64,000 bases of DNA from Terriglobia bacterium. GTDB taxonomy: Bacteria; Acidobacteriota; Terriglobia; Terriglobales; Acidobacteriaceae. A program made the translations under genes and the position numbers. Location of the stretch: NCBI GenBank assembly GCA_020073495.1, contig JAIQFD010000003.1, positions 1 to 64,000 on the forward strand, read 5' to 3'. Positions 1-64,000 of the stretch are shown here, piece after piece. The first letter of the stretch is position 1. Every line of letters begins with the position of its first letter. Under the pieces are notes generated by a model. That model saw only the letters and a program-made list of their open reading frames with translations, searched no databases and was not told where the DNA came from.

Positions 1-93
1 TATCGCACCCCTGATTTTTTCGACATTGGTCATCGGCATCGCCGGCACAGGTGATTTTAGGAAAGTCGGACGCATCGGGCTCAAAGCCATAAT

Positions 94-277
94 CTACTTT
101 GAGATCGCCACGACGTCGCGGAAGAGTTGCATGCCGACCGGGTCAAGATTCGGCATCGATCCCAGGCCTGCAGGGAGCGGTGCTGCGAGTTCGTTCCGAG
201 CGCGTGACACGATTGCCAGGTGGGTGGCGTAGATTCTATCCCACGCCAGGCGCCGCCGGTCAAAACACCTAAGGCGC
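94..277 (-). pseudogene. possible frameshifted coding remnant at left edge
   Basis: Low-confidence reading. On the minus strand one frame reads protein-like sequence from about 262 down to a TAG at 94-96, including [16 protein letters not shown] second frame continues plausibly to the window edge with [20 protein letters not shown] single extra base near 104-110 would join them into one reading, as expected of a frameshifted gene tail or a sequencing error. The first part keeps GC-rich third positions, the second does not. No good start codon or ribosome site is present (the best is a GTG at 210). The stretch could equally be non-coding sequence downstream of the secreted propeller gene. Confidence 0.22.
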
Positions 278-2665
278 TTACTTCAAGTCGCCCTGGCGTA
301 ACTTTACCGCACACATGACGTTGCTGCCGCAGTTGTTGCTCAGCGATAGGGTCGTGAAGTAGATGCTCGATCCCTGCGAAGTACCGTTGCCACTGCTGGC
401 TTGAGTGTTGTCCACGATGATGGCGCTGGTGCCGCCGGGCTCCGCTACGCCGCCGGAAACGATCGGGCCGGGCTGCAACGCGCCGGTGATGTCCCAACTG
501 AAGACTTTTTGTTGAAGGGCGGCGCTAACGCCGAAGAAAAGGATATCGGTTATCGCCAGGTTCGGGTTGGCGAACTCGGTCAGGGGCGAGCACTCGGCGC
601 TAGGGGTGAAACTCACGATGGCCTTGGAAGAAACATCGCCCGAGTTGAGGACCGGAACATTGTTCCGCGGAGCTGCGAGCGGGTTATTGAAGCCGATGCG
701 ATACAACATGGGGTAGGTCTGCGGGGGCTGAGTCCCGCAGAAATATCCGAAGCCGCTGGTCGGGGTCGTGAAGAAGGTGTTGTCGAAGGCGCCCTGGTGC
801 AAGTTGATTGACTCTGTTGCGGTGGCGCCGAGCCCGAGGGCGATGCCAGCAACGTCGTCGAACGTTCCGAAAGGCACGGCGGCATTGAGCTCCACCAGGC
901 CCTGCACAACCGCTGCCTTGTTGGTGATGGTGGCGTGCACGGTATTGGCGGATGACGACGACGTCGCGAAGACGGAAATGTGGCGGGGATCGCCGACGGG
1001 ATCATAATAGACCAAGGGGGCATCGAGGACGCCGGGGGTGAGAGAGCCCACCGTATGACCGCCGACCACGATGGGGGCCGGCGTACCCGGAGTTGCAGTC
1101 GTGCCTAAAACGATCCGGTTCAGCGCATCAACGGCCCACACATTGCCATTGGCATCACCGATCAGTACGACATCGAAATTGGCCGGGCCGGGGATGGCGC
1201 CCGCGATCTGCACGGGCGGCGAGAGCCGGACTGCCGAACCTGTAACCGACAGGGTGAAGGCAGAATCCAGCGTCGGCGTTCCATGGAACACACCCGTGAT
1301 GCGATACAGGTTGCCGTCGTCCGCGGCGACGTAGGCTACGTCATTGCTGTAGTCGATCCAGGGCGAGGACGTGGTGTTGGCGGCAGAGGCATAGGTGATG
1401 CTCACCATGGAGGCGGTGGAACCGCCCTGGCCGGGGGTCTGGGGGGCGACAATCGTGCCTTCTCCCGCGGCCCATGTCAGCACATGGAAGATCGAGCAGG
1501 CGCCGACTCCACCGCGGCCCGGACAAGTGGCATTGGCATCGCTGACGCTCTCCACGAAGGCGACCTTGGCACCCGTAGAGTCGAATGAGATGGCGGGCGA
1601 AGTGAAATTGCCGTTGCCGGCGCAGGTGGCGCTGCCGCAGGTGGCGCTGGATGTGTTGTACGCCCAGCTAGGACTGGCGGTAATGGCCGCCGTTCCATTC
1701 CCACTCGCAGTGTCGGGACCGACCTGGGCATAGGTAAAGGTGGTCGCATTGGGAACAGAGGCGACCTGATAGCTGCCGGCGAAACTGGGGTCGGTCACAC
1801 CCGTGACCGTGACCCACTGTCCGGCGACCAGATTGTGGGCTGCGTTAGTTTTGATGGTGACGACATTCGCGTTGCGCACGGCTCCGGTGGGCGATGCTTG
1901 GAGGTTCCCGGATCCGCTGCCGCAGAGGCCGTTGTTATTGGCCGGAAGGGAGCCGCTGTACAGGTTGTTGAGGGCGACCAGATTGCCCCGGTTCATGGTC
2001 GCGGTGCCGCTGCCGCTGGTGCTGTCGGTCCCGGCCTGGGCATAGGTAAACGTGGTCGCGTTGGGGGTCGAGGCAATGGTGAAAGTCCCGTTGAATGTCG
2101 AATCGGTCACGCCGGCGATGGTCACGGTGTATCCGACGGTGAAGTTGTGCGCCGCGGAGGTAGTGATCGTGACAGTGTTGCTGTTGCGGACAGCGCCGGA
2201 CGCTCCAATCGTCGCCCAGACCGCACCGGGCACATCCAGCGCGTACACCACGTAGTCGCTGGCGCAGTTGGCGGCGGTGAGGCTCGAGTCGGTGTAGAAG
2301 TTGAACTTGGCCGGTGACATGGTGGGAGCGGCCCGGCCGGCACCGAGGGCGAAGCTCCAATCCTGCTTCATCGCCTGCTTCTTCGGCTTGGGGCGAAGCT
2401 TCGAGCGGTTGGCGGCAAGCTGTCCAGGATTCACGCCAGCAGGACGGCGGGTCGCAATCCGGGCAGCGAGGTTGGAGAGGACGCGCGGATCTCGCCGGAA
2501 CGTGAGGTCGTCCTCAGCCGCGGCAGCATTGTTCACCACCAGACGCGTGTGGCTCCAGTCGGAGGGAATACCGACACCTTTTTTGGGGTCTTGGTTTTGC
2601 GCCGAGCAGATAGCCGCGAAAAGGCCGACAATCAGAAGAGGATAAGGCCAGCGCGAGCGCAGCAT
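278..2665 (-). CDS. secreted PQQ/beta-propeller-like protein with two FCCH-like repeats
   Basis: About 795 aa. The ATG at 2665 is chosen because it begins a classic signal peptide (MLRSRWPYPLLIVGLFAAIC, cleavage after CSA). The frame stays open upstream to 2935 but that extension is not secretory in character. Two copies of a ~68-residue repeat (GAVRN..VTI...FNGTFTIAS.PNATTFTYAQ) lie near residues 157-224 and 261-328. They resemble the small beta repeat often labelled E1-FCCH-like in bacterial surface proteins. Later segments such as YVAADDGNLYRITG and VLIGDANGNVWAVDA look like PQQ-type propeller blades. There is no PEP-CTERM or other sorting tail; the protein ends in LRQGDLK. Exact function unknown. 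Its position downstream of the TPR lipoproteins suggests an extracellular or periplasmic matrix protein. Confidence 0.7.
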   Translation of the reverse strand: MLRSRWPYPLLIVGLFAAICSAQNQDPKKGVGIPSDWSHTRLVVNNAAAAEDDLTFRRDPRVLSNLAARIATRRPAGVNPGQLAANRSKLRPKPKKQAMKQDWSFALGAGRAAPTMSPAKFNFYTDSSLTAANCASDYVVYALDVPGAVWATIGASGAVRNSNTVTITTSAAHNFTVGYTVTIAGVTDSTFNGTFTIASTPNATTFTYAQAGTDSTSGSGTATMNRGNLVALNNLYSGSLPANNNGLCGSGSGNLQASPTGAVRNANVVTIKTNAAHNLVAGQWVTVTGVTDPSFAGSYQVASVPNATTFTYAQVGPDTASGNGTAAITASPSWAYNTSSATCGSATCAGNGNFTSPAISFDSTGAKVAFVESVSDANATCPGRGGVGACSIFHVLTWAAGEGTIVAPQTPGQGGSTASMVSITYASAANTTSSPWIDYSNDVAYVAADDGNLYRITGVFHGTPTLDSAFTLSVTGSAVRLSPPVQIAGAIPGPANFDVVLIGDANGNVWAVDALNRIVLGTTATPGTPAPIVVGGHTVGSLTPGVLDAPLVYYDPVGDPRHISVFATSSSSANTVHATITNKAAVVQGLVELNAAVPFGTFDDVAGIALGLGATATESINLHQGAFDNTFFTTPTSGFGYFCGTQPPQTYPMLYRIGFNNPLAAPRNNVPVLNSGDVSSKAIVSFTPSAECSPLTEFANPNLAITDILFFGVSAALQQKVFSWDITGALQPGPIVSGGVAEPGGTSAIIVDNTQASSGNGTSQGSSIYFTTLSLSNNCGSNVMCAVKLRQGDLK
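1682..1885 (-). repeat. second copy of ~68-aa FCCH-like repeat (in-gene)
   Basis: In-frame repeat inside the secreted propeller-like gene. It reads GAVRNANVVTIKTNAAHNL and ends near NGTAAI. It is roughly 60-65% identical to the copy at 1995-2198 by eye and lies about 110 bp from it. Confidence 0.7.
1995..2198 (-). repeat. first copy of ~68-aa FCCH-like repeat (in-gene)
   Basis: In-frame partner of the repeat at 1682-1885. It reads GAVRNSNTVTITTSAAHNF and ends near GTATM. Both contain the GVTD.(S/T)F..(T/S) and PNATTFTYAQ signatures. Confidence 0.7.
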
Positions 2666-3015
2666 CGCTTTGCCCCCAATAACAAGGCTGCAGTTCCCAA
2701 CCATTGAATGATAGCGCAGACAGAGTGCGATAGACGCGATTCTCGCCACTGTCCCAAGTTGAACAATAAGGGCATCTTGCCGAGCGACGCGTTGGTTGGC
2801 GGCTACAAGCTCGCATTGAAATCCATTCGCCATGGTGGTGCCTCCCTTGCGCGGCGATTGTATGGCCCAACGGGTCAGGCGCAAGCAGATTCGCAGTCTT
2901 GTTCCGAAAGTAGAACAAGCTCTTCCAGCGTCCAAACGTGGTCTGCAATCCCCGCTTCCATCGCGGGGGTCACGCGTAGCGTCTGACGCACCCGGCAGAA
3001 CCGGATCGCTACGTC
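2666..3015 (-). other. intergenic, 350 bp, between TPR gene and propeller gene
   Basis: No supported gene. A GC-rich hairpin (CCCCGC, 7-nt loop, GCGGGG) at 2950-2968 lies just after the TPR gene stop but lacks a T-run, so it is at best a weak terminator. A GGCAC...GGC pair at 2829-2843 has sigma-54 spacing but a poor -12 half. The propeller start at 2665 has a G-rich ribosome-site candidate (TTGGGGGCAAAGCG before ATG). Confidence 0.4.
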
Positions 3016-5319
3016 TCAGCCCTTCTTGATCTCCGCCAATGCCTTGCGAATCTCGGCATTGCGGGCAGTGTTGTTGGGATCGATCTGGAGAGCTTTCTCA
3101 AGGTGCACCTTGGCCTGTGTGGGGTTGCTGTTCTTCTGGTAGGCCATGCCAAGGTGATACTGATACAAAGCGTTCTGGGGGGATTTCTTGCTGGCCTCCT
3201 CGAGCAAGTCGATGGCGAGACCATACGCTCCCTTTTGGTAGTAGGCCCAGCCCAGGGTATCGGCGGCATCCGGTGAATTAGGCATCCTCTGGCGTGCGAT
3301 CTGGGCGAGGGAAGCGGCCAAGTCCACGTTCTTGTTCTGCTGCAGGAGCAGGAACGCAAGATTGTTGGCGGCCAGCGGATAGTCCGGCTCAACCTGGAGG
3401 GCGCGCTGGTAGAGCTCCTCCGCCTTGGCGAAGTCGCCCTTCTTCGCGTTGAGCACTCCGAGCATCACAATGGCGCGGGCATCGCGCGGATTGCGCTGGA
3501 GCGCGGCATTGTAGTTCTGCATCGCCTGCTCTGCCTTGCCTTGCGCAACCTCCAGTTGGGCGAGCAGCAGGTAGGCGTCACCCATATCGCGGTCGAGCTG
3601 GATGGCTTTCTGCAGCTCGTCCTCGGCCTTCCCGATGTCCTTGGAGATCCCATACAGATTGCCGAGGATGAAGTGGTACATGGCGTTGTTGGGCGCCTTC
3701 TCGATCTGGACGTTGAGGCGCGCGATGGCCTTGGGAAGGTTGCTCTGGAGCTGGTAGATGTTGACCAGCCCCTGCAGAGCCTCGACGAAATTGGGATCTC
3801 TTTCCAGAGCTTGCTCGAAGAGCTTCTCGGCCTCGGGAAGCCGGCGCTGGGAGAAGCGCCATGCACCGAGACGACTGTAGGGCGCAGGATTGCCGGGATC
3901 GAGCTGAATCGCCTTCTGGACATCCGCCTCGCCCTTGGCGCCGTCGCGGCGGGCAAATTCGGCGGTGGCGCGCAAAATGTAGCCGCGCGCATTGTTGGGC
4001 TGGAGATTGATCAGATTGTCGCTGGCGTAGCCCATGAGGTCGGAATCGCCCCGGCGAGCCGCGACCTCTGCCAGCGCCTGCTGGACTTCCAGCCAATCGG
4101 GACGGAGACGGGCTGCCTGGCGCCACTCGGTTTCAGCCTGTGCCAGCTTACCTTGGGAGGCCAGCGCGACCCCGAGGTGATAGTGGGCCTGCGCGTTGTC
4201 GGGGTCGGACTTGAGCGCCTGCTCAAAGTTCTGCGCCGCCTCTCCGGCCTTGCCCTGGCGGAAGAGGATCTGACCACGGTTCAGCAGCGCCTGGACACTG
4301 CGGGGAAATTCTCCCAGGATGCTGTTGTTCAGCTTCGCCGCGTCGCCCAGCCGATTCGCCAAGATCAGAAGTTGCACGTGATTGGCGCGGACTGCGACGT
4401 CCTTAGGATGCTGCTTGATCAGGCTCTCATACTGAGCGAGCGCCTTGTCGTTCTCGCCCATGGACCAGTAGAAGTCGGGGAGCATGCGGTAAGCGTCGGA
4501 GTTGTCCGGCAGATCCTTGCCGGCCTGGATCATGACCTGCTCGGCCTGGGGCCGCTGATTGTTGCTCAAGTACAGCCTGGCGAGGGCGATGCGCGCATTC
4601 AGGTTGTCGGGTTCGACGGCGATGGCCTGCCGCACGGCCTGCTCCGCATCGCTGAAGCGGCCGGCCTGCTGATAGACGCTGCCCAGCGAGAGCATGGCGA
4701 GCGCGAACTTGGGATCGAGCGAGATGGCCTTCTTGAGACTTTCTTCGGCCTCCGCCATCGACTTCGAGGCGGCCTGTACCTGGGCGAGGGCGAAGTAGGA
4801 GGTCGCGAGCTTGGGATCGAGCCGGATGGCCAGCTGGATCTCGCTCAGCCCATCGTCGAGATGTCCCTGGCCCGCTTTCAGCGCGCCTTCGGCGACGTGA
4901 GCCCGGATGTTGTTCGGGTCCTGCTCGAGCACGAAGTTGAGTTGTTCCTGGGCCGTATCGAACTGGCGGGCTCCGATCAGCAGATCGGCCATCTCCAGCC
5001 GCACCTTCAGATTATTGGGCTGGATCTCGACCACGCGGTGCATTTCCGCGAAGGCAGCCTGCCAGGAACCCATGCCCATGTAGGCGTGGGCCAGCTCGTA
5101 GCGCGCATCGGCGTAGCGAGTATCCACCTGGAGAGCGTTCTGGAACTGGATGGCGGCCTCGCGATACTTATGCTGTGAGGCGTAGCGCTTGCCACTCTCC
5201 AGGTATCTCTGCTTCTTGACGTTGGGGTCACGCGTGCAGCCGACCAGCAAAATGAGAACGAGGGAGAGCAGCGTGCAGCAGCCCCGGCGAACGGAGGCGA
5301 CACGGTCGATCATGATCAC
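3016..5319 (-). CDS. prsT: PrsT-type TPR lipoprotein, copy 1
   Basis: 767 aa. The N-terminus MIMIDRVASVRRGCCTLLSL runs into a lipobox LLVGC, then TRDPNVKKQRYLESGKRY, the same post-Cys motif as the other three copies. From about residue 40 to the end the protein is continuous TPR helical hairpins with the usual A..Y...G, A...F..AL..DP pattern. This matches the PEP-CTERM-system TPR lipoprotein family (PrsT), thought to act in EPS export in XrtA systems. It follows the copy at 5356-7641 by 36 bp on the same strand, so the two are probably co-transcribed from the sigma-54 type promoter at 7697-7712. Likely anchored in the outer membrane facing the periplasm (inference). Confidence 0.85.
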   Translation of the reverse strand: MIMIDRVASVRRGCCTLLSLVLILLVGCTRDPNVKKQRYLESGKRYASQHKYREAAIQFQNALQVDTRYADARYELAHAYMGMGSWQAAFAEMHRVVEIQPNNLKVRLEMADLLIGARQFDTAQEQLNFVLEQDPNNIRAHVAEGALKAGQGHLDDGLSEIQLAIRLDPKLATSYFALAQVQAASKSMAEAEESLKKAISLDPKFALAMLSLGSVYQQAGRFSDAEQAVRQAIAVEPDNLNARIALARLYLSNNQRPQAEQVMIQAGKDLPDNSDAYRMLPDFYWSMGENDKALAQYESLIKQHPKDVAVRANHVQLLILANRLGDAAKLNNSILGEFPRSVQALLNRGQILFRQGKAGEAAQNFEQALKSDPDNAQAHYHLGVALASQGKLAQAETEWRQAARLRPDWLEVQQALAEVAARRGDSDLMGYASDNLINLQPNNARGYILRATAEFARRDGAKGEADVQKAIQLDPGNPAPYSRLGAWRFSQRRLPEAEKLFEQALERDPNFVEALQGLVNIYQLQSNLPKAIARLNVQIEKAPNNAMYHFILGNLYGISKDIGKAEDELQKAIQLDRDMGDAYLLLAQLEVAQGKAEQAMQNYNAALQRNPRDARAIVMLGVLNAKKGDFAKAEELYQRALQVEPDYPLAANNLAFLLLQQNKNVDLAASLAQIARQRMPNSPDAADTLGWAYYQKGAYGLAIDLLEEASKKSPQNALYQYHLGMAYQKNSNPTQAKVHLEKALQIDPNNTARNAEIRKALAEIKKG

Positions 5320-5355
5320 CTCTCAAGATAGATCAGGAACGCGCAAAACCGCGGC

Positions 5356-7641
5356 CTACCCCTTGGACAGCAGCTCCAGCGTCTGCTTGATCTCGGGAGC
5401 CTTGCTGTAATTCGGGTCCAGCTGCAACACTTTCTCAAAATGCATGCGGGTCTTCGCGCGATCATGCGTCTTATCGTACGCGAGACCCAAGTGATAGTGG
5501 TAGGTCGGATTCTGCGGCACCTTCTTCACCGCTTCCTCCAGCAGATCGATGGCGAGTCCGTAGGCACCCTTCTTGTAATAAGCGAAGGCCAGGGTGTCAG
5601 CGGCGCCCGGGGAATCGGGCATCTTCTCGCGCGCGACCTGTGCCAGGGAGGCGGCGGCGTCGATGTCCTTGTCCTGCTCCAGCATCAGGTAGGCCAGGTT
5701 GTTGGAAGCCAGCGGCGAGTCGGGCTCGACCCCCAGCGCTTTGCGGTAGAACTGCTCCGCCTTCTGGTAGTCCTTCTTGGCCTCGTAGACAGCGCCGAGC
5801 GAAACCATGGAGCGCACATCGCGAGGATTGGCCTGGATGGAATGCTCGTAGGTAGCGATGGCTTGGTCGGCCTTGCCCCGCATCAGCTGCATCTGCGCCA
5901 GCAGCGTGACCGCGTCCAGGTTGAACTTGTTGAGGTCGACGGCCTTCTGCAGCGAGGCTTCCGCCTGGTCAGGCTGCTTGTTGGCGATCTGCAAGCTGCC
6001 CAGCGTGAAATAGAAGGCGCTGATATTGGGGGCCTTCGCGATCTGCGCATTGACGCGCGCCAGCGCCTTGGGCAGGTTTTTCTGCGCTCCGTAGACCGCG
6101 ATCAGTCCGTTCATGCCTTCCACGAAGTTCGGGTTCTTCTCCATGGACTGCTCGAATAACTTCTCCGCCTCGGCATATTTTTTCTGGGACAGGCGGTACT
6201 CGCCCAGGCGGGTATAGGGCACGGGATTTTCGGGGTTGAGCGCCATGGCTTTCTTGATGTCGTCCTCACCCTTGGCGGGGTCTTTGCGTCCGAAGTAGGC
6301 CGCCGAACGGAGGATGTAGCCGGCGGAACTGCGCGGCTGGAGCTGGATGAGCTTTTCCGAGGTACTCAACAGCAGGTCGAGGTCGCCCTTCCGCAGGGCC
6401 ACGGCGGCCATTGCCTGCTGAGCCTCCACCATATTGGGACGCAAGCGGACGGCCTCGCGGAATTCGTGTTCGGCGCGACCCGAATCGCCCAGGGCGCTTA
6501 AGGCGTTGCCGAGCTGAAGGTGGGCGGAAGCGTTGTCGCCCTCCATCTTCACGACCCTCTGGAGCACTTCCGCGGCATCCTTGGCCCTGTTCTGGCGGAG
6601 GAGGATCTGCGCCCTCACGATCCGCGCCTCGGCGTCCTTGGGGTTGTCCTGCAGGACCTCGTCATTGAGCCGGCCGGCGTCCTCGAACTTGTTGCGCGCC
6701 ATGAGAAGCGCGATGTAGCTCTTCTTGACTTTGAGGTCCTTGGGGTGCTCCTGCAGCAGCGACTGGAATTCGGCGGTCGCCTTGTCGACGTCGTTCTCCG
6801 CGATGTAATAGTCGGCCAGGAGGCGGTACCCGTCGGGATTGTCGGACAAATCCTTCTTCGCCTGGGCCAGCACCTGCTCCGCCTGCGTCCGATTGCCTTG
6901 GACGATGTAGTCGCGGGCGAGGATGGCACGTGCCATGGTGTTCTTGGGGTCAAGGCCGATGGCGTTCTTGAACTGCTGCTCGGCATCGGCGAAACGCTTC
7001 TGCGACTCGTAGAAGGAGCCCAGCGCCAGGGTCGCGTTCAAGTTCTTTGGATCCAGCGACAGGACCTTCTTGAAATTGGCCTCCGCCTCATCCGTCTTCC
7101 TCGCCGCGGCCTGCAGAATCGCCAGCGCGAGATAGGGCCGCGCCTGGTTCGGCTGCCACTCGACCGCGGTCTTAAGGTCGGCCAAGGCTTGGTCCATGTT
7201 GCCCAGGGCCGCCTCGGTGTCGGCTTTCAGAATCTGCGCATCCACGTTCTTGGGGTCCTTCTGCAGGACCAGGTTGGCGCGGTCCTGGGCACGCTGGAAC
7301 TGTCGCGCACCCATCAGCACAGTGCCGATATCGAGCTGTGCCTTGAGATGGTCGGGCTGGAGATCGACGGTGCGCATCAGTTCGACAAACGCCCCTTGCA
7401 TGGAGCCCATGCGGGCGTAGGTCTGCGCCAGCTCGTAGTGGGCATCCACGAAGCGGGGATCCACCTGGAGCGCGTTCTGCAACTGGATAACGGCTTCCCG
7501 ATACTTGCCCTGCTCGAAATATTTCTTGCCGCTGGCCAGGTATTTCTGCTTTTTGACGTTCGGGTCACGCGAACAGCCGGCCAACAGAGTTGCCATGACC
7601 AGGCCAAGAACGAATGCGAAGACGATCCGGGAATGCCGCAT
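5356..7641 (-). CDS. prsT: PrsT-type TPR lipoprotein, copy 2
   Basis: 761 aa. Signal peptide MRHSRIVFAFVLGLVMATLL ends in lipobox LLAGC followed by SRDPNVKKQKYLASGKKYF. TPR hairpins fill the rest, ending with the conserved block AADTLAFAYYKKGAYGLAID shared by all four paralogues. The ribosome site GAGGAA lies 5 nt before the ATG. First gene of a two-gene unit with copy 1, preceded by the best sigma-54 type element in the window. Its closest relative by eye is copy 1 (same DPNVKKQ motif and near-identical spacing), consistent with tandem duplication. Role as for PrsT: periplasmic scaffold for polysaccharide assembly or export (family knowledge, not shown here). Confidence 0.85.
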   Translation of the reverse strand: MRHSRIVFAFVLGLVMATLLAGCSRDPNVKKQKYLASGKKYFEQGKYREAVIQLQNALQVDPRFVDAHYELAQTYARMGSMQGAFVELMRTVDLQPDHLKAQLDIGTVLMGARQFQRAQDRANLVLQKDPKNVDAQILKADTEAALGNMDQALADLKTAVEWQPNQARPYLALAILQAAARKTDEAEANFKKVLSLDPKNLNATLALGSFYESQKRFADAEQQFKNAIGLDPKNTMARAILARDYIVQGNRTQAEQVLAQAKKDLSDNPDGYRLLADYYIAENDVDKATAEFQSLLQEHPKDLKVKKSYIALLMARNKFEDAGRLNDEVLQDNPKDAEARIVRAQILLRQNRAKDAAEVLQRVVKMEGDNASAHLQLGNALSALGDSGRAEHEFREAVRLRPNMVEAQQAMAAVALRKGDLDLLLSTSEKLIQLQPRSSAGYILRSAAYFGRKDPAKGEDDIKKAMALNPENPVPYTRLGEYRLSQKKYAEAEKLFEQSMEKNPNFVEGMNGLIAVYGAQKNLPKALARVNAQIAKAPNISAFYFTLGSLQIANKQPDQAEASLQKAVDLNKFNLDAVTLLAQMQLMRGKADQAIATYEHSIQANPRDVRSMVSLGAVYEAKKDYQKAEQFYRKALGVEPDSPLASNNLAYLMLEQDKDIDAAASLAQVAREKMPDSPGAADTLAFAYYKKGAYGLAIDLLEEAVKKVPQNPTYHYHLGLAYDKTHDRAKTRMHFEKVLQLDPNYSKAPEIKQTLELLSKG

Positions 7642-7696
7642 ACGAGTTCCTCGTGCTGCCGGAAGGCAAAATATTTAAGTGCGCTATGCACTTTAT

Positions 7697-7712
7697 TGCA
7701 ATTATCGAGCCA
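7697..7712 (-). promoter_or_regulatory. sigma-54 type -24/-12 promoter for TPR copies 2 and 1
   Basis: Minus strand reads TGGCTCGATAATTGCA, one mismatch to TGGCACG-N4-TTGCA, with GG and GC separated by exactly 10 nt. The predicted start near 7686 leaves a ~45-nt leader before the ATG at 7641. An A-rich element at 7783-7800 (AAAACATCTTCCACT) lies about 100 bp upstream, a normal distance for an enhancer site. Confidence 0.68.
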
Positions 7713-7897
7713 GTCAAGAGGGATTCTGCCGGGTACGGAGGGCTGGTAAGCCCCTGACAGTCCCTTGCAAAAGCCCGGCCCGGAGAAAACATCTTCCACT
7801 GAGAGAAAAACCTCTCCTCGCGCACCGGCCAGTGCGGCGATCCATCCGGAACTGGCTGCTGAGCCAACGGCTGGGCGCCGGCAGAGGGGCACGAGGA

Positions 7898-7928
7898 ACA
7901 ACAAAAGAGCCGCCCCGCAGGGCGGCTC
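7898..7928 (-). terminator. intrinsic terminator after PEP-CTERM protein 1
   Basis: Stem GAGCCGCCC / GGGCGGCTC (9 bp, 4-nt loop) at 7907-7928, followed on the minus strand by TTTTGTTGTT. It starts 17 bp past the stop of the PEP-CTERM gene. Confidence 0.8.
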
Positions 7929-7944
7929 CCAAAACAGTGTCATG

Positions 7945-8697
7945 TTAAGCGCGAAGCTTGCGCCGCGCGATCAGCGCGGGGATGCCGCTTACCAGCAGCA
8001 GCATAGTCGCGGGCTCAGGCACCTGGTTGTTCTTCTCGATGGTCGCGGCCAGCACCAGAAAATCGTTGTTCGTGTTATGGTGCCCGGTCGTCCAGTCCCA
8101 GGGCTTAAAGAAGAGGTATGGGCTGTTGGCGGACCCTACCGGTACTCCGAGAATCGGTTCCACTGAAGTGCCGCCAACCGAAACCCCGGAGCAGGAAAAG
8201 GCGTTGTTGGCAGCAAAGTTGCAAATCACCGAGGTAGGTCCCGAAGGCGACCCCGAACTCGAGGACAGGAGCTGTCCGCGTTCCCAATCGGCGGAGTGAG
8301 TGGAGCCGTTGCCGTCCAACGAAGAGAGCTGTACGGAAACCCAGTGGTAGCCCGCAGGCAGAGTCAGCCGGATCAACTCCTTGGCGAGCTCATTGCTCAG
8401 CTCGTTCCAGTCGCCGTTGCCACTGCCGGTTCCACACAGGTGCTGGGACGCCTCCACCGGATCGCAGACGCCGACACCACGGTCGGTCGATTCGTTGCGA
8501 CCGAACAAGTTGGCGGCCTTCCAGGAGCCGCCCCCCGAGGTGTCGAAATAGAAGCCGGCGACGCCGATTCCGCCGATGGTGGCCGTGGAGGCACCGTAAT
8601 TTCCCACGACAGTGGTGAAGGAGATCGTGGTTGCCTGCGCAGTTCCAACCGCCAACAAGAGCACCAAACAGAACAGGCCCGACGCGAGCTTACCCAT
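7945..8697 (-). CDS. PEP-CTERM sorting-domain protein 1
   Basis: 250 aa. Sec signal peptide at residues 1-22 (MGKLASGLFCLVLLLAVGTA, cleaved near AQA). The body has no recognised enzyme domain and is rich in Gly, Ser and Asn, with cysteines near VCDPVEASQHLCGTG and VICNF..FSCSG that may pair. The C-terminus is a textbook PEP-CTERM tail: VPEPATM, a hydrophobic segment LLLVSGIPALIA, then the basic RRKLRA. The tail is the recognition signal for exosortase XrtA, encoded 7 kb away. AAGGAG precedes the ATG. Own sigma-54 type promoter (8746-8761) and own terminator, so it is a single-gene transcription unit. Likely a secreted, envelope-processed matrix protein. It contains S/T-rich stretches such as LLSSSSGSPSGPTS. 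Confidence 0.88.
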   Translation of the reverse strand: MGKLASGLFCLVLLLAVGTAQATTISFTTVVGNYGASTATIGGIGVAGFYFDTSGGGSWKAANLFGRNESTDRGVGVCDPVEASQHLCGTGSGNGDWNELSNELAKELIRLTLPAGYHWVSVQLSSLDGNGSTHSADWERGQLLSSSSGSPSGPTSVICNFAANNAFSCSGVSVGGTSVEPILGVPVGSANSPYLFFKPWDWTTGHHNTNNDFLVLAATIEKNNQVPEPATMLLLVSGIPALIARRKLRA

Positions 8698-8745
8698 AAA
8701 CGTTCTCCTTACAATCTTCTACCACAGCCTGGCATGATAAGTACC

Positions 8746-8761
8746 TGCACGCATGCTTCCA
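8746..8761 (-). promoter_or_regulatory. sigma-54 type promoter for PEP-CTERM protein 1
   Basis: Minus strand TGGAAGCATGCGTGCA has GG-N10-GC spacing and matches the site before the AAA+ regulator (TGGAACGCGCCGTGCA) at both ends. Predicted start near 8735, 38 nt before the ATG. Two departures from consensus (C to A in the -24 half, T to G in the -12 half). Confidence 0.52.
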
Positions 8762-8832
8762 AACGACCAAAAATTAAGTCTTTACATTGCAATGGCTTAC
8801 GGCTCCCTTGAGGGTAAATTTCAGGGCGGAGC

Positions 8833-8847
8833 TGCAACCAAGTTGCA
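8833..8847. promoter_or_regulatory. inverted repeat TGCAAC-CAA-GTTGCA upstream of PEP-CTERM 1
   Basis: Perfect 6-3-6 dyad about 105 bp upstream of the predicted sigma-54 start. A second small palindrome, CATTGCAATG, lies at 8785-8794. The rest of the 322-bp gap 8698-9019 holds no supported gene. Candidate enhancer-protein site only. Confidence 0.3.
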
Positions 8848-9019
8848 CTTAACTGCAAGCGATTGTCATTGCTAGTCAATGGCCTGTTCTCCGCGGTTTC
8901 GGCCGGCCATGGCATGTCTGCAACCCATTGAACGCAAGTATCCGCAACGGAGCCGCGGACATCTCTCCTCCGCAGCTTTTCCCAGAACCTGAACCTTGAT
9001 CGAGCATTCCGGAGCCCGA

Positions 9020-11353
9020 CTAGGCGTGATCGAGACTTTTGAGCACCTTCTTGATCTCCTCAGCTTCAGCGGACTTCGGATTCAGCTCCAAGGCCCGGCG
9101 TAAGTGGATCCGCGCGTTCTCGGGGTCGTGCGCCGCATAGTAGGCCAAGCCTAGGTGGTAATGAAAGACCGGCTCGTTGGGCGAACGCTTGAGGGCCTCT
9201 TGCAGCAAGTCAACAGCGAGCGAGTAGGCACCCTTTCGATAATAAGCCCAGCCTAATGTGTCCGCGGCGGCCGGAGAGTCCGGCATGGCCCGGTGGGCGG
9301 TCTGGGCCAAAGAGGCGGCGACGTCGAGATTCTCGCTGTGTTCCACCATCAAATAGGCCAAATTGTTGGCGGCGACGGGATGGTCGGGCTGCACCTGAAG
9401 GGCTTTGCGATACACGTCCTCGGCCCGTTGCCAGTTTCCGCGAGCTTCCTCCAGGCTGCCCAAAAGCACGTAGGGACGCACATCCTTGGGATTGGCCTGG
9501 ATGGATCGCTCACACACGGCGATGGCTTGCGGGATGGAGGAGCGCACACCGTTCAATTGGGCAAGCAGCACATAAGCATCCGTGTTGCGATTGTCCAGTT
9601 CGATGGCGCGCTGTAAGGCGAGCGCCGCGTCGTCGTAGCGGCCCGTGGTCAACAGGACGGAGCCTCGCAGGAGGTGGAGGAGACTGCTGCCGCCGGAGTT
9701 CGCGATCCGCGCATCCAGAAACGCAATCGCTTTTTCGGGCTGCCGCCGGCGGAGGTACATTTGGGTCAGCGACTGCAATGCCGGTCCGTACCCGGGATCG
9801 AGTTCCAAGACACGGTTGAAGAGCGCCTCCGCTTCGGCCAGCTTCCCCTGGTTCAACCGCAGCTGCGCGAACATGTAAACCGGCGCGGGAGTGTGCGGCA
9901 TGAGGCGCATGGCCAGGTTGAGGTCGTTTTCCGCCTGAGCGGTGCGGTCGCGGATCAACCCCGCCTCCGCGCGGTACACATACCAGCGGCCATCCCAAGG
10001 CTGTGCAGCGATGAGAGCCTCGGCGAACTTTAAGAGCAGGTCGGGATTCCCGCGACTCAGGGCCATCTCCGCCAGCTGCTGCTGGGCTTGCACCATAGAG
10101 GGATCCAGCCGGAGCGCCTCATACATCTCATGCTCGGCGCTGTCGAGATCACCGGCCATACGAAGGGTGTACCCGAGCTGATAGTGGACGTTCGGTTCTG
10201 CGGGTTGGTTGTGAGCCAGATCGCGAAGGATCTCCAAGGCGGGCTGCACCTGGCTCCCCGCCAGGAGAATCTGGGCTCGCAGGACCAAGGCATCCCGGTC
10301 GTTGGCCGACTGGGCCAGGATCTCATCGTTGAGGCGGGTGGCTTCCGGAAGCCGCTTATGCTCGATGAGAAGCCAGATGTATTTCTTCTTGACGTTCAGA
10401 TCGTGCGGGTGTTGGTGCAGCAGGGATGCGAACTCGAACATGGCTCGGTCGAGCACACCGAGCTGGACATAGAAATCTCCCAGCAAGGAGTACATCCTGG
10501 GATCTTTGGGAAAGCTGGATTTCGCTTCGACGAGAAGCTGTTCGGCCGCGTCGCGGCGCCCCGAGCTCAGGAACACCCGCACCAAAGCGTTCCGCACCAC
10601 GACGTTCTCCGGCTGGAGCCGCAGGACGTACAGGTAAGCCCGTTCGGCCTCGTCGAGGCGGCGCTGTTGCTGGTAAAAACCGGCGATGGCCACGGCTCCG
10701 ATCAACGACTTGGGATTGAGCTCCAATCCTTTCTTGAAGTCTTGCTCGGCTTGGGCCGGCTTAGCGCCCTGTTCGATCAGGGCCAGGTCAATGTAAGAGT
10801 CAGCGCGGTTGGGATCGATGAGAACGGCCTTTTGCATCTCGGTCATGGCGCGGTCCGTATCGCCGCGCGCGGCATGGACCTTGGCGAGCAGGACGCGGGC
10901 GTCGACATCGTCGGGAACGTTGTCAAGAACGACCTCGGCGTTGTCGCGCGCGCCGCTCAGTTCACCGGCCGCCAACATCAGATTGCCGGTATCGATGTGT
11001 GCCTTCCAGTTCCTGGGCTGGATCTCAAGGGTGCGGCCGAGTTCTCGCACAGCCAAGGGGTACTGCCCGGTACGCAGGAAGCAGCGGGCCAGGTAATAGT
11101 GAGCTTCGGCGAATTCCGGATCGATCTGCACGGCGTTGCCGAACTCGATCAGCGCTTCGGAATACTTTCCCCCGTCGTAGTACGTCTGGCCTTTCGCAAA
11201 GTGCTTCTGCTTGCGCACGTTCCGGTCGCATCCGGTGAGACAAAGGGCGAAGGACAACAGGAGCGCAAAAGCGCACACCACACGCAGGATTCTCTGGCAA
11301 GGCCCAATCGAGCCGGTCCTGGCGAGACGATCGGTTCGGGCTTCTGATGACAT
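9020..11353 (-). CDS. prsT: PrsT-type TPR lipoprotein, copy 3
   Basis: 777 aa. A slightly longer N-terminus (about 25 residues before the hydrophobic core) leads to lipobox CLTGC, then DRNVRKQKHFAKGQTYY. TPR hairpins occupy the rest, and the C-terminal block AADTLGWAYYRKGAYSLAVD is conserved. It begins one base after the stop of copy 4 (11355), so the two form a unit. It is the most divergent of the four around the Cys (DRN instead of SRDPNV). No distinct terminator with a T-run was found in the 322 bp downstream. Probable role: periplasmic TPR scaffold in EPS export, as for PrsT; why four versions are kept is unknown. Confidence 0.83.
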   Translation of the reverse strand: MSSEARTDRLARTGSIGPCQRILRVVCAFALLLSFALCLTGCDRNVRKQKHFAKGQTYYDGGKYSEALIEFGNAVQIDPEFAEAHYYLARCFLRTGQYPLAVRELGRTLEIQPRNWKAHIDTGNLMLAAGELSGARDNAEVVLDNVPDDVDARVLLAKVHAARGDTDRAMTEMQKAVLIDPNRADSYIDLALIEQGAKPAQAEQDFKKGLELNPKSLIGAVAIAGFYQQQRRLDEAERAYLYVLRLQPENVVVRNALVRVFLSSGRRDAAEQLLVEAKSSFPKDPRMYSLLGDFYVQLGVLDRAMFEFASLLHQHPHDLNVKKKYIWLLIEHKRLPEATRLNDEILAQSANDRDALVLRAQILLAGSQVQPALEILRDLAHNQPAEPNVHYQLGYTLRMAGDLDSAEHEMYEALRLDPSMVQAQQQLAEMALSRGNPDLLLKFAEALIAAQPWDGRWYVYRAEAGLIRDRTAQAENDLNLAMRLMPHTPAPVYMFAQLRLNQGKLAEAEALFNRVLELDPGYGPALQSLTQMYLRRRQPEKAIAFLDARIANSGGSSLLHLLRGSVLLTTGRYDDAALALQRAIELDNRNTDAYVLLAQLNGVRSSIPQAIAVCERSIQANPKDVRPYVLLGSLEEARGNWQRAEDVYRKALQVQPDHPVAANNLAYLMVEHSENLDVAASLAQTAHRAMPDSPAAADTLGWAYYRKGAYSLAVDLLQEALKRSPNEPVFHYHLGLAYYAAHDPENARIHLRRALELNPKSAEAEEIKKVLKSLDHA

Positions 11354-11354
11354 G

Positions 11355-13637
11355 CTATCCGCGCTCCAGTTTCTTCAGAGCCTGCTGGATCTGCTCTGCG
11401 TGGGCGTCGTTGGGATTCAGTTGCAAAACCTTTTGGAAATGGGTGCGGGCGCGGTCGCGCTCGTGGGCACCCAGATAAGCCAGAGCGAGGTGATAGTGAA
11501 ACGCGGCATCGTTGGGCGACCTTCTTAGCGCGTCTTCGAGCAGGTCGATGGCCAGCGTGTAGGCGCCCTTCTTACAGTAGGCCCAGCCCAGGGTATCGGC
11601 CGCGGCCGGCGATTCGGGCATGCCTTTGTGGGCCACCTGAGCGAGCGAGGCGGCGATGTCCAGGTTGTCGCCGTGCTCCAGCATCAGGTAGGCGAGATTG
11701 TTAGCGGCCATGGGATAATCCGGCCGCACGCGCAAGGCCTTCTGGTACAACTCGCGGGCGCGGTCAAGATCGCCCCTGAACTCCCGGATCGAACCCAGCA
11801 GCACATAGGCGCGCGGATCGTTGGGATGGGTGCGGATGGCCTGCTCGTAGCAGCCGCTGGCGCTTTCCACAGCACCTCTTTCGTAGAAAAGCTGCGCCAG
11901 GACGACGAGGGCGTCCACGTTGCCCCCATCGGCCGCGACTGCGTTCTTGAATGCCGACTCGGCTTGGATCCTCTCGCCCAGGCGAAGGTAGAGGCTGCCG
12001 AGCAGGTAATTGAAATGAGTATTGTTGGGAAGCTTGGCGACCTGCGCCTTCACGCGCGCCAGCGCGGCATCGGGCTTCTTCTGGTCCATGTAGAGGTCGG
12101 CCAGGCCTTGCAGGGACTCGAAGTACGCAGGATCGCGGTCGAGCGCCTTCTCGAAGAACTGCTCAGCCTCCTTGAAGCGGTCCTGTTTGCGCCGCAGCAG
12201 GCCCATCTTGGAGTACGCCATCGGGCTTTGTGGGCCGATCTGGATGGCGCGCGTCAGGTCTCCTTCCGCGGCGGAGAGGTTGCTGCGTTGCATCTCCGCC
12301 ATGGCGCGGTAGACGTACCAGCGGGGGGTGGAGGGACGCGCATTGATCAATTGCGTGACGCTCTGGTCGAGCAGCTCGTAGTTCTGCGATTGGAGAGCGA
12401 GCTGGACGAGCATTTGCTGGGCTTCGAGCAGGCCAGGGCGCAGGCGGGCCGCTTCTCTCCACTCGCTCTCGGCGCGGGTGCGATTGCCGAGCTTGTCGAG
12501 CGCTATGCCCAGATAGTGGTGCGCCAAGGCATTTTCCGGCTCCACCAGGATGAGCTTATCGAGCAGGTCGGCTGCGTCCTGGGCCTTGTCCTGGGCGAGG
12601 AAGATTTGTGCACGCATCAACAAGGCCTCGCTATCGCGAACATTCCTGACGAGGATCTCGTCGTTGAGCTTCTCGGCTTCCAGGAGCCGGCGGCTGAAGA
12701 TCAGCAGCTGCACGTAGTATTTCTTTGCAAGCAGGTCCTTGGGATACCTTTGGTGGACGGCGGCATACTGGAAGGTGGCGCGCGCCAGGTCGCCGATCCC
12801 GAGGTAGAAATCGGCCAGCTGCCGCATGCTCTCCAAGTCATTCCGATCCTTGACCGCCTGTTGAAGGAACTGTTCCGCCTGCGCGACCTTACCTTGGGCG
12901 AGAAAGATGCGAACCAGGGCCGCGCGCGGGCGCGGATCCTTGGGATCGAGAGTCATGGCATGGCGATAGAGAGCTTCCGCTTCCGGACCGCGGCGAAGTT
13001 GCTCGAAGAACTCTCCTGTGGCCATGACCGCCGCGATGGAATTCGGATCCATGGCCATGGCCTTCTTGAAATTCTCTTCGGCGGGGCCAGTTTGGCCAGC
13101 GCTTCCCTGAAGAATCGCGAGGTTGAGATAGGAGGAGGGACGATTTGGATCCGCCTTGATGGCCTTGTCCATCTCGCGAAAGGCGTCGTACATCTGGCCA
13201 AGCGCCGCATACACGTCGGCCAGAAGAACGCGGGCGTCGACCTGATTGGGATTAGGCTGGAGCACGAATTCGGCGTGCTTGCGGGCCTCATCAAAGTTCC
13301 CGTTGGCAAGCAGCAAGATTCCCGCTTGAACGTGCGCCTCCTGATTTTCGGGCTGGAGCTCTACCGTGCGTGCCAATTCCACGTAGGCCGCGGAGTAGGC
13401 CCCTAGTTTCATGTAGCAGCGGGCCACACCGTAGTGGGCCTCGGCATATTCCTTGTCGATCTGAAGAGCGCTGGCGTATTCGATGATCGCTTCCGGGTAC
13501 TTGCCCTGCTGGAAGTAGGATTCCGCCTTCTGGAAGTGCCGTCGCTTGCGGACGACCGGGTCCCGGCTGCAGCCCGCGAGAGACAAAAGGAGAAGGGCCG
13601 CCAACAACCAGGACAGCAGTGACCGAGAACTCCTCAT
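11355..13637 (-). CDS. prsT: PrsT-type TPR lipoprotein, copy 4
   Basis: 760 aa from the ATG at 13637, chosen for the ribosome site GGAGAG 4 nt upstream and the signal peptide MRSSRSLLSWLLAALLLLSL ending in lipobox SLAGC. The frame is open to 13760 but that extension precedes the signal peptide. The post-Cys motif SRDPVVRKRRHFQKAESYF and the C-terminal AADTLGWAYCKKGAYTLAID place it with the other three TPR paralogues. It lies 117 bp downstream of the terminator at 13753-13774. No sigma-54 element was found in that gap, so it may use another promoter or read-through from PEP-CTERM gene 2. Confidence 0.83.
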   Translation of the reverse strand: MRSSRSLLSWLLAALLLLSLAGCSRDPVVRKRRHFQKAESYFQQGKYPEAIIEYASALQIDKEYAEAHYGVARCYMKLGAYSAAYVELARTVELQPENQEAHVQAGILLLANGNFDEARKHAEFVLQPNPNQVDARVLLADVYAALGQMYDAFREMDKAIKADPNRPSSYLNLAILQGSAGQTGPAEENFKKAMAMDPNSIAAVMATGEFFEQLRRGPEAEALYRHAMTLDPKDPRPRAALVRIFLAQGKVAQAEQFLQQAVKDRNDLESMRQLADFYLGIGDLARATFQYAAVHQRYPKDLLAKKYYVQLLIFSRRLLEAEKLNDEILVRNVRDSEALLMRAQIFLAQDKAQDAADLLDKLILVEPENALAHHYLGIALDKLGNRTRAESEWREAARLRPGLLEAQQMLVQLALQSQNYELLDQSVTQLINARPSTPRWYVYRAMAEMQRSNLSAAEGDLTRAIQIGPQSPMAYSKMGLLRRKQDRFKEAEQFFEKALDRDPAYFESLQGLADLYMDQKKPDAALARVKAQVAKLPNNTHFNYLLGSLYLRLGERIQAESAFKNAVAADGGNVDALVVLAQLFYERGAVESASGCYEQAIRTHPNDPRAYVLLGSIREFRGDLDRARELYQKALRVRPDYPMAANNLAYLMLEHGDNLDIAASLAQVAHKGMPESPAAADTLGWAYCKKGAYTLAIDLLEDALRRSPNDAAFHYHLALAYLGAHERDRARTHFQKVLQLNPNDAHAEQIQQALKKLERG

Positions 13638-13745
13638 AGACTCTCCAGATGGACTCTCCAACACCGGGGCAAGCGGGAGGAGAAACTCACGATACCACCG
13701 TCCGGCGATCCGCGGGGTTCGGGAGCCCTGTGATTCCGGTGGACA

Positions 13746-13774
13746 AACGAAAAGCCCCAACCAAGGTTGGGGCT
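13746..13774 (-). terminator. intrinsic terminator after PEP-CTERM protein 2
   Basis: Stem AGCCCCAACC / GGTTGGGGCT (10 bp, 2-nt nominal loop) at 13753-13774, followed on the minus strand by TTTTCGTTT. It starts 25 bp past the stop at 13799. Confidence 0.8.
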
Positions 13775-13798
13775 CACCCCGGAGAACCGCGCACCCGT

Positions 13799-14482
13799 CT
13801 ACAGTCGCAGCCGACCTCGAACAACGGTCGCCAGGCCGAGCAATCCGCTGCCGAACAGCACCATGGTGCCGGGTTCGGGGACCTGGGGCGGGGGCAGGTG
13901 CTGGCTGTCAGTGATGTTCTCGGAGAGCAGCGACCCGACCTTATTCCCGTGTTTGTCGACGTAGCGCGCCTTGATGCTGGCCCCGTTGAGAGCAGTCGCG
14001 AGAGAGCCGTGCGGAATCGTTAAATGGAAAACCCAGACTAGAGGCGTACCGCTTCCAATCACCGGCGCCCCACCTACGGTCGCGGAGAGCGCGCATGACC
14101 AACCGGCCCCGGATCCCGAGCATCCACCCGCGTTGAGGCCTCCCGGCATCAAACTCCAGTTGCCCACCGGAGCCTGGATCAGCGTCGAGCTCAGGATTGA
14201 GCTGTTGATCTTTATTGCGACATTGTCGAGGTGAATAGGCCCGGCACTGGCGAACTGCACGGGGGTCATGCCCAAGGTGGCGGCGGTCATGGTGCTGGTG
14301 TTTATGCTGAGGGTGACATTCACGACATCCGTGCTCCCACCCTGGCTCACGTAGCTGTAACTGAGTGTGTAGGAAGCGCCGTTACAGCTGCCACAGCTGG
14401 GCCCAATGGTGCTCGCGAACGCCGGGGCGTTGAAAGCTCCGGCAGCCACGAGGATCGCCAGCAAAACGCCGATCTTACGCAT
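13799..14482 (-). CDS. PEP-CTERM sorting-domain protein 2
   Basis: 227 aa from the ATG at 14482, chosen for the strong ribosome site GGAGGG 7 nt upstream and a clean signal peptide (MRKIGVLLAILVAAGAFNAP, cleaved after AFA). Mature start STIGPSCGSCNG has a CxxC. The middle (YVSQGGSTDVVNVTLSINTS onward) looks like a beta-sandwich with small hydrophobic and Thr/Ser residues. The C-terminal tail is VPEPGTM, hydrophobic VLFGSGLLGLATVV, then RGRLRL, the XrtA recognition signal. Sits directly downstream of epsI/xrtA but with its own sigma-54 type promoter and terminator. Function of the body unknown; a secreted structural or matrix protein is likely. Confidence 0.87.
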   Translation of the reverse strand: MRKIGVLLAILVAAGAFNAPAFASTIGPSCGSCNGASYTLSYSYVSQGGSTDVVNVTLSINTSTMTAATLGMTPVQFASAGPIHLDNVAIKINSSILSSTLIQAPVGNWSLMPGGLNAGGCSGSGAGWSCALSATVGGAPVIGSGTPLVWVFHLTIPHGSLATALNGASIKARYVDKHGNKVGSLLSENITDSQHLPPPQVPEPGTMVLFGSGLLGLATVVRGRLRL

Positions 14483-14588
14483 TTGAAACCCTCCGAACCC
14501 CAGCCCATTGCCCAAGTCAACCGCGCCAGGGAGGGGTGGCGTAGGCTGCACTCTGGGCGCACTGACAGCATCAGCCACCAGTGTGATG

Positions 14589-14604
14589 AGCAATCAAGGG
14601 GCCA
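14589..14604 (-). promoter_or_regulatory. sigma-54 type promoter for PEP-CTERM protein 2
   Basis: Minus strand TGGCCCCTTGATTGCT: perfect TTGCT -12 half and TGGC -24 half with GG-N10-GC spacing. Predicted start near 14578, giving a leader of about 96 nt before the ATG at 14482. Confidence 0.63.
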
Positions 14605-14736
14605 CAGTGGCCGCCCCGAGTGCGTAAGTGCCTCATTTTAGGTCCTTGTTTTCAATAAGTTGCGTGTGTAAATCCTTTCCCCAGCGAATTTCCACCTGCG
14701 CTGTCTCCAGTCAGAGAACATCCTTTGCCGTCCATG

Positions 14737-14750
14737 TGCAAAGCTTTGCA
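14737..14750. promoter_or_regulatory. 14-bp perfect palindrome TGCAAAGCTTTGCA
   Basis: Lies between the epsI stop (14762) and the sigma-54 type promoter of PEP-CTERM gene 2, about 165 bp upstream of the predicted start. It shares TGCAA/TTGCA half-sites with the dyad at 8833-8847. Candidate regulator-binding site; a transcript hairpin at the end of epsI is the alternative, but no T-run follows. Confidence 0.35.
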
Positions 14751-14761
14751 TATTTTCCAAA

Positions 14762-15415
14762 CTAGCGCGGGATGAAGCTGTCGAGCTGGCCGAGGGCTGA
14801 CTGGGCAAATTCCACCGCCCGTTGCTGTGCCGATTCGGGGCTGTCGTGGGGCGCGATGGGGGTGATGACGCGCACGAGGGAGCCATCACTGCGATTCATC
14901 CTGATCGAGTCGGCAACCAGAAAATATTTCGCCCAGTACTCGCTGGCCACGACGCGAGCGTGCGCCTGATACCAGTACAGGACCAGTTCCCTATCCAGTC
15001 CCTTGGAGATGATGTAGCGATTTACGGTGACCGGCGCTCCGCCCGGGCCCGTGATCTGGAGCTGGCTGGATTCGGTCGGCGCCCACCCGGACCCAGGCAG
15101 ACAGTTCTTCGGAGAGTGAATGGAATTTCCTGTGCGCTGGGTGGGGAAGTACGCCACGAAGAGATCGACATAGGGCTGGTCGGGGCGCATGTAGATGCGG
15201 GAGAGAAAGTCGCCCGGGCCGAGGATCTCGCGCACCTCGGGCGCGATCTCTATGTCCTTGCTCGACCAGCCGCCAAGTTCGCGGGGAAAGTCACGGATCG
15301 GAAGATGCGCAGCCTGGGGTTCCGGACGACTGCGGGCGTGGAGGAACAGCGCCGCAGCCAGCAGCAGGGCCGCCGGCACAGCGAACCTAAGCACGGCAGA
15401 GGGAGTCAGTCTCAT
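14762..15415 (-). CDS. epsI: EpsI family protein (exosortase-associated)
   Basis: 217 aa from the ATG at 15415, whose ATGA overlaps the xrtA stop, indicating translational coupling. One N-terminal membrane segment (AVLRFAVPAALLLAAALFL) anchors a periplasmic domain. Family hallmarks visible are PRELGGW near the start of the domain, NSIHSPKNCLPGSGW with the conserved His and Cys, and LVLYWYQAHARVVASEY. EpsI proteins occur beside or fused to exosortases and are required in EPS loci; the biochemical role is not established. The frame is open further upstream into xrtA but that extension is not needed. Confidence 0.88.
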   Translation of the reverse strand: MRLTPSAVLRFAVPAALLLAAALFLHARSRPEPQAAHLPIRDFPRELGGWSSKDIEIAPEVREILGPGDFLSRIYMRPDQPYVDLFVAYFPTQRTGNSIHSPKNCLPGSGWAPTESSQLQITGPGGAPVTVNRYIISKGLDRELVLYWYQAHARVVASEYWAKYFLVADSIRMNRSDGSLVRVITPIAPHDSPESAQQRAVEFAQSALGQLDSFIPR

Positions 15416-16317
15416 TGCGAACTCACTCTTGCTGCGCGGTCGAACAATCGCATCGCACGATGCACCAGCAACAGCATGCCCAGAGAGAGGATGAAGATGA
15501 ACCAACCAGAGAACTCGTGGAAGAAGCCTTCAGCCTTGCTGGGATCCCAGTATTGCGCCACCAAGCCCGTGCCCATGACCCGCATGGCATTGGCCGCCAC
15601 GGCTATGGGAACCGCGAAAACAGCCATCCAGACGCGGCGCGACGTGCGCGTCTCGATGAAGTAGCCGTAGATGACGGCCAGGGTGGTCAGCGACACCAAA
15701 GAACGGATCCCGCTGCAAGCCTCGGCCACTTCCAGGGACATGATCGGAAGTTGGATGACGTTACCTTCGCGCAGAACGGGCACGCCGAGCAGCGTGAGCA
15801 GGACGGTCGCCAGCCGCGAGGCGAATAACTGCAGGGGGAACGTGATCTGGTTGAAGATGATGGCGGGGATGGGAACCATCAGGAAGAGCACTGCCCAGGG
15901 AAACAAGATGGCGCGAAACACCTGCCAGCCGAAGAATTGGATCACCAATCCGCCCAACAGCACGATGAACGAGGTGCGCGACAGGAAGAACTCGGCGCCG
16001 AGCGATCCGACGATCAGCATGGCCAGCGCCCCAGCGACGAAGAAGCTGCCCCACCACGACGGCCGGGGTTCGAGCTTCGCCAGCTGCGCACGTTCCTGCC
16101 AGAGCACGAACAGCGAGAATGCGGGGACGAAAAAGCCGTGGGAGAAGTTTGGGTCGTTCCACCAGTCGAGAGCCAAGGTGGCAAGGATGCCGTGATATAA
16201 GACGGCCACCAGAGCGAGCATGGCCCCCGCAAGGATGATCCACAGCGGTCGTGCTTGTGAACGCGTGGTCGCCTGCTCCGCAGGACGTGCGGCTACACCT
16301 TCCCCAGCTTGGTTCAT
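15412..16317 (-). CDS. xrtA: exosortase A (XrtA)
   Basis: 301 aa polytopic membrane protein with roughly eight hydrophobic segments. It acts as a cysteine transpeptidase that recognises PEP-CTERM tails at the inner membrane. Catalytic residues are visible: Cys201 in VAEACSGIRS, Arg246 in NAMRVMGTG and His267 in EGFFHEFSGW. The N-terminal WWNDPNFSHGFFVP motif is also typical of the family. Likely substrates in this window are the two PEP-CTERM proteins at 7945-8697 and 13799-14482. The ribosome site GAGG lies 4 nt before the ATG. Preceded by a sigma-54 type promoter (16358-16373) and followed with an ATGA overlap by epsI, so it heads that operon. Confidence 0.93.
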   Translation of the reverse strand: MNQAGEGVAARPAEQATTRSQARPLWIILAGAMLALVAVLYHGILATLALDWWNDPNFSHGFFVPAFSLFVLWQERAQLAKLEPRPSWWGSFFVAGALAMLIVGSLGAEFFLSRTSFIVLLGGLVIQFFGWQVFRAILFPWAVLFLMVPIPAIIFNQITFPLQLFASRLATVLLTLLGVPVLREGNVIQLPIMSLEVAEACSGIRSLVSLTTLAVIYGYFIETRTSRRVWMAVFAVPIAVAANAMRVMGTGLVAQYWDPSKAEGFFHEFSGWFIFILSLGMLLLVHRAMRLFDRAARVSSQ

Positions 16318-16357
16318 TGGTCCTCGGTGGCTGAGATTAATGCGACTTGCCTACTGT

Positions 16358-16373
16358 TGCAATCGCAATTCCA
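16358..16373 (-). promoter_or_regulatory. sigma-54 type promoter for xrtA-epsI
   Basis: Minus strand TGGAATTGCGATTGCA: perfect TTGCA -12 half, GG-N10-GC spacing, -24 half with changes after TGG. Predicted start near 16347, 30 nt before the xrtA ATG. Confidence 0.58.
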
Positions 16374-16757
16374 CCCGTGATCACCCCTGTAACCGCTTTC
16401 GCCCAAAATCTGCCGAGATGACTAAGCCCAGAGAACTCAAGAGGATTGGCGAATCTTGTCAGCTCTTCCGGCGGCGTGGCAGGAGGGGGAAAAGAGTTCC
16501 GGAGGGAAAACTTTTTCCACTTTACCTTGGAGCGGCCTTCCCTGTTCGGTTACTCTTGTAAGCTTCTTATTTTTCAGGTACTTTGGCACAATTGCACGTT
16601 CCGTCGTGGCCTCCAAGTTCGGGGAAAAAGGGAAAAACATTTCCACTTTTTCGGAGATTTCTCCGGTACCGTCGGCCGTTTTGCCGACTCGCATTCTCTG
16701 TCGAAGTTGCTGAAAACAGGCACCTTCCTGGGAATCCACGGGTCTTTCGCAGGGGCG
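16374..16757. promoter_or_regulatory. divergent control region with repeated GGGAAAA...TTTCCAC dyads
   Basis: No convincing gene; short open frames here lack ribosome sites and typical composition. A 20-bp element at 16504-16523 recurs at 16630-16649 with 17 of 20 positions identical and 126 bp between starts (about 12 helical turns). Each carries a GGAAA/TTTCC dyad. A related element lies at 7783-7800 upstream of the TPR promoter. Candidate binding sites for an enhancer-binding protein serving both the xrtA promoter and the plus-strand promoter at 16758-16773. Confidence 0.4.
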
Positions 16758-16773
16758 TGGAACGCGCCGTGCA
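16758..16773 (+). promoter_or_regulatory. sigma-54 type promoter for the EPS operon
   Basis: TGGAACGCGCCGTGCA has exact GG-N10-GC spacing with one mismatch in each half. Predicted start near 16784, about 50 nt before the AAA+ regulator ATG. It is the only promoter-like element found ahead of the 21-kb plus-strand run. Confidence 0.52.
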
Positions 16774-16834
16774 CTGAGAACAGTTCGGTGTGCTGCGCTC
16801 TACGGACTTCCAGGCAGTAGAACCGGGAGGATGA

Positions 16835-17800
16835 ATGGAATCGAAGGCTCCGGATCCGATGGGCGGAAACCGCACGGCTTCCCTGCCCTCCAACGGAGAC
16901 CATCATTTCGTGCCCAGCACGACCCCGGCGATGCGGGCGCTGGAGCGGACCATGGCAGACATCGCCGCCACCGACATGCCAGTGCTCGTGATCGGAGAGA
17001 GTGGGACGGGCAAGGGTGCAATCGCCTATCGCATCCACCAACTCTCGCGACGCCGCAACCAGCCCTTCGTGAAGATGAATTGCGCGGCGCTGTCGGGCGA
17101 CTTCCTGAACGGCCCGTTCTCCAACGGCAGCACACCCAGCGTGCACGAAACCACCCTCTTCCTGGACGAGATCGGCGAATTGGACGCGGCGCTGCAGTCG
17201 AAGCTGGTGTACGCGCTGCCCGATGGAGATCTGGACGAGGGCGAGCAGTGCCTGGGAGCACGCATCATCTCGGCCACGCAGCGCAACCTGGAAAAGGAGA
17301 TGCGTGGGGGACGGTTCCGCGAAGATCTCTACTTCCGGCTGAGCGGCGTCTGCCTGCGACTTCCCCTGCTGCGCCAGCGGAAGGAAGACATTCCTGCGCT
17401 GGCGGAACACTTCCTGACCAAGTACGCCGCGCTGTTCAGCCGCCGTAAACCCGACCTGACGCCCCAGACGCTGCACATCCTGCTGGAGCACACCTGGCCG
17501 GGAAACATCCGCGAACTCGAGCACGCCATGCAGAAAGTAGTGGCGCTGGGGGACGAGCGGGTGGCGCTGGCCGATCTGCGCGGGACGAAGGCGCACGAGC
17601 CGAGCCCTGGAATCGAGTTGGAAGGGATGTCGCTGAAGGAGGCGGCGCGCGCCGCCTCACGCCAGGCGGAACGGGAGCTGATCCTGAAGGTGCTGTCGCG
17701 TACCCGGTGGAACCGCAAGCGGGCCGCCCAGGAGCTCCAGATCAGCTACAAGGCGCTGCTGTACAAGTTGAAACAGATCGGAGTGGATTCGGCTGGATAG
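16835..17800 (+). CDS. sigma-54-activator-like AAA+ regulator lacking receiver domain and GAFTGA loop
   Basis: 321 aa; the ATG at 16835 follows GGGAGG by 5 nt. The AAA+ core is intact in outline: Walker A GESGTGKG (54-61), Walker B TLFLDEIGEL (107-116), sensor I ATQRN (147-151), arginine-finger region GRFREDLYFRL, and sensor II WPGNIREL (221-228). A Fis-type helix-turn-helix NRKRAAQELQISYKALLYKL closes the protein (293-312). There is no N-terminal receiver, unlike PrsR of classical XrtA loci. Between NCAAL (82-86) and Walker B, the usual ~40 residues bearing the sigma-54-contacting GAFTGA loop are replaced by about 20 residues (SGDFLNGPFSNGSTPSVHET). It probably binds DNA but may not open sigma-54 promoters itself; it could act with sigma-70, or as a repressor or partner of another activator. 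Confidence 0.85.
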   Translation: MESKAPDPMGGNRTASLPSNGDHHFVPSTTPAMRALERTMADIAATDMPVLVIGESGTGKGAIAYRIHQLSRRRNQPFVKMNCAALSGDFLNGPFSNGSTPSVHETTLFLDEIGELDAALQSKLVYALPDGDLDEGEQCLGARIISATQRNLEKEMRGGRFREDLYFRLSGVCLRLPLLRQRKEDIPALAEHFLTKYAALFSRRKPDLTPQTLHILLEHTWPGNIRELEHAMQKVVALGDERVALADLRGTKAHEPSPGIELEGMSLKEAARAASRQAERELILKVLSRTRWNRKRAAQELQISYKALLYKLKQIGVDSAG

Positions 17801-17827
17801 AAAAGAATCGCAAACGAGGAGATGGAG

Positions 17828-18457
17828 ATGAACAAGAGGATCGCGCTTGCATTCATGACCATGCTGCTGTTGAGCTTTGCGGTGGTCGCCCAGGAAAAGG
17901 AGCAGAAGAAAGCGGGCCAGAAAGAGGCGGAGGTCACAGAGCAGAAGCCCGCGCCAGCGCCGGAGCCGGCATCCGAGGAGTATGTCATCGGCCCGGAAGA
18001 CGTGCTGCATATCAACGTTTGGAAAGAACCGGAGCTGTCGGGACAAGTCGCGGTCCGCCCCGATGGAAAGATCTCGTTGGCGCTTCTGAACGATCTGCAG
18101 GCCGCCGGCTGTACGCCCTTGAAGCTCGCTGCCGACATCGGCGAGAAGCTCAAGCAGTACGTGACCGACCCGCGGGTGACGGTGACGGTGGCGCAGATGA
18201 ACAGCCGGCGCATCTTCATCATGGGCGAGGTAGGACGGGCAGGGGCATTTCCCATGCTGCCCAACATGACCCTGATGCAGGCGTTTTCCAGCGCCGGCGG
18301 GTTCTCGCCTTTCGCCAAGATCAAGAAGATCTACATGCTGCGCACCGAAAACGGCAAGCAGACCAAGATGCCAATCAACTACAAGGCGCTGATCAGCGGG
18401 AGCGCGCCGGAACTGAACATCCGGCTAAAACCAGGTGACACCATCGTCGTCCCGTAG
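17828..18457 (+). CDS. polysaccharide export protein (Wza/OMA type, XrtA-associated)
   Basis: 209 aa. The ATG at 17828 is preferred over 17822 because GAGGAG (17816-17821) is then 6 nt away. Signal peptide MNKRIALAFMTMLLLSFAVV, cleaved near AQA/E; there is no lipobox Cys. An acidic/Lys/Pro/Ala linker (EKEQKKAGQKEAEV...) precedes the poly-export domain: YVIGPEDVLHINVWKEPELS...VRPDGKISLALLNDLQAAG, then one SLBB-like domain from about residue 125 (IFIMGEVGRAGAFPML) to the end (LKPGDTIVVP). Periplasmic or outer-membrane component of EPS export. Shorter than E. coli Wza, which is normal for this export subfamily. 27 bp after the regulator gene. Confidence 0.87.
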   Translation: MNKRIALAFMTMLLLSFAVVAQEKEQKKAGQKEAEVTEQKPAPAPEPASEEYVIGPEDVLHINVWKEPELSGQVAVRPDGKISLALLNDLQAAGCTPLKLAADIGEKLKQYVTDPRVTVTVAQMNSRRIFIMGEVGRAGAFPMLPNMTLMQAFSSAGGFSPFAKIKKIYMLRTENGKQTKMPINYKALISGSAPELNIRLKPGDTIVVP

Positions 18458-18468
18458 GTGGGTGAGCT

Positions 18469-20073
18469 ATGACGAAGACAAAGACAATCTGGATGGCGCT
18501 GCTGGTCCTGTCGGCCGGCTGCATTGCGACGGCGGAGCAGCCGGTGGTGTGGTATCCCGCGCAGCAGGCGCAAGACTCGCAGTCGACACAGGCGCCGTCG
18601 GGGCAAGCCGGGCAGCAGCCCTCGACGCAATCCGGCCAGCCGCAAGGCGGTCAGCAGCCCAGTACGCAGCCTGGTCAGCAGCCTGGTGTCCAGCCGGGCC
18701 AGCAACCGGGTGCTCAGCCGGGTCAGCAGCCAGCCGCACCAGGCACGGCGTCCGGCAACATGCCCGATCCGCGGCTGGACCAGCCGATGCAGCCCATCGG
18801 CCCCGCTGAGCCGGCGGCGCAGACCACGGAGCCGGCGCCCGGGGCAGCGCCCATGCTGCCGGACATGACGCCGTTGAACAGTCCGCAGGAACTGACGCTC
18901 GGTACACCCCGCGATTGGAGCGGGCGCAGCTCCGTGACGCCGAGCTTCCGCTTCTCCACGTCGGTTAATGCTACGAGCGGCATCCCTGGGGCGGGAACCG
19001 AGGCGAGCGGCAACATGTCGGCCACGGTCGTTGTGCTGCACTCGTGGGCACGCGCCGGATTGAACTTCAACTACACAGCGGGCGGCAACCTGTACTCCAG
19101 CCACTCCGAACTGAATTCTGCGTACCAGGATTTTTCTCTAGGCCTGAATCTTACTCGCAACCATTGGAGCATGTCCCTCACAGACGCCGCCAGCTACCTG
19201 CCCGACTCGGCATTCGGTTTCTACGGGACGCAGTTCCTGGGCGGCGGGAGCGGCCTGGGTACCGGATATTTGCCCAACCAATCCATCCTCACGGTGGGCG
19301 GCAGCCGAATCAGCAACACCGTTGTGGGCTCGGCCAACTACAAAATGAGCCCGAAGTCGTCCATGCACTTTTCCGCGACCTGGGGCATCCTCCGGGACCA
19401 AGGCGGCGGACTCACCAACGATGACAACCTGAACTTCGGCGCCGGCTTCGACCGCAAGGTCGGTGGAACCGGCACGATCGGAGTCAGCTACGCGGCTTCC
19501 CTCTACGGCTTCGGCGGGAGCAACCAGAGCGTCGTCACCCACAGCATCAGTCTGTCTTATGGGCGGCGCGTGGTGGGCAAGCTGGCGCTGCAACTGGGCG
19601 GGGGAGCGGAGATCCGACCCTACGACGATCCGAAGTTGGGATCGGCCACCGCTGTGTCGTATTCCATCCGCTCCGGGCTCACGTACCAGGTCGGCCGGAT
19701 GCACTGGTCTTCGTCTTTAACGCATTACACCAGCGGTGGGTCGGGCGTGCTCTACGGCGCGGATACTTGGCAATGGAACGTGGGTACCGGCCGGATGATC
19801 GGACGCCAGTGGAATACCGGCGTGAACTTCGGCATCGCACGGAATACCTCACTTTCCGGGGTGGGGGCAGCGCAAGCAACGTTCAACTCGCAGTTCGTAA
19901 GCGTCCAGATCAGCCGCATTCTCACCCGCGAATGCAGCGTGTTCCTCAACTACAACTTACAGCACCAGACGTCGAATTTCCCAATCTGTCTTGGGTGCGG
20001 CGATTCTTATGCGCGGCACATGGTGGGCCTCGGATTCAACTGGCAGGGCCGCCCGATGACGGGATGGTTCTAA
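18469..20073 (+). CDS. outer-membrane beta-barrel protein with Q/P/G-rich linker (XrtA-system)
   Basis: 534 aa. Signal peptide about residues 1-22 (WMALLVLSAGCIATA; the Cys is not in a good lipobox). Residues 36-90 are low-complexity Gln/Pro/Gly/Ser repeats built on QPGQQPG. From about residue 150 the sequence alternates aromatic and polar residues in beta-strand fashion (AGLNFNYTAGGNLYSSHSEL, SMHFSATWGILRDQ, WNTGVNFGIARN) and ends in GRPMTGWF with a terminal Phe, as in outer-membrane barrels. Position between the Wza-like and Wzz-like genes corresponds to that of the uncharacterised XrtA-system outer-membrane protein of classical loci, but identity of family is inferred from context. Likely a barrel for polymer passage. 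Confidence 0.65.
   Translation: MTKTKTIWMALLVLSAGCIATAEQPVVWYPAQQAQDSQSTQAPSGQAGQQPSTQSGQPQGGQQPSTQPGQQPGVQPGQQPGAQPGQQPAAPGTASGNMPDPRLDQPMQPIGPAEPAAQTTEPAPGAAPMLPDMTPLNSPQELTLGTPRDWSGRSSVTPSFRFSTSVNATSGIPGAGTEASGNMSATVVVLHSWARAGLNFNYTAGGNLYSSHSELNSAYQDFSLGLNLTRNHWSMSLTDAASYLPDSAFGFYGTQFLGGGSGLGTGYLPNQSILTVGGSRISNTVVGSANYKMSPKSSMHFSATWGILRDQGGGLTNDDNLNFGAGFDRKVGGTGTIGVSYAASLYGFGGSNQSVVTHSISLSYGRRVVGKLALQLGGGAEIRPYDDPKLGSATAVSYSIRSGLTYQVGRMHWSSSLTHYTSGGSGVLYGADTWQWNVGTGRMIGRQWNTGVNFGIARNTSLSGVGAAQATFNSQFVSVQISRILTRECSVFLNYNLQHQTSNFPICLGCGDSYARHMVGLGFNWQGRPMTGWF
18574..18738 (+). repeat. in-gene Q/P/G low-complexity repeat
   Basis: Codes for residues 36-90 of the barrel protein. Imperfect units of QPGQQPG / TQPGQQPG are encoded by repeated CAGCCGGGTCAGCAG-like DNA, so length changes by slippage are likely. 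Coding, not a CRISPR array: no spacers. Confidence 0.75.
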
Positions 20074-20111
20074 TGAGATCGTCTAAAAGAGAACGGACGG
20101 GGAGCTAGAAA

Positions 20112-21692
20112 ATGTTCGGACATCGTGAAATGAGCGTCGAAGATTACCTGGCGATGCTGCGGCGGCGTGTGTGGTGGATCATCGTGCCGGTTCTGGTGGC
20201 GCCGCTGCTGGCCCTGGGTGTCACCTTCCTGCTTCCCAACCGCTACACCTCGCGCACGCTGGTGCTGATCGAACAGCAGAAGGTGCCCGAGAAGTACGTC
20301 AACGCGATGGGCAATGAAGACCTGGGAGAGCGGCTGGCGACGATGCAGGAACAGATCCTGAGCCGCACCCGGCTGCAGCCGATCATCGAGCGCTTCGGCC
20401 TCTACAAAGAGGACGTCAACAAGATGCCGATGGAGGAGCTGGTCGAGCGGATGCGGAGGAGCATCGCGGTGGCAGCGGTCAAGGCTGATTTCCAGAACGC
20501 CCGTGGAGGACAGGGTCTTCCCGGCTTCTACATCTCGTTCACGGTCGACAACCCACGCCTAGCCCAGCAGGTCTGCGCGGAAATCACTTCGATGTTCATG
20601 TCGGAGAACCTCAAAGCGCGGGAGCAGAGCGCGCAAGGGACGACCGAGTTCCTGGCAAAACAACTGGAGGACGCTAAACGCAAGCTTGACGACCTGGACT
20701 CAAAGCTGGCGGTCTTTAAGGGGAAGAATCTGGGCCGGCTGCCGGGACAAGAGGGGAGCAACATGGGCATTTTGATGTCGCTCAACACTCAGCTGGACGC
20801 AACCACCCAGGCGCTCAATCGTGCGCAGCAGGACCGGACCTACGCCGAGACCCTGCTGTCGCAGCAGATGGCAGCGTGGGAAGCGACCGGCGATGCCGCC
20901 GGAGGGCCGGTGACCCTGCAGCAACAGCTTGCGGCTGCCCAGGCGAACCTCAACCTCCTTGAGACGCACTACACGACTGATCATCCGGATGTCATCAAGG
21001 CGCGCCAGACTGTGGACGAGCTCAAGAAGAAGCTCGACGCCACAGACGATGCGCCCAAGACCGATGCCAAGCCGAAGAAATCCAATCGGCTCGAGCCTCA
21101 GAACGTCGCGCAGCTTCGGACGACGCTGCATGCGCTGGACCAGGAGATCGCCGGACGCAAGCAGCAGCAACTGCGACTGCAGAAGCAAATCTCCGAGTAC
21201 CAAGCCAAGGTGTCGTCGGCACCGATGATCGAAGAAGAAGCCAAGAGCCTGATGCGCGACTACCAGACTGCACTCGGCTTCTACAACGAACTGCTGGCAA
21301 AGAAGACGCAGTCGGAGATGACGGGCGACATGGAGCGCCGGCAACAGGGCGAGAACTTCCGCGTCATGGACCCGGCAAACCTGCCGGAAAAACCAAGCTT
21401 CCCGGACCGGGTGATGTTCACCTCGGGAGGCGCGATCGCGGGATTGGGCCTGGGGCTGGGGCTGGCCTTCCTGATGGAGCTGCGCGACAAGTCGCTGCGC
21501 AGCGAGCAGGACATCGAGTTCTACCTCGAGCTGCCAACGCTGGCGCAGGTGCCTACGGTAGGCCAGAACATCCCGGTCAACGGCGACAGGCGCCACTGGT
21601 GGCAGCGAAAGAAGAAGAAAGAGACAGAGGCTGAGGTGGCCGCCGCCGCGGCCAAGAGCGACGTCCAGGTGGAGCACGGAGTCGAGGCCTAG
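20112..21692 (+). CDS. XrtA-system polysaccharide chain-length determinant (Wzz family)
   Basis: 526 aa inner-membrane protein. N-terminal membrane segment around residues 22-41 (VWWIIVPVLVAPLLALGVTF) and a second near residue 440 (VMFTSGGAIAGLGLGLGLAF) bracket a large periplasmic domain with long coiled coils (roughly 150-400, e.g. LEDAKRKLDDLDSKLAVFKG). The proline-containing motif PANLPEKPSFPDR just before the second segment is typical of Wzz/GumC proteins. No cytoplasmic kinase domain is fused; the kinase is separate at 22633-23604. Controls EPS chain length and couples the kinase to the exporter. The tail ends in KKKKETEAEVAAAAAKSD. GGGAG precedes the ATG. Confidence 0.9.
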   Translation: MFGHREMSVEDYLAMLRRRVWWIIVPVLVAPLLALGVTFLLPNRYTSRTLVLIEQQKVPEKYVNAMGNEDLGERLATMQEQILSRTRLQPIIERFGLYKEDVNKMPMEELVERMRRSIAVAAVKADFQNARGGQGLPGFYISFTVDNPRLAQQVCAEITSMFMSENLKAREQSAQGTTEFLAKQLEDAKRKLDDLDSKLAVFKGKNLGRLPGQEGSNMGILMSLNTQLDATTQALNRAQQDRTYAETLLSQQMAAWEATGDAAGGPVTLQQQLAAAQANLNLLETHYTTDHPDVIKARQTVDELKKKLDATDDAPKTDAKPKKSNRLEPQNVAQLRTTLHALDQEIAGRKQQQLRLQKQISEYQAKVSSAPMIEEEAKSLMRDYQTALGFYNELLAKKTQSEMTGDMERRQQGENFRVMDPANLPEKPSFPDRVMFTSGGAIAGLGLGLGLAFLMELRDKSLRSEQDIEFYLELPTLAQVPTVGQNIPVNGDRRHWWQRKKKKETEAEVAAAAAKSDVQVEHGVEA

Positions 21693-21695
21693 GAC

Positions 21696-22649
21696 ATGTA
21701 CAAGAACTTTTTTGGCCTGCGGGCCAACCCGTTCAACGTGAATCCCGACCCGCGTTACCTGTACCTGACGCGGGCCACGCACGAGGCCCTGGCCTGCCTG
21801 ACCTACGGCATCCAGAGCCGCAAGGGGTTCGTGCTGCTGACGGGCGAAGTCGGGACGGGCAAGACGACGCTGCTGAACAAGCTGCTGGACTGGCTGCACC
21901 GGCAGCGGGTCTCGACGGCGTTCATCTTCAACCCGCGCCTGAACGTGACCCAGTTCTTCGACTTCATGATGGCGGACTTCGGCATCCCCTGCGAGTCTCA
22001 GCTCAAGAGCCAGGTACTGCTCAAGCTGAACCACTGGCTGCTGGAGCGCTACCGAGTCGGGGAAACGGCGGTGCTTGTGGTGGACGAAGCGCAAAACCTT
22101 TCGCCCCAGGTGCTAGAGGAGATCCGTCTGCTGACCAATCTGGAGACGACGTCGGAGAAACTCCTGCAGATCGTGCTGTGCGGCCAGCCCGAGCTGGAGA
22201 TGAAACTGCGCCGCCCGGAGCTGCGGCAGCTGCGCCAGCGCATCACGTTGCGCTGCAAGACGCACCCGCTCACGGATGAAGAGACATCGCAATACGTCGC
22301 GCAGCGGCTGAAGATCGCGGGCTCGAACGGCCACGTGATCTTCACGCCCGACGCCGTGGACACGATCCAGAGGTACTCGCGGGGAATCCCGCGCGTCATC
22401 AACCTGCTCTGCGAGCACACGCTGATCAGCGCGTTCGTGGACCAGCAGAAACAGATCAAGGGCGACCGGGTGGAAGAGGTCGCCAAGGAATTCGAGTTGG
22501 ATGTTGTGGATCCGACGGCGCCTGGGGGTGAGGACCTGGGCCTGAAGGAAGCCGTGCAGAGCCTGCATGAAGCGGCAGAACGCTTGCGGGAAGTACAGGC
22601 CCAGGCGGCAGCCGTACCCAGGAAAGGAACGTATGAGCCGAATTCATGA
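21696..22649 (+). CDS. XrtA-associated ExeA-like ATPase
   Basis: 317 aa. Starts MYKNFFGLRANPFNVNPDPR, the signature opening of the ExeA/XrtA-associated ATPase family. Walker A GEVGTGKTT lies at about residues 49-57 and Walker B AVLVVDEAQN near 125; sensor-like QIVLCGQPELEMKL and the C-terminal IPRVINLLCEHTLI are typical. Cytoplasmic AAA+ ATPase, always encoded beside the chain-length protein and kinase in XrtA loci; its exact role in export is not known. 3 bp after the chain-length gene; its last 17 bases overlap the kinase gene. Confidence 0.9.
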   Translation: MYKNFFGLRANPFNVNPDPRYLYLTRATHEALACLTYGIQSRKGFVLLTGEVGTGKTTLLNKLLDWLHRQRVSTAFIFNPRLNVTQFFDFMMADFGIPCESQLKSQVLLKLNHWLLERYRVGETAVLVVDEAQNLSPQVLEEIRLLTNLETTSEKLLQIVLCGQPELEMKLRRPELRQLRQRITLRCKTHPLTDEETSQYVAQRLKIAGSNGHVIFTPDAVDTIQRYSRGIPRVINLLCEHTLISAFVDQQKQIKGDRVEEVAKEFELDVVDPTAPGGEDLGLKEAVQSLHEAAERLREVQAQAAAVPRKGTYEPNS

Positions 22650-23604
22650 AGCATTGAAGAAGGCAGAACAGGATCGGGCCCAGGCGGGAGGAGCGGGGGC
22701 CGCGCAGGCGCCGTCGATCGAGGCGCCCATTGAGTCGCTGGCCGCGCCCGTGGATGATCTGGCCCGCGAAACCGTCCCCGCCGTACTGCCGGCCGCCGTG
22801 CAGACGGCGCTGGCGGAGATGACGGGGTTCGGACAGCTCTCGTCCGACGACCTGCACGCCAAGTGCCGCATGGGGGACTGGAAGCCCGACAAGGCCAAGA
22901 TGCTTTTCTTCGATCGCAAGAACAACCAGATGGTGGTGGGGTCGGAGGAATTCCGGACCTTGCGCTCCAAACTGTACCAGGTGCGTGCCAAGCAGACATT
23001 GCGCACGGTGCTGGTCTCGAGTGCCCTGCCTGGCGAAGGGAAATCGTTCGTCGCGGCCAATCTGGCGCAGGTGATAGTCCGGCAAAGCGGGCGCAAGGCG
23101 CTTCTGGTCGACGCCGACCTGCGTTGGTCGCGTCTGCACGAATACCTAGGAACGGCGATCACGCCCGGGCTCACCGAGTACCTGCGCGGCGCGGCGACCG
23201 AGTTCGAGGTCATCCAGCGCGGCCCGCTCGACAACCTGTATTTCATCGCCGGGGGCACACCGGCGCAGCAGCCTGCCGAACTTATCGGCAATGGCCGGCT
23301 GAGGGTCCTGCTGGAGAAGATGGCCACGACGTTCGACTGGGTCATCGTCGACTCGCCGCCGATCGTGCCCGTCTCCGACGCCGCCGTCATGGCCGAGATG
23401 TGCGACGGCGTGCTCATGGTGGTGCAGGCGGAGGTCACGCCGCTGGAGATGGCGCAGAAGGCGCGCCTGGAGTTCCACAACAAGCCGCTGCTGGGGGTGG
23501 TGCTGAACCAGGTCGAGGCCAAGAGGTCGTACAGCAGCTACTACTACTACTACGGTGGCTACGGAAAAGATCGCAAGAAGCGGCAGGAGAAGGGGAAGAA
23601 GTAA
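22633..23604 (+). CDS. XrtA-associated tyrosine autokinase (BY-kinase)
   Basis: 323 aa. The start MSRIHEALKKAEQDR at 22633 matches the usual N-terminus and follows AGGAAAGGAAC. Walker A ALPGEGKSFVAANLAQ, Walker A' ALLVDADLRWSRLH and Walker B FDWVIVDSPP are all present. The C-terminus is tyrosine-rich (RSYSSYYYYYGGYG) then basic, giving the autophosphorylation cluster. Cytoplasmic kinase that cycles with the Wzz-like protein to control EPS polymerisation and export. Overlaps the ATPase gene. Confidence 0.92.
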   Translation: MSRIHEALKKAEQDRAQAGGAGAAQAPSIEAPIESLAAPVDDLARETVPAVLPAAVQTALAEMTGFGQLSSDDLHAKCRMGDWKPDKAKMLFFDRKNNQMVVGSEEFRTLRSKLYQVRAKQTLRTVLVSSALPGEGKSFVAANLAQVIVRQSGRKALLVDADLRWSRLHEYLGTAITPGLTEYLRGAATEFEVIQRGPLDNLYFIAGGTPAQQPAELIGNGRLRVLLEKMATTFDWVIVDSPPIVPVSDAAVMAEMCDGVLMVVQAEVTPLEMAQKARLEFHNKPLLGVVLNQVEAKRSYSSYYYYYGGYGKDRKKRQEKGKK

Positions 23605-23616
23605 GGGGACGAATCG

Positions 23617-24990
23617 TTGGTACGCCTGTTCCATGTTTACTACCCGATGCGGACGGTGGTGCTGTTCGCGGGCGAAGCTCTGCTCGTGATGCTGTCGTTC
23701 GTGATCGCGACCTTTGCGATCTTCCGCCAGGATGCGTTGCTGATCCTCAACTACGAGGGAGGGCTCTACAAGATTGCAGGCGTCACCGTGGTGGCTTTGC
23801 TTTGTTCCCATTACTTCGACCTGTACGAAACGCAAAGACTGGCCTCCAAGAGCGAGATTTATTTCCGCCTGCTGGTAGTGCTGGGCGTGCTCTCGTTCCT
23901 GCTTGCGGGGACGGAATATCTATTCCCGAAGCTGGTGCTGGAGAACGGGATCTCCCTGCTGGGCCTGTTCATCTTGACCGGGCTTCTCCTGTTGTGGCGG
24001 GCAGGATACGTGTGGCTGGTGCGCCAGCCGTTCCTGCGCGAGCGGGTGTACGTGATGGGCGGCGGGGAGCGCGCCGACCGCCTGGTCGAAGCGCTACGCA
24101 ACCAGCCGGAGCTGGGCATGGACGTGGTGGGCTGGGCGGGAGCCGTGGGCAACGGCTCGTTAAGCCGAGAGGAGATTGGCCAGATGCTGCTCAACGCCCG
24201 CCACAAACAGCCGGTGGATCGGGTCATCGTTGCCATGGGCGACCGGCGCGGACGGATGCCGGTGCGGGAATTGCTCGACCTGCGGCTCTCGGGCGTGAAA
24301 GTCGAAGACGCGACCTCGGTGCTGGAGAAGGTTTCCGGCAAGATCGAGGTGGACGATCTCCAGCCCAGCTGGCTGATCTTCTCCGACGGCTTCCGCATCA
24401 ACCATACGTTCCTGGTGGTGAAGCGCTTGATCTCGATCGTGGCCGGGATCGCCGTCTCGCTGGTGTTCCTGCCGCTGCTCCCGTTGGTCGCACTCGCGGT
24501 CAAGTTGTCGTCGCCGGGACCGATCTTTTACGGCCAGAAGAGAGTGGGCTTCCACGGCAAGGTCTTCACCTGCTGGAAATTCCGCACCATGCTCCAAGAC
24601 GCTGAGGCCAACGGCGCACAGTGGGCCACGGGCGACGACCCCCGTATCACGACGGTCGGCAAAATCCTGCGCAAGCTGCGGCTCGACGAGATCCCGCAGC
24701 TCTGGAACGTGCTGAGGGGAGAGATGGGGTTCGTCGGACCACGCCCGGAGCGGCCGGAATTCGTGGATTGGCTGAGCAAGGAGATCCCCTACTACAACCT
24801 GCGGCACATCGTCCCGCCGGGACTCACGGGTTGGGCGCAGGTCTCCTACGAGTACGGCGCTTCACTGGAAGAATCGAAGGAAAAGCTGCGCTACGACCTC
24901 TACTACATCAAGAATATCGCGCCCATGCTCGACTTGCTGATCGTGTTCATGACCATCAAGATCGTGCTGCTGGGACGGGGGAGCCGGTGA
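23617..24990 (+). CDS. undecaprenyl-phosphate sugar-phosphate transferase (XrtA-type)
   Basis: 457 aa. Starts at a TTG (23617) with AAGGGGAC upstream; the next in-frame ATG (23647) lacks a ribosome site and would trim the first segment. Four to five N-terminal membrane segments and a CoA-binding-like domain (YVMGGGERADRLVEALRNQP) precede the bacterial sugar transferase domain. In that domain KRLISIVAGIAVSLVFLPLL is the anchoring hairpin, followed by SSPGPIFYGQKRVGFHGK, FRTM, LRKLRLDEIPQLWNVLRGEM and GFVGPRPERPEF. It transfers a sugar-1-phosphate to undecaprenyl phosphate to start the EPS repeat unit. The sugar specificity cannot be read from sequence. Confidence 0.92.
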   Translation: MVRLFHVYYPMRTVVLFAGEALLVMLSFVIATFAIFRQDALLILNYEGGLYKIAGVTVVALLCSHYFDLYETQRLASKSEIYFRLLVVLGVLSFLLAGTEYLFPKLVLENGISLLGLFILTGLLLLWRAGYVWLVRQPFLRERVYVMGGGERADRLVEALRNQPELGMDVVGWAGAVGNGSLSREEIGQMLLNARHKQPVDRVIVAMGDRRGRMPVRELLDLRLSGVKVEDATSVLEKVSGKIEVDDLQPSWLIFSDGFRINHTFLVVKRLISIVAGIAVSLVFLPLLPLVALAVKLSSPGPIFYGQKRVGFHGKVFTCWKFRTMLQDAEANGAQWATGDDPRITTVGKILRKLRLDEIPQLWNVLRGEMGFVGPRPERPEFVDWLSKEIPYYNLRHIVPPGLTGWAQVSYEYGASLEESKEKLRYDLYYIKNIAPMLDLLIVFMTIKIVLLGRGSR

Positions 24991-25014
24991 ATCCGCCGCT
25001 TCCTTGATGAGCGC

Positions 25015-26253
25015 ATGCCCAAACACGCCATAATGCCGCGGTTCCTCGCACCCGCTGGAGCTCCGGTCCCCTGGTCGAGGGTGCTGGAGGCGGTGCTTCG
25101 TGACGGGGGTTCGGAAGACGGTCTCCAGGCATTCGCCGCCCGCTTCAACGTACGCTACGTCTGGGGAATGTCGTCCGGGCGCGCCGCGCTCTGCACCGTG
25201 CTCAAGGCGATGCACCGGCTGCGGCCTCAGCGGGACATCGTTGCCGTGCCCGCCTATACCTGCTTCTCGGTTCCAGCGGCCATTGTCCGGGCCGGGCTGA
25301 AGGTTCTTCCCGTAGAGATCGATCCCGAGACCCTGGATTTCGATTTCACGCGCCTGGAAGCTGTGCCTGGCGAGCACCTGCTGGCGATCCTTGATTCGAA
25401 CCTCTTCGGATACGTGAACGATTCGGAGAGGATCGCGCGAGTGGCGAAAACGGCCGGGGCATTCTTCATCGACGATGCCGCGCAGGCGCTGGGTGCGACG
25501 CGCGATAGCCAGTTCGCGGGGACACGCGGCGACGCCGGTCTCTACAGCCTAGGCCGCGGCAAGGCGCTGCCGGTGGCGCACGGCGGCATCCTGGTCAGCA
25601 ATTCCGGCGAGATCGCAGAAGCGCTGCGGCTCGAACTGGAGGCGGTGGACGGCGCGGGGCCGTTGTGCTCGGCTCGCATCGTCCTGGAGGTCCTGGTGAC
25701 TTCGGCTCTCCTCATGCCGCGGCTCTACTGGATCCCGAATGCAATCCCTTTTCTGAAGCTGGGCATCACGGAATTCGATCCGGGATTCGAGATCGCCGGG
25801 CTGTCGCAGACCTCGCGGGCGCTCGCCGGTTCCCTGCTGGAAGGGCTCGCCGATCTGAACGCCACCCGCGTGCGCAACGCGACCAGGATCGCAGAAGCCC
25901 TGGGTCGCAACAGCGCATTCTGCCCCATCGAGCCTGCGCCGGGTTCCCGACCGATCTATCTTCGTCTGCCGCTGCTGGCAGAAGACGGACGCAGGCGCGA
26001 TATGGCGTGGAAGAAGCTCCGCGACGCCCGGATCGGCGCTTCGGGCGCATACCCCACGGCCATTTGTGACATTCCAGGGCTGCAGCCTTCGCTGGCCGAG
26101 GGGTGGACCCATTGTGCGCGTGCGGAAAGCGTGGCTGCCCGGTTGCTTACCTTGCCGACGCACGCATTCGTGCAGGAAAGCGACATTAGCAGGATGGTCG
26201 AGATTCTCGACGAGTACGGAACCCAATGCTTGAAGAGCTGCGCCGGTTACTAA
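25015..26253 (+). CDS. DegT/DnrJ/EryC1-like PLP aminotransferase family protein
   Basis: 412 aa. PLP fold type I: YVWGMSSGRAALCTVLKAM near residue 50 (phosphate cup), DIVAVPAYTCFSVPAAI, FFIDDAAQALGA (the Asp that pairs with the pyridine N), and a candidate Schiff-base Lys in YSLGRGKALPVAHGG. Members usually transfer an amino group to a keto-sugar nucleotide, but this subgroup (GRGK instead of the common PGK) is more divergent and its substrate is unknown. 24 bp after the sugar-phosphate transferase; the 3' end overlaps the flippase gene by 28 bp. Confidence 0.8.
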   Translation: MPKHAIMPRFLAPAGAPVPWSRVLEAVLRDGGSEDGLQAFAARFNVRYVWGMSSGRAALCTVLKAMHRLRPQRDIVAVPAYTCFSVPAAIVRAGLKVLPVEIDPETLDFDFTRLEAVPGEHLLAILDSNLFGYVNDSERIARVAKTAGAFFIDDAAQALGATRDSQFAGTRGDAGLYSLGRGKALPVAHGGILVSNSGEIAEALRLELEAVDGAGPLCSARIVLEVLVTSALLMPRLYWIPNAIPFLKLGITEFDPGFEIAGLSQTSRALAGSLLEGLADLNATRVRNATRIAEALGRNSAFCPIEPAPGSRPIYLRLPLLAEDGRRRDMAWKKLRDARIGASGAYPTAICDIPGLQPSLAEGWTHCARAESVAARLLTLPTHAFVQESDISRMVEILDEYGTQCLKSCAGY

Positions 26254-27713
26254 GAAACTCGGGGATCTACGTCGTCGGGATCGTAATCTCGAAGGCGCTC
26301 GGATTCATCATGATCCCGATCTACACGCGGTATCTTGCGCCGCGTGATTACGGGACCCTGGAGATCCTCGATCTGATCCTCTACTCGACGGCGATCATCG
26401 CAGCAATGGGGATCAACGGCGCTATTTTCCGCTTCTATTCCATGTACGAGTCGGAGCGGGACAAAAAAGAAGTGGTCGCCACGGCCGCGCTCTACATGAC
26501 CGCGCTGGCAGTGGTGGTTTCGGGACTGATCATCCTGTTCGCCGTGCCGATCGCGCGGGCCACGCTGGGCGCGGATTCGTTCGCTCCGCTGGTACGCATC
26601 ATGGCCTGCGTGCTGCTGTTCTCCAACATGACCGAGGTGCCGCTTTCGTACTGGCGGGCCAAGGAGCGGCCGGGGACGTTCTTCATCGCAAGCGTCAGCC
26701 GGACGGTCGTCGGGGCGGCGGCACTTGCCATCGCGTTGGCGGGATTCAAGGCCGGAGTGAAAGGCGCATTGTATGCCAACCTGTTCACCAATGCGCTGGC
26801 GGGAATCGGGTTTTCCGCCGTGGCGATGTGGGACCTGCCGAAGCGCGTCGTTTGGGTAAAGCTGGGACAAATGCTGCGCTATGGATTGCCGCTGGTGCCG
26901 ACGAGCCTGGCGTCGTTCATTCTGGTCTACTCCGATCGGTTTTTCCTCCGGCATTTCGGCACGCTGGGCGAGGTGGGCGTCTACGCACTGGGATACAAAC
27001 TTGCGATGGTGCTCCCCCTGGTGATCAACGTCCCCTTTCAACTGGTGTGGCAGTGGCAGCAGTTCGAACTGGCGAAGCGAGAGGACGCGCAGCATATCTA
27101 TGCCCGCATGGGAAAGTACATCCTGCTGGTGTCGGTGTTCTTTGGTCTGGGGCTGTCGTTGCTCAGCAAGGAAGTGATCGAGGTCCTTACGCCGCAGAGC
27201 TACTGGTCGGCCTACCGCATCGTGCCGTTGATCGCGCTGTGCTACGTGTTCGACGCCATCCGGAACGTGGTGATCAGTGGCATGTATCTGCAGAAAGACA
27301 CGCGCCACCTGGCAGCGGTCACGGTGCCGGTCGCGCTGCTGGACCTGGCGCTCAATTACCTGCTGATCTCGCGCTTCCTGGCGATGGGCGCGGCGGTGGC
27401 TACGCTGGTGGCGTACGCCACCAACCTGTTCGCCTGCCTGATCGTGGCGCAGCGACTGTACAAGATCCCTTACGAGTATGCGCGCAGCGCCATTGCCCTG
27501 TTTTCGGCGGTAGCGATGTACCTGGCGGCAGACGCGCTCAAGCTCCCGCTGGTCCTCAGCTTGTTGCTGAAGGTGGCGCTGCTTGGCAGCTTCTTGTGGA
27601 TCTGCACGCGACTGCTCCACCCGGACGAACTCGCGATGGCGCGCGACATCGGCGGCTCGGTGGCCAGGAAGCTGGGCTGGCGGCAGCAGGCGGCAGCCGC
27701 AAGCGGCTCTTGA
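26226..27713 (+). CDS. Wzx-type polysaccharide flippase
   Basis: 495 aa with 12-14 hydrophobic segments spread along the whole length. The opening GIYVVGIVISKALGFIMIPI and IYTRYLAPRDYGTLEILDLI is the common start of Wzx/oligosaccharide flippases (MOP superfamily). PLVPTSLASFILVYSDRFFL in the middle is also typical. Moves the lipid-linked repeat unit across the inner membrane for polymerisation; the likely polymerase partner is at 60466-61923. Begins inside the end of the aminotransferase gene. Confidence 0.9.
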   Translation: MLEELRRLLRNSGIYVVGIVISKALGFIMIPIYTRYLAPRDYGTLEILDLILYSTAIIAAMGINGAIFRFYSMYESERDKKEVVATAALYMTALAVVVSGLIILFAVPIARATLGADSFAPLVRIMACVLLFSNMTEVPLSYWRAKERPGTFFIASVSRTVVGAAALAIALAGFKAGVKGALYANLFTNALAGIGFSAVAMWDLPKRVVWVKLGQMLRYGLPLVPTSLASFILVYSDRFFLRHFGTLGEVGVYALGYKLAMVLPLVINVPFQLVWQWQQFELAKREDAQHIYARMGKYILLVSVFFGLGLSLLSKEVIEVLTPQSYWSAYRIVPLIALCYVFDAIRNVVISGMYLQKDTRHLAAVTVPVALLDLALNYLLISRFLAMGAAVATLVAYATNLFACLIVAQRLYKIPYEYARSAIALFSAVAMYLAADALKLPLVLSLLLKVALLGSFLWICTRLLHPDELAMARDIGGSVARKLGWRQQAAAASGS

Positions 27714-27740
27714 CCTTTGCCCTGCAGAGCGGGACCCAGA

Positions 27741-28733
27741 ATGCGTCGGAAACTCAAATTCGCGCTGATCAACCTGCTGCACTACAGCGGGGCGCTGTCC
27801 CTGTGGTTCGCGTTGCGGGCAAGGCAGCGGAAGGACATCTGTATCCTGGGCTTGCACCGGGTGTTGAGTGACGCGCAGTGCGAGCGCACGTGCTCGCAGA
27901 GCGCCATCATCCTGCGCGAGGAGACGTACGCAGCCTTGACCGAGTATCTGCGGCGGCACTTCGACGTTGTCGCCCTGAGTTCGGCGTGGGACGGCTGCCG
28001 CCCCGGCTCTGGGCGGCCGGCGTGCGCGATCACTTTCGATGACGGTTGGTGCGACAACCGGAACGCGCTTGGGATGCTGCGACAGATGCGGCTTCCCGCG
28101 ACGTTGTTCGTGGCCGCGGGGCTGGTAGACCGCGGCGAGGTACTGTGGGTCGAGAAGCTGCGCAGTGCGTGGCGCGATCCGCTCGCGCGGCCCCGGATCG
28201 AGCAGGCCTTCGCGGGCCAGTTCAGCCGTGAGGGAGACGATCCCTTGGAACCGGTGATCGAATCCCTGAAGCGCAAACCCGCGGAGCGGCGGGATGCGAT
28301 CCTGAGTGAAGTCCTGCCAATGAAACCCGCTCTGCCGGATGTTGACCGCATGCTGACGTGGAACGAATTGAAGGAAATGGCGGGAGATGGGATCGAGCTG
28401 GGCTCGCACACCCTCAACCATCCGCTGTTGAGTTATGAAGAAGATGGGAAAGTGGAGGAGGAATTGTCCGGCAGCCGCGAGCTGATCCGAAGTCGCCTGG
28501 GCCGCGAAGTGTCGAGCTTCGCCTATCCCAATGGCGACCACAACACCAGGGTCCGTAACTGGGTGGAGAAAGCGGGCTATTCGTGCGCGGTGACGACGCG
28601 CCGTGGCTGGTATCGCTGTGGCTCCGATCCGTTCACCATGCCTCGGATCCTGCTGCACGAGGGCAATGTGACCGGCCCGGATGGCAAGTTCTCACCAGCG
28701 GCGCTGCGTTTCGCCATGACAGGATGGCGATGA
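27741..28733 (+). CDS. polysaccharide deacetylase (NodB/CE4 fold), copy 1
   Basis: 330 aa from the ATG at 27741. NodB-type motifs: TFDDGW (motif 1, first Asp the base, second the metal ligand), LGSHTLNHPLL (motif 2, two metal His) and SFAYPNGDHN (motif 3). ICILGLHRVLSD near residue 40 resembles the N-terminal strand of this family. No signal peptide is evident, so it may act in the cytoplasm or at the inner face. Predicted to remove N- or O-acetyl groups from a sugar in the repeat unit or its precursor. ATGA overlap with the following ATP-grasp gene. Confidence 0.85.
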   Translation: MRRKLKFALINLLHYSGALSLWFALRARQRKDICILGLHRVLSDAQCERTCSQSAIILREETYAALTEYLRRHFDVVALSSAWDGCRPGSGRPACAITFDDGWCDNRNALGMLRQMRLPATLFVAAGLVDRGEVLWVEKLRSAWRDPLARPRIEQAFAGQFSREGDDPLEPVIESLKRKPAERRDAILSEVLPMKPALPDVDRMLTWNELKEMAGDGIELGSHTLNHPLLSYEEDGKVEEELSGSRELIRSRLGREVSSFAYPNGDHNTRVRNWVEKAGYSCAVTTRRGWYRCGSDPFTMPRILLHEGNVTGPDGKFSPAALRFAMTGWR

Positions 28734-29923
28734 GGGACTCGATGGGACTCTTCATCACGGACGGCAACGAGCGCTGCGCGCTGGCAGTAGCGCGCGCCCT
28801 GGGACGCGCTCGCGTGCCCGTCACGGTGGGAGAGGCGGAAGGATCCTCCCTCGCGGGGAGTTCGCGGTACTGCTGCGAGAGAGTCCGGTACCCATCACCG
28901 AGATCCGCGGGGCCGGAATTCCAGGAATTCCTGCGAAAGCAGATGCGCTCCGGGCGCTACCGGGTGCTGTTACCGCTGACGGACATCACGATGCGGCTGG
29001 TGGCCGAGATCCGAGACGAACTGGCAGCAGCGGCCAGCGTGCCCATCCCGACACTGGAGCAGATCGCGATCACGCAGGACAAGGCAGCGGTCCTGCGGCT
29101 GGGGCAACAGGTCGGTCTTGAGGTGCCCCAGACGTGCATGACGACCGACCCCGCAACGCTGCGCGATTTTGCATCGCGCGTCGGCTTTCCGGTGGTGCTG
29201 AAGCCGCGCTTCTCACGGGTGTTGAGAAACGGCAGTTGGGTGATGGGACCGGTAGAGTATGCCGACAACGCGGAACAACTGATCGAACGCCACGCCGCCA
29301 TTCACGCCCAGATCCCCTGCCCGCTGGTGCAGGAAAGAATCGAAGGCGAAGCCCGCGGCGTGTTCCTCCTGATATGGAATGGCGAACTGAAGGCGGCGTT
29401 CTGCCATCGTCGGCTGCGGGAAAAACCACCGTGGGGAGGGGTCAGCGTCTATCGCGAGAGCTTGCCCCTGGACAGCGAAATGGTCGACCGCTCGCTCGCG
29501 CTCTTGCGGACCATCGGATGGCAAGGCGCCGCCATGGTCGAATTCAAGACGGACCGGCGGGATGGCCGGGCCAAGTTGATGGAGATCAACGGCAGGTTCT
29601 GGGGCTCGCTCCAGCTTGCGATCGATGCGGGCATGAATTTCCCGTTGATGCTCTATCGTCTGGCCAGCGGCGAAGACGTGCCGCCGAATTTCGAGTACCA
29701 GCCCGGCGTCCGCAGCCGCTGGTTGTTGGGCGACTTGGACCAGTTGCTGATACGGCTGCGGCATCCGGAGAGCTTGCCCCCTGGGCAGCGCTCGCGCGTG
29801 CGTGCGTGCTATGAGTTTTTGAACTGTTTCGACTCGGGAGTGCAGCACGAGGTGTTTCGCGGAGACGACCCCGCGCCCGGCTGGTTCGAGTACCGGGCAT
29901 ACCTGCGAAGCTTCTGGAATTGA
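28730..29923 (+). CDS. ATP-grasp carboxylate-amine ligase-like protein
   Basis: 397 aa; the ATG at 28730 overlaps the deacetylase stop (ATGA), while 28742 with GAGGGA upstream is an alternative start. N-terminal Rossmann-like part (LFITDGNERCALAVARALGR), then ATP-grasp elements: VVLKPRF (ATP-binding Lys), PCPLVQERIEGEARG, and KLMEINGRFWGSLQLAI (metal-binding Glu and Asn). ATP-grasp enzymes join a carboxylate to an amine through an acyl-phosphate. Inside an EPS operon it may attach an amino acid or link a uronic acid carboxyl to an amine, but the substrate is not evident. Confidence 0.82.
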   Translation: MRDSMGLFITDGNERCALAVARALGRARVPVTVGEAEGSSLAGSSRYCCERVRYPSPRSAGPEFQEFLRKQMRSGRYRVLLPLTDITMRLVAEIRDELAAAASVPIPTLEQIAITQDKAAVLRLGQQVGLEVPQTCMTTDPATLRDFASRVGFPVVLKPRFSRVLRNGSWVMGPVEYADNAEQLIERHAAIHAQIPCPLVQERIEGEARGVFLLIWNGELKAAFCHRRLREKPPWGGVSVYRESLPLDSEMVDRSLALLRTIGWQGAAMVEFKTDRRDGRAKLMEINGRFWGSLQLAIDAGMNFPLMLYRLASGEDVPPNFEYQPGVRSRWLLGDLDQLLIRLRHPESLPPGQRSRVRACYEFLNCFDSGVQHEVFRGDDPAPGWFEYRAYLRSFWN

Positions 29924-29954
29924 CGGCGCGCAGATCGCCGGCACAGGGAATACG

Positions 29955-31124
29955 ATGAAGCGATACACGATCCTGCATACGATCGAGACCGGCGGACCCG
30001 GCGGAGCCGAGAACGTGGTGCTGAACCTCGCGGCGCGGCTCGACAGTTCGCGCTTCCGTTCCCTGGTGTTGCTGGCGACCGATCGTTGGCTGGGCAAGAA
30101 GCTGGAAGAGAAAGGGATCCCGACGTACCGGGTACGGTCGCAGGGCTGGTACGACTTTGGGACACCGCGCGCGATCGCCAGCCTGGTCCGCCGCGAACGC
30201 GTGGACCTGATCCACTCCCATCTGCCCGGGCAAAACTTCTATAGCTGCATCGCCGGCCGCGTGACCGGCTGCAAGACAGCAGTGTGTTATCACGGCGGCG
30301 TGGAACTGGCGGACACCAACCGCTGGAAGGGCGCGCTGAAATTCTGGTGGGTGCGGCACAATGCGGATGCGTTCATCGTGGTCTGCGACTTCGTGGGCGA
30401 GATGCTCAAAAGCATGGGGGTCCAAAAGGAGAAGGTCATCCGGATCCACAATGGCGTCGATCTGGCCCGGTTCAATGGCCATGGCGGCGGAAGCTTACGC
30501 AGCGAACTGAACCTGCCTGGGGGAGCGCCCTTGGTGGGCATGGTCGCCAACCTCCGCGGAAGCAAAGGGTACGATCACTACGTCCGCGCTGCACGGCTCG
30601 TCGTGGACAAATTCCCCGACGCGCATTTCGTATCGGTGGGCGAGCTGAAGCCGCTCTACGCCGACCCGCTGCGCAAGATGATCAACGAACTCAGGCTGGA
30701 GAAGAACTTCACGTTCCTCGGTTTCCGTGAGGACGTCGCACAGGTGCTCCGAGATCTCGACATCTTCGTGCTGTCCTCCACCAGCGAGGGATTCCCGCTG
30801 GTGATCCTGGAAGCCATGGCTGCGGGTAAGCCAGTGGTAGCCACGCGCTGCGGCGGGCCCCAGGAGATCGTCGATAACGGGCGGACCGGTATCCTGGTGG
30901 AGGTCGCAGATCCCGAGGCTTTGGCAGCTGCGATCTCCGACCTGATCCGGCAGCCGGAGCTTGCGCGACGACTGGTGGCCAGCGCCCGCTCCGCGGTTGA
31001 GACCAGGTTCTCAATAGATGTCATGATCCGGCAGTACGAAAACTTTTACGAAAACTTGTGCGAAACGTCGACGGTGCCGAGCTCGTTGCAGGAGCGCCGG
31101 GCGGGTTCGGCGACAAACATCTGA
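29955..31124 (+). CDS. GT-B glycosyltransferase (GT4-like)
   Basis: 389 aa. N-terminal HTIETGGPGGAENVVLNLA is the acceptor-side Gly-rich loop of GT4 enzymes; DLIHSHLPGQNFYSCIAGR follows. C-terminal domain: VGMVANLRGSKGYDHYVRAA, FLGFREDVAQVLRDLDIFVL, and the E-x7-E type donor site STSEGFPLVILEAMAAGKPV. Cytoplasmic enzyme adding a sugar to the lipid-linked repeat unit; donor and linkage unknown. AGGGAA lies 6 nt before the ATG; stop and next start are separated by one base. Confidence 0.9.
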   Translation: MKRYTILHTIETGGPGGAENVVLNLAARLDSSRFRSLVLLATDRWLGKKLEEKGIPTYRVRSQGWYDFGTPRAIASLVRRERVDLIHSHLPGQNFYSCIAGRVTGCKTAVCYHGGVELADTNRWKGALKFWWVRHNADAFIVVCDFVGEMLKSMGVQKEKVIRIHNGVDLARFNGHGGGSLRSELNLPGGAPLVGMVANLRGSKGYDHYVRAARLVVDKFPDAHFVSVGELKPLYADPLRKMINELRLEKNFTFLGFREDVAQVLRDLDIFVLSSTSEGFPLVILEAMAAGKPVVATRCGGPQEIVDNGRTGILVEVADPEALAAAISDLIRQPELARRLVASARSAVETRFSIDVMIRQYENFYENLCETSTVPSSLQERRAGSATNI

Positions 31125-31125
31125 C

Positions 31126-32193
31126 ATGCAAACGACCGACCTTTTCTGTTGTCCTAAGTGCCACGGCGCTCTGAAACAGGATGCGCAAGCGCTGGTGTGC
31201 GCGAACTGCGGCTCGGCCGCGCGATTCCATCGCGGCGGGATCGTGGACTTCGCCACCCGGGACCTCTACTGGAGCTATCTCGACCGCCCCGAACTAGCCC
31301 GCATGGTCGATGTGGCGGAGACGAAGGGCATCGACGCGGCACTCGAGCAATTCCTTCGGCCACGTCCCGATGGCGAGTTCTACTTCGACCTGCTGCACGA
31401 GAACCGCGGCGATTTCCGCTTCCTGATCCCTGCCCCGTCAGACGGGATCTGTCTCGACCTCGGCTCCGGTTGGGGCGCAAACGCGCTCGGGCTGTGCCGC
31501 CAGTTCGGCCACGTGGTCGCGGCCGACGGTACGCGCGAGAACCTGGAATTCGTCCAGGTGCGGATGCGTGACGCTGGCCGGAAGAACATCACGCTGGCGC
31601 ACATCGATCCGCTCGAAGCGACTGGCCTTCCGTTCCGCGACGGCACCTTTGCAGCCGTGGTTCTGAGCGGCGTACTGGAATGGGTGGGTACAGGCGTGGA
31701 TACCGGCTCACCGCGGGACCACCAGCTCCGAGTGCTGCGAGAGCTGCGTCGTGTGATGGCGCCTGACGGATACCTTTATATCGGCATCGAAAACCGGTAT
31801 TTCGTCCTGTACTTCGTTGGCAAGCGGGAGCCACACGCCATGGTGCCATTCCTTTCGATCCTGCCCCGCCCGCTGGCCAACGTGGTTTCGTATCTGGCGC
31901 GGCGACGGCCCTTCCGCAATTACACGTACTCCCAGCGGGGGCTGACGACACTGCTGGCCGAGGCCGGCTTCAACGATCCCGAGTTTTTCCTGCCCCTGCC
32001 GTCCTATCAACATCCGGACGTGATCGCGCCGCTGGAGAACACGCTACCGCTGCGCTATTGGCTCGGCGAGCTGATGGGCCGCCGTAACAGGAAACGCGCG
32101 TTGTACGGAGCTGGACTGGGAATACTGGGAGCGCTCGGACTGCTCAAGTACCTTGCTTCGGACTTCTCTGTCGTCGCCAGGCGAACCGCATGA
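31126..32193 (+). CDS. SAM-dependent methyltransferase with Trm112-like zinc ribbon
   Basis: 355 aa. N-terminal zinc ribbon: Cys9-x2-Cys12 and Cys25-x2-Cys28 (CCPKC...CANCG). Class I SAM-binding motif LDLGSGWGANALGL near residue 107, with acidic VAADGTRENLEF and PFRDGTFAAVVLSGVLEWVG (motif IV region). The C-terminal half (FVGKREPHAMVPFLSILPRP, YTYSQRGLTTLLAEAGF) looks like sugar or lipid methyltransferases in EPS clusters. Overlaps the pseudokinase gene by ATGA, suggesting a coupled pair. Probably methylates a sugar in the repeat unit or caps the chain (inference). Confidence 0.82.
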   Translation: MQTTDLFCCPKCHGALKQDAQALVCANCGSAARFHRGGIVDFATRDLYWSYLDRPELARMVDVAETKGIDAALEQFLRPRPDGEFYFDLLHENRGDFRFLIPAPSDGICLDLGSGWGANALGLCRQFGHVVAADGTRENLEFVQVRMRDAGRKNITLAHIDPLEATGLPFRDGTFAAVVLSGVLEWVGTGVDTGSPRDHQLRVLRELRRVMAPDGYLYIGIENRYFVLYFVGKREPHAMVPFLSILPRPLANVVSYLARRRPFRNYTYSQRGLTTLLAEAGFNDPEFFLPLPSYQHPDVIAPLENTLPLRYWLGELMGRRNRKRALYGAGLGILGALGLLKYLASDFSVVARRTA

Positions 32194-33197
32194 TCCAACT
32201 ACTGAGAGAGCGTCTGTTCACCGAACTCCGCGGGCAGCTTGGCAGAACGCCCGATGCCCGGAAGCTCGGAGTCCTGAAGACCGACTGGGAAATTCCGGGG
32301 ACGGTATCCTTGTACGTCTTCGAGCCCCGGGCCGCCGCACCCGTGTTCCACGTGACCATCGTGCGCGAGCGCGCCGACAATCACCTGCTGGAGCACGAAT
32401 TCGCGACGTTGCAGCAGGTCGGGCAGCGGGTAGCGGGGACCGCCCTCGCGTCGGGGGTGCCGGCGCCCCTGGCTCTGTTCGATCTGAACGGGACGGCAGC
32501 GCTGACCACATCGGCTCTCCGGGGCAAGCCGATGCACGATTTCGTCGGCGAGAAGCTGCAGGTCGGTGATGTCGCAGCGGCTCGGCAGGCGGTCACAGCG
32601 GCGGTCAATTGGATCGTAGAACTGCAGAAGACGCTGCCCACCGGACGCGTCTTGTTACCCGCGCTTGCACCGGCCCAGATCCTGCACGACGCGGCCACCA
32701 CGCTGGGGAACCCCGAACGCGAGTGGAAGGACGTGGAGAGAAGCTTTCCGCCGGACTTGGAGGAAATCTCTATCACCGGTGTCGGGTCGCATGGCAATTT
32801 CAGCCTGCGTAACATGGTCTGGGACGGGCGCCGCGTCGGCGTGCTTGGCTGGCTGGGATTCAAGGCGACCGCCCCCGCGTTGTATGACCTGTTTACACTG
32901 GCGGGTTCCGTCGATGAGTGCGCCGGAGGCGTTGCACCGGTCCGAGAGATTGTGGATCGTGCGTTCGAGGATCTCTGCCTGCAGCACAAGCTGGAACGTG
33001 TTCAAGCATGGGAGACGCTAATGGCAGCGGCGCTGCAGCGCCTGCAAGAAGCCGCCGCCACACGAAACGAACTCGCAGGTCGCCAGATGATACGCGTCTT
33101 GAAGGCGCTGGTAGCTGACAGCGGATCATCGGCCTTCCCCGCGGATGCGACGAAGTGCACAGCCATACTGGCTCGTTCCGGGCAGGCCTCGTCCTAG
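32190..33197 (+). CDS. aminoglycoside-phosphotransferase-fold protein, probably a pseudokinase
   Basis: 335 aa. The C-lobe layout resembles APH/choline-kinase-like enzymes: GVGSHGNFSLRNMVWDGRRV at 197-216 followed by VGVLGWLGF. In active members the loop is HGDxxxxN and the next motif is V(I/L)DW. Here the catalytic Asp is Asn (HGN, residue 203) and the metal-binding Asp is Gly (LGW, residue 220). The N-lobe Lys cannot be assigned with confidence. A non-catalytic or altered kinase is therefore likely, perhaps a partner of the methyltransferase whose gene it overlaps. The family assignment itself is moderate. Confidence 0.55.
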   Translation: MIQLLRERLFTELRGQLGRTPDARKLGVLKTDWEIPGTVSLYVFEPRAAAPVFHVTIVRERADNHLLEHEFATLQQVGQRVAGTALASGVPAPLALFDLNGTAALTTSALRGKPMHDFVGEKLQVGDVAAARQAVTAAVNWIVELQKTLPTGRVLLPALAPAQILHDAATTLGNPEREWKDVERSFPPDLEEISITGVGSHGNFSLRNMVWDGRRVGVLGWLGFKATAPALYDLFTLAGSVDECAGGVAPVREIVDRAFEDLCLQHKLERVQAWETLMAAALQRLQEAAATRNELAGRQMIRVLKALVADSGSSAFPADATKCTAILARSGQASS

Positions 33198-33223
33198 CCG
33201 ATGCGTTCGAACTTCGTAGGGAG

Positions 33224-34459
33224 ATGAGATTGGTAGCTGCAAGCCAGATCGGAGAGACAAGGGAGGGCGCTGTTGCGCCTCCGGGCAGCGATGAGCGGGT
33301 CTCGGTCTGTCATATCGCCAGCGGGGACCGCTGGGCGGGTGCCGAGGTGCAGATCGCTACTGCGCTCCGGTTTTTGTCCCAAAGGCAGGACGTCTCCATC
33401 AGCGCAGTCCTGTTCCATGACGGCCGCCTGGCCCGCGAGTTGCGCGATTGCGGCGTGCCGGTGCAGGTCATCGACGAAGCAACGCACGGGTTCTTCTCGA
33501 TCGTCAGCGACGGATCTGTACTGGTCAGGAAAACGAACCCGGTCATCCTGCACTCGCACGGTTACAAGGCGAACACGGTGTCGTTCGCGATCGCGATGCG
33601 GTGCGGCATCCCGCACCTGGTGCGGTCGCAGCATGGGCTTGCCGAGCCGTTCACCGGCATCAAGCGATGGAAGAACCGGGTGTTGCAGGCGGTGGATGGA
33701 ATGATCGGCCGCTATCGGACCGATCGCGTCATCAGCGTAAGCGACGAAATGCGCGTGCACCTGGCGCGTACGGTTTCTGCGAAAAAGGTCGTGATCATCC
33801 GCAACGGCCTCGATTGCACCCGGGTGCAGTCGAGTTTGAGCCCGGGAGAGGCCAAACTCCGGCTCGGTTTGCCTGCGGATGCAGTAGTGATCGGCTCCGC
33901 TGGACGGCTGGAGCCGGTGAAGAGGCTGGAGCGCCTCGTGAGAGCCGCCACGCTGATCGTGCGCGACCTCCCTTCGGCCCACGTCGTCATCGCCGGCGAT
34001 GGCAACGAGGAGAACCGCCTGCGCGAGCTCGCCCAAGCTTCAGACGTGCGCGACCGGATCCACTTTCTCGGTCACCGAGACGACATTTTCGACGTTTTGC
34101 GGGCCATCGACGTGTTCGTCATCTGTTCTGATCACGAAGGACTGCCGATGGTGCTCCTGGAGGCCATGTGGTTGGGACTGCCCGTGGTTGCGAGCGCCGT
34201 CGGAGGCATGGCCGATGTGATCGAGAACGGCGTTTCCGGCGTGCTGCTGCCGGTCGCCGGTCCGGAAGAAATTTCCCGAATGTGTGTCCGCATCGCGCAC
34301 GATCCTGCTCTCCGGATGAGCATGACGGAAAAGGCACGACGGCGCGTACGGGAAGACTACTCGGCCGAGCAGAACGCCGCCGGCCTGGCAGAACTGTATC
34401 GTTCACTCAGCGAGCCGAGCTCCGCGGGCCGGGCAAAGAGTGCGAGGGGACAAAGCTGA
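33224..34459 (+). CDS. GT-B glycosyltransferase (GT4-like), second
   Basis: 411 aa. The ATG at 33224 sits right against GGGAG, so a nearby TTG at 33230 (better spaced) is possible. VCHIASGDRWAGAEVQIATA is the N-terminal acceptor loop; VILHSHGYKANTVSF and LVRSQHGLAEPF follow. C-terminal domain: IGSAGRLEPVKRLERLVRAA, FLGHRDDIFDVLRAIDVFVI and SDHEGLPMVLLEAMWLGLPV (donor-site E-x7-E). Adds a sugar to the growing lipid-linked oligosaccharide in the cytoplasm. TGATG overlap with the next gene. Confidence 0.9.
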   Translation: MRLVAASQIGETREGAVAPPGSDERVSVCHIASGDRWAGAEVQIATALRFLSQRQDVSISAVLFHDGRLARELRDCGVPVQVIDEATHGFFSIVSDGSVLVRKTNPVILHSHGYKANTVSFAIAMRCGIPHLVRSQHGLAEPFTGIKRWKNRVLQAVDGMIGRYRTDRVISVSDEMRVHLARTVSAKKVVIIRNGLDCTRVQSSLSPGEAKLRLGLPADAVVIGSAGRLEPVKRLERLVRAATLIVRDLPSAHVVIAGDGNEENRLRELAQASDVRDRIHFLGHRDDIFDVLRAIDVFVICSDHEGLPMVLLEAMWLGLPVVASAVGGMADVIENGVSGVLLPVAGPEEISRMCVRIAHDPALRMSMTEKARRRVREDYSAEQNAAGLAELYRSLSEPSSAGRAKSARGQS

Positions 34460-35685
34460 TGCGAGTCGGGTTTGTCATCGACATGGATTACCCGCACGTC
34501 GGAGAAGTACGTCCGCGGAAGCTCGCACAGTCGCTGCACAAGGCCGGACATGAATCCGTGTTCCTGTGCAGGAACTCGCGGCAGAAGCTCGCGAAGGAAC
34601 AGCTCGAGTACGGAACGGTCCGCCGCTTCGATTGGTTCTTGAATTCCGGGTTCTACGGCCTGCTGAGCGCGCCCGCGCCGCTTAGCCCGATCTGGGCCCT
34701 GTGGATCCGCCAGATGGCCCGCGAGGAGCGTCTTCACGTTCTGGTCACGAGTAACATCAGGCTCGCGATCCCCGCCATCGCCGCCGCCAGATCTCTCGGC
34801 ATCCCGGTCGTCGTCGACCTGCAGGAGAACAATGCCGAGGTCGTTCGCCTGCGGCCGAAGACGAAACTGGTCCACTACCTGAGCCGAAACGGTCATCTGG
34901 TCGGCTTGCTGGAAAGCTTGTGCGTTTCCTGGGCGGACCACACCTGGGTAGTGGTCGAGGAGCGCATCGGGGCGCTGCCCGTCGGGTTGCGCTCGCCGGA
35001 AAAGGTGAGCGTCGTCTGCCACACGCCCGATGAGAGCGAGATCAATGTCGGGGTGAAGTCGTATAACGTCCGGAAAACGGATTTTAGCCTGGCCTACGTC
35101 GGTCTCTTCGCTCCGGGGCACGGCTCGGTCGAGCTGCTCATGCGCTCGCTGCCCATCATGTTGCGGCAGGACCCAAACGTGCGCATCGCCGTGGCCGGCG
35201 GACGGCAGCTGGAACCGCTGGCAACGGAACTCGGTATCCTCGACCACGTGGATTTTGCCGGCCTTATCCCTGCGGACGAGGTTTGCTTGTGGTTGAGGGA
35301 GAAGGAGGTCGGCGTGATCGCGTACGATCCGAGCAAGTTCACCGACACGACGGTATCGAACAAGCTCTTCTACTACATGGCGGTCGGCATCCCGGTGCTC
35401 GCCACGGACATGGCTCCGACGCGGCGGATCGTCGAGGAGGTCGGCTGCGGGCGCATCATCCCCAGAAACGCGACTCCCGAGGACGTCGCCAGGATCGTCC
35501 TCGACCTGAAAAACTCTCCCGAAGAGTGTGCCGCAATGGGGCAGCGGGGCCGACAGGCGATCCTCGACAAATACAACTGGGAGCGCGATTTTCGGCACGC
35601 TCTCGACACCCTTTCTGCACTGGTCGGCGGCCCCGCCGCGGCAACTGCGACCGCTGCGACCCCGGCTGGGACTCGATCGAGATGA
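34459..35685 (+). CDS. GT-B glycosyltransferase, third
   Basis: 408 aa; the ATG at 34459 overlaps the previous stop by one base. RVGFVIDMDYPHVGEVRPRK at the N-terminus, IPVVVDLQENNAEVVRLRP, and a C-terminal Rossmann domain with YVGLFAPGHGSVELLMRSLP and VSNKLFYYMAVGIPVLATDM in place of the canonical E-x7-E block. This end motif (NKLFYYMAxGxPV) is common in GT4-like EPS enzymes. The last 20 residues are Ala/Thr-rich and probably disordered. Sugar specificity unknown. Confidence 0.85.
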   Translation: MRVGFVIDMDYPHVGEVRPRKLAQSLHKAGHESVFLCRNSRQKLAKEQLEYGTVRRFDWFLNSGFYGLLSAPAPLSPIWALWIRQMAREERLHVLVTSNIRLAIPAIAAARSLGIPVVVDLQENNAEVVRLRPKTKLVHYLSRNGHLVGLLESLCVSWADHTWVVVEERIGALPVGLRSPEKVSVVCHTPDESEINVGVKSYNVRKTDFSLAYVGLFAPGHGSVELLMRSLPIMLRQDPNVRIAVAGGRQLEPLATELGILDHVDFAGLIPADEVCLWLREKEVGVIAYDPSKFTDTTVSNKLFYYMAVGIPVLATDMAPTRRIVEEVGCGRIIPRNATPEDVARIVLDLKNSPEECAAMGQRGRQAILDKYNWERDFRHALDTLSALVGGPAAATATAATPAGTRSR

Positions 35686-36827
35686 AACTAGCACGCAAGC
35701 GCGCTCTGGTCGTGATGGGCACACGGCCCGAATGCATCAAGCTCGCGCCCGTCATCAACGAACTCCGGCAGCACAAGCGGGAATTCGACCTCTTCGTCTG
35801 CGCAACCGCGCAGCATCGCGAGCTGCTCGACCAGGTGGTGCAGATCTACAAAGTGCCGGTGCACTACGACCTCAATATCATGTCGCGCAACCAGACGCTG
35901 GAGTCGCTGACCTCGCGGCTACTGACGCGCGTCTCCAGGGTCCTCAAGGAAGTGCGGCCCGACATCGTACTGGTCCAGGGCGACACCACGACCGCGTTCA
36001 CGGCGAGCCTGGCGGCGTTCTACCAGCGCATCCCGGTCGCGCACGTCGAGGCCGGGTTGCGCACCAACGACCCATTCGCGCCATTCCCCGAGGAGATCAA
36101 TCGCCGCCTCACCACGCACGTCACCCGGTTCCACTTCGCACCCACCGAGTGGGCCCGCCGCAACCTGCTGGCGGAGGGCATAGCCGACGATCGCATTTTC
36201 GTGACCGGCAACACCGTGGTCGACGCCTTCCTCAACGCGCACCGACTGGTGCAGCGCCGGCCGCCCCGGATCCCGGAACTGGACGGGTTCCTCAAGTCCG
36301 CGCGGAAGGTGGTCCTGGTGACGGCGCACCGGCGGGAGAATTTCGGCGCTCCGCTCGAACAGATCTGCCAGGCACTCAAGCAGCTGGCGACCACGCGGGA
36401 CGACATCGAGATCGTGTATCCGGTCCACCCTAACCCGAACGTCCATGGGCCGGTATGGAAGCGCTTGGGTTCGGTGCCCCGGATCCGCCTGTTGCGTCCG
36501 CTCGAATACCTGCCGTTTGTCTGGCTTATGGGCCACTCCTTCCTCGCGCTGACCGATTCCGGCGGGATCCAGGAGGAGATGCCTTCGCTGAAGCGGCCCG
36601 TCCTGGTCATGCGCGAGAAAACCGAGCGTCCTGAAGGGGTGGAGGCCGGCGTCTGTCAACTCGTGGGGACGGATGCGGCAACGATCTGCGCCGCGGTCAC
36701 TCGATTGTTGGATGACGCGCGGGCGTACGCCGACTTCGGTCGCAATCCCAGCCCGTTCGGTGACGGCAAAGCGGCACCCCGCATTGTCCGGGAGATCGCT
36801 AGCGGCCTCCAAGCAGGTGACAGGTGA
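35682..36827 (+). CDS. wecB: non-hydrolysing UDP-GlcNAc 2-epimerase (WecB/WbpI-like)
   Basis: 381 aa, ATGA overlap with the previous gene. Family motifs: VVMGTRPECIKLAPVI, VLVQGDTTTAFTASLAAFYQ, IPVAHVEAGLRTNDPFAPFP-EEINRR, VTAHRRENFG, YPVHPNPNV and LALTDSGGIQEEM. It converts a UDP-2-acetamido sugar to its C2 epimer (gluco to manno). WecB acts on UDP-GlcNAc; WbpI, in the same family, acts on UDP-GlcNAc3NAcA. Because WbpA-, WbpB-, WbpE- and WbpD-like genes lie in the minus-strand run (49033-56194), a WbpI role is plausible but cannot be told from sequence by eye. Confidence 0.92.
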   Translation: MKLARKRALVVMGTRPECIKLAPVINELRQHKREFDLFVCATAQHRELLDQVVQIYKVPVHYDLNIMSRNQTLESLTSRLLTRVSRVLKEVRPDIVLVQGDTTTAFTASLAAFYQRIPVAHVEAGLRTNDPFAPFPEEINRRLTTHVTRFHFAPTEWARRNLLAEGIADDRIFVTGNTVVDAFLNAHRLVQRRPPRIPELDGFLKSARKVVLVTAHRRENFGAPLEQICQALKQLATTRDDIEIVYPVHPNPNVHGPVWKRLGSVPRIRLLRPLEYLPFVWLMGHSFLALTDSGGIQEEMPSLKRPVLVMREKTERPEGVEAGVCQLVGTDAATICAAVTRLLDDARAYADFGRNPSPFGDGKAAPRIVREIASGLQAGDR

Positions 36828-37960
36828 GCGCCGTGGTCGTGTTCTGGATCGCCGCGGCCGTGGTCGCGTACAGCACCGCTGGATACCCCTCCCTTCTGTG
36901 GCTTCTCAGCCGGATCGTCCAGCGGCCCCACCGGCGGGACCAGATCTGGCCGATGGTCTCCGTCATTATCCCGGTGCATCAACAGGCGCAGATCCTGGAG
37001 AGGAAGCTCCAGAACACGCTCGCGCTCGAGTATCCACCCGAGAAACGGCAGATCATCGTGGTCAGCGACGGTGAAGACCGAGAGACGATGGAATACTTCG
37101 AATCGAGCCCACACCAAGGGGTGGAGTTCATCTCGATGAGCGAACGCCGCGGAAAACATTACGCCCAGCGCGCGGCGTACGAGCAGGCGACGGGCGAGAT
37201 CCTGGTGTTCACCGACGCGGCGATCCAGCTCGACTCCAAGGCACTCGTGAACATGGTCTGCAATTTCGCGGATCCCGCGGTGGGATGCGTGAGCAGCGAG
37301 GACCGCGTGCTCGCATCGCCCGAGACGAAGGTGGCGGAAGGCTCCTACGTCGATTTCGAGATGTGGCTGCGCCGCATGGAAGGAAACATCTGGTCTCTCG
37401 TGAGCGCAAGCGGCTCCTTCTTCGCCGCGCGCCGAGAAGCGTGCGAGGTGTGGCACGGAGAGCTTTCCAGCGACTTCTTCGTTGCACTCCACGTGGCCCA
37501 GGCCGGGAAGCGCTCGGTCGTGGACCCGAACTGCCTTGCTTGGTACGGCGTGAGCCTCGACCAAAGCGCCGAATTTCAACGAAAAGTGCGCACCATCGTA
37601 CACGGCCTCGACGTACTATTCAGCCATCTGCACCTGCTGAGCCCGCTGACGTACGGCCTGTTCGCTTGGCAGCTTTTCAGTCACAAGCTATGCCGCTGGA
37701 TCGTTCCCTTCGCACTGATCAGCCTGCTCAGTGCGAATGTCGCGCTCAGAAATCAGCCTTTCTATCGAGTGATCCTCTACCTGCAGCTCGCCTTCTATGC
37801 GGCCGCAATACTTGCCTTCGTGTATGAAGGAATAGCGCGGTTCAAGCCATTGAAGATCGCGCGATTCTTCCTGTTGGGCAATGTCGCAGCGCTCGTTGCC
37901 TGGGTCCGCTTCTTTTCGGGCGATAAGTACGTCACCTGGACGCCGACCCGACGACCGTGA
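36824..37960 (+). CDS. GT2 glycosyltransferase with C-terminal membrane segments
   Basis: 378 aa; starts at GTG 36824, which overlaps the epimerase stop (GTGA). An N-terminal membrane segment (VVVFWIAAAVVAYSTAGYPS) precedes a GT-A domain: VSVIIPVHQQAQILERKLQN, IIVVSDGEDRETMEYF, ILVFTDAAIQLD (DxD-like acidic site) and SGSFFAARREACE. Three or more C-terminal segments (LLSPLTYGLFAWQLFSHKLC onward) are typical of processive or membrane-anchored GT2 enzymes. Last gene of the plus-strand run; the next gene is convergent 26 bp away with no obvious terminator. Confidence 0.88.
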   Translation: MSAVVVFWIAAAVVAYSTAGYPSLLWLLSRIVQRPHRRDQIWPMVSVIIPVHQQAQILERKLQNTLALEYPPEKRQIIVVSDGEDRETMEYFESSPHQGVEFISMSERRGKHYAQRAAYEQATGEILVFTDAAIQLDSKALVNMVCNFADPAVGCVSSEDRVLASPETKVAEGSYVDFEMWLRRMEGNIWSLVSASGSFFAARREACEVWHGELSSDFFVALHVAQAGKRSVVDPNCLAWYGVSLDQSAEFQRKVRTIVHGLDVLFSHLHLLSPLTYGLFAWQLFSHKLCRWIVPFALISLLSANVALRNQPFYRVILYLQLAFYAAAILAFVYEGIARFKPLKIARFFLLGNVAALVAWVRFFSGDKYVTWTPTRRP

Positions 37961-37986
37961 GCCTTGTGGTCCTGTGAGACAGCGGG

Positions 37987-38631
37987 CTACTGCTTCGATC
38001 CGGGGGCCGCTTCCGCCGCGGTGCGCGGTGTGCCACCGCCGCCGGCCAACTCCGCGGTCCGGCCGCCGATGATGTACGCGTCGCCGTCGGCCAGGGCCTC
38101 GAGCAGTTCTTTGCGGCGCTCCGGCGTCAGGGAACGGATGTCGTACGTCCCGTAGTCGAAGGTCGGACGCGTTGCCATCCGCTGGCGGTGCTTTTCGAGG
38201 TACTGCTCCAGCGAGCAGATGACCTGCGCCGGGTTGCCCGCACATACGGTATCGGGTGGGAGAGACTTAGAGACAACCGAGTGAGCGCCCACGATGGTGC
38301 GCGGGCCGATCTCAACCCCAGCCAGAATGACCGCGCCCGTGCCGATATGGCACGAGTCATGGATCACGACCTTGCCGATGCGCGCGGCGTCAAGAAACTC
38401 GTCCATCTGCGCGTCGTGCGCCAGTATCGTGCACCCCTCCCCGAAGCCGCAGTTGTCCCCGATACTGATCAGGTAGCAGTGGCTGACGTCAATGAAGGTG
38501 GAAGCAGGCAGCAGAACCGATCTGCCGATATGCATGCCGCGGGCGCGCAGGTACTCCCAACGGCGTTCCACCCGCGCCTGCTCGATGCGGCGCTTGATGG
38601 GCGAAAACGTCTTCAAGATCCAGCGCAACAC
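37987..38631 (-). CDS. left-handed beta-helix acyltransferase (hexapeptide family)
   Basis: 214 aa from a GTG at 38631 (minus), which overlaps the deacetylase stop as TAGTG with GGAGG 9 nt upstream. Hexapeptide repeats run from about residue 60: LISIGDNCGFGEGCTILAHD, KVVIHDSCHIGTGAVILAGV, and EIGPRTIVGAHSVVSKSLPP, closing with the usual VCAGNPAQVI. Likely an O- or N-acetyltransferase acting on a sugar. A longer upstream open frame exists but runs inside the deacetylase gene. The C-terminal 45 residues are extra and end in a Gly/Ala-rich tail. Confidence 0.82.
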   Translation of the reverse strand: MLRWILKTFSPIKRRIEQARVERRWEYLRARGMHIGRSVLLPASTFIDVSHCYLISIGDNCGFGEGCTILAHDAQMDEFLDAARIGKVVIHDSCHIGTGAVILAGVEIGPRTIVGAHSVVSKSLPPDTVCAGNPAQVICSLEQYLEKHRQRMATRPTFDYGTYDIRSLTPERRKELLEALADGDAYIIGGRTAELAGGGGTPRTAAEAAPGSKQ

Positions 38632-39662
38632 TAGGCTGCGCCTCCGCGAACGATCTCCTTCATTCGCTCCATGCCCGAGACGTATTGGACGAGGTCGACA
38701 AACTGTTCCGGCAGGCAGAAGCGGGGCACCCTGAAAGGCGCTCCTGCAGAGCCATGGAAGGCGGTGACTCGCGCGTAGCCCGCCAAGCCCAACACCGCAC
38801 CTTTCAACCCCGCGCGCTGGAGGATGGCAACCTCGCGGTCTCCGAAATCGCCCCACTGCCCGTTCGGGTAGCAGAAGACGGGCACCGGACGCCGGACTTC
38901 CGCCTGGATCCGCTCCCAGCTGCGGCAGATCTCGAAGTCCGATTGGTCGTCGGGAGTGTTGGAGAGGATGGGATGGGTGACGGTGTGCGGTCCGAAGGTC
39001 ATCCCCCGCCCTTCACCCTTGCGGGCCTGGTCCCAGGTCAGCGGGGCGTACATCGCGGGCGGCTTCTCCGGCAGCGCGACCTCGGCTGCTGCGGCCAGGC
39101 GCGCGATAGCGGCGTGCTTTTCCGCGTCGGGAACCTTCTTGCAGCGTCCGATGAAATCGGCCCGGGCTGCATCGCACTCCCGCGCGTCCTGGATCGAGTA
39201 CCTGAGTTCCTCATCGGCCAGTATGAATCGGAGTTCCTTGCGCGTGCTGTTGCGAAACACGTGATCGATCTTGTCCCACCAAAACCAGAGCTGGCCGTCA
39301 ACGAAACCGCTGGTCGCGAAAACGGTCACGGGACAGTCGTATTCGGCGAACACTTCGCCGCCGATCGCCGCCTGATCGTAGTAGCCGTCGTCGATGGTGA
39401 AAGCGATCGCGCCGCGCAGCGGCTTTCCTTCGGCCAACCGCGAGAAGACATCGCCGAGCGGCAGGATATCGTATTTCTTCCTTCGCAGGTAGGCGAGGAA
39501 CTGGCGCACGCGCGCCGGATCGTCGCCCTTGACGCCGCGGTCGGGATCGGTGAACCGGTGCAGCATCAGGATGACGCCGCAGTCGCGCAGCAGCGGACGG
39601 AAGCTCGACGATGCTCCGGGCAACGCAAGCACGCTGCGGACGACTTTTTTCAGCAACCCCAT
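38631..39662 (-). CDS. polysaccharide deacetylase (NodB/CE4 fold), copy 2
   Basis: 343 aa. VILMLHRFTDPDRGVKGDDP near residue 30, AFTIDDGYYD (motif 1), FGPHTVTHPIL (motif 2, metal His pair) and PVFCYPNGQWGDFG (motif 3). No signal peptide. Related in layout to the deacetylase at 27741-28733 but clearly a different sequence. It may deacetylate a glycan precursor before re-acetylation by the adjacent hexapeptide acyltransferase, to which it is translationally coupled. Confidence 0.86.
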   Translation of the reverse strand: MGLLKKVVRSVLALPGASSSFRPLLRDCGVILMLHRFTDPDRGVKGDDPARVRQFLAYLRRKKYDILPLGDVFSRLAEGKPLRGAIAFTIDDGYYDQAAIGGEVFAEYDCPVTVFATSGFVDGQLWFWWDKIDHVFRNSTRKELRFILADEELRYSIQDARECDAARADFIGRCKKVPDAEKHAAIARLAAAAEVALPEKPPAMYAPLTWDQARKGEGRGMTFGPHTVTHPILSNTPDDQSDFEICRSWERIQAEVRRPVPVFCYPNGQWGDFGDREVAILQRAGLKGAVLGLAGYARVTAFHGSAGAPFRVPRFCLPEQFVDLVQYVSGMERMKEIVRGGAA

Positions 39663-39666
39663 CTCG

Positions 39667-40644
39667 TTATCGGGAAGCCTTGCCTCCCGCCGCGGCCGTC
39701 ACGGCAGCTTCCTGCCGGTACCACTCCACCGTGCGGCGCAGGCCTTCCTCGAAATCGACCAGCACGCGGTAGCCCAGATGCTTCTCAGCGAGCGATATAT
39801 CGGCCAGCGAATGTTTGATGTCGCCTTCCCGGGCCGCTGCGTAGGCGGCCTGTCCGGTGTATCCGGTCAGCTTCTTCAGAATGCCGAACGTCTCATTGAG
39901 GCTGGCGCGCTTGCCAACGGCGATGTTAAACGTGCATCCCGCGACCGCCGAGGCCGGAGCCGTGCAGGCCAGCAGATTGGCGGAGACGGCGTTGTCGATG
40001 TAGGTGAAGTCGCGGCTCTGTTCCCCGTCTCCGTAGATGGTCGGCTGCCTGCCCTCGAGCATCGCGGGGATGAACTTCGCGAGAACGCCGGAGTATTGCG
40101 ATGACGGATCCTGCCGGGGACCGAAGATGTTGAAGTAGCGCAACGACACCGTTTCCAGCCCATACACGCGGAAGAACGAAGCCATGTAGTGTTCGGCGGC
40201 GAGCTTGGCGACGGCGTACGGGGAGATGGGATTGGGCAGCATGTCCTCGCGCTTGGGGAGTGTGGGCGTGTCCCCATAGGCCGACGACGACGCCGCGTAG
40301 ACGACCCTCTTCACTCCCGCCTCGCGCGCAGCCACGAGCACGTTCAGGCTTCCGTCGACGTTCGCCTGGTTGCTGGCCACGGGATCCTCGACCGAGCGAG
40401 GGACCGACGCCAGCGCACCCTGGTGGAAAACGTAATCGACCCCACGGCAGGCATCCCGCATGGCACCCAGGTCCACGAGGTCGGCGCGGCGGAAGTCGAT
40501 CCGGTCACGGATGGAAGCGATGTTCTCGAGTCTCCCGGTCGAAAGGTTATCCACACCCCGCACCCGCTCACCCTTCGCCACCAGCGCATGGGCCAGCGAA
40601 GAGCCGATGAAACCGGCGATTCCCGTGATCAGATAAAAAGCCAT
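39667..40644 (-). CDS. NAD-dependent sugar-nucleotide epimerase (WbpP/GalE-like SDR)
   Basis: 325 aa extended SDR. NAD-binding GIAGFIGSSLAHAL, VVYAASSSAYGDTP (catalytic Ser/Thr region), YAVAKLAAEHYM (YxxxK), RYFNIFGPRQDPSSQYSGVL, and YGDGEQSRDFTYIDN. The NIFGPRQDPSSQYSGVLAKF stretch is typical of UDP-GlcNAc(A)/UDP-glucuronate 4-epimerases. Probably converts a UDP-gluco sugar to the galacto form. Starts 48 bp after the carrier-protein stop. Confidence 0.9.
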   Translation of the reverse strand: MAFYLITGIAGFIGSSLAHALVAKGERVRGVDNLSTGRLENIASIRDRIDFRRADLVDLGAMRDACRGVDYVFHQGALASVPRSVEDPVASNQANVDGSLNVLVAAREAGVKRVVYAASSSAYGDTPTLPKREDMLPNPISPYAVAKLAAEHYMASFFRVYGLETVSLRYFNIFGPRQDPSSQYSGVLAKFIPAMLEGRQPTIYGDGEQSRDFTYIDNAVSANLLACTAPASAVAGCTFNIAVGKRASLNETFGILKKLTGYTGQAAYAAAREGDIKHSLADISLAEKHLGYRVLVDFEEGLRRTVEWYRQEAAVTAAAGGKASR

Positions 40645-40692
40645 CGCTCAACCTTACCATGGCCCTCCACGGGCCGGAATCAGCAACTCTGG

Positions 40693-40950
40693 CTACCGAG
40701 TGCGCGGCTTGCCCACGCGCTGTGCGGTGGCGATCATCTGCCGCACCGTGTCCATGTCCTTTGCCTGCACCTTGCCGGCGGGGATCCGCATGTGAGTCAC
40801 GTCCTCGAGCTTGGCCAGGATATCGACCAGGGCAAGAGAGTCGATCAGCCCGGAGGAGACCAGCGCAGTCTCTTCGCCGATGGTCACGCCGGGGCGGCGG
40901 ATGATCTCTTTCAGGATGTAATCCACGATCTGCTGCGCTTGTTCGGTCAT
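40693..40950 (-). CDS. acyl carrier protein (DltC-like position)
   Basis: 85 aa; the start at 40950 overlaps the ligase stop as ATGA. Single four-helix carrier domain with the phosphopantetheine attachment Ser38 in SSGLIDSLALVDILAKLED. DSL is the standard attachment motif, and the DS(L/M/F)xxVxLL context resembles DltC and D-alanyl carrier proteins as well as ordinary ACPs. Would carry the acyl group activated by the AMP ligase (40947-42680) to the membrane acyltransferase. Not the housekeeping ACP: there are no fab genes nearby. Confidence 0.88.
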   Translation of the reverse strand: MTEQAQQIVDYILKEIIRRPGVTIGEETALVSSGLIDSLALVDILAKLEDVTHMRIPAGKVQAKDMDTVRQMIATAQRVGKPRTR

Positions 40951-42680
40951 AGGCCGGGTCCCGCGGCATTCGACTGCAATTCCGGGTGCTCTGCAATGAG
41001 TTTTTCGCGCGTGGTGGAGCGCGCCGGCTTCCCGGCCGTGCTCTTCACCACCCACTTCGGCGGCTTGAGGTAGATGCGGCGCGCGACCACGGCCAGCTCG
41101 CCGGTGATCGCCGTCTTCAGCTCGCGCTCGATGCGCGCGGCTTCGGCGAGATCTTCTTCCCGGTTCACTTCCGCCGCCACCACGATGTCCTCGGTGCCCA
41201 GCTCCGGGTTGTAGGCGCCGAACGCAACCACGCGCCCGTCGTGGATGGCAGGATGGCTGGATACGATCTCTTCCACATCCTGTGGGTAAATGTTCTCGCC
41301 GGCCACGATGATCAGGTCCTTCTTGCGGCCGACCACGTAGACTTCGCCCTCGAGCGCGAATCCAAGGTCGCCCGACCAGTACCAGCCGTCCTGCAGCGCC
41401 TTCTCGGTGAGGTCGGGACGGTTGTAGTAGCCAGTGAGCAAGGAGTCGCTGCGGATGAGGATCTCTCCGATCCCTCCCTCCGGCAGCGGCTTGCCGCTGT
41501 CGGAGACCGCGCGGACGGCGCAGCCCGGGATGCACTTGCCCGATGACACGAAGCACATCGCTCCCTGGGTGCTGTCCGCGACCTGGACGGCCCGGCGCTC
41601 TTTGCGGACCGCGTCGGCGTCCACCCAGATCCGTTTCGGACCGGCGTCCGCGCCGATGCCCGATTGCGTGACCGCGAACACGGTCTCCGCCATCGCGTAC
41701 GAGGCCTGCAGGACGTGCGGCTGAAGCTTGCAGCCGGCATAGGCGGCTCGGAATTCGTCCATGCTCGACCCGCGTACCGGCTCCGAGCAGTTGATCAACA
41801 TGCGCAGCGAGGAAAGATCGAAATCCTGGCGGTCCGCCGGACGGACGCGCCGCGCGAGGAACTGCAAGGTGAAGTTGGGCGTCCAGGCCAGCGTGCATTT
41901 GTACTTTGTGATGATCTCCAGCATGGACCCAGGCTGCATGACCCAGTCGGTCGGCGACTGCATCACGATGGGCAGGTGGCAGACCATGGGCAGCATGAAG
42001 CAGGCGATCAGGCCCATGTCGTGGTACAGCGGCAGCCAGCTGTAGATGCAGTCATTGGAGGTCAGTCGCAGCGCCGGCGAGAGGTGGTTCAAGTGCAGGA
42101 GCACCGCCGCGTGCGACAGAGCCACGCCTTTCTGCAGTCCGGTGGTGCCGGCGGAGTGCTGGATGAAGGCGACGCTGTCCGGAGCGGCATCGAGCGGCTT
42201 GAAGCCTGCGGGCGGCGCGGGCATCTGCGCCTTCAGGTGCACCACCTGGGCGTCGTCCTTGAGGGCCACGTGTTCGAGGAGTTCGTCTGGGAATTCGTCG
42301 TCGAGAACGACTAGCCTCGCCTTCAGGTTGCCGGTGACACCGGCCAGGCCGAAGCGGTACTTGGCGGGATCGACCTTGAAGTTGGGATAAGCCAGGATCG
42401 CGGGGATCGCACCCAGGCACAGGGCACCGGCAAAGGCGGTCATGAGCGGGATGCCCTGCGGCATCACCAGGATGACGCGATCGCCCTGGCGTAGCCCGCG
42501 CTGCTGCAAGTATGCCGCCTGGCCAAGCGCCAGGCGCACGAACTCGCCGAAGGTGACGGTCTGCACGTCGTCCTCGCTCTTCCACATGGTCACGAACGGC
42601 TGGTCGGGCGGGGCGGCCAGCAGAGCTTCCGGCAACGTGCGATACGTTATCGGATACCGCGGGCGGGGAGCTTCGGTCAT
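40947..42680 (-). CDS. fatty-acyl-AMP ligase-like adenylating enzyme
   Basis: 577 aa ANL-superfamily enzyme. P-loop HSAGTTGLQKG (175-185), WLPLYHDMGL (215-224, a hallmark shared with FAALs), LINCSEPVRGSSMDEF, ASYAMAETVFAVTQ, SGDLGFALEGEVYVVGRKKD and ENIYPQDVEEIV, then a C-terminal lid with a candidate catalytic Lys in VVKSTAGKPAR. FAAL-type enzymes form acyl-adenylates and pass the acyl chain to a carrier protein rather than CoA, which fits the adjacent ACP gene. Whether the FAAL-specific insertion is present cannot be settled by eye; an acyl-CoA ligase is the alternative. ATGA overlaps on both sides. Confidence 0.85.
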   Translation of the reverse strand: MTEAPRPRYPITYRTLPEALLAAPPDQPFVTMWKSEDDVQTVTFGEFVRLALGQAAYLQQRGLRQGDRVILVMPQGIPLMTAFAGALCLGAIPAILAYPNFKVDPAKYRFGLAGVTGNLKARLVVLDDEFPDELLEHVALKDDAQVVHLKAQMPAPPAGFKPLDAAPDSVAFIQHSAGTTGLQKGVALSHAAVLLHLNHLSPALRLTSNDCIYSWLPLYHDMGLIACFMLPMVCHLPIVMQSPTDWVMQPGSMLEIITKYKCTLAWTPNFTLQFLARRVRPADRQDFDLSSLRMLINCSEPVRGSSMDEFRAAYAGCKLQPHVLQASYAMAETVFAVTQSGIGADAGPKRIWVDADAVRKERRAVQVADSTQGAMCFVSSGKCIPGCAVRAVSDSGKPLPEGGIGEILIRSDSLLTGYYNRPDLTEKALQDGWYWSGDLGFALEGEVYVVGRKKDLIIVAGENIYPQDVEEIVSSHPAIHDGRVVAFGAYNPELGTEDIVVAAEVNREEDLAEAARIERELKTAITGELAVVARRIYLKPPKWVVKSTAGKPARSTTREKLIAEHPELQSNAAGPGL

Positions 42681-43792
42681 CGCGTCACCACGTCCTCATG
42701 ACTTCTGTTCACCCCGGCGCTGGCCGCATTCACATAGAGCGCCACCCCGGAGTGGTGGAGCGCCGGTCCGAGGCCTTCCGCCAGACGCTCCGCCATGAGC
42801 GCCGCACCCGCGTCGGTAAAGTGCTCGAAGTCGGCGAAATACTTGCGGTCCGGGGGGATCTCGCGTGCGATGTCGATCACCGCGACATCCTGGGCCGCGG
42901 CGGCATCGCGCATGGCCTGGTTCATGCGCCGTTCCATGTCGAGGAATCCCTCTTCCTTGAGCTTGGGATGGAACTTGCGCCAAGAGATGAGAAGATCCCG
43001 ATCCGGGGTTCGGTCATCGCCGAAGGCGGTCGCGTGCGTGACGACCACTGGCTCGACGCCGTGCGCGCGCAGGGTCGAGAGCAGTTCCGAGAGATCATCG
43101 CCGAACCGCTTCACGTCCCCATCGGGCAGGCGCTCGATCGCCGCTCGTGCCCCGAGCGAATGCTCGATCTGCCACTGGCGCAACCAGGTCTGGACTGCGT
43201 CCGGCAGGACAGCCTTGGCGACGTTTCGCACGCGCTCCCCCAGCCGCCATTCGAAGCTGGGCGGCGGCAGGACCTTGACCACGCGTTGCGACTGCTTTGG
43301 CGGCATGTCGATGTAGAAGCTGGGCGTCGTGTAGATCAGCGCGACCCGGGGCTGGATGCGCTCGACGATCTCGGGTACCCGCAGCGTCGCCGTGGGCAGC
43401 GTGAGACCCGGGTACGCGACATTCACGACCTGGAATGCGGGCCGGCCGGCGCGGGCATTGAGTTCGCGCTCTAACTGCCGCGGAAATTCGTGGTCTTCCG
43501 ATTCGTAAAGCCCAAAGGTCTCCGACGCCCCGAAGCACACGATGTGAACGCGGTCCTTCTCGACCCGCGGACCGCGGTAACCGAACTCGTTGAGCTGCCA
43601 CTTGCGGTAGCGCGCGTTGGGTTTACCCCGTTTGCCGAGCCGGTCGTTCTCGTACAGATTCTCGTCGCTATATACCCCGGACACCGGCGCGCCAAAAGTG
43701 ACATGATCGTCGAGACGCGCACACAGCTCGAGCACGAGCACGAAGATCACCGCGCCGAGCGCTACCCGGAGTAGTTTGGCCGCTTTCATCAT
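42677..43792 (-). CDS. membrane-anchored SGNH-type hydrolase/transferase (DltD/AlgJ-like role)
   Basis: 371 aa from ATG 43792, which overlaps the MBOAT stop (ATGA). One N-terminal membrane segment (LLRVALGAVIFVLVLELCA) puts the domain in the periplasm. SGNH features: Ser90 in VCFGASETFG (block I, GAS rather than GDS), VVNVAYPGLTLPTATLRV (block II), and Asp321/His324 in ADFEHFTDAG (block V). The triad looks intact. In dlt, alg and O-acetylation systems the SGNH partner receives the acyl group from the MBOAT protein and transfers it to the polymer. 46-residue motifs around Tyr/Asn (SDENLYENDRLGKRGKPNAR, LNEFGYRGP) match SGNH proteins of EPS loci. Confidence 0.82.
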   Translation of the reverse strand: MMKAAKLLRVALGAVIFVLVLELCARLDDHVTFGAPVSGVYSDENLYENDRLGKRGKPNARYRKWQLNEFGYRGPRVEKDRVHIVCFGASETFGLYESEDHEFPRQLERELNARAGRPAFQVVNVAYPGLTLPTATLRVPEIVERIQPRVALIYTTPSFYIDMPPKQSQRVVKVLPPPSFEWRLGERVRNVAKAVLPDAVQTWLRQWQIEHSLGARAAIERLPDGDVKRFGDDLSELLSTLRAHGVEPVVVTHATAFGDDRTPDRDLLISWRKFHPKLKEEGFLDMERRMNQAMRDAAAAQDVAVIDIAREIPPDRKYFADFEHFTDAGAALMAERLAEGLGPALHHSGVALYVNAASAGVNRSHEDVVTR

Positions 43793-45186
43793 CAGAACTG
43801 GGAATAAATGAACGCTTGCGGCTGTGCCGCCCGGAAAACGACCAGGTACAGGGCCACGGCGTAGCAGGCATAGCGCACTTCCAGCGGCAGCCACGAGAGC
43901 ACAGCCTGCTCCTTGTCCCTGCGTGCCGAGAGCGCCGCACAGACGAAGTAGCCCGCGACAAGCGCTGCGGTCAGCAGGTAGAGCTCTGCCGGCAACACCG
44001 GGGAACGGTAGCTGCCCGGGGTGAATACAGTAGCAAACATCCGCGCTGCCTGTGTGACGCCCTGCGCCCGGAACCAGGTCCATCCCAGGCACATGGCGGC
44101 GAACGTGACCAGCCACGAAACTGCCGTCTGGGCCGCTCCTTCCCAGCGGAAATCAAATTGCCGCTGGAGCTGCTGCCACAGGCGGTGCAGGACCAGCAGG
44201 ACACCGTGGTACGCGCCCCAGATGACGAACAAGGGCGCACCCTTGTGCCACACGCCAAAGACGATCATCGAAAACAGCAGCGCGCCATTCCGCCACCAGG
44301 TCTCGCGACGCATCGCCGCCACCGGAAGAAAGAGATAATCGCGGATCCAGAAAGAAAGCGACATGTGCCAGCGGGTCCAGAACACCGAAGGCGAGGCCGA
44401 CAGATACGGGCGATCGAAGTTCTCCTGGACGCGAACACCGAGCAGCCGCGCTGCGCCGATCGCGATGTGCGAGTATCCGGCGAAATCAAAAAAGAGTTGG
44501 AAGCCATACCCGATGGCGAGCAGCCAGACGTCGGGCGCGGCCAGCGGGGCAGTCGAGTCGAAGGCCGCGTTGATGCCGTGGTTCGGGGTCAATCCTGAGC
44601 CCAGCAGCTGCGCCAGCGCCATCATCAGAGCGCCCAGCCAGATGCGCTGCGCGGCGGAGTGAATGTCGTCGCGGGAGAGATCGGCGCGCTCGCGAAGCTG
44701 CGGCAGGATTTCCGGCAGGCGGCAGATCGGCCCCGAAAGCACCGTCGGCGCGAAACTCATGTACAGCAGAAATTCGGGCAGCGTGGGATCCAGTTCTTCC
44801 TCGCGGTAGAGGTCGAAGAGGTAGCTCAGGGCCTGAAACGTCCAGAACGACATTCCGACCGGCAGGACGATCCGGGCCAGCTCCGACTCCGCCGAGATCT
44901 GCTGGGCAATCGCGGGAAGGTACTTGAAGACGCCCAGGAGCGCTACGTTGAACGCGATCCCGAGCCAGAGCCGCCCGGACGTCGGGCTGCGCCGCAAGGC
45001 CTTGCCCAGAGCGAAATTCACCACCGCGCTGCCCACCAGCACGGCCAGAAACCAGGGCCCCCAGCTGGCATAAAAGGCAAGACTCACCGCCAGCAGCAGG
45101 ATCCGGCGTGAACGCACCCCCAGATGCCTGGCCAGCAGCGACGTGAGCAGCAGTCCAGCTACATACACCACCAGCCTGGCCGTCAT
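43792..45186 (-). CDS. MBOAT family membrane acyltransferase (DltB/AlgI-like)
   Basis: 464 aa from ATG 45186 (the open frame extends to 45261 without a better start). About ten or more membrane segments. MBOAT signatures: FFDFAGYSHIAIGAARLLGV, FWTRWHMSLSFWIRDYLFLP (His274), and SMIVFGVWHKGAPLFVIWGA (His314, the conserved MBOAT His) with His327 nearby. Moves acyl groups from a cytoplasmic carrier across the inner membrane to periplasmic acceptors. First gene of the four-gene cassette MBOAT-SGNH-ligase-ACP. A possible sigma-70 type promoter lies at 45233-45261. Confidence 0.9.
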   Translation of the reverse strand: MTARLVVYVAGLLLTSLLARHLGVRSRRILLLAVSLAFYASWGPWFLAVLVGSAVVNFALGKALRRSPTSGRLWLGIAFNVALLGVFKYLPAIAQQISAESELARIVLPVGMSFWTFQALSYLFDLYREEELDPTLPEFLLYMSFAPTVLSGPICRLPEILPQLRERADLSRDDIHSAAQRIWLGALMMALAQLLGSGLTPNHGINAAFDSTAPLAAPDVWLLAIGYGFQLFFDFAGYSHIAIGAARLLGVRVQENFDRPYLSASPSVFWTRWHMSLSFWIRDYLFLPVAAMRRETWWRNGALLFSMIVFGVWHKGAPLFVIWGAYHGVLLVLHRLWQQLQRQFDFRWEGAAQTAVSWLVTFAAMCLGWTWFRAQGVTQAARMFATVFTPGSYRSPVLPAELYLLTAALVAGYFVCAALSARRDKEQAVLSWLPLEVRYACYAVALYLVVFRAAQPQAFIYSQF

Positions 45187-45232
45187 GGGTTCACTCGATC
45201 CTTTTGGTGGGAGGTAAGGATGTCTGCTGAAA

Positions 45233-45261
45233 AGTGTAACGTCACCCGCGAAAGCCCGCAA
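45233..45261 (-). promoter_or_regulatory. possible sigma-70 type promoter for the acylation cassette
   Basis: Minus strand TTGCGG - 17 bp - TACACT in the 141-bp gap ahead of the MBOAT gene, the largest gap in this minus-strand run. Both hexamers are imperfect (3/6 and 4/6). Confidence 0.3.
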
Positions 45262-45327
45262 GACAAGCTGTCGGCCTGCATCTGACCGAAGTCACCGCGG
45301 GAAGTAACCAAGGTGCGCGCGCTCATC

Positions 45328-46194
45328 TCAGTGGGAAAACAAGGTCAACAAGGTGACCTCGGGGGGAACGTTGAAGCGCATCGGCACCACAATGGTCCCG
45401 ATGCCTCGGTTCGTGTAGAGGTGCAGGTTCCCGACCCGGTACAGGCCCCGCGGGTACCTGCGCGAAAGCGGAGGATAATACAGCGCACCCACGAAAGGCG
45501 CCCGGATCTGTCCCCCGTGGGAATGCCCGGAGAGCTGAAGGTCGACCGGGTACGCCTTGGCGTGGTCGGCGAAATCAGGCTCGTGGGCCAGCAGGATCGT
45601 GAACTCATTCCGCGGGATGCCGGCGAGCGTGTGGTCGAGGTCGGCGTGGGCGTACAGGACGTCATCCACGCCAGCCACCCAGAGCCGCGCGCCATCGCGT
45701 TCGATCGCCGCCGCGTTGTTCCTCACGATCTGTATTCGGTGCGCCCGGATGATCTGGGTCAGGGCCCAGGGATCGACACTGACGTCGTGATTGCCGAAGC
45801 AGGCGAAGATGCCGAGGGGAGCCCGGATCCCGGAGAGCAGCCGCGAGCAGTGGTCGGCATTCTGGAACTGCTTGACGGGACGGCCCCACAGCGCCGCCGT
45901 GATGAAATCGCCCGTGATCACCGCCAGATCCGGCTCGAGGGCGTTGCATCGCTCGACCGCGTTGCGGATCTCGCGTTCGCCGGTGTAGGGGCCGAAGTGG
46001 AGGTCGCTGAGCTGCGCGACCTTCAGGCCGTGGAACGCCTCCGGGAGGCGCGGCGTGAGGAGCGGCACGCGCTCCACCGTGATCTCGTACGGTTCGGCGA
46101 GCGCCGCATATCCGCCCAGGCCGACGACGGCCGCCGCGCCGACACCGGCGGCGGCGCGAAGGAATTGCCGGCGGGTTGGCCGAGAGCTGTGCAC
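45328..46194 (-). CDS. Tat-exported metallophosphoesterase
   Basis: 288 aa from a GTG at 46194, 7 nt after the upstream stop. This start places a twin-arginine signal at the N-terminus (SRPTRRQFLRAAAGVGAAAV). Calcineurin-like metallophosphoesterase motifs: LSDLHFG (DxH), VITGDFI (GDxx), CFGNHDVS (GNHD) and LSGHSHGGQ (GHxH). Closest in layout to the YkuE/YaeI type phosphodiesterases that act on the outer face of the membrane. Substrate unknown; undecaprenyl- or glycolipid-linked phosphodiesters are possible. Follows the 618-aa membrane protein closely. Confidence 0.85.
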   Translation of the reverse strand: MHSSRPTRRQFLRAAAGVGAAAVVGLGGYAALAEPYEITVERVPLLTPRLPEAFHGLKVAQLSDLHFGPYTGEREIRNAVERCNALEPDLAVITGDFITAALWGRPVKQFQNADHCSRLLSGIRAPLGIFACFGNHDVSVDPWALTQIIRAHRIQIVRNNAAAIERDGARLWVAGVDDVLYAHADLDHTLAGIPRNEFTILLAHEPDFADHAKAYPVDLQLSGHSHGGQIRAPFVGALYYPPLSRRYPRGLYRVGNLHLYTNRGIGTIVVPMRFNVPPEVTLLTLFSH

Positions 46195-46201
46195 CGAGTC
46201 T

Positions 46202-48058
46202 CTACAGTGAAGGCCGCGCTCTACACCAGCGGACGCGTAGGCGGCCAATGTCAGTTTCCCGCACGACCTGCAGGTACCTCCGCAGGCGGTCGGGAGCGAA
46301 CGTGGGCGAGGCCACGTTGTCGACAATGATCACACGATCGTACGCGGCGAACAGGTTCAGGGCTTCTCCGTCCCCCGATTCCAGCCTGCGGAGAACGGGG
46401 ACCAGCGTCTCCCGCATGGAAGCAAGCGCCGCCCGACGTTCGGGGCCGGCGAGCAACAGCCGCTCCCTGACCTGTGCGAAGAGCCACTGCGCCGGCTTGG
46501 CGTCTTCGTCGGGCCGGGCGAGTATCGTGTCGACGGAAGCGCTGTCTCGCCCGCTGAAGTAGAGGTAAACGGCCTGCCGGTATCGCTGGAACTCCGCCTT
46601 GTTCGCAGGGGAAAGAGCCAATTCTGCATTCGAGCAATAGACCAAGCGGCCCTCGCTGATCAAAGGCAACCAGCAGCTCACGTCGTCCACCGAATCTGCC
46701 GCGGAGAGGACGATATCCCGCGGCCCCAGTTGCAGAGAAGAGAACAGTTTCGCGGTGGCTGCACTGGCCCGATTGAAGCTGACGTACTTGCGGTACCCGC
46801 CGGCGGCCGCCAGCGCGCCATGCACCATGATCAGCAGCAACACTGGGGTCAGGACCCAGGCTGCCCGTAGCCTGCGCTCCCGTGCGACCCGGACCGCTGC
46901 GCCGGCCAGATAGATCACAAGCAGCCCCAGCACGGTGTGAACGAAGTAGAGATCGTGGTCGGTGACTTGCAGCATGGGACTGACGAACAGATCCGCGAAA
47001 TAAAGGAGCAGGTTAGCTACACCGAGCGAGACCAGGACCCCCTTGCTTTCCCTGCGCTCATCGTCTGGGACGATCGCACAGCCGATGGTGGCTGCAGCCA
47101 GCATGGCCAGCATCTTGGCGTGGCCTCGGAGGATGTAGGGAAGACGGGCGAGCGAGATGGACAGGATCGGCTCACGCACGGCCACCGCAGCGGCCGCATG
47201 AGAGGCGCCGCTCAGCAGCAGGTAGGCGCCGTCCAGTACCCCACATGCCAGCGCGAAGCCCAGGATCTCCCTCCATGAGAGATCGAGGCGGCGCGCGATC
47301 CATGCCAGGGCCACGACGCAGGCGGTGGTGCCGGCCATCAGCAGGGTCGTGTATGGAAAACACGTGAATGCCGCCCACTGGATCAGCGCCATCAGCGCCC
47401 ACGCGTAGCGCTTGTGAGCGCGTAATGCCTCGATCTGGAGCCCAACGTATAGGAGCAGGAACGGAATGGCCACCTGAGGGAAGAAGGTGCGGGTGTACGG
47501 GAGTCGCACCAGCCGGAAGCCGTCCAGAGACACGTGCATCCAGGCGGAAGCGCTCGCGGGCAGGAGAGTCACGTCGAAGAGCAGCAGAAAAGCCACGCCG
47601 ACGGCGAGGAGCAACGACGAGCGAGGCAGAATCTTGTCGAGCACGTAGAGCGTCCCGCAGGCGATAAGCACCGCCCAGCCTGCGGACCACAGCACCAGCG
47701 TAAGCGGCCAGTTCCCTCCCAGCAGATTCCGCACGATATTGAATGCTATGAACCCCGAACGGAACTTCCAATAGGCCAGCGCACTGAGGGGGACCTCCAC
47801 GCCGTACCAGGGATTCACCAGGGAGTCAGCGGTGGAAGCGTGCAGCCGGCTGATGTTCAGGTAGAAGTAAAGGTCGGGGCCGAACAGAGGGGGGATCTTC
47901 GACGACTCCCCGCGCGCCGCTGTCACCACGTACGGCGCGGCGTAGAGCAGCGCAACGACCACCACGGTAGCCGGCAGCACCAACTTCCGGATCGACTGGA
48001 TGAAACTGTCTTTGGCGCCCAGGCGACTGGGTGTCCGCGCCATCTCCACCCTAGGCAT
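46202..48058 (-). CDS. polytopic membrane protein, GT-C-like
   Basis: 618 aa. At least ten hydrophobic segments between residues 28 and 420 and a soluble C-terminal domain (~440-618) with RDIVLSAADSVDDVSCWLP and YDRVIIVDNVAS. An early periplasmic loop holds an acidic GPDLYFYLNISRL, a position where GT-C enzymes carry catalytic Asp/Glu. No definite family is recognised. The gene directly follows a DPM1-like GT2 (48051-49046, 8-bp overlap), which often makes the polyprenyl-phosphate sugar donor used by GT-C enzymes, so a lipid-linked glycosyltransferase is a reasonable inference. The start could also be the ATG at 48043. Confidence 0.6.
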   Translation of the reverse strand: MPRVEMARTPSRLGAKDSFIQSIRKLVLPATVVVVALLYAAPYVVTAARGESSKIPPLFGPDLYFYLNISRLHASTADSLVNPWYGVEVPLSALAYWKFRSGFIAFNIVRNLLGGNWPLTLVLWSAGWAVLIACGTLYVLDKILPRSSLLLAVGVAFLLLFDVTLLPASASAWMHVSLDGFRLVRLPYTRTFFPQVAIPFLLLYVGLQIEALRAHKRYAWALMALIQWAAFTCFPYTTLLMAGTTACVVALAWIARRLDLSWREILGFALACGVLDGAYLLLSGASHAAAAVAVREPILSISLARLPYILRGHAKMLAMLAAATIGCAIVPDDERRESKGVLVSLGVANLLLYFADLFVSPMLQVTDHDLYFVHTVLGLLVIYLAGAAVRVARERRLRAAWVLTPVLLLIMVHGALAAAGGYRKYVSFNRASAATAKLFSSLQLGPRDIVLSAADSVDDVSCWLPLISEGRLVYCSNAELALSPANKAEFQRYRQAVYLYFSGRDSASVDTILARPDEDAKPAQWLFAQVRERLLLAGPERRAALASMRETLVPVLRRLESGDGEALNLFAAYDRVIIVDNVASPTFAPDRLRRYLQVVRETDIGRLRVRWCRARPSL

Positions 48059-49046
48059 GGCTGGTCTGCCCGGATGCTGCGGGACGTTCCACTGTCTCCT
48101 CGATCAGGTAACGCGGCCGGCGGCGCGACTCGTCCAGCGCGCGCCAGAGGTACTCGCCAAGAATCCCCAGCATAAGCATCTGGACGCCGCCGATCAGCAG
48201 GACCATGACCATCAACGACGACCAGCCTTGCGGCGGATGTCCAGTGAGCGCATTGGCGACGACGAACATGGCATAGGCGAATCCGACGACAGCGATGAGA
48301 AAACCGAAATAGGACATGAGGCGGATCGGCAGATACGTGAACGAGGTGATGGAATCGACCGCCAGCTTGAGCTTCTTCTCCAGGGTCCAGCCGGAGCTGC
48401 CGTGCAGCCGGGCTTTCTTGGTGTAAAACACCGTTCCCTGGCGGAAGCCCATCCAAGTGATCAGGGCCAGAATGCTCACGTTGCTCTCGTTAAAAGCGCG
48501 GAAACCGTCGAGCACGCGCCGATCCATGAGGAAGAAATCAGCTCCCATCGCCGGCATCTCTTTCATGCCGACGATGTGACGCATGATGGCGTAATAAGCG
48601 CGCGAAAAGCCCACCGTGCTGGCGGTCTCGCCCTCCCGTCGTTCACGAGCGGCCCATACTACCTGCACGCCTTCGTGCCACTTGGCGATCAGGTCGGGGA
48701 TGACTTCGGGGGGGTCCTGAAGATCAGCGGCCAGGATGACCGCACAATCGCCACGCGCCTGGTGAAGACCGCAAGTGATGGCCGTGTGCGACCCAAAATT
48801 GCGGGCGAAACGGATACCTCGAACGCGTGGGTCCCGCTGTGCGATCTCGCGCACGACGGCAAACGTCTCGTCGGCCGAATGGTCGTCCACCACCACCCAC
48901 TCCCAGCGGAACCCCTGGCCGTCGAGCGAACGGCACAGCTCTTCGTAGAGCGCGGGGAGGTTGCGCGACTCGTTGTATGCCGGCGTGACCACGGTCAGAA
49001 GGAAGTCGGCGGGCGGTGTCTGGCGCGCAGCATCAACGGGAGGCAC
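48051..49046 (-). CDS. GT2 polyprenyl-phosphate glycosyltransferase (GtrB/ArnC-like)
   Basis: 331 aa. GT-A domain with TVVTPAYNESRNLPALYEEL, VVVDDHSADETF, AVILAADLQDPPEVIP (DxDxxDPP acidic site of this family) and MGADFFLMDRRVLDGF. Two C-terminal membrane segments (YFGFLIAVVGFAYAMFVVAN; LMVMVLLIGGVQMLMLGIL) then EYLWRALDESRRRPRYLIEE, all as in GtrB/ArnC. Transfers a sugar from a nucleotide to undecaprenyl phosphate. Overlaps the genes on both sides. Confidence 0.92.
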   Translation of the reverse strand: MPPVDAARQTPPADFLLTVVTPAYNESRNLPALYEELCRSLDGQGFRWEWVVVDDHSADETFAVVREIAQRDPRVRGIRFARNFGSHTAITCGLHQARGDCAVILAADLQDPPEVIPDLIAKWHEGVQVVWAARERREGETASTVGFSRAYYAIMRHIVGMKEMPAMGADFFLMDRRVLDGFRAFNESNVSILALITWMGFRQGTVFYTKKARLHGSSGWTLEKKLKLAVDSITSFTYLPIRLMSYFGFLIAVVGFAYAMFVVANALTGHPPQGWSSLMVMVLLIGGVQMLMLGILGEYLWRALDESRRRPRYLIEETVERPAASGQTSHA

Positions 49047-51486
49047 GGGAAACTCGTTCCTCCTTCATGGATGTGGCCAGGGCCCGCAACAGGGCCTTCA
49101 CGACGCGCTCCGGATCACCCTCCGACATCTGCGGGTACAGCGGCAGAATGAGGCACTGGTCCTGCGCTTCCTCACTTTTCCGCAGCGGACCGCCGGCCCG
49201 CCATGGCTCGTGCGCGTACGCGGGTTCTCGGTGAGCGCACATGACGCCCCGTCGGGTGGAAATGCCGGCCTTCTGCATGGCATCCATGACGGTCGCCTGG
49301 TCGGCGCCCTGCGGCAGACGCACACAATAGCTCTGCCAGTTGGAGCGCGCATTCGAGGGCTCCGCAGGGGGAGTCACCTCAGTCCCGCGGAGCAGCTCAC
49401 GGTAGCGATCGGCCAGCGCCCGCCGGCGGGCGATCATTTCCGGCAAACGCCGCAATTGCTCGCGCCCGATGGCTGCCTGGATATCGGTCATGCGGTAGTT
49501 ATAGCCGAGCACCGGGTAGTGTTCCGCAGGCTGCTGCGACATCCCGTGCGAGCGCCAAAGACGGAACTGGCGGTCCCAGTCGCCGTTGGCGGTCACAATC
49601 ATGCCGCCGTCGCCCGTCGTGACCAGCTTGCGGGGATGGAAGGAGAAGCAGGCGACATCGCCATGCGGGCGGCCGATCTTCTGCCATTCGCCCTCCCAGA
49701 GTATCTCGCTCCCGATGGCGCAGGCGGCATCCTCGACGACAGCGATGCGGTGTTTGCGCGCAATGTGAAGAACCGCAGCCAGTTCGCACGGCATGCCCAT
49801 CTGGTGCACGCAAAGGATGGCGCGTGTGCGCGGCGTGATCGCAGCTTCGATCAGCTTGGGATCCAGGTTAAACGTATCTGGGTCGATATCCGCAAAGACA
49901 GGCACAGCGCCGCAATACCGGATCGAATTCGCGGTAGCGATGTAGGAGTGGCTGACGGTGATGACCTCGTCATCGGGCCGCACTCCGACCGCGAGGAGGG
50001 CCAGGTGCAGGGCGGTGGTGCCGCTGGAGACGGCGCATGCGTGGGGGGCGCCGACACGGGCCGCGAACTCGCGCTCGAATTGCGCAACCTGTGGTCCCTG
50101 CATCACCCAGCCGCTGCGGACCACGTTGGCCGCTGCTTCGGCTTCGTTGCCCGCCAGCACAGGCTTGGCGACCGCTATGACCGGCTCGCCGGCTGGGACC
50201 TCGTCCGGTTGTCCGATGCCGATGTAGTGGAGACTGGAGGCGCGGACCGACTCCGCCGGCCACAGGCGGCGCCCGTCGCAGACAACCCGCAGGCCTTGCG
50301 TGGCGAGCTGCTTGAAATCGAGGTTCGCATATTGCGGATGCGCGGTGTTGAGAATTATGACTTCCGGCGAGGGAGATTGTTCGAGGCTGCCGGGAATGAA
50401 GCCGTGGTCGCGGATCTCGGCCTCGCTGTACATGGGATCGTGCACACGAACGTCGGCCCCGCGCTTCCGCAGCTCCGGCGCCAGGAGGAACGCAGGGGAG
50501 AGAATGTGCTCCTTCACGGACGGCCGAAAGCCGAGGCCGAGAATCAGCACCCGGCGGCCAGCCAGTGGACCCAGAATGCGCTCGATCCGGTTTATGGCAT
50601 GCGTAGCTTGACCGTCGTTGATGCGCCGGCTCCGGTCGGCCAGGATGAACGGGATCCCGCGGCGCTCGCCGTCCCGGATCAGGAAGTACGGGTAGATCGG
50701 AGTGCAGTGGCCACCCACCCCAATGCCGGGGAGATGGATCGCAGCTTCGCCGTCGGTGTTGGCGGCCTCGATCACCGGACCCAGGTCGATGCCCAGGGCC
50801 TCGGAGTAGCGCGCCAATTCGTTGGCGAGCGCGATGTTCACATCGCGGTAGAGCATGCCCGCAAGCTTGACCAGTTCGGCGGCTTCGAGCGATCCGACAT
50901 TCATCACCTTGGCGCCAAGATAGTGGCCATAGAAATCCGCGGCGCGCTCCGCCGCCTGCGGAGTGATGCCCCCCACCACTTTGGGTGTACTGGCCAGATG
51001 CCGCAGGACGAACTGGCTCTTGACCCGCTCCGGTGAATAAGCCAGGTCGAAATCGCGCCCGGCTTTCAGCCCGCTGCTCTCGAGGATAGGAAGAAAGCGG
51101 TGCCGCGTGGTACCGACGGGCACCGTGGTCTCATACGAGACCATCAACCCGCGATGCATATTGGCCGCGATCTGTTGCGACACGGAGCACAGTGCGCCCA
51201 GGTCGGCATCGTTGTCCGCCGTGAGCAGCGCCGGAACGATCACAACAACGACCTCGCTCGCAGCCACCGAGCCACCGATGTCAGTGGTGGCGCGAAGCCG
51301 GCCATTCGCAATCGCAGCGGAGAGCAGCTCGGGGACGCCCGGTTCGTCGATCGAGCAGCGGCCGGCATTGATCGCATCGACGACGTCCTGCCGGATATCG
51401 CAAGCGCTCACCGTCGCCCCGCGGGTTGCGAACTGGCAGGCCAGGGGAAGCCCCATTTTCCCCGCCCCGATCACGGCGACCTTCAT
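49033..51486 (-). CDS. fusion: nucleotide-sugar 6-dehydrogenase + DegT-type aminotransferase
   Basis: 817 aa from ATG 51486 (ATGA overlap with the upstream epimerase). Residues 1 to about 425 are a complete UDP-sugar dehydrogenase: VIGAGKMGLPLA, YETTVPVGTT, YSPERVKSQF, the catalytic Cys261 in VGGHCTPIYPYFL, and GLGFRPSVKEH. Residues about 440-800 are a complete DegT/DnrJ aminotransferase: AVSSGTTALHLALLAVGVRP, VVEDAACAIGSE, and Schiff-base Lys620 in FSFHPRKLVTTGDGG. No stop, gap or frameshift is visible at the junction (about 50150-50200). The two activities are normally separate proteins; here one chain would oxidise a UDP-GlcNAc-type sugar and aminate a keto sugar. Both active sites look intact. 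The dehydrogenase is WbpA/WecC-like. Confidence 0.87.
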   Translation of the reverse strand: MKVAVIGAGKMGLPLACQFATRGATVSACDIRQDVVDAINAGRCSIDEPGVPELLSAAIANGRLRATTDIGGSVAASEVVVVIVPALLTADNDADLGALCSVSQQIAANMHRGLMVSYETTVPVGTTRHRFLPILESSGLKAGRDFDLAYSPERVKSQFVLRHLASTPKVVGGITPQAAERAADFYGHYLGAKVMNVGSLEAAELVKLAGMLYRDVNIALANELARYSEALGIDLGPVIEAANTDGEAAIHLPGIGVGGHCTPIYPYFLIRDGERRGIPFILADRSRRINDGQATHAINRIERILGPLAGRRVLILGLGFRPSVKEHILSPAFLLAPELRKRGADVRVHDPMYSEAEIRDHGFIPGSLEQSPSPEVIILNTAHPQYANLDFKQLATQGLRVVCDGRRLWPAESVRASSLHYIGIGQPDEVPAGEPVIAVAKPVLAGNEAEAAANVVRSGWVMQGPQVAQFEREFAARVGAPHACAVSSGTTALHLALLAVGVRPDDEVITVSHSYIATANSIRYCGAVPVFADIDPDTFNLDPKLIEAAITPRTRAILCVHQMGMPCELAAVLHIARKHRIAVVEDAACAIGSEILWEGEWQKIGRPHGDVACFSFHPRKLVTTGDGGMIVTANGDWDRQFRLWRSHGMSQQPAEHYPVLGYNYRMTDIQAAIGREQLRRLPEMIARRRALADRYRELLRGTEVTPPAEPSNARSNWQSYCVRLPQGADQATVMDAMQKAGISTRRGVMCAHREPAYAHEPWRAGGPLRKSEEAQDQCLILPLYPQMSEGDPERVVKALLRALATSMKEERVSRASR

Positions 51487-52439
51487 TTCGCGACTCCCTT
51501 TGCCTTGCAATACCAGTTGAGGGTCTGCTGCAGGCCTTGCTCCAGGTCCACCTTAGGCTCGAAGCCGAGCAGCTGCCGCGCGCGTTCGATGACGGGCACG
51601 CGAGCACGCACTTCGGCGCGTCCCATGGACTGGAACTCGATGCGAGTGCCGGGGACGAGCCGAGCGATGCGGCGCGCCAGGCCGAGCGTTGTCTCGATCT
51701 CGCTCGGGTTGCCGACATTGAAGACGCCTGCCGCCGACTCCGGTTTGACGAGGATGCGCTCCACCGCCTCGACCATGTCGCTGACGTAGCACCATGCCCG
51801 GATCGGACTGCCATCCCCATACACCGTCAATGGACGGCCTTCGATGGCAGCACGGCAGAAATTGCTGATTGCGCCCTCGCCGGTCTGCCGCGGGCCGTAA
51901 ATATTGAACGGCCGCACCACGGTCCCGATGAATCCATACGTCTCACCGTAACGGAGCGTCAGATGCTCAGTCGCAAGCTTGCTGGTGGCGTACACCCAGC
52001 GCCGCTCCGACGATGGCCCGATGCCGCATGGCATCTCCTCCGTCACCCACATCGCATTCGAGCCGAAGATCTCGCTCGTGGAAAAGTCGATGAAGTGCTT
52101 GATCCCATGCCGGCGCGATTCTTCCAATACATTGATCGTGCCAAGGATGTTGACTTGGAGTGTCTTGAGTGGCTCCTGGTAGTAGCTGGAGACGCCGGCG
52201 ATCGCGGCAAGATGGACGACCGTATCTACGCCACGCTCGAACGCGCGCGTGATGGAAGCGGGATCCAGCGTGTCTCCGGCAAGGAAGGTGACGCGAGGAT
52301 GGTCCTTGAGCTGCGGCGCGAGCGACAGCGAGTCGCGCCGGCCATTATCGAAAAGGATGACGTCAGCGCTGCCGGAAAGGCGCTCGGCGAGATGAGTGCC
52401 GATAAAGCCCGCGCCGCCAGTGATCAAAATACGTGCCAA
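51483..52439 (-). CDS. NAD-dependent sugar-nucleotide epimerase/dehydratase (SDR)
   Basis: 318 aa extended SDR. ILITGGAGFIGTHLAERL (NAD loop), HLAAIAGVSSYYQEPLKTLQ, FIDFSTSEIFGSNA (catalytic Ser), YATSKLATEHL (YxxxK), RPFNIYGPRQTGEGAISNF and YGDGSPIRAWCYVSD. Resembles UDP-glucuronate decarboxylase/dTDP-glucose dehydratase-like and 4-epimerase enzymes; the precise reaction cannot be assigned. Supplies a modified UDP or dTDP sugar. Upstream partner of the dehydrogenase-aminotransferase fusion. Confidence 0.86.
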   Translation of the reverse strand: MARILITGGAGFIGTHLAERLSGSADVILFDNGRRDSLSLAPQLKDHPRVTFLAGDTLDPASITRAFERGVDTVVHLAAIAGVSSYYQEPLKTLQVNILGTINVLEESRRHGIKHFIDFSTSEIFGSNAMWVTEEMPCGIGPSSERRWVYATSKLATEHLTLRYGETYGFIGTVVRPFNIYGPRQTGEGAISNFCRAAIEGRPLTVYGDGSPIRAWCYVSDMVEAVERILVKPESAAGVFNVGNPSEIETTLGLARRIARLVPGTRIEFQSMGRAEVRARVPVIERARQLLGFEPKVDLEQGLQQTLNWYCKAKGVAK

Positions 52440-52493
52440 GACCCGACTCCCGGAAACTCGCCCTCGCAGTGGGCTGTCAACCTGCTGCGACGT

Positions 52494-53184
52494 TCACTTC
52501 TTTTTCTCTTTTTTGGGCTTGTAGCCCTCCCGCCAGGAGAGGAACCGGGCGGGAACACCAGCCACGACGGCGAATGCCGGCACATCTCTCGTCACCACGG
52601 CTCCAGCCCCAACGATCGCGCCGCGGCCGATGCTGATCCCCGGCAGAACGATCGCGTTAGTGCCAACGTCCGCCCACGCGCCGATGGTCACCGGTTTGAT
52701 CACCAAGTCGGTCTTCAGGATCGGCACATCCACCGGCAAGGCCGTGTGCGCGGATCCCAGGACTTTTGCGCCCGGTCCCCAGCCCACATACTCCTCGATG
52801 ACGAGATCGCGGGCATCGAAATAGCTCTGTGGTCCGATCCAGACGTGATCGCCAATGATGCATGTGCCGTCGAAACGGCCCTGGATATACGTCTGCGAAC
52901 CGAGGAAGACGTGGTCGCCGATCTCGAATGTCTCGGGGTGCTTGAACCCCACACTGCTGCCCACCTGAACCCCGTTTCCGAAGTGGCGCGCCAGGGCACG
53001 CAGGATGGACTGGCGCATCAGTGCATCCACTTCGCCGTCGCCGGCCGCAAAGCGCCCGTACAGTTCGATGAGCGTGTCGCGCGTATAGCGCGTGCGCAGG
53101 TGCTCGGCCAGGCCCACGCGGAACTGGGGATCGGGTTCTACCTTTCCCAGCCCGTGCACCGCCTTCACGATGCGCGGCTTGCGC

Positions 53185-53201
<17 letters not shown>
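52494..53201 (-). CDS. left-handed beta-helix acetyltransferase
   Basis: 235 aa from ATG 53201 (overlaps the end of the aminotransferase gene by 17 bp). A helical N-terminal part (RYTRDTLIELYGRFAAGDGE) is followed by hexapeptide coils: TFEIGDHVFLGSQTYIQGRF, CIIGDHVWIGPQSYFDARDL, VTIGAWADVGTNAIVLPGIS, IGRGAIVGAGAVVTRDVPAF and the usual AVVAGVPARFL. Nearest in layout to sugar N- or O-acetyltransferases. A basic tail KPKKEKKK ends the protein. Could acetylate the amino sugar made by the adjacent DegT enzyme, though the shorter protein at 55706-56194 fits that role better. Confidence 0.85.
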
Positions 53202-54293
<1,092 letters not shown>

Positions 54294-54309
<16 letters not shown>

Positions 54310-55334
54310 GCTGCCGTTTTTCCTCGTTCGATTTCCACTGGAATACCGCGCTGCTTCAGAGACTCCGACGCCGCTTCCAATATGCGCACCACCCGCAGTC
54401 CGGCCTGGGCGTCGGTGATGGGCCGCTCACCCTTCTCGATGCACTGCACGACATGCTGCGCCTCGACCTGCAACGCTTCCGTGCCAGGCACATTCGGCGC
54501 CCACATGTCGCCGGTACGGTACCCCACGATCATCTGATAGAAGCTGTCGAGATTGGCCGCCACGGTGATGCCCTTGTCGTACACCTTCACCTTTTCGCTG
54601 AGATCCATGTCGTCGTAGACGATCATTTTTTGGCTGGCGCCGATAAGGGTCCTTCGGATCTTGACCGGCGAGAGCCAGTTCAGGTGGAAGTGGGCAATTA
54701 GATTGTCCTCGAAAAATAGCGTGAGGAACGCGATGTTTTCCGGCTTGCCCGGCACGTGGCTCATGCCGGCGGCGGAGACCGCGACCGGTTTGGCGTCGAG
54801 CACGTAGTCCATGATCGCCAGGTCGTGCACGGCGAGGTCCCAGATCACATTGACGTCGTGCTGGAACAGGCCCAGGTTCACGCGGACGGAGTCGTAGTAA
54901 TAGACGTCGCCGACGACCTTGTTGGCGATCAGTTCGCGGATCTTGCGTACCGCGCCGGTGTACACGAACGTGTGGTCCACCATGAGAACGAGCCGGCGGC
55001 GCTCCGCTTCTTCGATCAGGCGGAGCCCTTGCTCGGAGGTCGCCGTGAATGGCTTCTCCACGAGGACATGCTTGCCCGCCTGGAGGGCCTGCAGTGCGAG
55101 ATCATAGTGAGTCGAAACGGGCGTGACGATCGCCACCAGGTCCACACTGGGATCATGCAGCAATTCGTGATGGTTGGTGGTGACGCGCACACCAGGGTAA
55201 CGGCCCGTCACTTTTCCCAGCCGTTCGCTGCTCAAGTCACTGACCATCGTGACTTGCGAGCCGGGGGCTTCACAGAAATTGCGGACCAGATTCGGTCCCC
55301 AGTAGCCATAGCCGATGACGCCGACACGGATCAT
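54294..55334 (-). CDS. Gfo/Idh/MocA-family oxidoreductase (WbpB/WlbA-like)
   Basis: 346 aa. N-terminal NAD fold VGVIGYGYWGPNLVRNF and VSDLSSERLGKV; EKPFTATSEQG is the conserved EKP motif with the Lys that supports catalysis; VDHTFVYTGAVRKIRELI and WDLAVHDLAIMDYVL follow. In WbpB/WlbA this enzyme oxidises C3 of UDP-GlcNAcA so that the DegT enzyme can aminate it. Overlaps the DegT gene downstream. Confidence 0.88.
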
Positions 55335-55346
55335 TCAGGAGCTCTC

Positions 55347-55709
55347 TTAAGCGCGGGTCGCCAAAACGATGCCGGCGATGATGACCGCCAGCCCCGACAC
55401 CTTCTGCAGGTTGACGTGTTCGTGAAACACCAGCACCGCTCCGATCGTGACCATGATGAACGTCAGGCTGACCAGCATGGGGTAACTGGTGGTGAGTTTT
55501 TCCATGGGGAGGACGCGGAACCAGATCAGCGCCGCTAACCCATACAACACGACTCCGATCACGAATACGGGTTGTCGGAGAAGCAGCAGGATCTGCGCTC
55601 CCGGTGAAGCGGTCAGACCCACCGCCAGCGTGCCCTTCCGCAGCATCAGGTTCGCGATGGCGGTGAAGAACGCGCTGAGAAGAACCAATGTGAAGCCGAG
55701 GGGGCTCAT
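55347..55709 (-). CDS. small EamA/SMR-type membrane transporter
   Basis: 120 aa from ATG 55709, overlapping the acetyltransferase stop (ATGA). Four hydrophobic segments: GFTLVLLSAFFTAIANLML, PVFVIGVVLYGLAALIWFRV, TTSYPMLVSLTFIMVTIGAV and VSGLAVIIAGIVLATRA. Half-length DMT superfamily protein, like EmrE or ArnE/F, which work as dimers. Within a sugar-nucleotide cluster it may help flip a polyprenyl-linked sugar, as ArnE/F do (inference). Confidence 0.75.
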   Translation of the reverse strand: MSPLGFTLVLLSAFFTAIANLMLRKGTLAVGLTASPGAQILLLLRQPVFVIGVVLYGLAALIWFRVLPMEKLTTSYPMLVSLTFIMVTIGAVLVFHEHVNLQKVSGLAVIIAGIVLATRA

Positions 55710-56194
55710 TTCTTCACCTTCTCGCGCTCTCGCACGTCGGAAACCACTCGTGCCGGAACGCCAACGACGACGGCATGATCCGGGACGTCGCGCGTGACCA
55801 CGGCGCCCGCCCCCACCAGGGCGCCTTCGCCCACGGTTAAACCGCACATCACGATGGCGCCACTGCCGATCGAGGCGCCGCGCCGGACCCGGGTGGGCAC
55901 GACCGCCCAATCGGCTTCGGTCTGCAACTGTCCGCCAGCCGTCGCACGGGGATAGCGGTCATTGATGAATAGAACCCCGTGACCGACGAATACCTCATCC
56001 TCGAGGGTGACCCCTTCGCAGATGAAGGTGTGGGACGAGACCTTGCAGCGGGCGCCAATGAACGCGTTCTTCTGGATCTCCACAAAGGCGCCGACTTTGG
56101 TGTCGTCGCCGATGGTGCAACCGTAGAGATTCACCAGTTCGGGCTGAAAGATCCGCACGCCCTTGCCCAGCACTACGTCTTTCGCGATCGGCAT
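55706..56194 (-). CDS. UDP-amino-sugar N-acetyltransferase (WbpD/WlbB-like)
   Basis: 162 aa from ATG 56194, with GGAGA upstream. Left-handed beta-helix: ELVNLYGCTIGDDTKVGAFV, EIQKNAFIGARCKVSSHTFI, CEGVTLEDEVFVGHGVLFIN, then RRGASIGSGAIVMCGLTVGE and VGAGAVVTRDVPDHAVVVGV. The NLYGC..GD....G.FVEIQ opening is characteristic of WbpD/WlbB enzymes, which acetylate the 3-amino group of UDP-GlcNAc3NA. First gene of the long minus-strand run. No clear promoter was found in 56195-56470. Confidence 0.88.
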   Translation of the reverse strand: MPIAKDVVLGKGVRIFQPELVNLYGCTIGDDTKVGAFVEIQKNAFIGARCKVSSHTFICEGVTLEDEVFVGHGVLFINDRYPRATAGGQLQTEADWAVVPTRVRRGASIGSGAIVMCGLTVGEGALVGAGAVVTRDVPDHAVVVGVPARVVSDVREREKVKK

Positions 56195-56470
56195 TCGGTC
56201 TCCATGTTGGAATTGCTCGGCCGTGGCCGGAAGCCTTCTTGAGCCAGCGTGCTGGGGGGCGCCGCTTGCCTCCGGAATGCAGCCTCTAAAAAGGCGCAGG
56301 GAATGCAGCAGAGCCCTGTGTTGCAGCGCGACAACGCGCCCGCCATTCCGGCACAAAATTGGATTGAGTGTACTATGAAGTTACCGGTTCTGCCCAGCCA
56401 TGCGGCCATTACATCCGTAACGCGTCCGCAAGTGACTCTTGGCATGATGGCGGGCGGAATGCCGCCGCTT

Positions 56471-57475
56471 CTAGCGCCGACTGCGCTGCGGCGGCTCGGA
56501 GGCAAGCGTACTTAGGCCACAGGCATCGAAAGAATTCGCAACGCAGATGTCGTCCACGAAGACGTCCACTCCGCCGCTTGGCCCCTGGAGGTACACCAGC
56601 CCGAATTGAAGTTGCTGCTGGGCTCCCTTGTCACTCGTGCCAAACCCCTTGTAGCAACCGCCCTGCGGCTTGCGCGTGTCCGTGTCGGCCACCAGTGTTA
56701 GGGGTTTGTCGTCCGTCCCCATCCACAACTTGGCGTGCCCACAGCCGGTGCCCGTGTCATGCTCGAGGCGCACCACGAATCGGCGCCACACTCCGCCGAA
56801 CTTGTTGACCGGGAGGCCGGTATCAAAACTTCCGATGCCGGGAGGCGCATCGGCCCCGGAATCCTCCAAGGCCAGGACGTGCTCCAGCGCTGCGCTGTAA
56901 GAGATCATCCACCATGCCGGCAAGAGCTTACCCGGAGAATTCGTGTACCGTGCAAGGAAGAACTTCTGCTGGCTGAGGCCGCCCCGCCCTCCTTTGATCA
57001 CATTGCTGATGGAGGCTTGCGGTTCGAACTCCCACCAACTGGCTATCAACGGAGGCGCCGCTGCCGCCGGATTGCAGATCGTGGTAATGCCCGCACGACC
57101 CGTCGGCCCGGACCCGGTATCGCAGGTGTCCGGCCCAAAATACAGATCGACGCGATTTACCGCGGAACTTTTTGGACCACCCAATCCGGTCGCGGAACAA
57201 ACCAGGGCACGAGTACCACTATGGGCCGTGACGACGTTGCCGTTCGCGGTCTTGCCGCCGGACTCCAAAACCTGGCATGCAGTCGGACAATTCAACCCTT
57301 CACCGCACGAAATGTGGTTGTTGGATAGGCCCGCGGGGAACCCGGCCTCAAAATCCGTGGAGAGATAGGTCACCGGCGTCCGGCTCTGCGGAGGACTGGT
57401 GCGACCGTCTTGGGCGAGCACAAGGCTGGAACAAGCCAGGAGAAACGGGACTGCGATTTGGAAGAGCCTATTCAC
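56471..57475 (-). CDS. secreted jelly-roll-like protein
   Basis: 334 aa from a GTG at 57475 (a TTG at 57505 would extend it). Signal peptide VNRLFQIAVPFLLACSSLVL, cleaved after AQ. The mature protein begins as a beta-rich domain: YLSTDFEAGFPAG, HSGTRALVCSATGLGG, ASWWEFEPQASIS, AWWMISYSAALEHVLALEDS, WRRFVVRLEHDTGTG and GLVYLQGPSGGVDVFVDDIC. The same landmarks (NAFEAG, HSVKCEV, RWYLYFAP, MALEDSG, YVQ...VTVYVDDA) appear in the C-terminal domain of the IPT protein at 61997-64000, so the two share a domain. Fold resembles concanavalin/jelly-roll polysaccharide-binding or lyase proteins. Several Cys may form disulfides. Function unknown. Confidence 0.68.
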   Translation of the reverse strand: MNRLFQIAVPFLLACSSLVLAQDGRTSPPQSRTPVTYLSTDFEAGFPAGLSNNHISCGEGLNCPTACQVLESGGKTANGNVVTAHSGTRALVCSATGLGGPKSSAVNRVDLYFGPDTCDTGSGPTGRAGITTICNPAAAAPPLIASWWEFEPQASISNVIKGGRGGLSQQKFFLARYTNSPGKLLPAWWMISYSAALEHVLALEDSGADAPPGIGSFDTGLPVNKFGGVWRRFVVRLEHDTGTGCGHAKLWMGTDDKPLTLVADTDTRKPQGGCYKGFGTSDKGAQQQLQFGLVYLQGPSGGVDVFVDDICVANSFDACGLSTLASEPPQRSRR

Positions 57476-57834
57476 GGTAAGCGGTCCGAGTCTGGACGAC
57501 CCCAACCGGGCGTCAAGGCCGCGTCCCGGACGCCCGTTGATCCCACGCCGGGATGTTGGCTTTTCGGAACGACGATAATATCAAGCAATACAAATCTCTC
57601 TTTTGTCACATGAACTCACCCATAGCTGCTCCGACCCATGCTTCGCCGAGCTATTCGTATCCTATTCTAAGAGTGGCCATCCTCGCTGTCGCGCTCGCCT
57701 CGAGCATCGAGGGCGGGATGCGGGCGCGGCAGCTGGTGAGATCTGGGAGCGCGCGCTGACGGGGTCCCATTCCAGTCGAGCAGCGCGGTAAAGTCGCGAA
57801 GCACGCGGCTCTTGCGTTCTTCATTGGAGCGGAA
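57476..57834. other. intergenic, 359 bp
   Basis: No supported gene. The only notable element is an extended -10-like TGATATTAT on the minus strand at 57575-57583, in an A/T-rich patch (57565-57610). It lies about 100 bp upstream of the secreted jelly-roll gene and could be its promoter; there is no good -35. Confidence 0.35.
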
Positions 57835-59193
57835 TCAGGGCTTCAGGAGAATGACGGACTCGGCGTTCCGGAGCGCAACCCGAGTCACTGGAGAACCATG
57901 CGTTCCGTCTGCCGATAGAGGAACCAGCGGCTGCCCGCCGGGTATTGTCACATCCACGGCACTTTTGTCTCCGAACTCCTTGTCGGACCATTCGAGTTTA
58001 GGATGTGCGATCACAAAAGCGTTCTGGAACTCGCGGACATAGATCTTGAATCCCTGCCCGGCCCCGTCCTTTCCGCTCTGGTAGACGTGCCTCAAACCGA
58101 GGGGCTTGCCCAGGTCGATCTCCTGCGCCGCGGTCCACCATGTCAGGAACGGCGCGTTCCATCCGTGCTGGTTGGTAAAGGTCAGATTGTCCGGGGGATC
58201 GGGCACGACCAGGTAATAGTTGGCCAGCATCGCAAGCTGGAATCGTTGCGACAGAGTGACCGAATTGCCCTGCGTATAACCTTGGGGAAAGACGTCAGGA
58301 CTGGCGGGCGCATAATTCACGAAGATTCCGCTGGCCAGCAGCTTGTCAATGAAGTTCCATCTCGGCTCGGTTTCGATCGCCGGATAGTTCGCCCCCTCCA
58401 GTTGCGCTCCTCCCCCAGCAACGGCCATCCGGAAGTCATAGGAGGTACTGTACTGAGAGAGATTGACGATGAGCATTTTTCCCGCGGCCGCGCGCTCGGC
58501 TGCCATCAGGTTGACCATGGCGTCGAAATACCCGTCGCAGGCCTTCTTGGTGCCGTGATACTCCCGCGTGTGATGGGTCGGGCCGCATACATAGTCATCC
58601 ATGCTGCCGGAAGCGTGCTCGTCGAGGAATATGCCGTCCCAGCCGCCGGCCGCAAGGCGCTTGAACCGGTCTTTCTCGTAAGTCACGCGACCCGGGTCTG
58701 CGGGATTGGGCACCCATCGCTTGGCACTGCTCCATTCGACGACCAGGCGGCAGCCGGCCGTGACCGGCTGGGGGGCGGGACAGAGCTTGTCGTCGTGCAG
58801 GAAGGCATCCTCCATGTTGTACTCGGGATGGCCGCGAAACCAGCGCCGCATGTCCGCGGAATAGGCCACTGTCAGACTGATCTGCGGGATCTCGTCGCCC
58901 TTCTGGAAGATCGTCATGTTCAGGGCGTAGTTGTACGCTTTGATCGCCGGATTCCTGCGCTTGTAGAGTTCCGGCGGCATCCCGATCTCGTGGTCCAGGT
59001 GATCGGCCAGCCACTCGCGTTCCAGGCGTTGCTGTTTCGCGTCCTTGATGAACTCGGTCCGGTAGTCCGCCGACATGGTGCGAATGTGCGGCCAGTGCGG
59101 TGAGGTACGGGAGTACCGCGACGGTGGCGCAGCCGCGATCATCGCGGCGGCCAGCCCGAGCAGAAGTATCTGTGGCACAGACTTCGCAGGCAT
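57835..59193 (-). CDS. secreted putative glycoside hydrolase (GHL15-like TIM barrel)
   Basis: 452 aa from ATG 59193. Signal peptide MPAKSVPQILLLGLAAAMIA, cleaved near AAA. A barrel-like domain follows, with AYNYALNMTIFQ, RVTYEKDRFKRLAAGGWDGI then FLDEHASGSMDDYV (acidic cluster at a strand end, as in glycosidases), KMLIVNLSQYS and LANYYLVVPDPPDNL. This layout resembles the hypothetical glycosyl hydrolase family 15 (GHL15). Catalytic activity is not proven; WDGIFLDE is the best active-site candidate. A small C-terminal beta domain (VTIPGGQPLVPLSADGTHGS, then RVALRNAESVILLKP) resembles the end domain of such enzymes. Divergent from the FemAB gene; likely trims or turns over the EPS. Confidence 0.65.
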   Translation of the reverse strand: MPAKSVPQILLLGLAAAMIAAAPPSRYSRTSPHWPHIRTMSADYRTEFIKDAKQQRLEREWLADHLDHEIGMPPELYKRRNPAIKAYNYALNMTIFQKGDEIPQISLTVAYSADMRRWFRGHPEYNMEDAFLHDDKLCPAPQPVTAGCRLVVEWSSAKRWVPNPADPGRVTYEKDRFKRLAAGGWDGIFLDEHASGSMDDYVCGPTHHTREYHGTKKACDGYFDAMVNLMAAERAAAGKMLIVNLSQYSTSYDFRMAVAGGGAQLEGANYPAIETEPRWNFIDKLLASGIFVNYAPASPDVFPQGYTQGNSVTLSQRFQLAMLANYYLVVPDPPDNLTFTNQHGWNAPFLTWWTAAQEIDLGKPLGLRHVYQSGKDGAGQGFKIYVREFQNAFVIAHPKLEWSDKEFGDKSAVDVTIPGGQPLVPLSADGTHGSPVTRVALRNAESVILLKP

Positions 59194-59366
59194 ACGGCAC
59201 AAGCATAGCAGCGCCTCGGAACCCCGAGAATCACGTTCTTCTTTTCCCCGCGGCTAGACCGCGGCGACACGGGCCAGATAGAATGCTGGCGTTCGCACTC
59301 CATGAAGTCCCTGCAATCACCCCTGCGCCCCTTCACCGGCATCGATCGACCGCCACTAGGAGCTCG

Positions 59367-60434
59367 GTGACCAGCGACGCGGATGTGATGCCGGCCGCCG
59401 ACATGACCGTGATCCGGGCCTCCAGCGCAGCGGAGGCTGCACGCTGGCAGGAGTATGTCGAGCGCCATCCGGAAGCGGTGAACTATCACCGCTGGGGATG
59501 GAAGCAGGTGGTGGAGGAGAGCTTCAAGTGGCCGACCTACTACCTGATGCTCCATCAGGCCGGCACTGTGCGCGGAATCCTGCCCCTGGTCTGGCAGAAA
59601 AGCTTTCTCTTCGGAAGCTTTCTCACTGCGCTCCCCTTCTTCAACTACGGCGGCATCCTGGCCGATGACCTGGAGTCGGAACAGCGGCTGTCGAGCGAAG
59701 CCATCGCGCTGGCCAAGCGGGTGGGTGCATCGCACATCGAATTGCGCCATCAGCGGCCACACGATCTCGGTCTCGTTGTCAAGCAGAGCAAGCTGACCCT
59801 TGTCCGAGAAGTCCAGCGGGAAGAAGACGCCATGTGGAAGTCTCTGGACAAGAAGGTGCGGGCGGACGTGAAGAAGTCGATGCAGTACGGCCTCAGCGCC
59901 GAGGTCCGCGGAGCCGACGCGCTCCCCGAGTTCTACGAGATCTTCGCCCAGAACATGCGCGACCTCGGGACACCCGTCTACGACCGCAGCTTTTTCAACA
60001 AGATTTTGGGTGAATTCCCCGGCGACACGTTCATCACCATCGTCCGCCACGCGGGAAAGGCGATCGCATCCTCCTTCTTGCTGGGGTATCGCGACACGCT
60101 GGAGGTGCCGTGGAGCGCGTCCCTTCGGGGATACCTGACCATGAAACCTAACATGCTGCTGTACTGGAAGAACCTGCGCGTCGCCGCCGAGAAGGGATAC
60201 TCACGCTTCGACTTTGGACGCAGCTCCCCCGATTCCGGGACGCACCGCTTTAAGAAGCAGTGGGAACCGACGGAGGTCCCGTTGTACTGGCACTACTGGC
60301 TGGCGGGCGGTGGTGAACTGCCGGAACTGAATCCGCACAACCGGAAGTATCGGCTCGCCATCGCTGTCTGGCAGCGGCTGCCACTCGCTATCACAAAGGC
60401 GATCGGGCCAAGAATCGTGCGCTGCCTGCCGTAG
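59367..60434 (+). CDS. FemAB-related protein, XrtA-system type
   Basis: 355 aa from a GTG at 59367 with AGGAG 5 nt upstream. GNAT-related double domain: RWQEYVERHPEAVNYHRWGW, NYGGILADDLESEQRLSSEA, EDAMWKSLDKKVRADVKKSM, FAQNMRDLGTPVYDRSFF, and the C-terminal YSRFDFGRSSPDSGTHRFK with KKQWEPTEVPLYWHYWL. This pattern is that of the FemAB-like proteins restricted to XrtA/EPS loci. FemAB proteins transfer amino acids or acyl groups to envelope precursors; the substrate here is unknown. The only plus-strand gene in the right 26 kb. Confidence 0.87.
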   Translation: MTSDADVMPAADMTVIRASSAAEAARWQEYVERHPEAVNYHRWGWKQVVEESFKWPTYYLMLHQAGTVRGILPLVWQKSFLFGSFLTALPFFNYGGILADDLESEQRLSSEAIALAKRVGASHIELRHQRPHDLGLVVKQSKLTLVREVQREEDAMWKSLDKKVRADVKKSMQYGLSAEVRGADALPEFYEIFAQNMRDLGTPVYDRSFFNKILGEFPGDTFITIVRHAGKAIASSFLLGYRDTLEVPWSASLRGYLTMKPNMLLYWKNLRVAAEKGYSRFDFGRSSPDSGTHRFKKQWEPTEVPLYWHYWLAGGGELPELNPHNRKYRLAIAVWQRLPLAITKAIGPRIVRCLP

Positions 60435-60465
60435 AGACTCTTCCCGCAATTAGGTTGACAACGCC

Positions 60466-61923
60466 TCAGCCGGCAACGCCGAGTGCGGGTGCGAACCTTC
60501 GCTTTGGCGGTTCGGGCCCTGGGGCAGGTGCTCCTTTGCGGCTCAAGACTGAACTGTTAAGCCCCGCCGAAAGACTTAGAAGGATGAAGATATGGGGATA
60601 AAGTAGCACCGCGACAAAAGCGCCGCTCACCAGATATCCGATAAAACCCAATTCCAAGCCCGTTGCAAGACAGAATTCGAAACTGCTTTTGCCCGCCTTA
60701 CCTTGTGCCGCCAAGATAGATTTGCGGGTCATTGCGTTGATCCGGAAGATCGCGAGAGCTATCAGAACCAAGAAAATGCACCCGAATGTTCCCCACTCAG
60801 AGATCGCTTCAATATACGTGCTATGCGGTACCCACGACACTCGCTCCGATAACCGCTCACCCCTGTTGAACCGGGCGCCGTAGACCGCGCCAAAATTCAA
60901 CGGCCCAACTCCAAGGATTGGATTTTCTTTGTACATCTGGACTCCCGCTCGCCAGAGTTCCAGGCGCTGACTCGCGGTTCTGTCCCTCTCCGGGTCCAGC
61001 AAGCCGCTGTTCATCCGCCGCTTGGTGGCCTCCGGCATCACAAAGATGACGGCAGGCACCAGCAGCAGGAGCAGAAAGACTGCGATCAGCTTCTTCGGGC
61101 TTCTCAGCCAGGCGGCAATGGTGACGCCCGTGGCGCCCACGATGGCACCGCGGGAGCCGCAGAACATGATGGCCCCCAGGAACACCAGAGTACAGACAAG
61201 TAGGGCGAACCGCTTCCACCCCTTCACGTCGGAGAACAGAAGAGACATTGCAATCGGCCAAGCGACGCACATGGCTACGCCAAGGTCGGCCGCGTTCCCG
61301 AAGAATCCCGTCGCACCCGCTCCAAAACCCTCAGTCATCAGGGACATCTGGCTGCGGGGTGAATTTGCCATCGCTCCATGGTATGACCGGACCACGAATT
61401 GTCCCATCTTCAAACTAAATAGAAGATAAACGAATATGAACGCACGCAATCGCCAGGGAGTGCTAACACTCCGTGAAACCGCGAAGTAAATGACCAACCA
61501 ATTGATGATAAGGAGAATGCAAGCAACAGCGGCTTCTGTGTCCGGAGCGAAGAGCCCTGACAACACACCAGCACCGAAAAAAGCAAGCAGCGACACCTCC
61601 GCGATTCGACGCCAACTAGACTGGACCAGCGTTTTCGTCTCCGGTGGAGAGTAGAGCAGCCCGACAAGCGCGATGATTATGCCGATCTTCCCAAGTTGAA
61701 GTGGCCCTAGGATCGGGTACATAGCCGGCAGGCGGGCGTACTCGACAACCTCATAGATGATGACCCCGGCGAAACCCGCTCCCCAGTGGGACTGGAAAGC
61801 ACGTCGGACTCGGGATCCGGGAACAGTCCCTTCAGCCGGGGGAACGGCGGTCTTCTCCAACGGGGCCACTGAAGACATTCGATTCAGCCTAGTCGCGCAA
61901 GCATTGGCAGGATTTCTTTCCAT
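60466..61923 (-). CDS. O-antigen ligase/polymerase family membrane protein (Wzy-like)
   Basis: About 485 aa with ten or more membrane segments. Start uncertain: ATG 61923 has GGGGGTG 6 nt upstream but lies inside a hairpin, whereas ATG 61878 has no clear ribosome site. The Wzy/WaaL signature is the large periplasmic loop with RTASQRLELWRAGVQMYKENP, ILGVGPLNFGAVYGARFNRG, and VPHSTYIEAISEWGTFG. XrtA loci carry a dedicated O-antigen-ligase-like protein of this size. It polymerises repeat units delivered by the flippase, or ligates glycan to an acceptor. Convergent with the FemAB gene, 31 bp apart. Confidence 0.85.
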   Translation of the reverse strand: MERNPANACATRLNRMSSVAPLEKTAVPPAEGTVPGSRVRRAFQSHWGAGFAGVIIYEVVEYARLPAMYPILGPLQLGKIGIIIALVGLLYSPPETKTLVQSSWRRIAEVSLLAFFGAGVLSGLFAPDTEAAVACILLIINWLVIYFAVSRSVSTPWRLRAFIFVYLLFSLKMGQFVVRSYHGAMANSPRSQMSLMTEGFGAGATGFFGNAADLGVAMCVAWPIAMSLLFSDVKGWKRFALLVCTLVFLGAIMFCGSRGAIVGATGVTIAAWLRSPKKLIAVFLLLLLVPAVIFVMPEATKRRMNSGLLDPERDRTASQRLELWRAGVQMYKENPILGVGPLNFGAVYGARFNRGERLSERVSWVPHSTYIEAISEWGTFGCIFLVLIALAIFRINAMTRKSILAAQGKAGKSSFEFCLATGLELGFIGYLVSGAFVAVLLYPHIFILLSLSAGLNSSVLSRKGAPAPGPEPPKRRFAPALGVAG

Positions 61924-61927
61924 GTTA

Positions 61928-61955
61928 ACACCCCCGGACGGGGACTCGGGGGTGT
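61928..61955 (-). terminator. hairpin between IPT protein and Wzy-like gene
   Basis: Stem ACACCCCCG / CGGGGGTGT (9 bp, 10-nt loop), 42 bp after the IPT gene stop on the same strand. Only a short TTAACAT follows, so termination may be partial. Its right arm also contains the candidate ribosome site of the Wzy-like gene, so it may instead mask that start. Confidence 0.5.
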
Positions 61956-61996
61956 GCAAATAATCCTCAGGCCGGCCGCGAAGCACGGTCGGAACG

Positions 61997-64000
61997 CTAT
62001 GGATAGAACGTCGGCTCGATGAATCCGTCCGCCGCGGCCGCGTCGTCCACGTACACGGTCACCGTGCCGATCTGGGACTGCACATACACCGCGCCGTAGA
62101 GTGCGGACTCCTGCGCCGTGGGGATGTCGCTCCCCAACCCCGGGAGGAATGGCGTCTGGCCCTGCAACTGGCCGTTGACCCAGATCGTCGCTTGGCCCAC
62201 GTGGTTCACGCCGTCGCGCACAAAGTGGGTCTCGATCTCGTACCAGACCCCCTCCTGCAGCACGATCTTGGTGGCGATGTTGGCGGCGCCATTGTCGATG
62301 CCGGAATCTTCCAGCGCCATCATCCTGTTGAGAGGCGTGCCTCCGGCTGACAGGCCCAGCGACACCATGAACCACGGATAGTGAGTAAGACCACCGCAGC
62401 AGAGGTCGTACCGGTTCAGCAGCAGCTTCATCTGGGCACTGTTGGGGCCGTTGATGACGTGCCCAATCGACCCCGGCGCAAAGTACAGGTACCAGCGCTG
62501 GTAGAACCCGTTGGGGTTGGCCAGCCCTGGGTTGGGCGGCTCTCCCGCATGGCTCCACAGGTACTGGAGTCGCGAGATCCCCGACGCCTGCCCCGCATCC
62601 ACCTCGCACTTCACCGAGTGCGTACCGGAAACCGCTACGTCGGTGCTGATGACCGTGTTCAGACCGCTGCCGGAGAAGTGTCCCGCGGTCAGAGGATCGA
62701 AGACGCCAGCCTCGAAGGCGTTGTTAAAGTAAAACGTTGTCTCAGCCGGCTCGAAGTCGAAGGCGTTGTTCGCCGTGCCGTTCGTGGCGTCAGGATTCGT
62801 GACCGTCACGTTCACAAAGCCCGGCGCATGCGGTGGCGTCGTCACACGGATCTGTGTGGAAGTCAGCACTTGTGCGGTCGGGGCCTGGGTGGCGCCGAAC
62901 TTCACCGTCAAACCGTTCTCGAACCCCGTGCCGTTGATGGTGAAGATCGTGCCCCCCGCGGTGGTGCCGACTTGCCGCGTCAGGTTCGTGATGGTCGGCG
63001 GCGGACCATAGATGAGCCCACCGGGCAGAGTGCCGGTCGAACTGTCGGGGTTGGTTGCGGTCACATCGACCGGTCCGCTCGCGTGTGCCGGCGTGATGGC
63101 GATGAGGGTGGTCGAGTTAACGAATGTGACCAGGGTCGCGGGTATGCCGCCGAAGGTGATCTTGGTCCCGTTCTGGAATAAGGTTCCGGTGATCGTGACC
63201 TGGGTCCCTCCCAGGATGGAAGCGGAGTTCGGGTTCAGCGAAATGATCGACAGGCCCAGGTAGGTGTACCCCGCCGGCAGCGTGCCCGTCGTCGCATCCG
63301 TGTTGGTGACCGTGACATCCACTGCCCCCACGGAACCAGGAGGGGTCGAAGCCGCGATCTGCGCACCCGAGTTGACCACGACTGAGGGCGCTGCCACGCC
63401 ACCGAATGTGACCGTCGCCCCGTTGTTGAAATTTGCGCCCGAGATCAATACGCTGTCGCCGCCGGAGGTCCCGCCGAAGGAAGGACTTACGTTAGAGATT
63501 GTTGGATTCGAACCGCCGCCACCCTTGACCACGACGTATTGGAATGCGCCCATCAGGATGGCGTTCTGGCCGTCTGGATTCGTGACCTGCACATCAACGG
63601 TACTCGCATTTTGCGGCGGGGTGACTGCCGTTAACTTGGTGTTACTCACGAATGTCGTTGCCGCAGCCACTCCTTGGAAGCTTGCGAGCGCACCGGAGAC
63701 AAAGTTGGCACCGGTGAGCGTGACCACGGTCCCTCCAGTCGCCGGACCAGTGTTCGGAGCGACACTGTTGAGAGCCGGTGCAGCGACATAGGTGAATGCA
63801 GACGCCAGCGTGGAACTGGTCGCGTCAGGATTCACTACCTTCACATTGACGGTCCCCGCCCCTGCGGGCGTCGTGGCCGTCAATTGAGTGGGACTGTTGA
63901 AGGTCACGGAGACGGCTTGCGTAGCGCCGAAGAACACCGTCGGCAAGGTCGGCACATTGGAGAATCCCGCGCCGGTGATGGTAACGATCGTGCCTCCTCC
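61997..64000 (-). CDS. secreted multi-IPT/TIG protein with C-terminal jelly-roll-like domain (5' end outside window)
   Basis: Partial: the gene enters from beyond 64000, and the frame is open to the edge (GGTIVTITGAGFSN). About 668 residues are visible. At least five IPT/TIG domains of ~85 residues, each with GG(T/D)..(V/L)(T/I)(G)..(F)..G...FGG and ending PDATT.T, span about 64000-62760. The last ~245 residues (62745-61997) are the jelly-roll-like domain shared with the protein at 56471-57475: FYFNNAFEAGVFDP, SGTHSVKCEVDAGQASG, GFYQRWYLYFAPG, MALEDSGIDN and YVQSQIGTVTVYVDDAAAAD. Extracellular adhesion or EPS-binding is likely. No PEP-CTERM tail. Confidence 0.8.
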   Translation of the reverse strand, partial: GGGTIVTITGAGFSNVPTLPTVFFGATQAVSVTFNSPTQLTATTPAGAGTVNVKVVNPDATSSTLASAFTYVAAPALNSVAPNTGPATGGTVVTLTGANFVSGALASFQGVAAATTFVSNTKLTAVTPPQNASTVDVQVTNPDGQNAILMGAFQYVVVKGGGGSNPTISNVSPSFGGTSGGDSVLISGANFNNGATVTFGGVAAPSVVVNSGAQIAASTPPGSVGAVDVTVTNTDATTGTLPAGYTYLGLSIISLNPNSASILGGTQVTITGTLFQNGTKITFGGIPATLVTFVNSTTLIAITPAHASGPVDVTATNPDSSTGTLPGGLIYGPPPTITNLTRQVGTTAGGTIFTINGTGFENGLTVKFGATQAPTAQVLTSTQIRVTTPPHAPGFVNVTVTNPDATNGTANNAFDFEPAETTFYFNNAFEAGVFDPLTAGHFSGSGLNTVISTDVAVSGTHSVKCEVDAGQASGISRLQYLWSHAGEPPNPGLANPNGFYQRWYLYFAPGSIGHVINGPNSAQMKLLLNRYDLCCGGLTHYPWFMVSLGLSAGGTPLNRMMALEDSGIDNGAANIATKIVLQEGVWYEIETHFVRDGVNHVGQATIWVNGQLQGQTPFLPGLGSDIPTAQESALYGAVYVQSQIGTVTVYVDDAAAADGFIEPTFYP

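Follow-up and report, generated by a model that had tools for sequence, protein, structure and literature searches.

Two described kinds of acylation pathway pair an MBOAT acyltransferase with an SGNH protein: the Dlt system of Gram-positive bacteria (dltXABCD) and the PatAB/AlgI-type O-acetylation of diderms. An FXYXXF motif carries the acyl group in both DltX and PatA, and according to the 2025 paper on the MBOAT-SGNH mechanism, the non-Dlt pathways do without a carrier, evidently owing to their use of acyl-CoA (PMC12148441). We analyzed a four-gene cassette in which an MBOAT and an SGNH protein are accompanied by a carrier and a ligase of the fatty-acyl-AMP ligase (FAAL) type.

Cassette and genomic setting

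The window, a stretch of 64,000 nucleotides, comes from a soil bacterium of the diderm phylum Acidobacteriota. It contains the cassette genes on the minus strand in the order MBOAT, SGNH, ligase, and carrier, exactly as the original prediction had it. The features are as follows.

43792..45186, minus strand: MBOAT acyltransferase, DltB-like, 464 amino acids (aa)
44287..44337, minus strand: cytoplasmic loop YLFLPVAAMRRETWWRN of the MBOAT, counterpart of DltB's DltC-docking helix
44245..44247, minus strand: catalytic His314 of the MBOAT
43795..43812, minus strand: C-terminal acyl-shuttle motif FIYSQF of the MBOAT (Tyr461, Phe464)
42677..43792, minus strand: SGNH-family protein with an N-terminal membrane anchor, 371-372 aa
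40947..42680, minus strand: FAAL-like loader, 577 aa
41931..41957, minus strand: FAAL-specific helix SPTDWVMQP, residues 242-250
41547..41654, minus strand: FAAL-specific insertion region, residues about 343-378 (about 25-30 residues)
40693..40950, minus strand: acyl carrier protein, 85 aa, with phosphopantetheine site Ser38 in GLIDS
39667..40644, minus strand: NAD-dependent sugar epimerase-like gene
15457..24990, no strand assigned: XrtA exosortase and exopolysaccharide (EPS) export/polymer genes

The ATGA overlap claimed for every junction is found at 42680/42677 and at 40950/40947, where the FAAL and carrier genes overlap by 4 nt, but not between the MBOAT and SGNH genes, where the sequence is TGATGATG (TGATG) and the two genes either overlap by 1 nt or lie 2 nt apart. 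All of the key residues said to be intact were confirmed, namely, MBOAT His314, SGNH Ser90/Asp321/His324 (read directly, with numbering that assumes a start at 43792), carrier Ser38, and the ligase P-loop. The epimerase-like gene, assigned by position and translation and given as context only, begins 48 nt downstream of the carrier gene and probably shares the cassette transcript.

Placement of the cassette in an EPS locus was likewise correct. The exosortase gene (15457-16218; PF09721, 260 bits) and the XrtA export, chain-length, ATPase, kinase, and glycosyltransferase genes (17822-24990; TIGR03027, 03007, 03015, 03018, and 03013) lie in the window, and the cassette is embedded in an XrtA EPS cluster of roughly 40 kb.

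Acyltransferase, ligase, and carrier

The MBOAT (Pfam MBOAT, 71.7 bits; cut-off, 27) resembles DltB by several measures. DltB is its top NCBIfam model (181.7 bits, under the cut-off of 375), its match among PDB sequences (E 3e-39), and the top Foldseek match of its predicted structure (pLDDT 75.6; E 5e-11), and its cytoplasmic loop aligns to StDltB residues 302-317. The His314 column is invariant among relatives, and Tyr461 with the terminal Phe (xYxxF) is retained in 43 of 43 MBOATs compared. An LGG loop is present in AlgI-type MBOATs, including the second MBOAT of the same genome, and is absent from every carrier-linked MBOAT compared. The original prediction did not contain the C-terminal FxYxxF motif, the absence of the LGG loop, or the exchange of loaders among relatives described below.

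These observations bear on the possibility that the MBOAT and SGNH proteins form an ordinary acetyl-CoA-dependent O-acetylase, with the FAAL and carrier serving an unrelated lipid pathway and being neighbors by chance or through common regulation. Although PatA, AlgI, and similar pairs use acyl-CoA and have the same C-terminal motif (PMC12148441), a loop without LGG, DltB as the nearest solved structure, and a carrier that stays with the MBOAT while loader and gene order change all argue against this explanation, which we consider very improbable.

The ligase (AMP-binding, 172.8 bits) has its best NCBIfam matches in PRK07768 and PRK09192, both under their cut-offs, and its best PDB match in the FAAL 3pbk; DltA is absent among its best 25 NCBIfam matches. 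It contains the P-loop region HSAGTTGLQKG, WLPLYHDMGL, NCSEPVR, and the A10 lysine Lys551. That the loader is of the FAAL type and not of the CoA-ligase type is supported by (i) the insertion, which is also found in 3PBK, (ii) the helix, which aligns to RTQDFAMRP (R251-P259) of EcFAAL, and (iii) P99 and P231, the counterparts of the EcFAAL guarding prolines P107 and P226. Neither the insertion nor the helix is found in the aligned CoA ligases of the same genome (four for the insertion). FAALs have a broad substrate range, and a short, hydroxy, or branched acid is conceivable. The acid loaded in the window cassette is probably a fatty acid, a preference over a short or hydroxy acid that is drawn from the FAAL class of the ligase.

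The carrier (PP-binding, 25.8 bits; cut-off, 20.8) scores 27.4 bits against the DltC model, whose cut-off is 68. Its serine is invariant in an alignment of 18 rows, and the DltC contact pattern, hydrophobic at S+1 and acidic at S+5, is kept in 18 of 18 carriers. FAAL-carrier pairs usually initiate lipopeptide or polyketide-like pathways (PMC11837247), and the ligase and carrier might supply a small product of that kind. However, no PKS or NRPS gene was found among the window genes examined or the flanks read, and the conserved partner is the MBOAT/SGNH pair, so that this explanation has hardly any probability left.

Conserved core and exchanged loaders

Searching from the carrier alone, we collected 33 loci in related genomes, 30 of which contain an MBOAT gene and 29 an SGNH gene. 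The association of carrier and MBOAT thus exceeds chance, and the four parts named in the original prediction are conserved together elsewhere, contrary to one of the outcomes that would have refuted that prediction. Contiguous cassettes occur as far away as three other families of the phylum (f23, f36, and f33) and in genome G219; the sister species (G001) has neither carrier nor ligase. The predicted gene order does not hold generally: order and orientation are fluid, and the MBOAT gene is usually divergent from the FAAL-carrier pair.

The loader is a FAAL at 22 loci, an NRPS/DltA-like adenylation enzyme at 7, an LnmK-type protein at 1, and a pyruvate-dehydrogenase-like E1+E2 pair at 1, while none was found near the carrier at 2 of the 33. 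The E1, E2, and carrier genes overlap by 4 nt each, and the LnmK and carrier genes overlap by 8 nt. In the MBOAT tree, the E1E2 locus and a FAAL locus form a pair (99), the adenylation loci form a clade (99), and the LnmK locus is sister to that clade (95). Relatives thus retain a carrier-MBOAT-SGNH core while the loader is exchanged, so that the choice of acyl group would lie with a replaceable component. Many FAALs of the phylum have no MBOAT nearby, and a FAAL alone is therefore no predictor of the cassette. Four FAAL-like loci considered as further cassettes were rejected; three (L005, L006, and L008) encode ACP-FAAL-PlsC-like fusions, and L007 encodes a shorter FAAL.

Loader exchange also raises the question of a small or polar acid (hydroxy, amino, or short branched), with the same machinery modifying charge or polarity as D-alanylation does and not lipidating its target. 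The adenylation enzyme (amino acid), LnmK (propionyl), and 2-oxoacid dehydrogenase of relatives are expected to yield small acyl groups on related carriers and MBOATs, and the window MBOAT is nearest to DltB. We nevertheless regard a small acid as unlikely here, given that the insertion, helix, and top matches of the ligase are those of fatty-acyl ligases and not of DltA or adenylation domains.

The EPS setting is not general. Most of the relatives examined lie outside such loci, with cytochrome, propeller, or housekeeping genes in their flanks, and we rejected the idea that the cassette is a general part of XrtA loci. The SGNH proteins (39.4 bits to PF13472 in the window; cut-off, 32.9) do not form a single orthologous family, and some have TPR repeats. 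This is consistent with a change of acceptor, yet it weakens the view of a single mechanism. Carrier-fed fatty acylation might thus be directed at another acceptor, such as a lipid, peptidoglycan, an outer-membrane glycan, or a secreted protein. This alternative agrees with our preferred explanation in all but the acceptor, and the setting of most relatives and the variety of SGNH partners speak for it. Because the window cassette lies inside the XrtA EPS cluster and the G219 cassette (L135) is also found among polysaccharide genes, we judge it somewhat improbable.

Proposed pathway and relation to described systems

Sequence establishes the genes with their residues and motif, the FAAL features, the co-conservation, and the swapping of loaders; every transfer step, what kind of acid is transferred, and the acceptor are inferred. 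The explanation that we favor, and think rather probable, is Dlt-like, carrier-fed envelope acylation, as in the original prediction, to which we add a tyrosine shuttle fused to the MBOAT and an exchangeable loader. Counting against it are the absence of carrier and ligase from the sister species, the two carrier loci with no loader found nearby, and the diversity of the SGNH proteins. The FAAL would convert a free, most likely fatty, acid to acyl-AMP and transfer it to Ser38 of the carrier, not to CoA. The acyl-carrier would dock at the cytoplasmic loop of the MBOAT, whose pore would convey the acyl group across the inner membrane onto its own C-terminal Tyr461. From this acyl-tyrosine tail, the group would pass to the SGNH protein, which faces the periplasm and would receive it on Ser90 and esterify an extracytoplasmic acceptor. 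In this locus the acceptor is most likely XrtA exopolysaccharide, either the polymer or a repeat unit of it. This assignment, in the original prediction and here, is drawn from location, a setting that most relatives examined do not share.

More tentatively, and with a little less than an even chance of being right, we propose a modular class in which one core of carrier, fused-shuttle MBOAT, and SGNH protein is served by at least four unrelated loaders (FAAL, adenylation enzyme, LnmK, and E1+E2), perhaps also KAS III, and in which the cassette described here lipidates exopolysaccharide. If these readings are right, bacteria could alter their surface acylation by exchanging one gene, export of a fatty acid to a glycan could proceed independently of CoA, and the loader sequence would allow the acyl group to be predicted. 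We found no description of a system combining a FAAL or acyl-AMP step with an MBOAT and a carrier, in a literature search that covered few subscription papers and is hence weak evidence of novelty. The cassettes join a Dlt-like carrier to the fused shuttle of the non-Dlt group and also swap the loader.

The cassette shares with Dlt a ligase, a carrier, an MBOAT, an SGNH protein, and, as proposed here, a carrier-loaded donor and a tyrosine shuttle. It differs in that its ligase is of the FAAL type instead of the D-alanine type, the MBOAT itself ends in the shuttle motif that Dlt has on DltX, its host is a diderm, and its loader is exchangeable among relatives. With PatAB/AlgI-type O-acetylation it has in common an MBOAT with a C-terminal FxYxxF motif and catalytic His, an SGNH partner with Ser/Asp/His, and occurrence in diderms, where those systems act on extracytoplasmic glycans; however, those systems use acyl-CoA without a carrier (PMC12148441), whereas here the carrier is co-conserved with the MBOAT (30/33 loci), and the AlgI-type MBOATs compared have the LGG loop that cassette MBOATs lack. 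Pairs of a FAAL and a stand-alone carrier show the same FAAL-specific insertion, helix, and adjacent cognate carrier, but the reviewed pairs feed PKS/NRPS or lipid pathways (PMC11837247), while the cassette pair stands beside an MBOAT/SGNH pair. In the ACP-FAAL-PlsC fusions of other Acidobacteriota, a FAAL with its own carrier likewise feeds an acyltransferase, but within a single protein of about 1000 aa with a PlsC-like end, as read from its sequence, and with no MBOAT or SGNH protein.

The cassette in its exopolysaccharide locus

The cassette genes lie on the minus strand, and the coordinates of the four were read from translation. The window also holds a large XrtA-type exopolysaccharide (EPS) locus.

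45186-43792, minus strand, MBOAT
43792-42677, minus strand, SGNH
42680-40947, minus strand, AMP ligase (fatty-acyl-AMP ligase [FAAL]-like)
40950-40693, minus strand, carrier
15457-16218, exosortase of the XrtA-type EPS locus
17822-24990, export, chain-length, ATPase, kinase, and polyprenyl-glycosyltransferase genes of the same locus

The key residues named in the original prediction are correct, the SGNH residues being counted from the start at 43792. An ATGA overlap, proposed for every junction, is present at two, but the first (MBOAT/SGNH) reads TGATGATG. The carrier gene is followed after about 50 nt by an epimerase-like gene, and glycosyltransferase, deacetylase, hexapeptide transferase, and aminotransferase genes flank the cassette on both sides. 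Its predicted placement within an EPS locus is borne out by the XrtA-type exosortase and the export and polymer genes of the window. A TAT-signal metallophosphoesterase gene (45328-46326) lies upstream of the MBOAT gene on the same strand, and a single 825-aa open reading frame (49033-51510) is, from its translation, an apparent fusion of a nucleotide-sugar dehydrogenase and a DegT/DnrJ-type aminotransferase.

Ligase, MBOAT, and putative carrier docking

The top curated models for the ligase are of the FAAL type (PRK07768 and PRK09192, both scoring under the model cutoffs), and the closest solved structure, 3PBK, is a FAAL. Three features set FAALs apart from CoA ligases: an insertion, a distinctive helix where the CoA pocket is blocked, and proline residues in an alternative pocket (PMC8460268). 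All three were found by alignment, as expected from the predicted FAAL-like character: the insertion at residues ~343 to 378, the helix SPTDWVMQP (aligned with EcFAAL R251-P259), and P99 and P231 (aligned with EcFAAL P107 and P226). The insertion and full helix are absent from all four own-genome ligases compared by alignment. Because the loader, the enzyme that would put the acyl group on the carrier, is a FAAL, the acid loaded is most likely fatty.

DltB is the closest family model, sequence, and fold to the window MBOAT (structure model pLDDT, 75.6). Unlike DltB, this MBOAT ends in FIYSQF, which includes Tyr461. In DltX and PatA, the acyl group travels to the SGNH enzyme on the Tyr of FXYXXF (PMC12148441); this Tyr and the final Phe are present in 43/43 compared MBOATs. 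The DltB docking helix for DltC (M302, V305, I306, M309, K312, and R317; PMC11035591) aligns with a loop reading like FLPLAxxRREVWWRN in cassette MBOATs of the same family. LGG occurs in this loop in the order's AlgI-type MBOATs, one of which is the second MBOAT of the window genome, and in none of the carrier-linked MBOATs compared. That second MBOAT (G000:C2:761581-762165; loci L001 and L142) ends in FLYFQF and adjoins a Wza-like export gene, with no carrier nearby. As in DltC, position Ser+1 of the cassette carriers is hydrophobic and position Ser+5 acidic.

Conservation of the gene set and exchange of the loader

A collection scan with the window ligase as query gave 20 acidobacterial loci (57 to 66% identity), in which carrier and MBOAT adjoin the ligase wherever the contig is long enough. 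An independent, carrier-only search covered 300 genomes of the family and found the carrier in 28. When 397 genomes of the order were searched with a carrier profile, cassette carriers (E <1e-31) were separated by a gap from the remaining matches (E >1e-14). The four parts proved to be conserved together elsewhere, as predicted: among 33 fetched carrier loci, some in genomes also met in the ligase scan, 30 have an MBOAT and 29 an SGNH gene. Among the misses, L090, L105, and L132 lie near contig ends, L085 has no recognized SGNH, and L102 has neither. No MBOAT was found near the weaker, noncassette carrier matches L136, L138, L139, L141, and L143 to L145. Gene order is variable, the MBOAT being mostly divergent from FAAL-carrier, and the SGNH genes fall into several dissimilar subfamilies. 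Two cassette carriers, L093 and L102, have no recognizable loader; L093 retains both the MBOAT and an SGNH gene, and a second cassette in that genome (L084), complete with its FAAL, might act in trans.

At seven of the 33 loci, an amino acid adenylation enzyme replaces the ligase; both enzymes tested pass TIGR01733, with DltA as the second model. The loader at L097 is an LnmK-type acyltransferase/decarboxylase (TIGR04098, 122.7 bits; cutoff, 100), a family that converts methylmalonyl-CoA to propionyl-carrier (PMC9396626). The loader position of L091 (4637-8207), directly upstream of the carrier, holds pyruvate dehydrogenase-type genes for an E1 with alpha and beta fused and for a lipoyl E2, with 4-nt overlaps of E1 with E2 and of E2 with the carrier, apparently an acyl-carrier-forming 2-oxoacid dehydrogenase. 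Small acids are expected from the loaders of these relatives. In an MBOAT tree with long deep branches and an uncertain root, the MBOAT from the E1E2 locus is sister to one from a FAAL locus (support, 99), and those from the adenylation and LnmK loci cluster together (support, 95).

Five loci from related genera (L175 [6625-11521], L176, L177 [6645-12101], L179, and L180) are of the same broad family but have a different gene set, MBOAT-SGNH-SGNH-carrier-KAS III-like. The KAS III-like enzyme was read at L176, L177, and L180 and confirmed by Pfam for L176 and L177; that it loads the carrier is a guess. Their MBOATs end in FVYGNF or similar, F(V/I)YGNF-like, and have no LGG.

Contiguous sets also occur in more distant genomes, as SGNH-MBOAT-carrier-FAAL in G554 (family f36) and G440 (f23), as SGNH-MBOAT-FAAL-carrier in G607 (f33), and as FAAL-carrier-SGNH-MBOAT in G219, which is of the same family as the window genome and has the set surrounded by polysaccharide genes. 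The MBOATs of G554, G440, G607, and G219 end in YIYQGF, FIYQGF, FVYFQF, and FIYFQF, respectively. SGNH was identified by motif reading in the first three, and Pfam gave no SGNH match for G554 and G440. In family f37, L230 (2868-7558) encodes an 864-aa MBOAT-like protein (weak match; different active-site region, RRINIYWKDF) beside carrier and FAAL. In other Acidobacteriota, single proteins of ~1,000 aa (L005, L006, and L008; a shorter version of 692 aa at L007) combine carrier, FAAL, and PlsC-like acyltransferase domains, apparently a one-protein route from fatty acid to glycerolipid.

Proposed mechanism and relation to known systems

The genes and motifs are present for a pathway in which the FAAL would load the carrier, the acyl-carrier would dock on the MBOAT, the MBOAT would acylate its own C-terminal Tyr, and the SGNH enzyme would take the acyl group from Tyr and esterify the acceptor; we infer each transfer from work on Dlt and Pat. 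EPS as the acceptor, as originally predicted, is supported by location in the window and in G219, but the remaining flanks examined do not support it. A literature search of limited coverage found no description of such a cassette, which is weak evidence for novelty. The cassette would work like Dlt but departs from it in two features tested, having a FAAL-type ligase in place of DltA and the FXYXXF motif on the MBOAT in place of a separate DltX; it would likewise work like PatAB/AlgI but, unlike these, has a carrier. It is best filed as a carrier-fed MBOAT-SGNH envelope acylation system with exchangeable loaders, probably a variant not described before.
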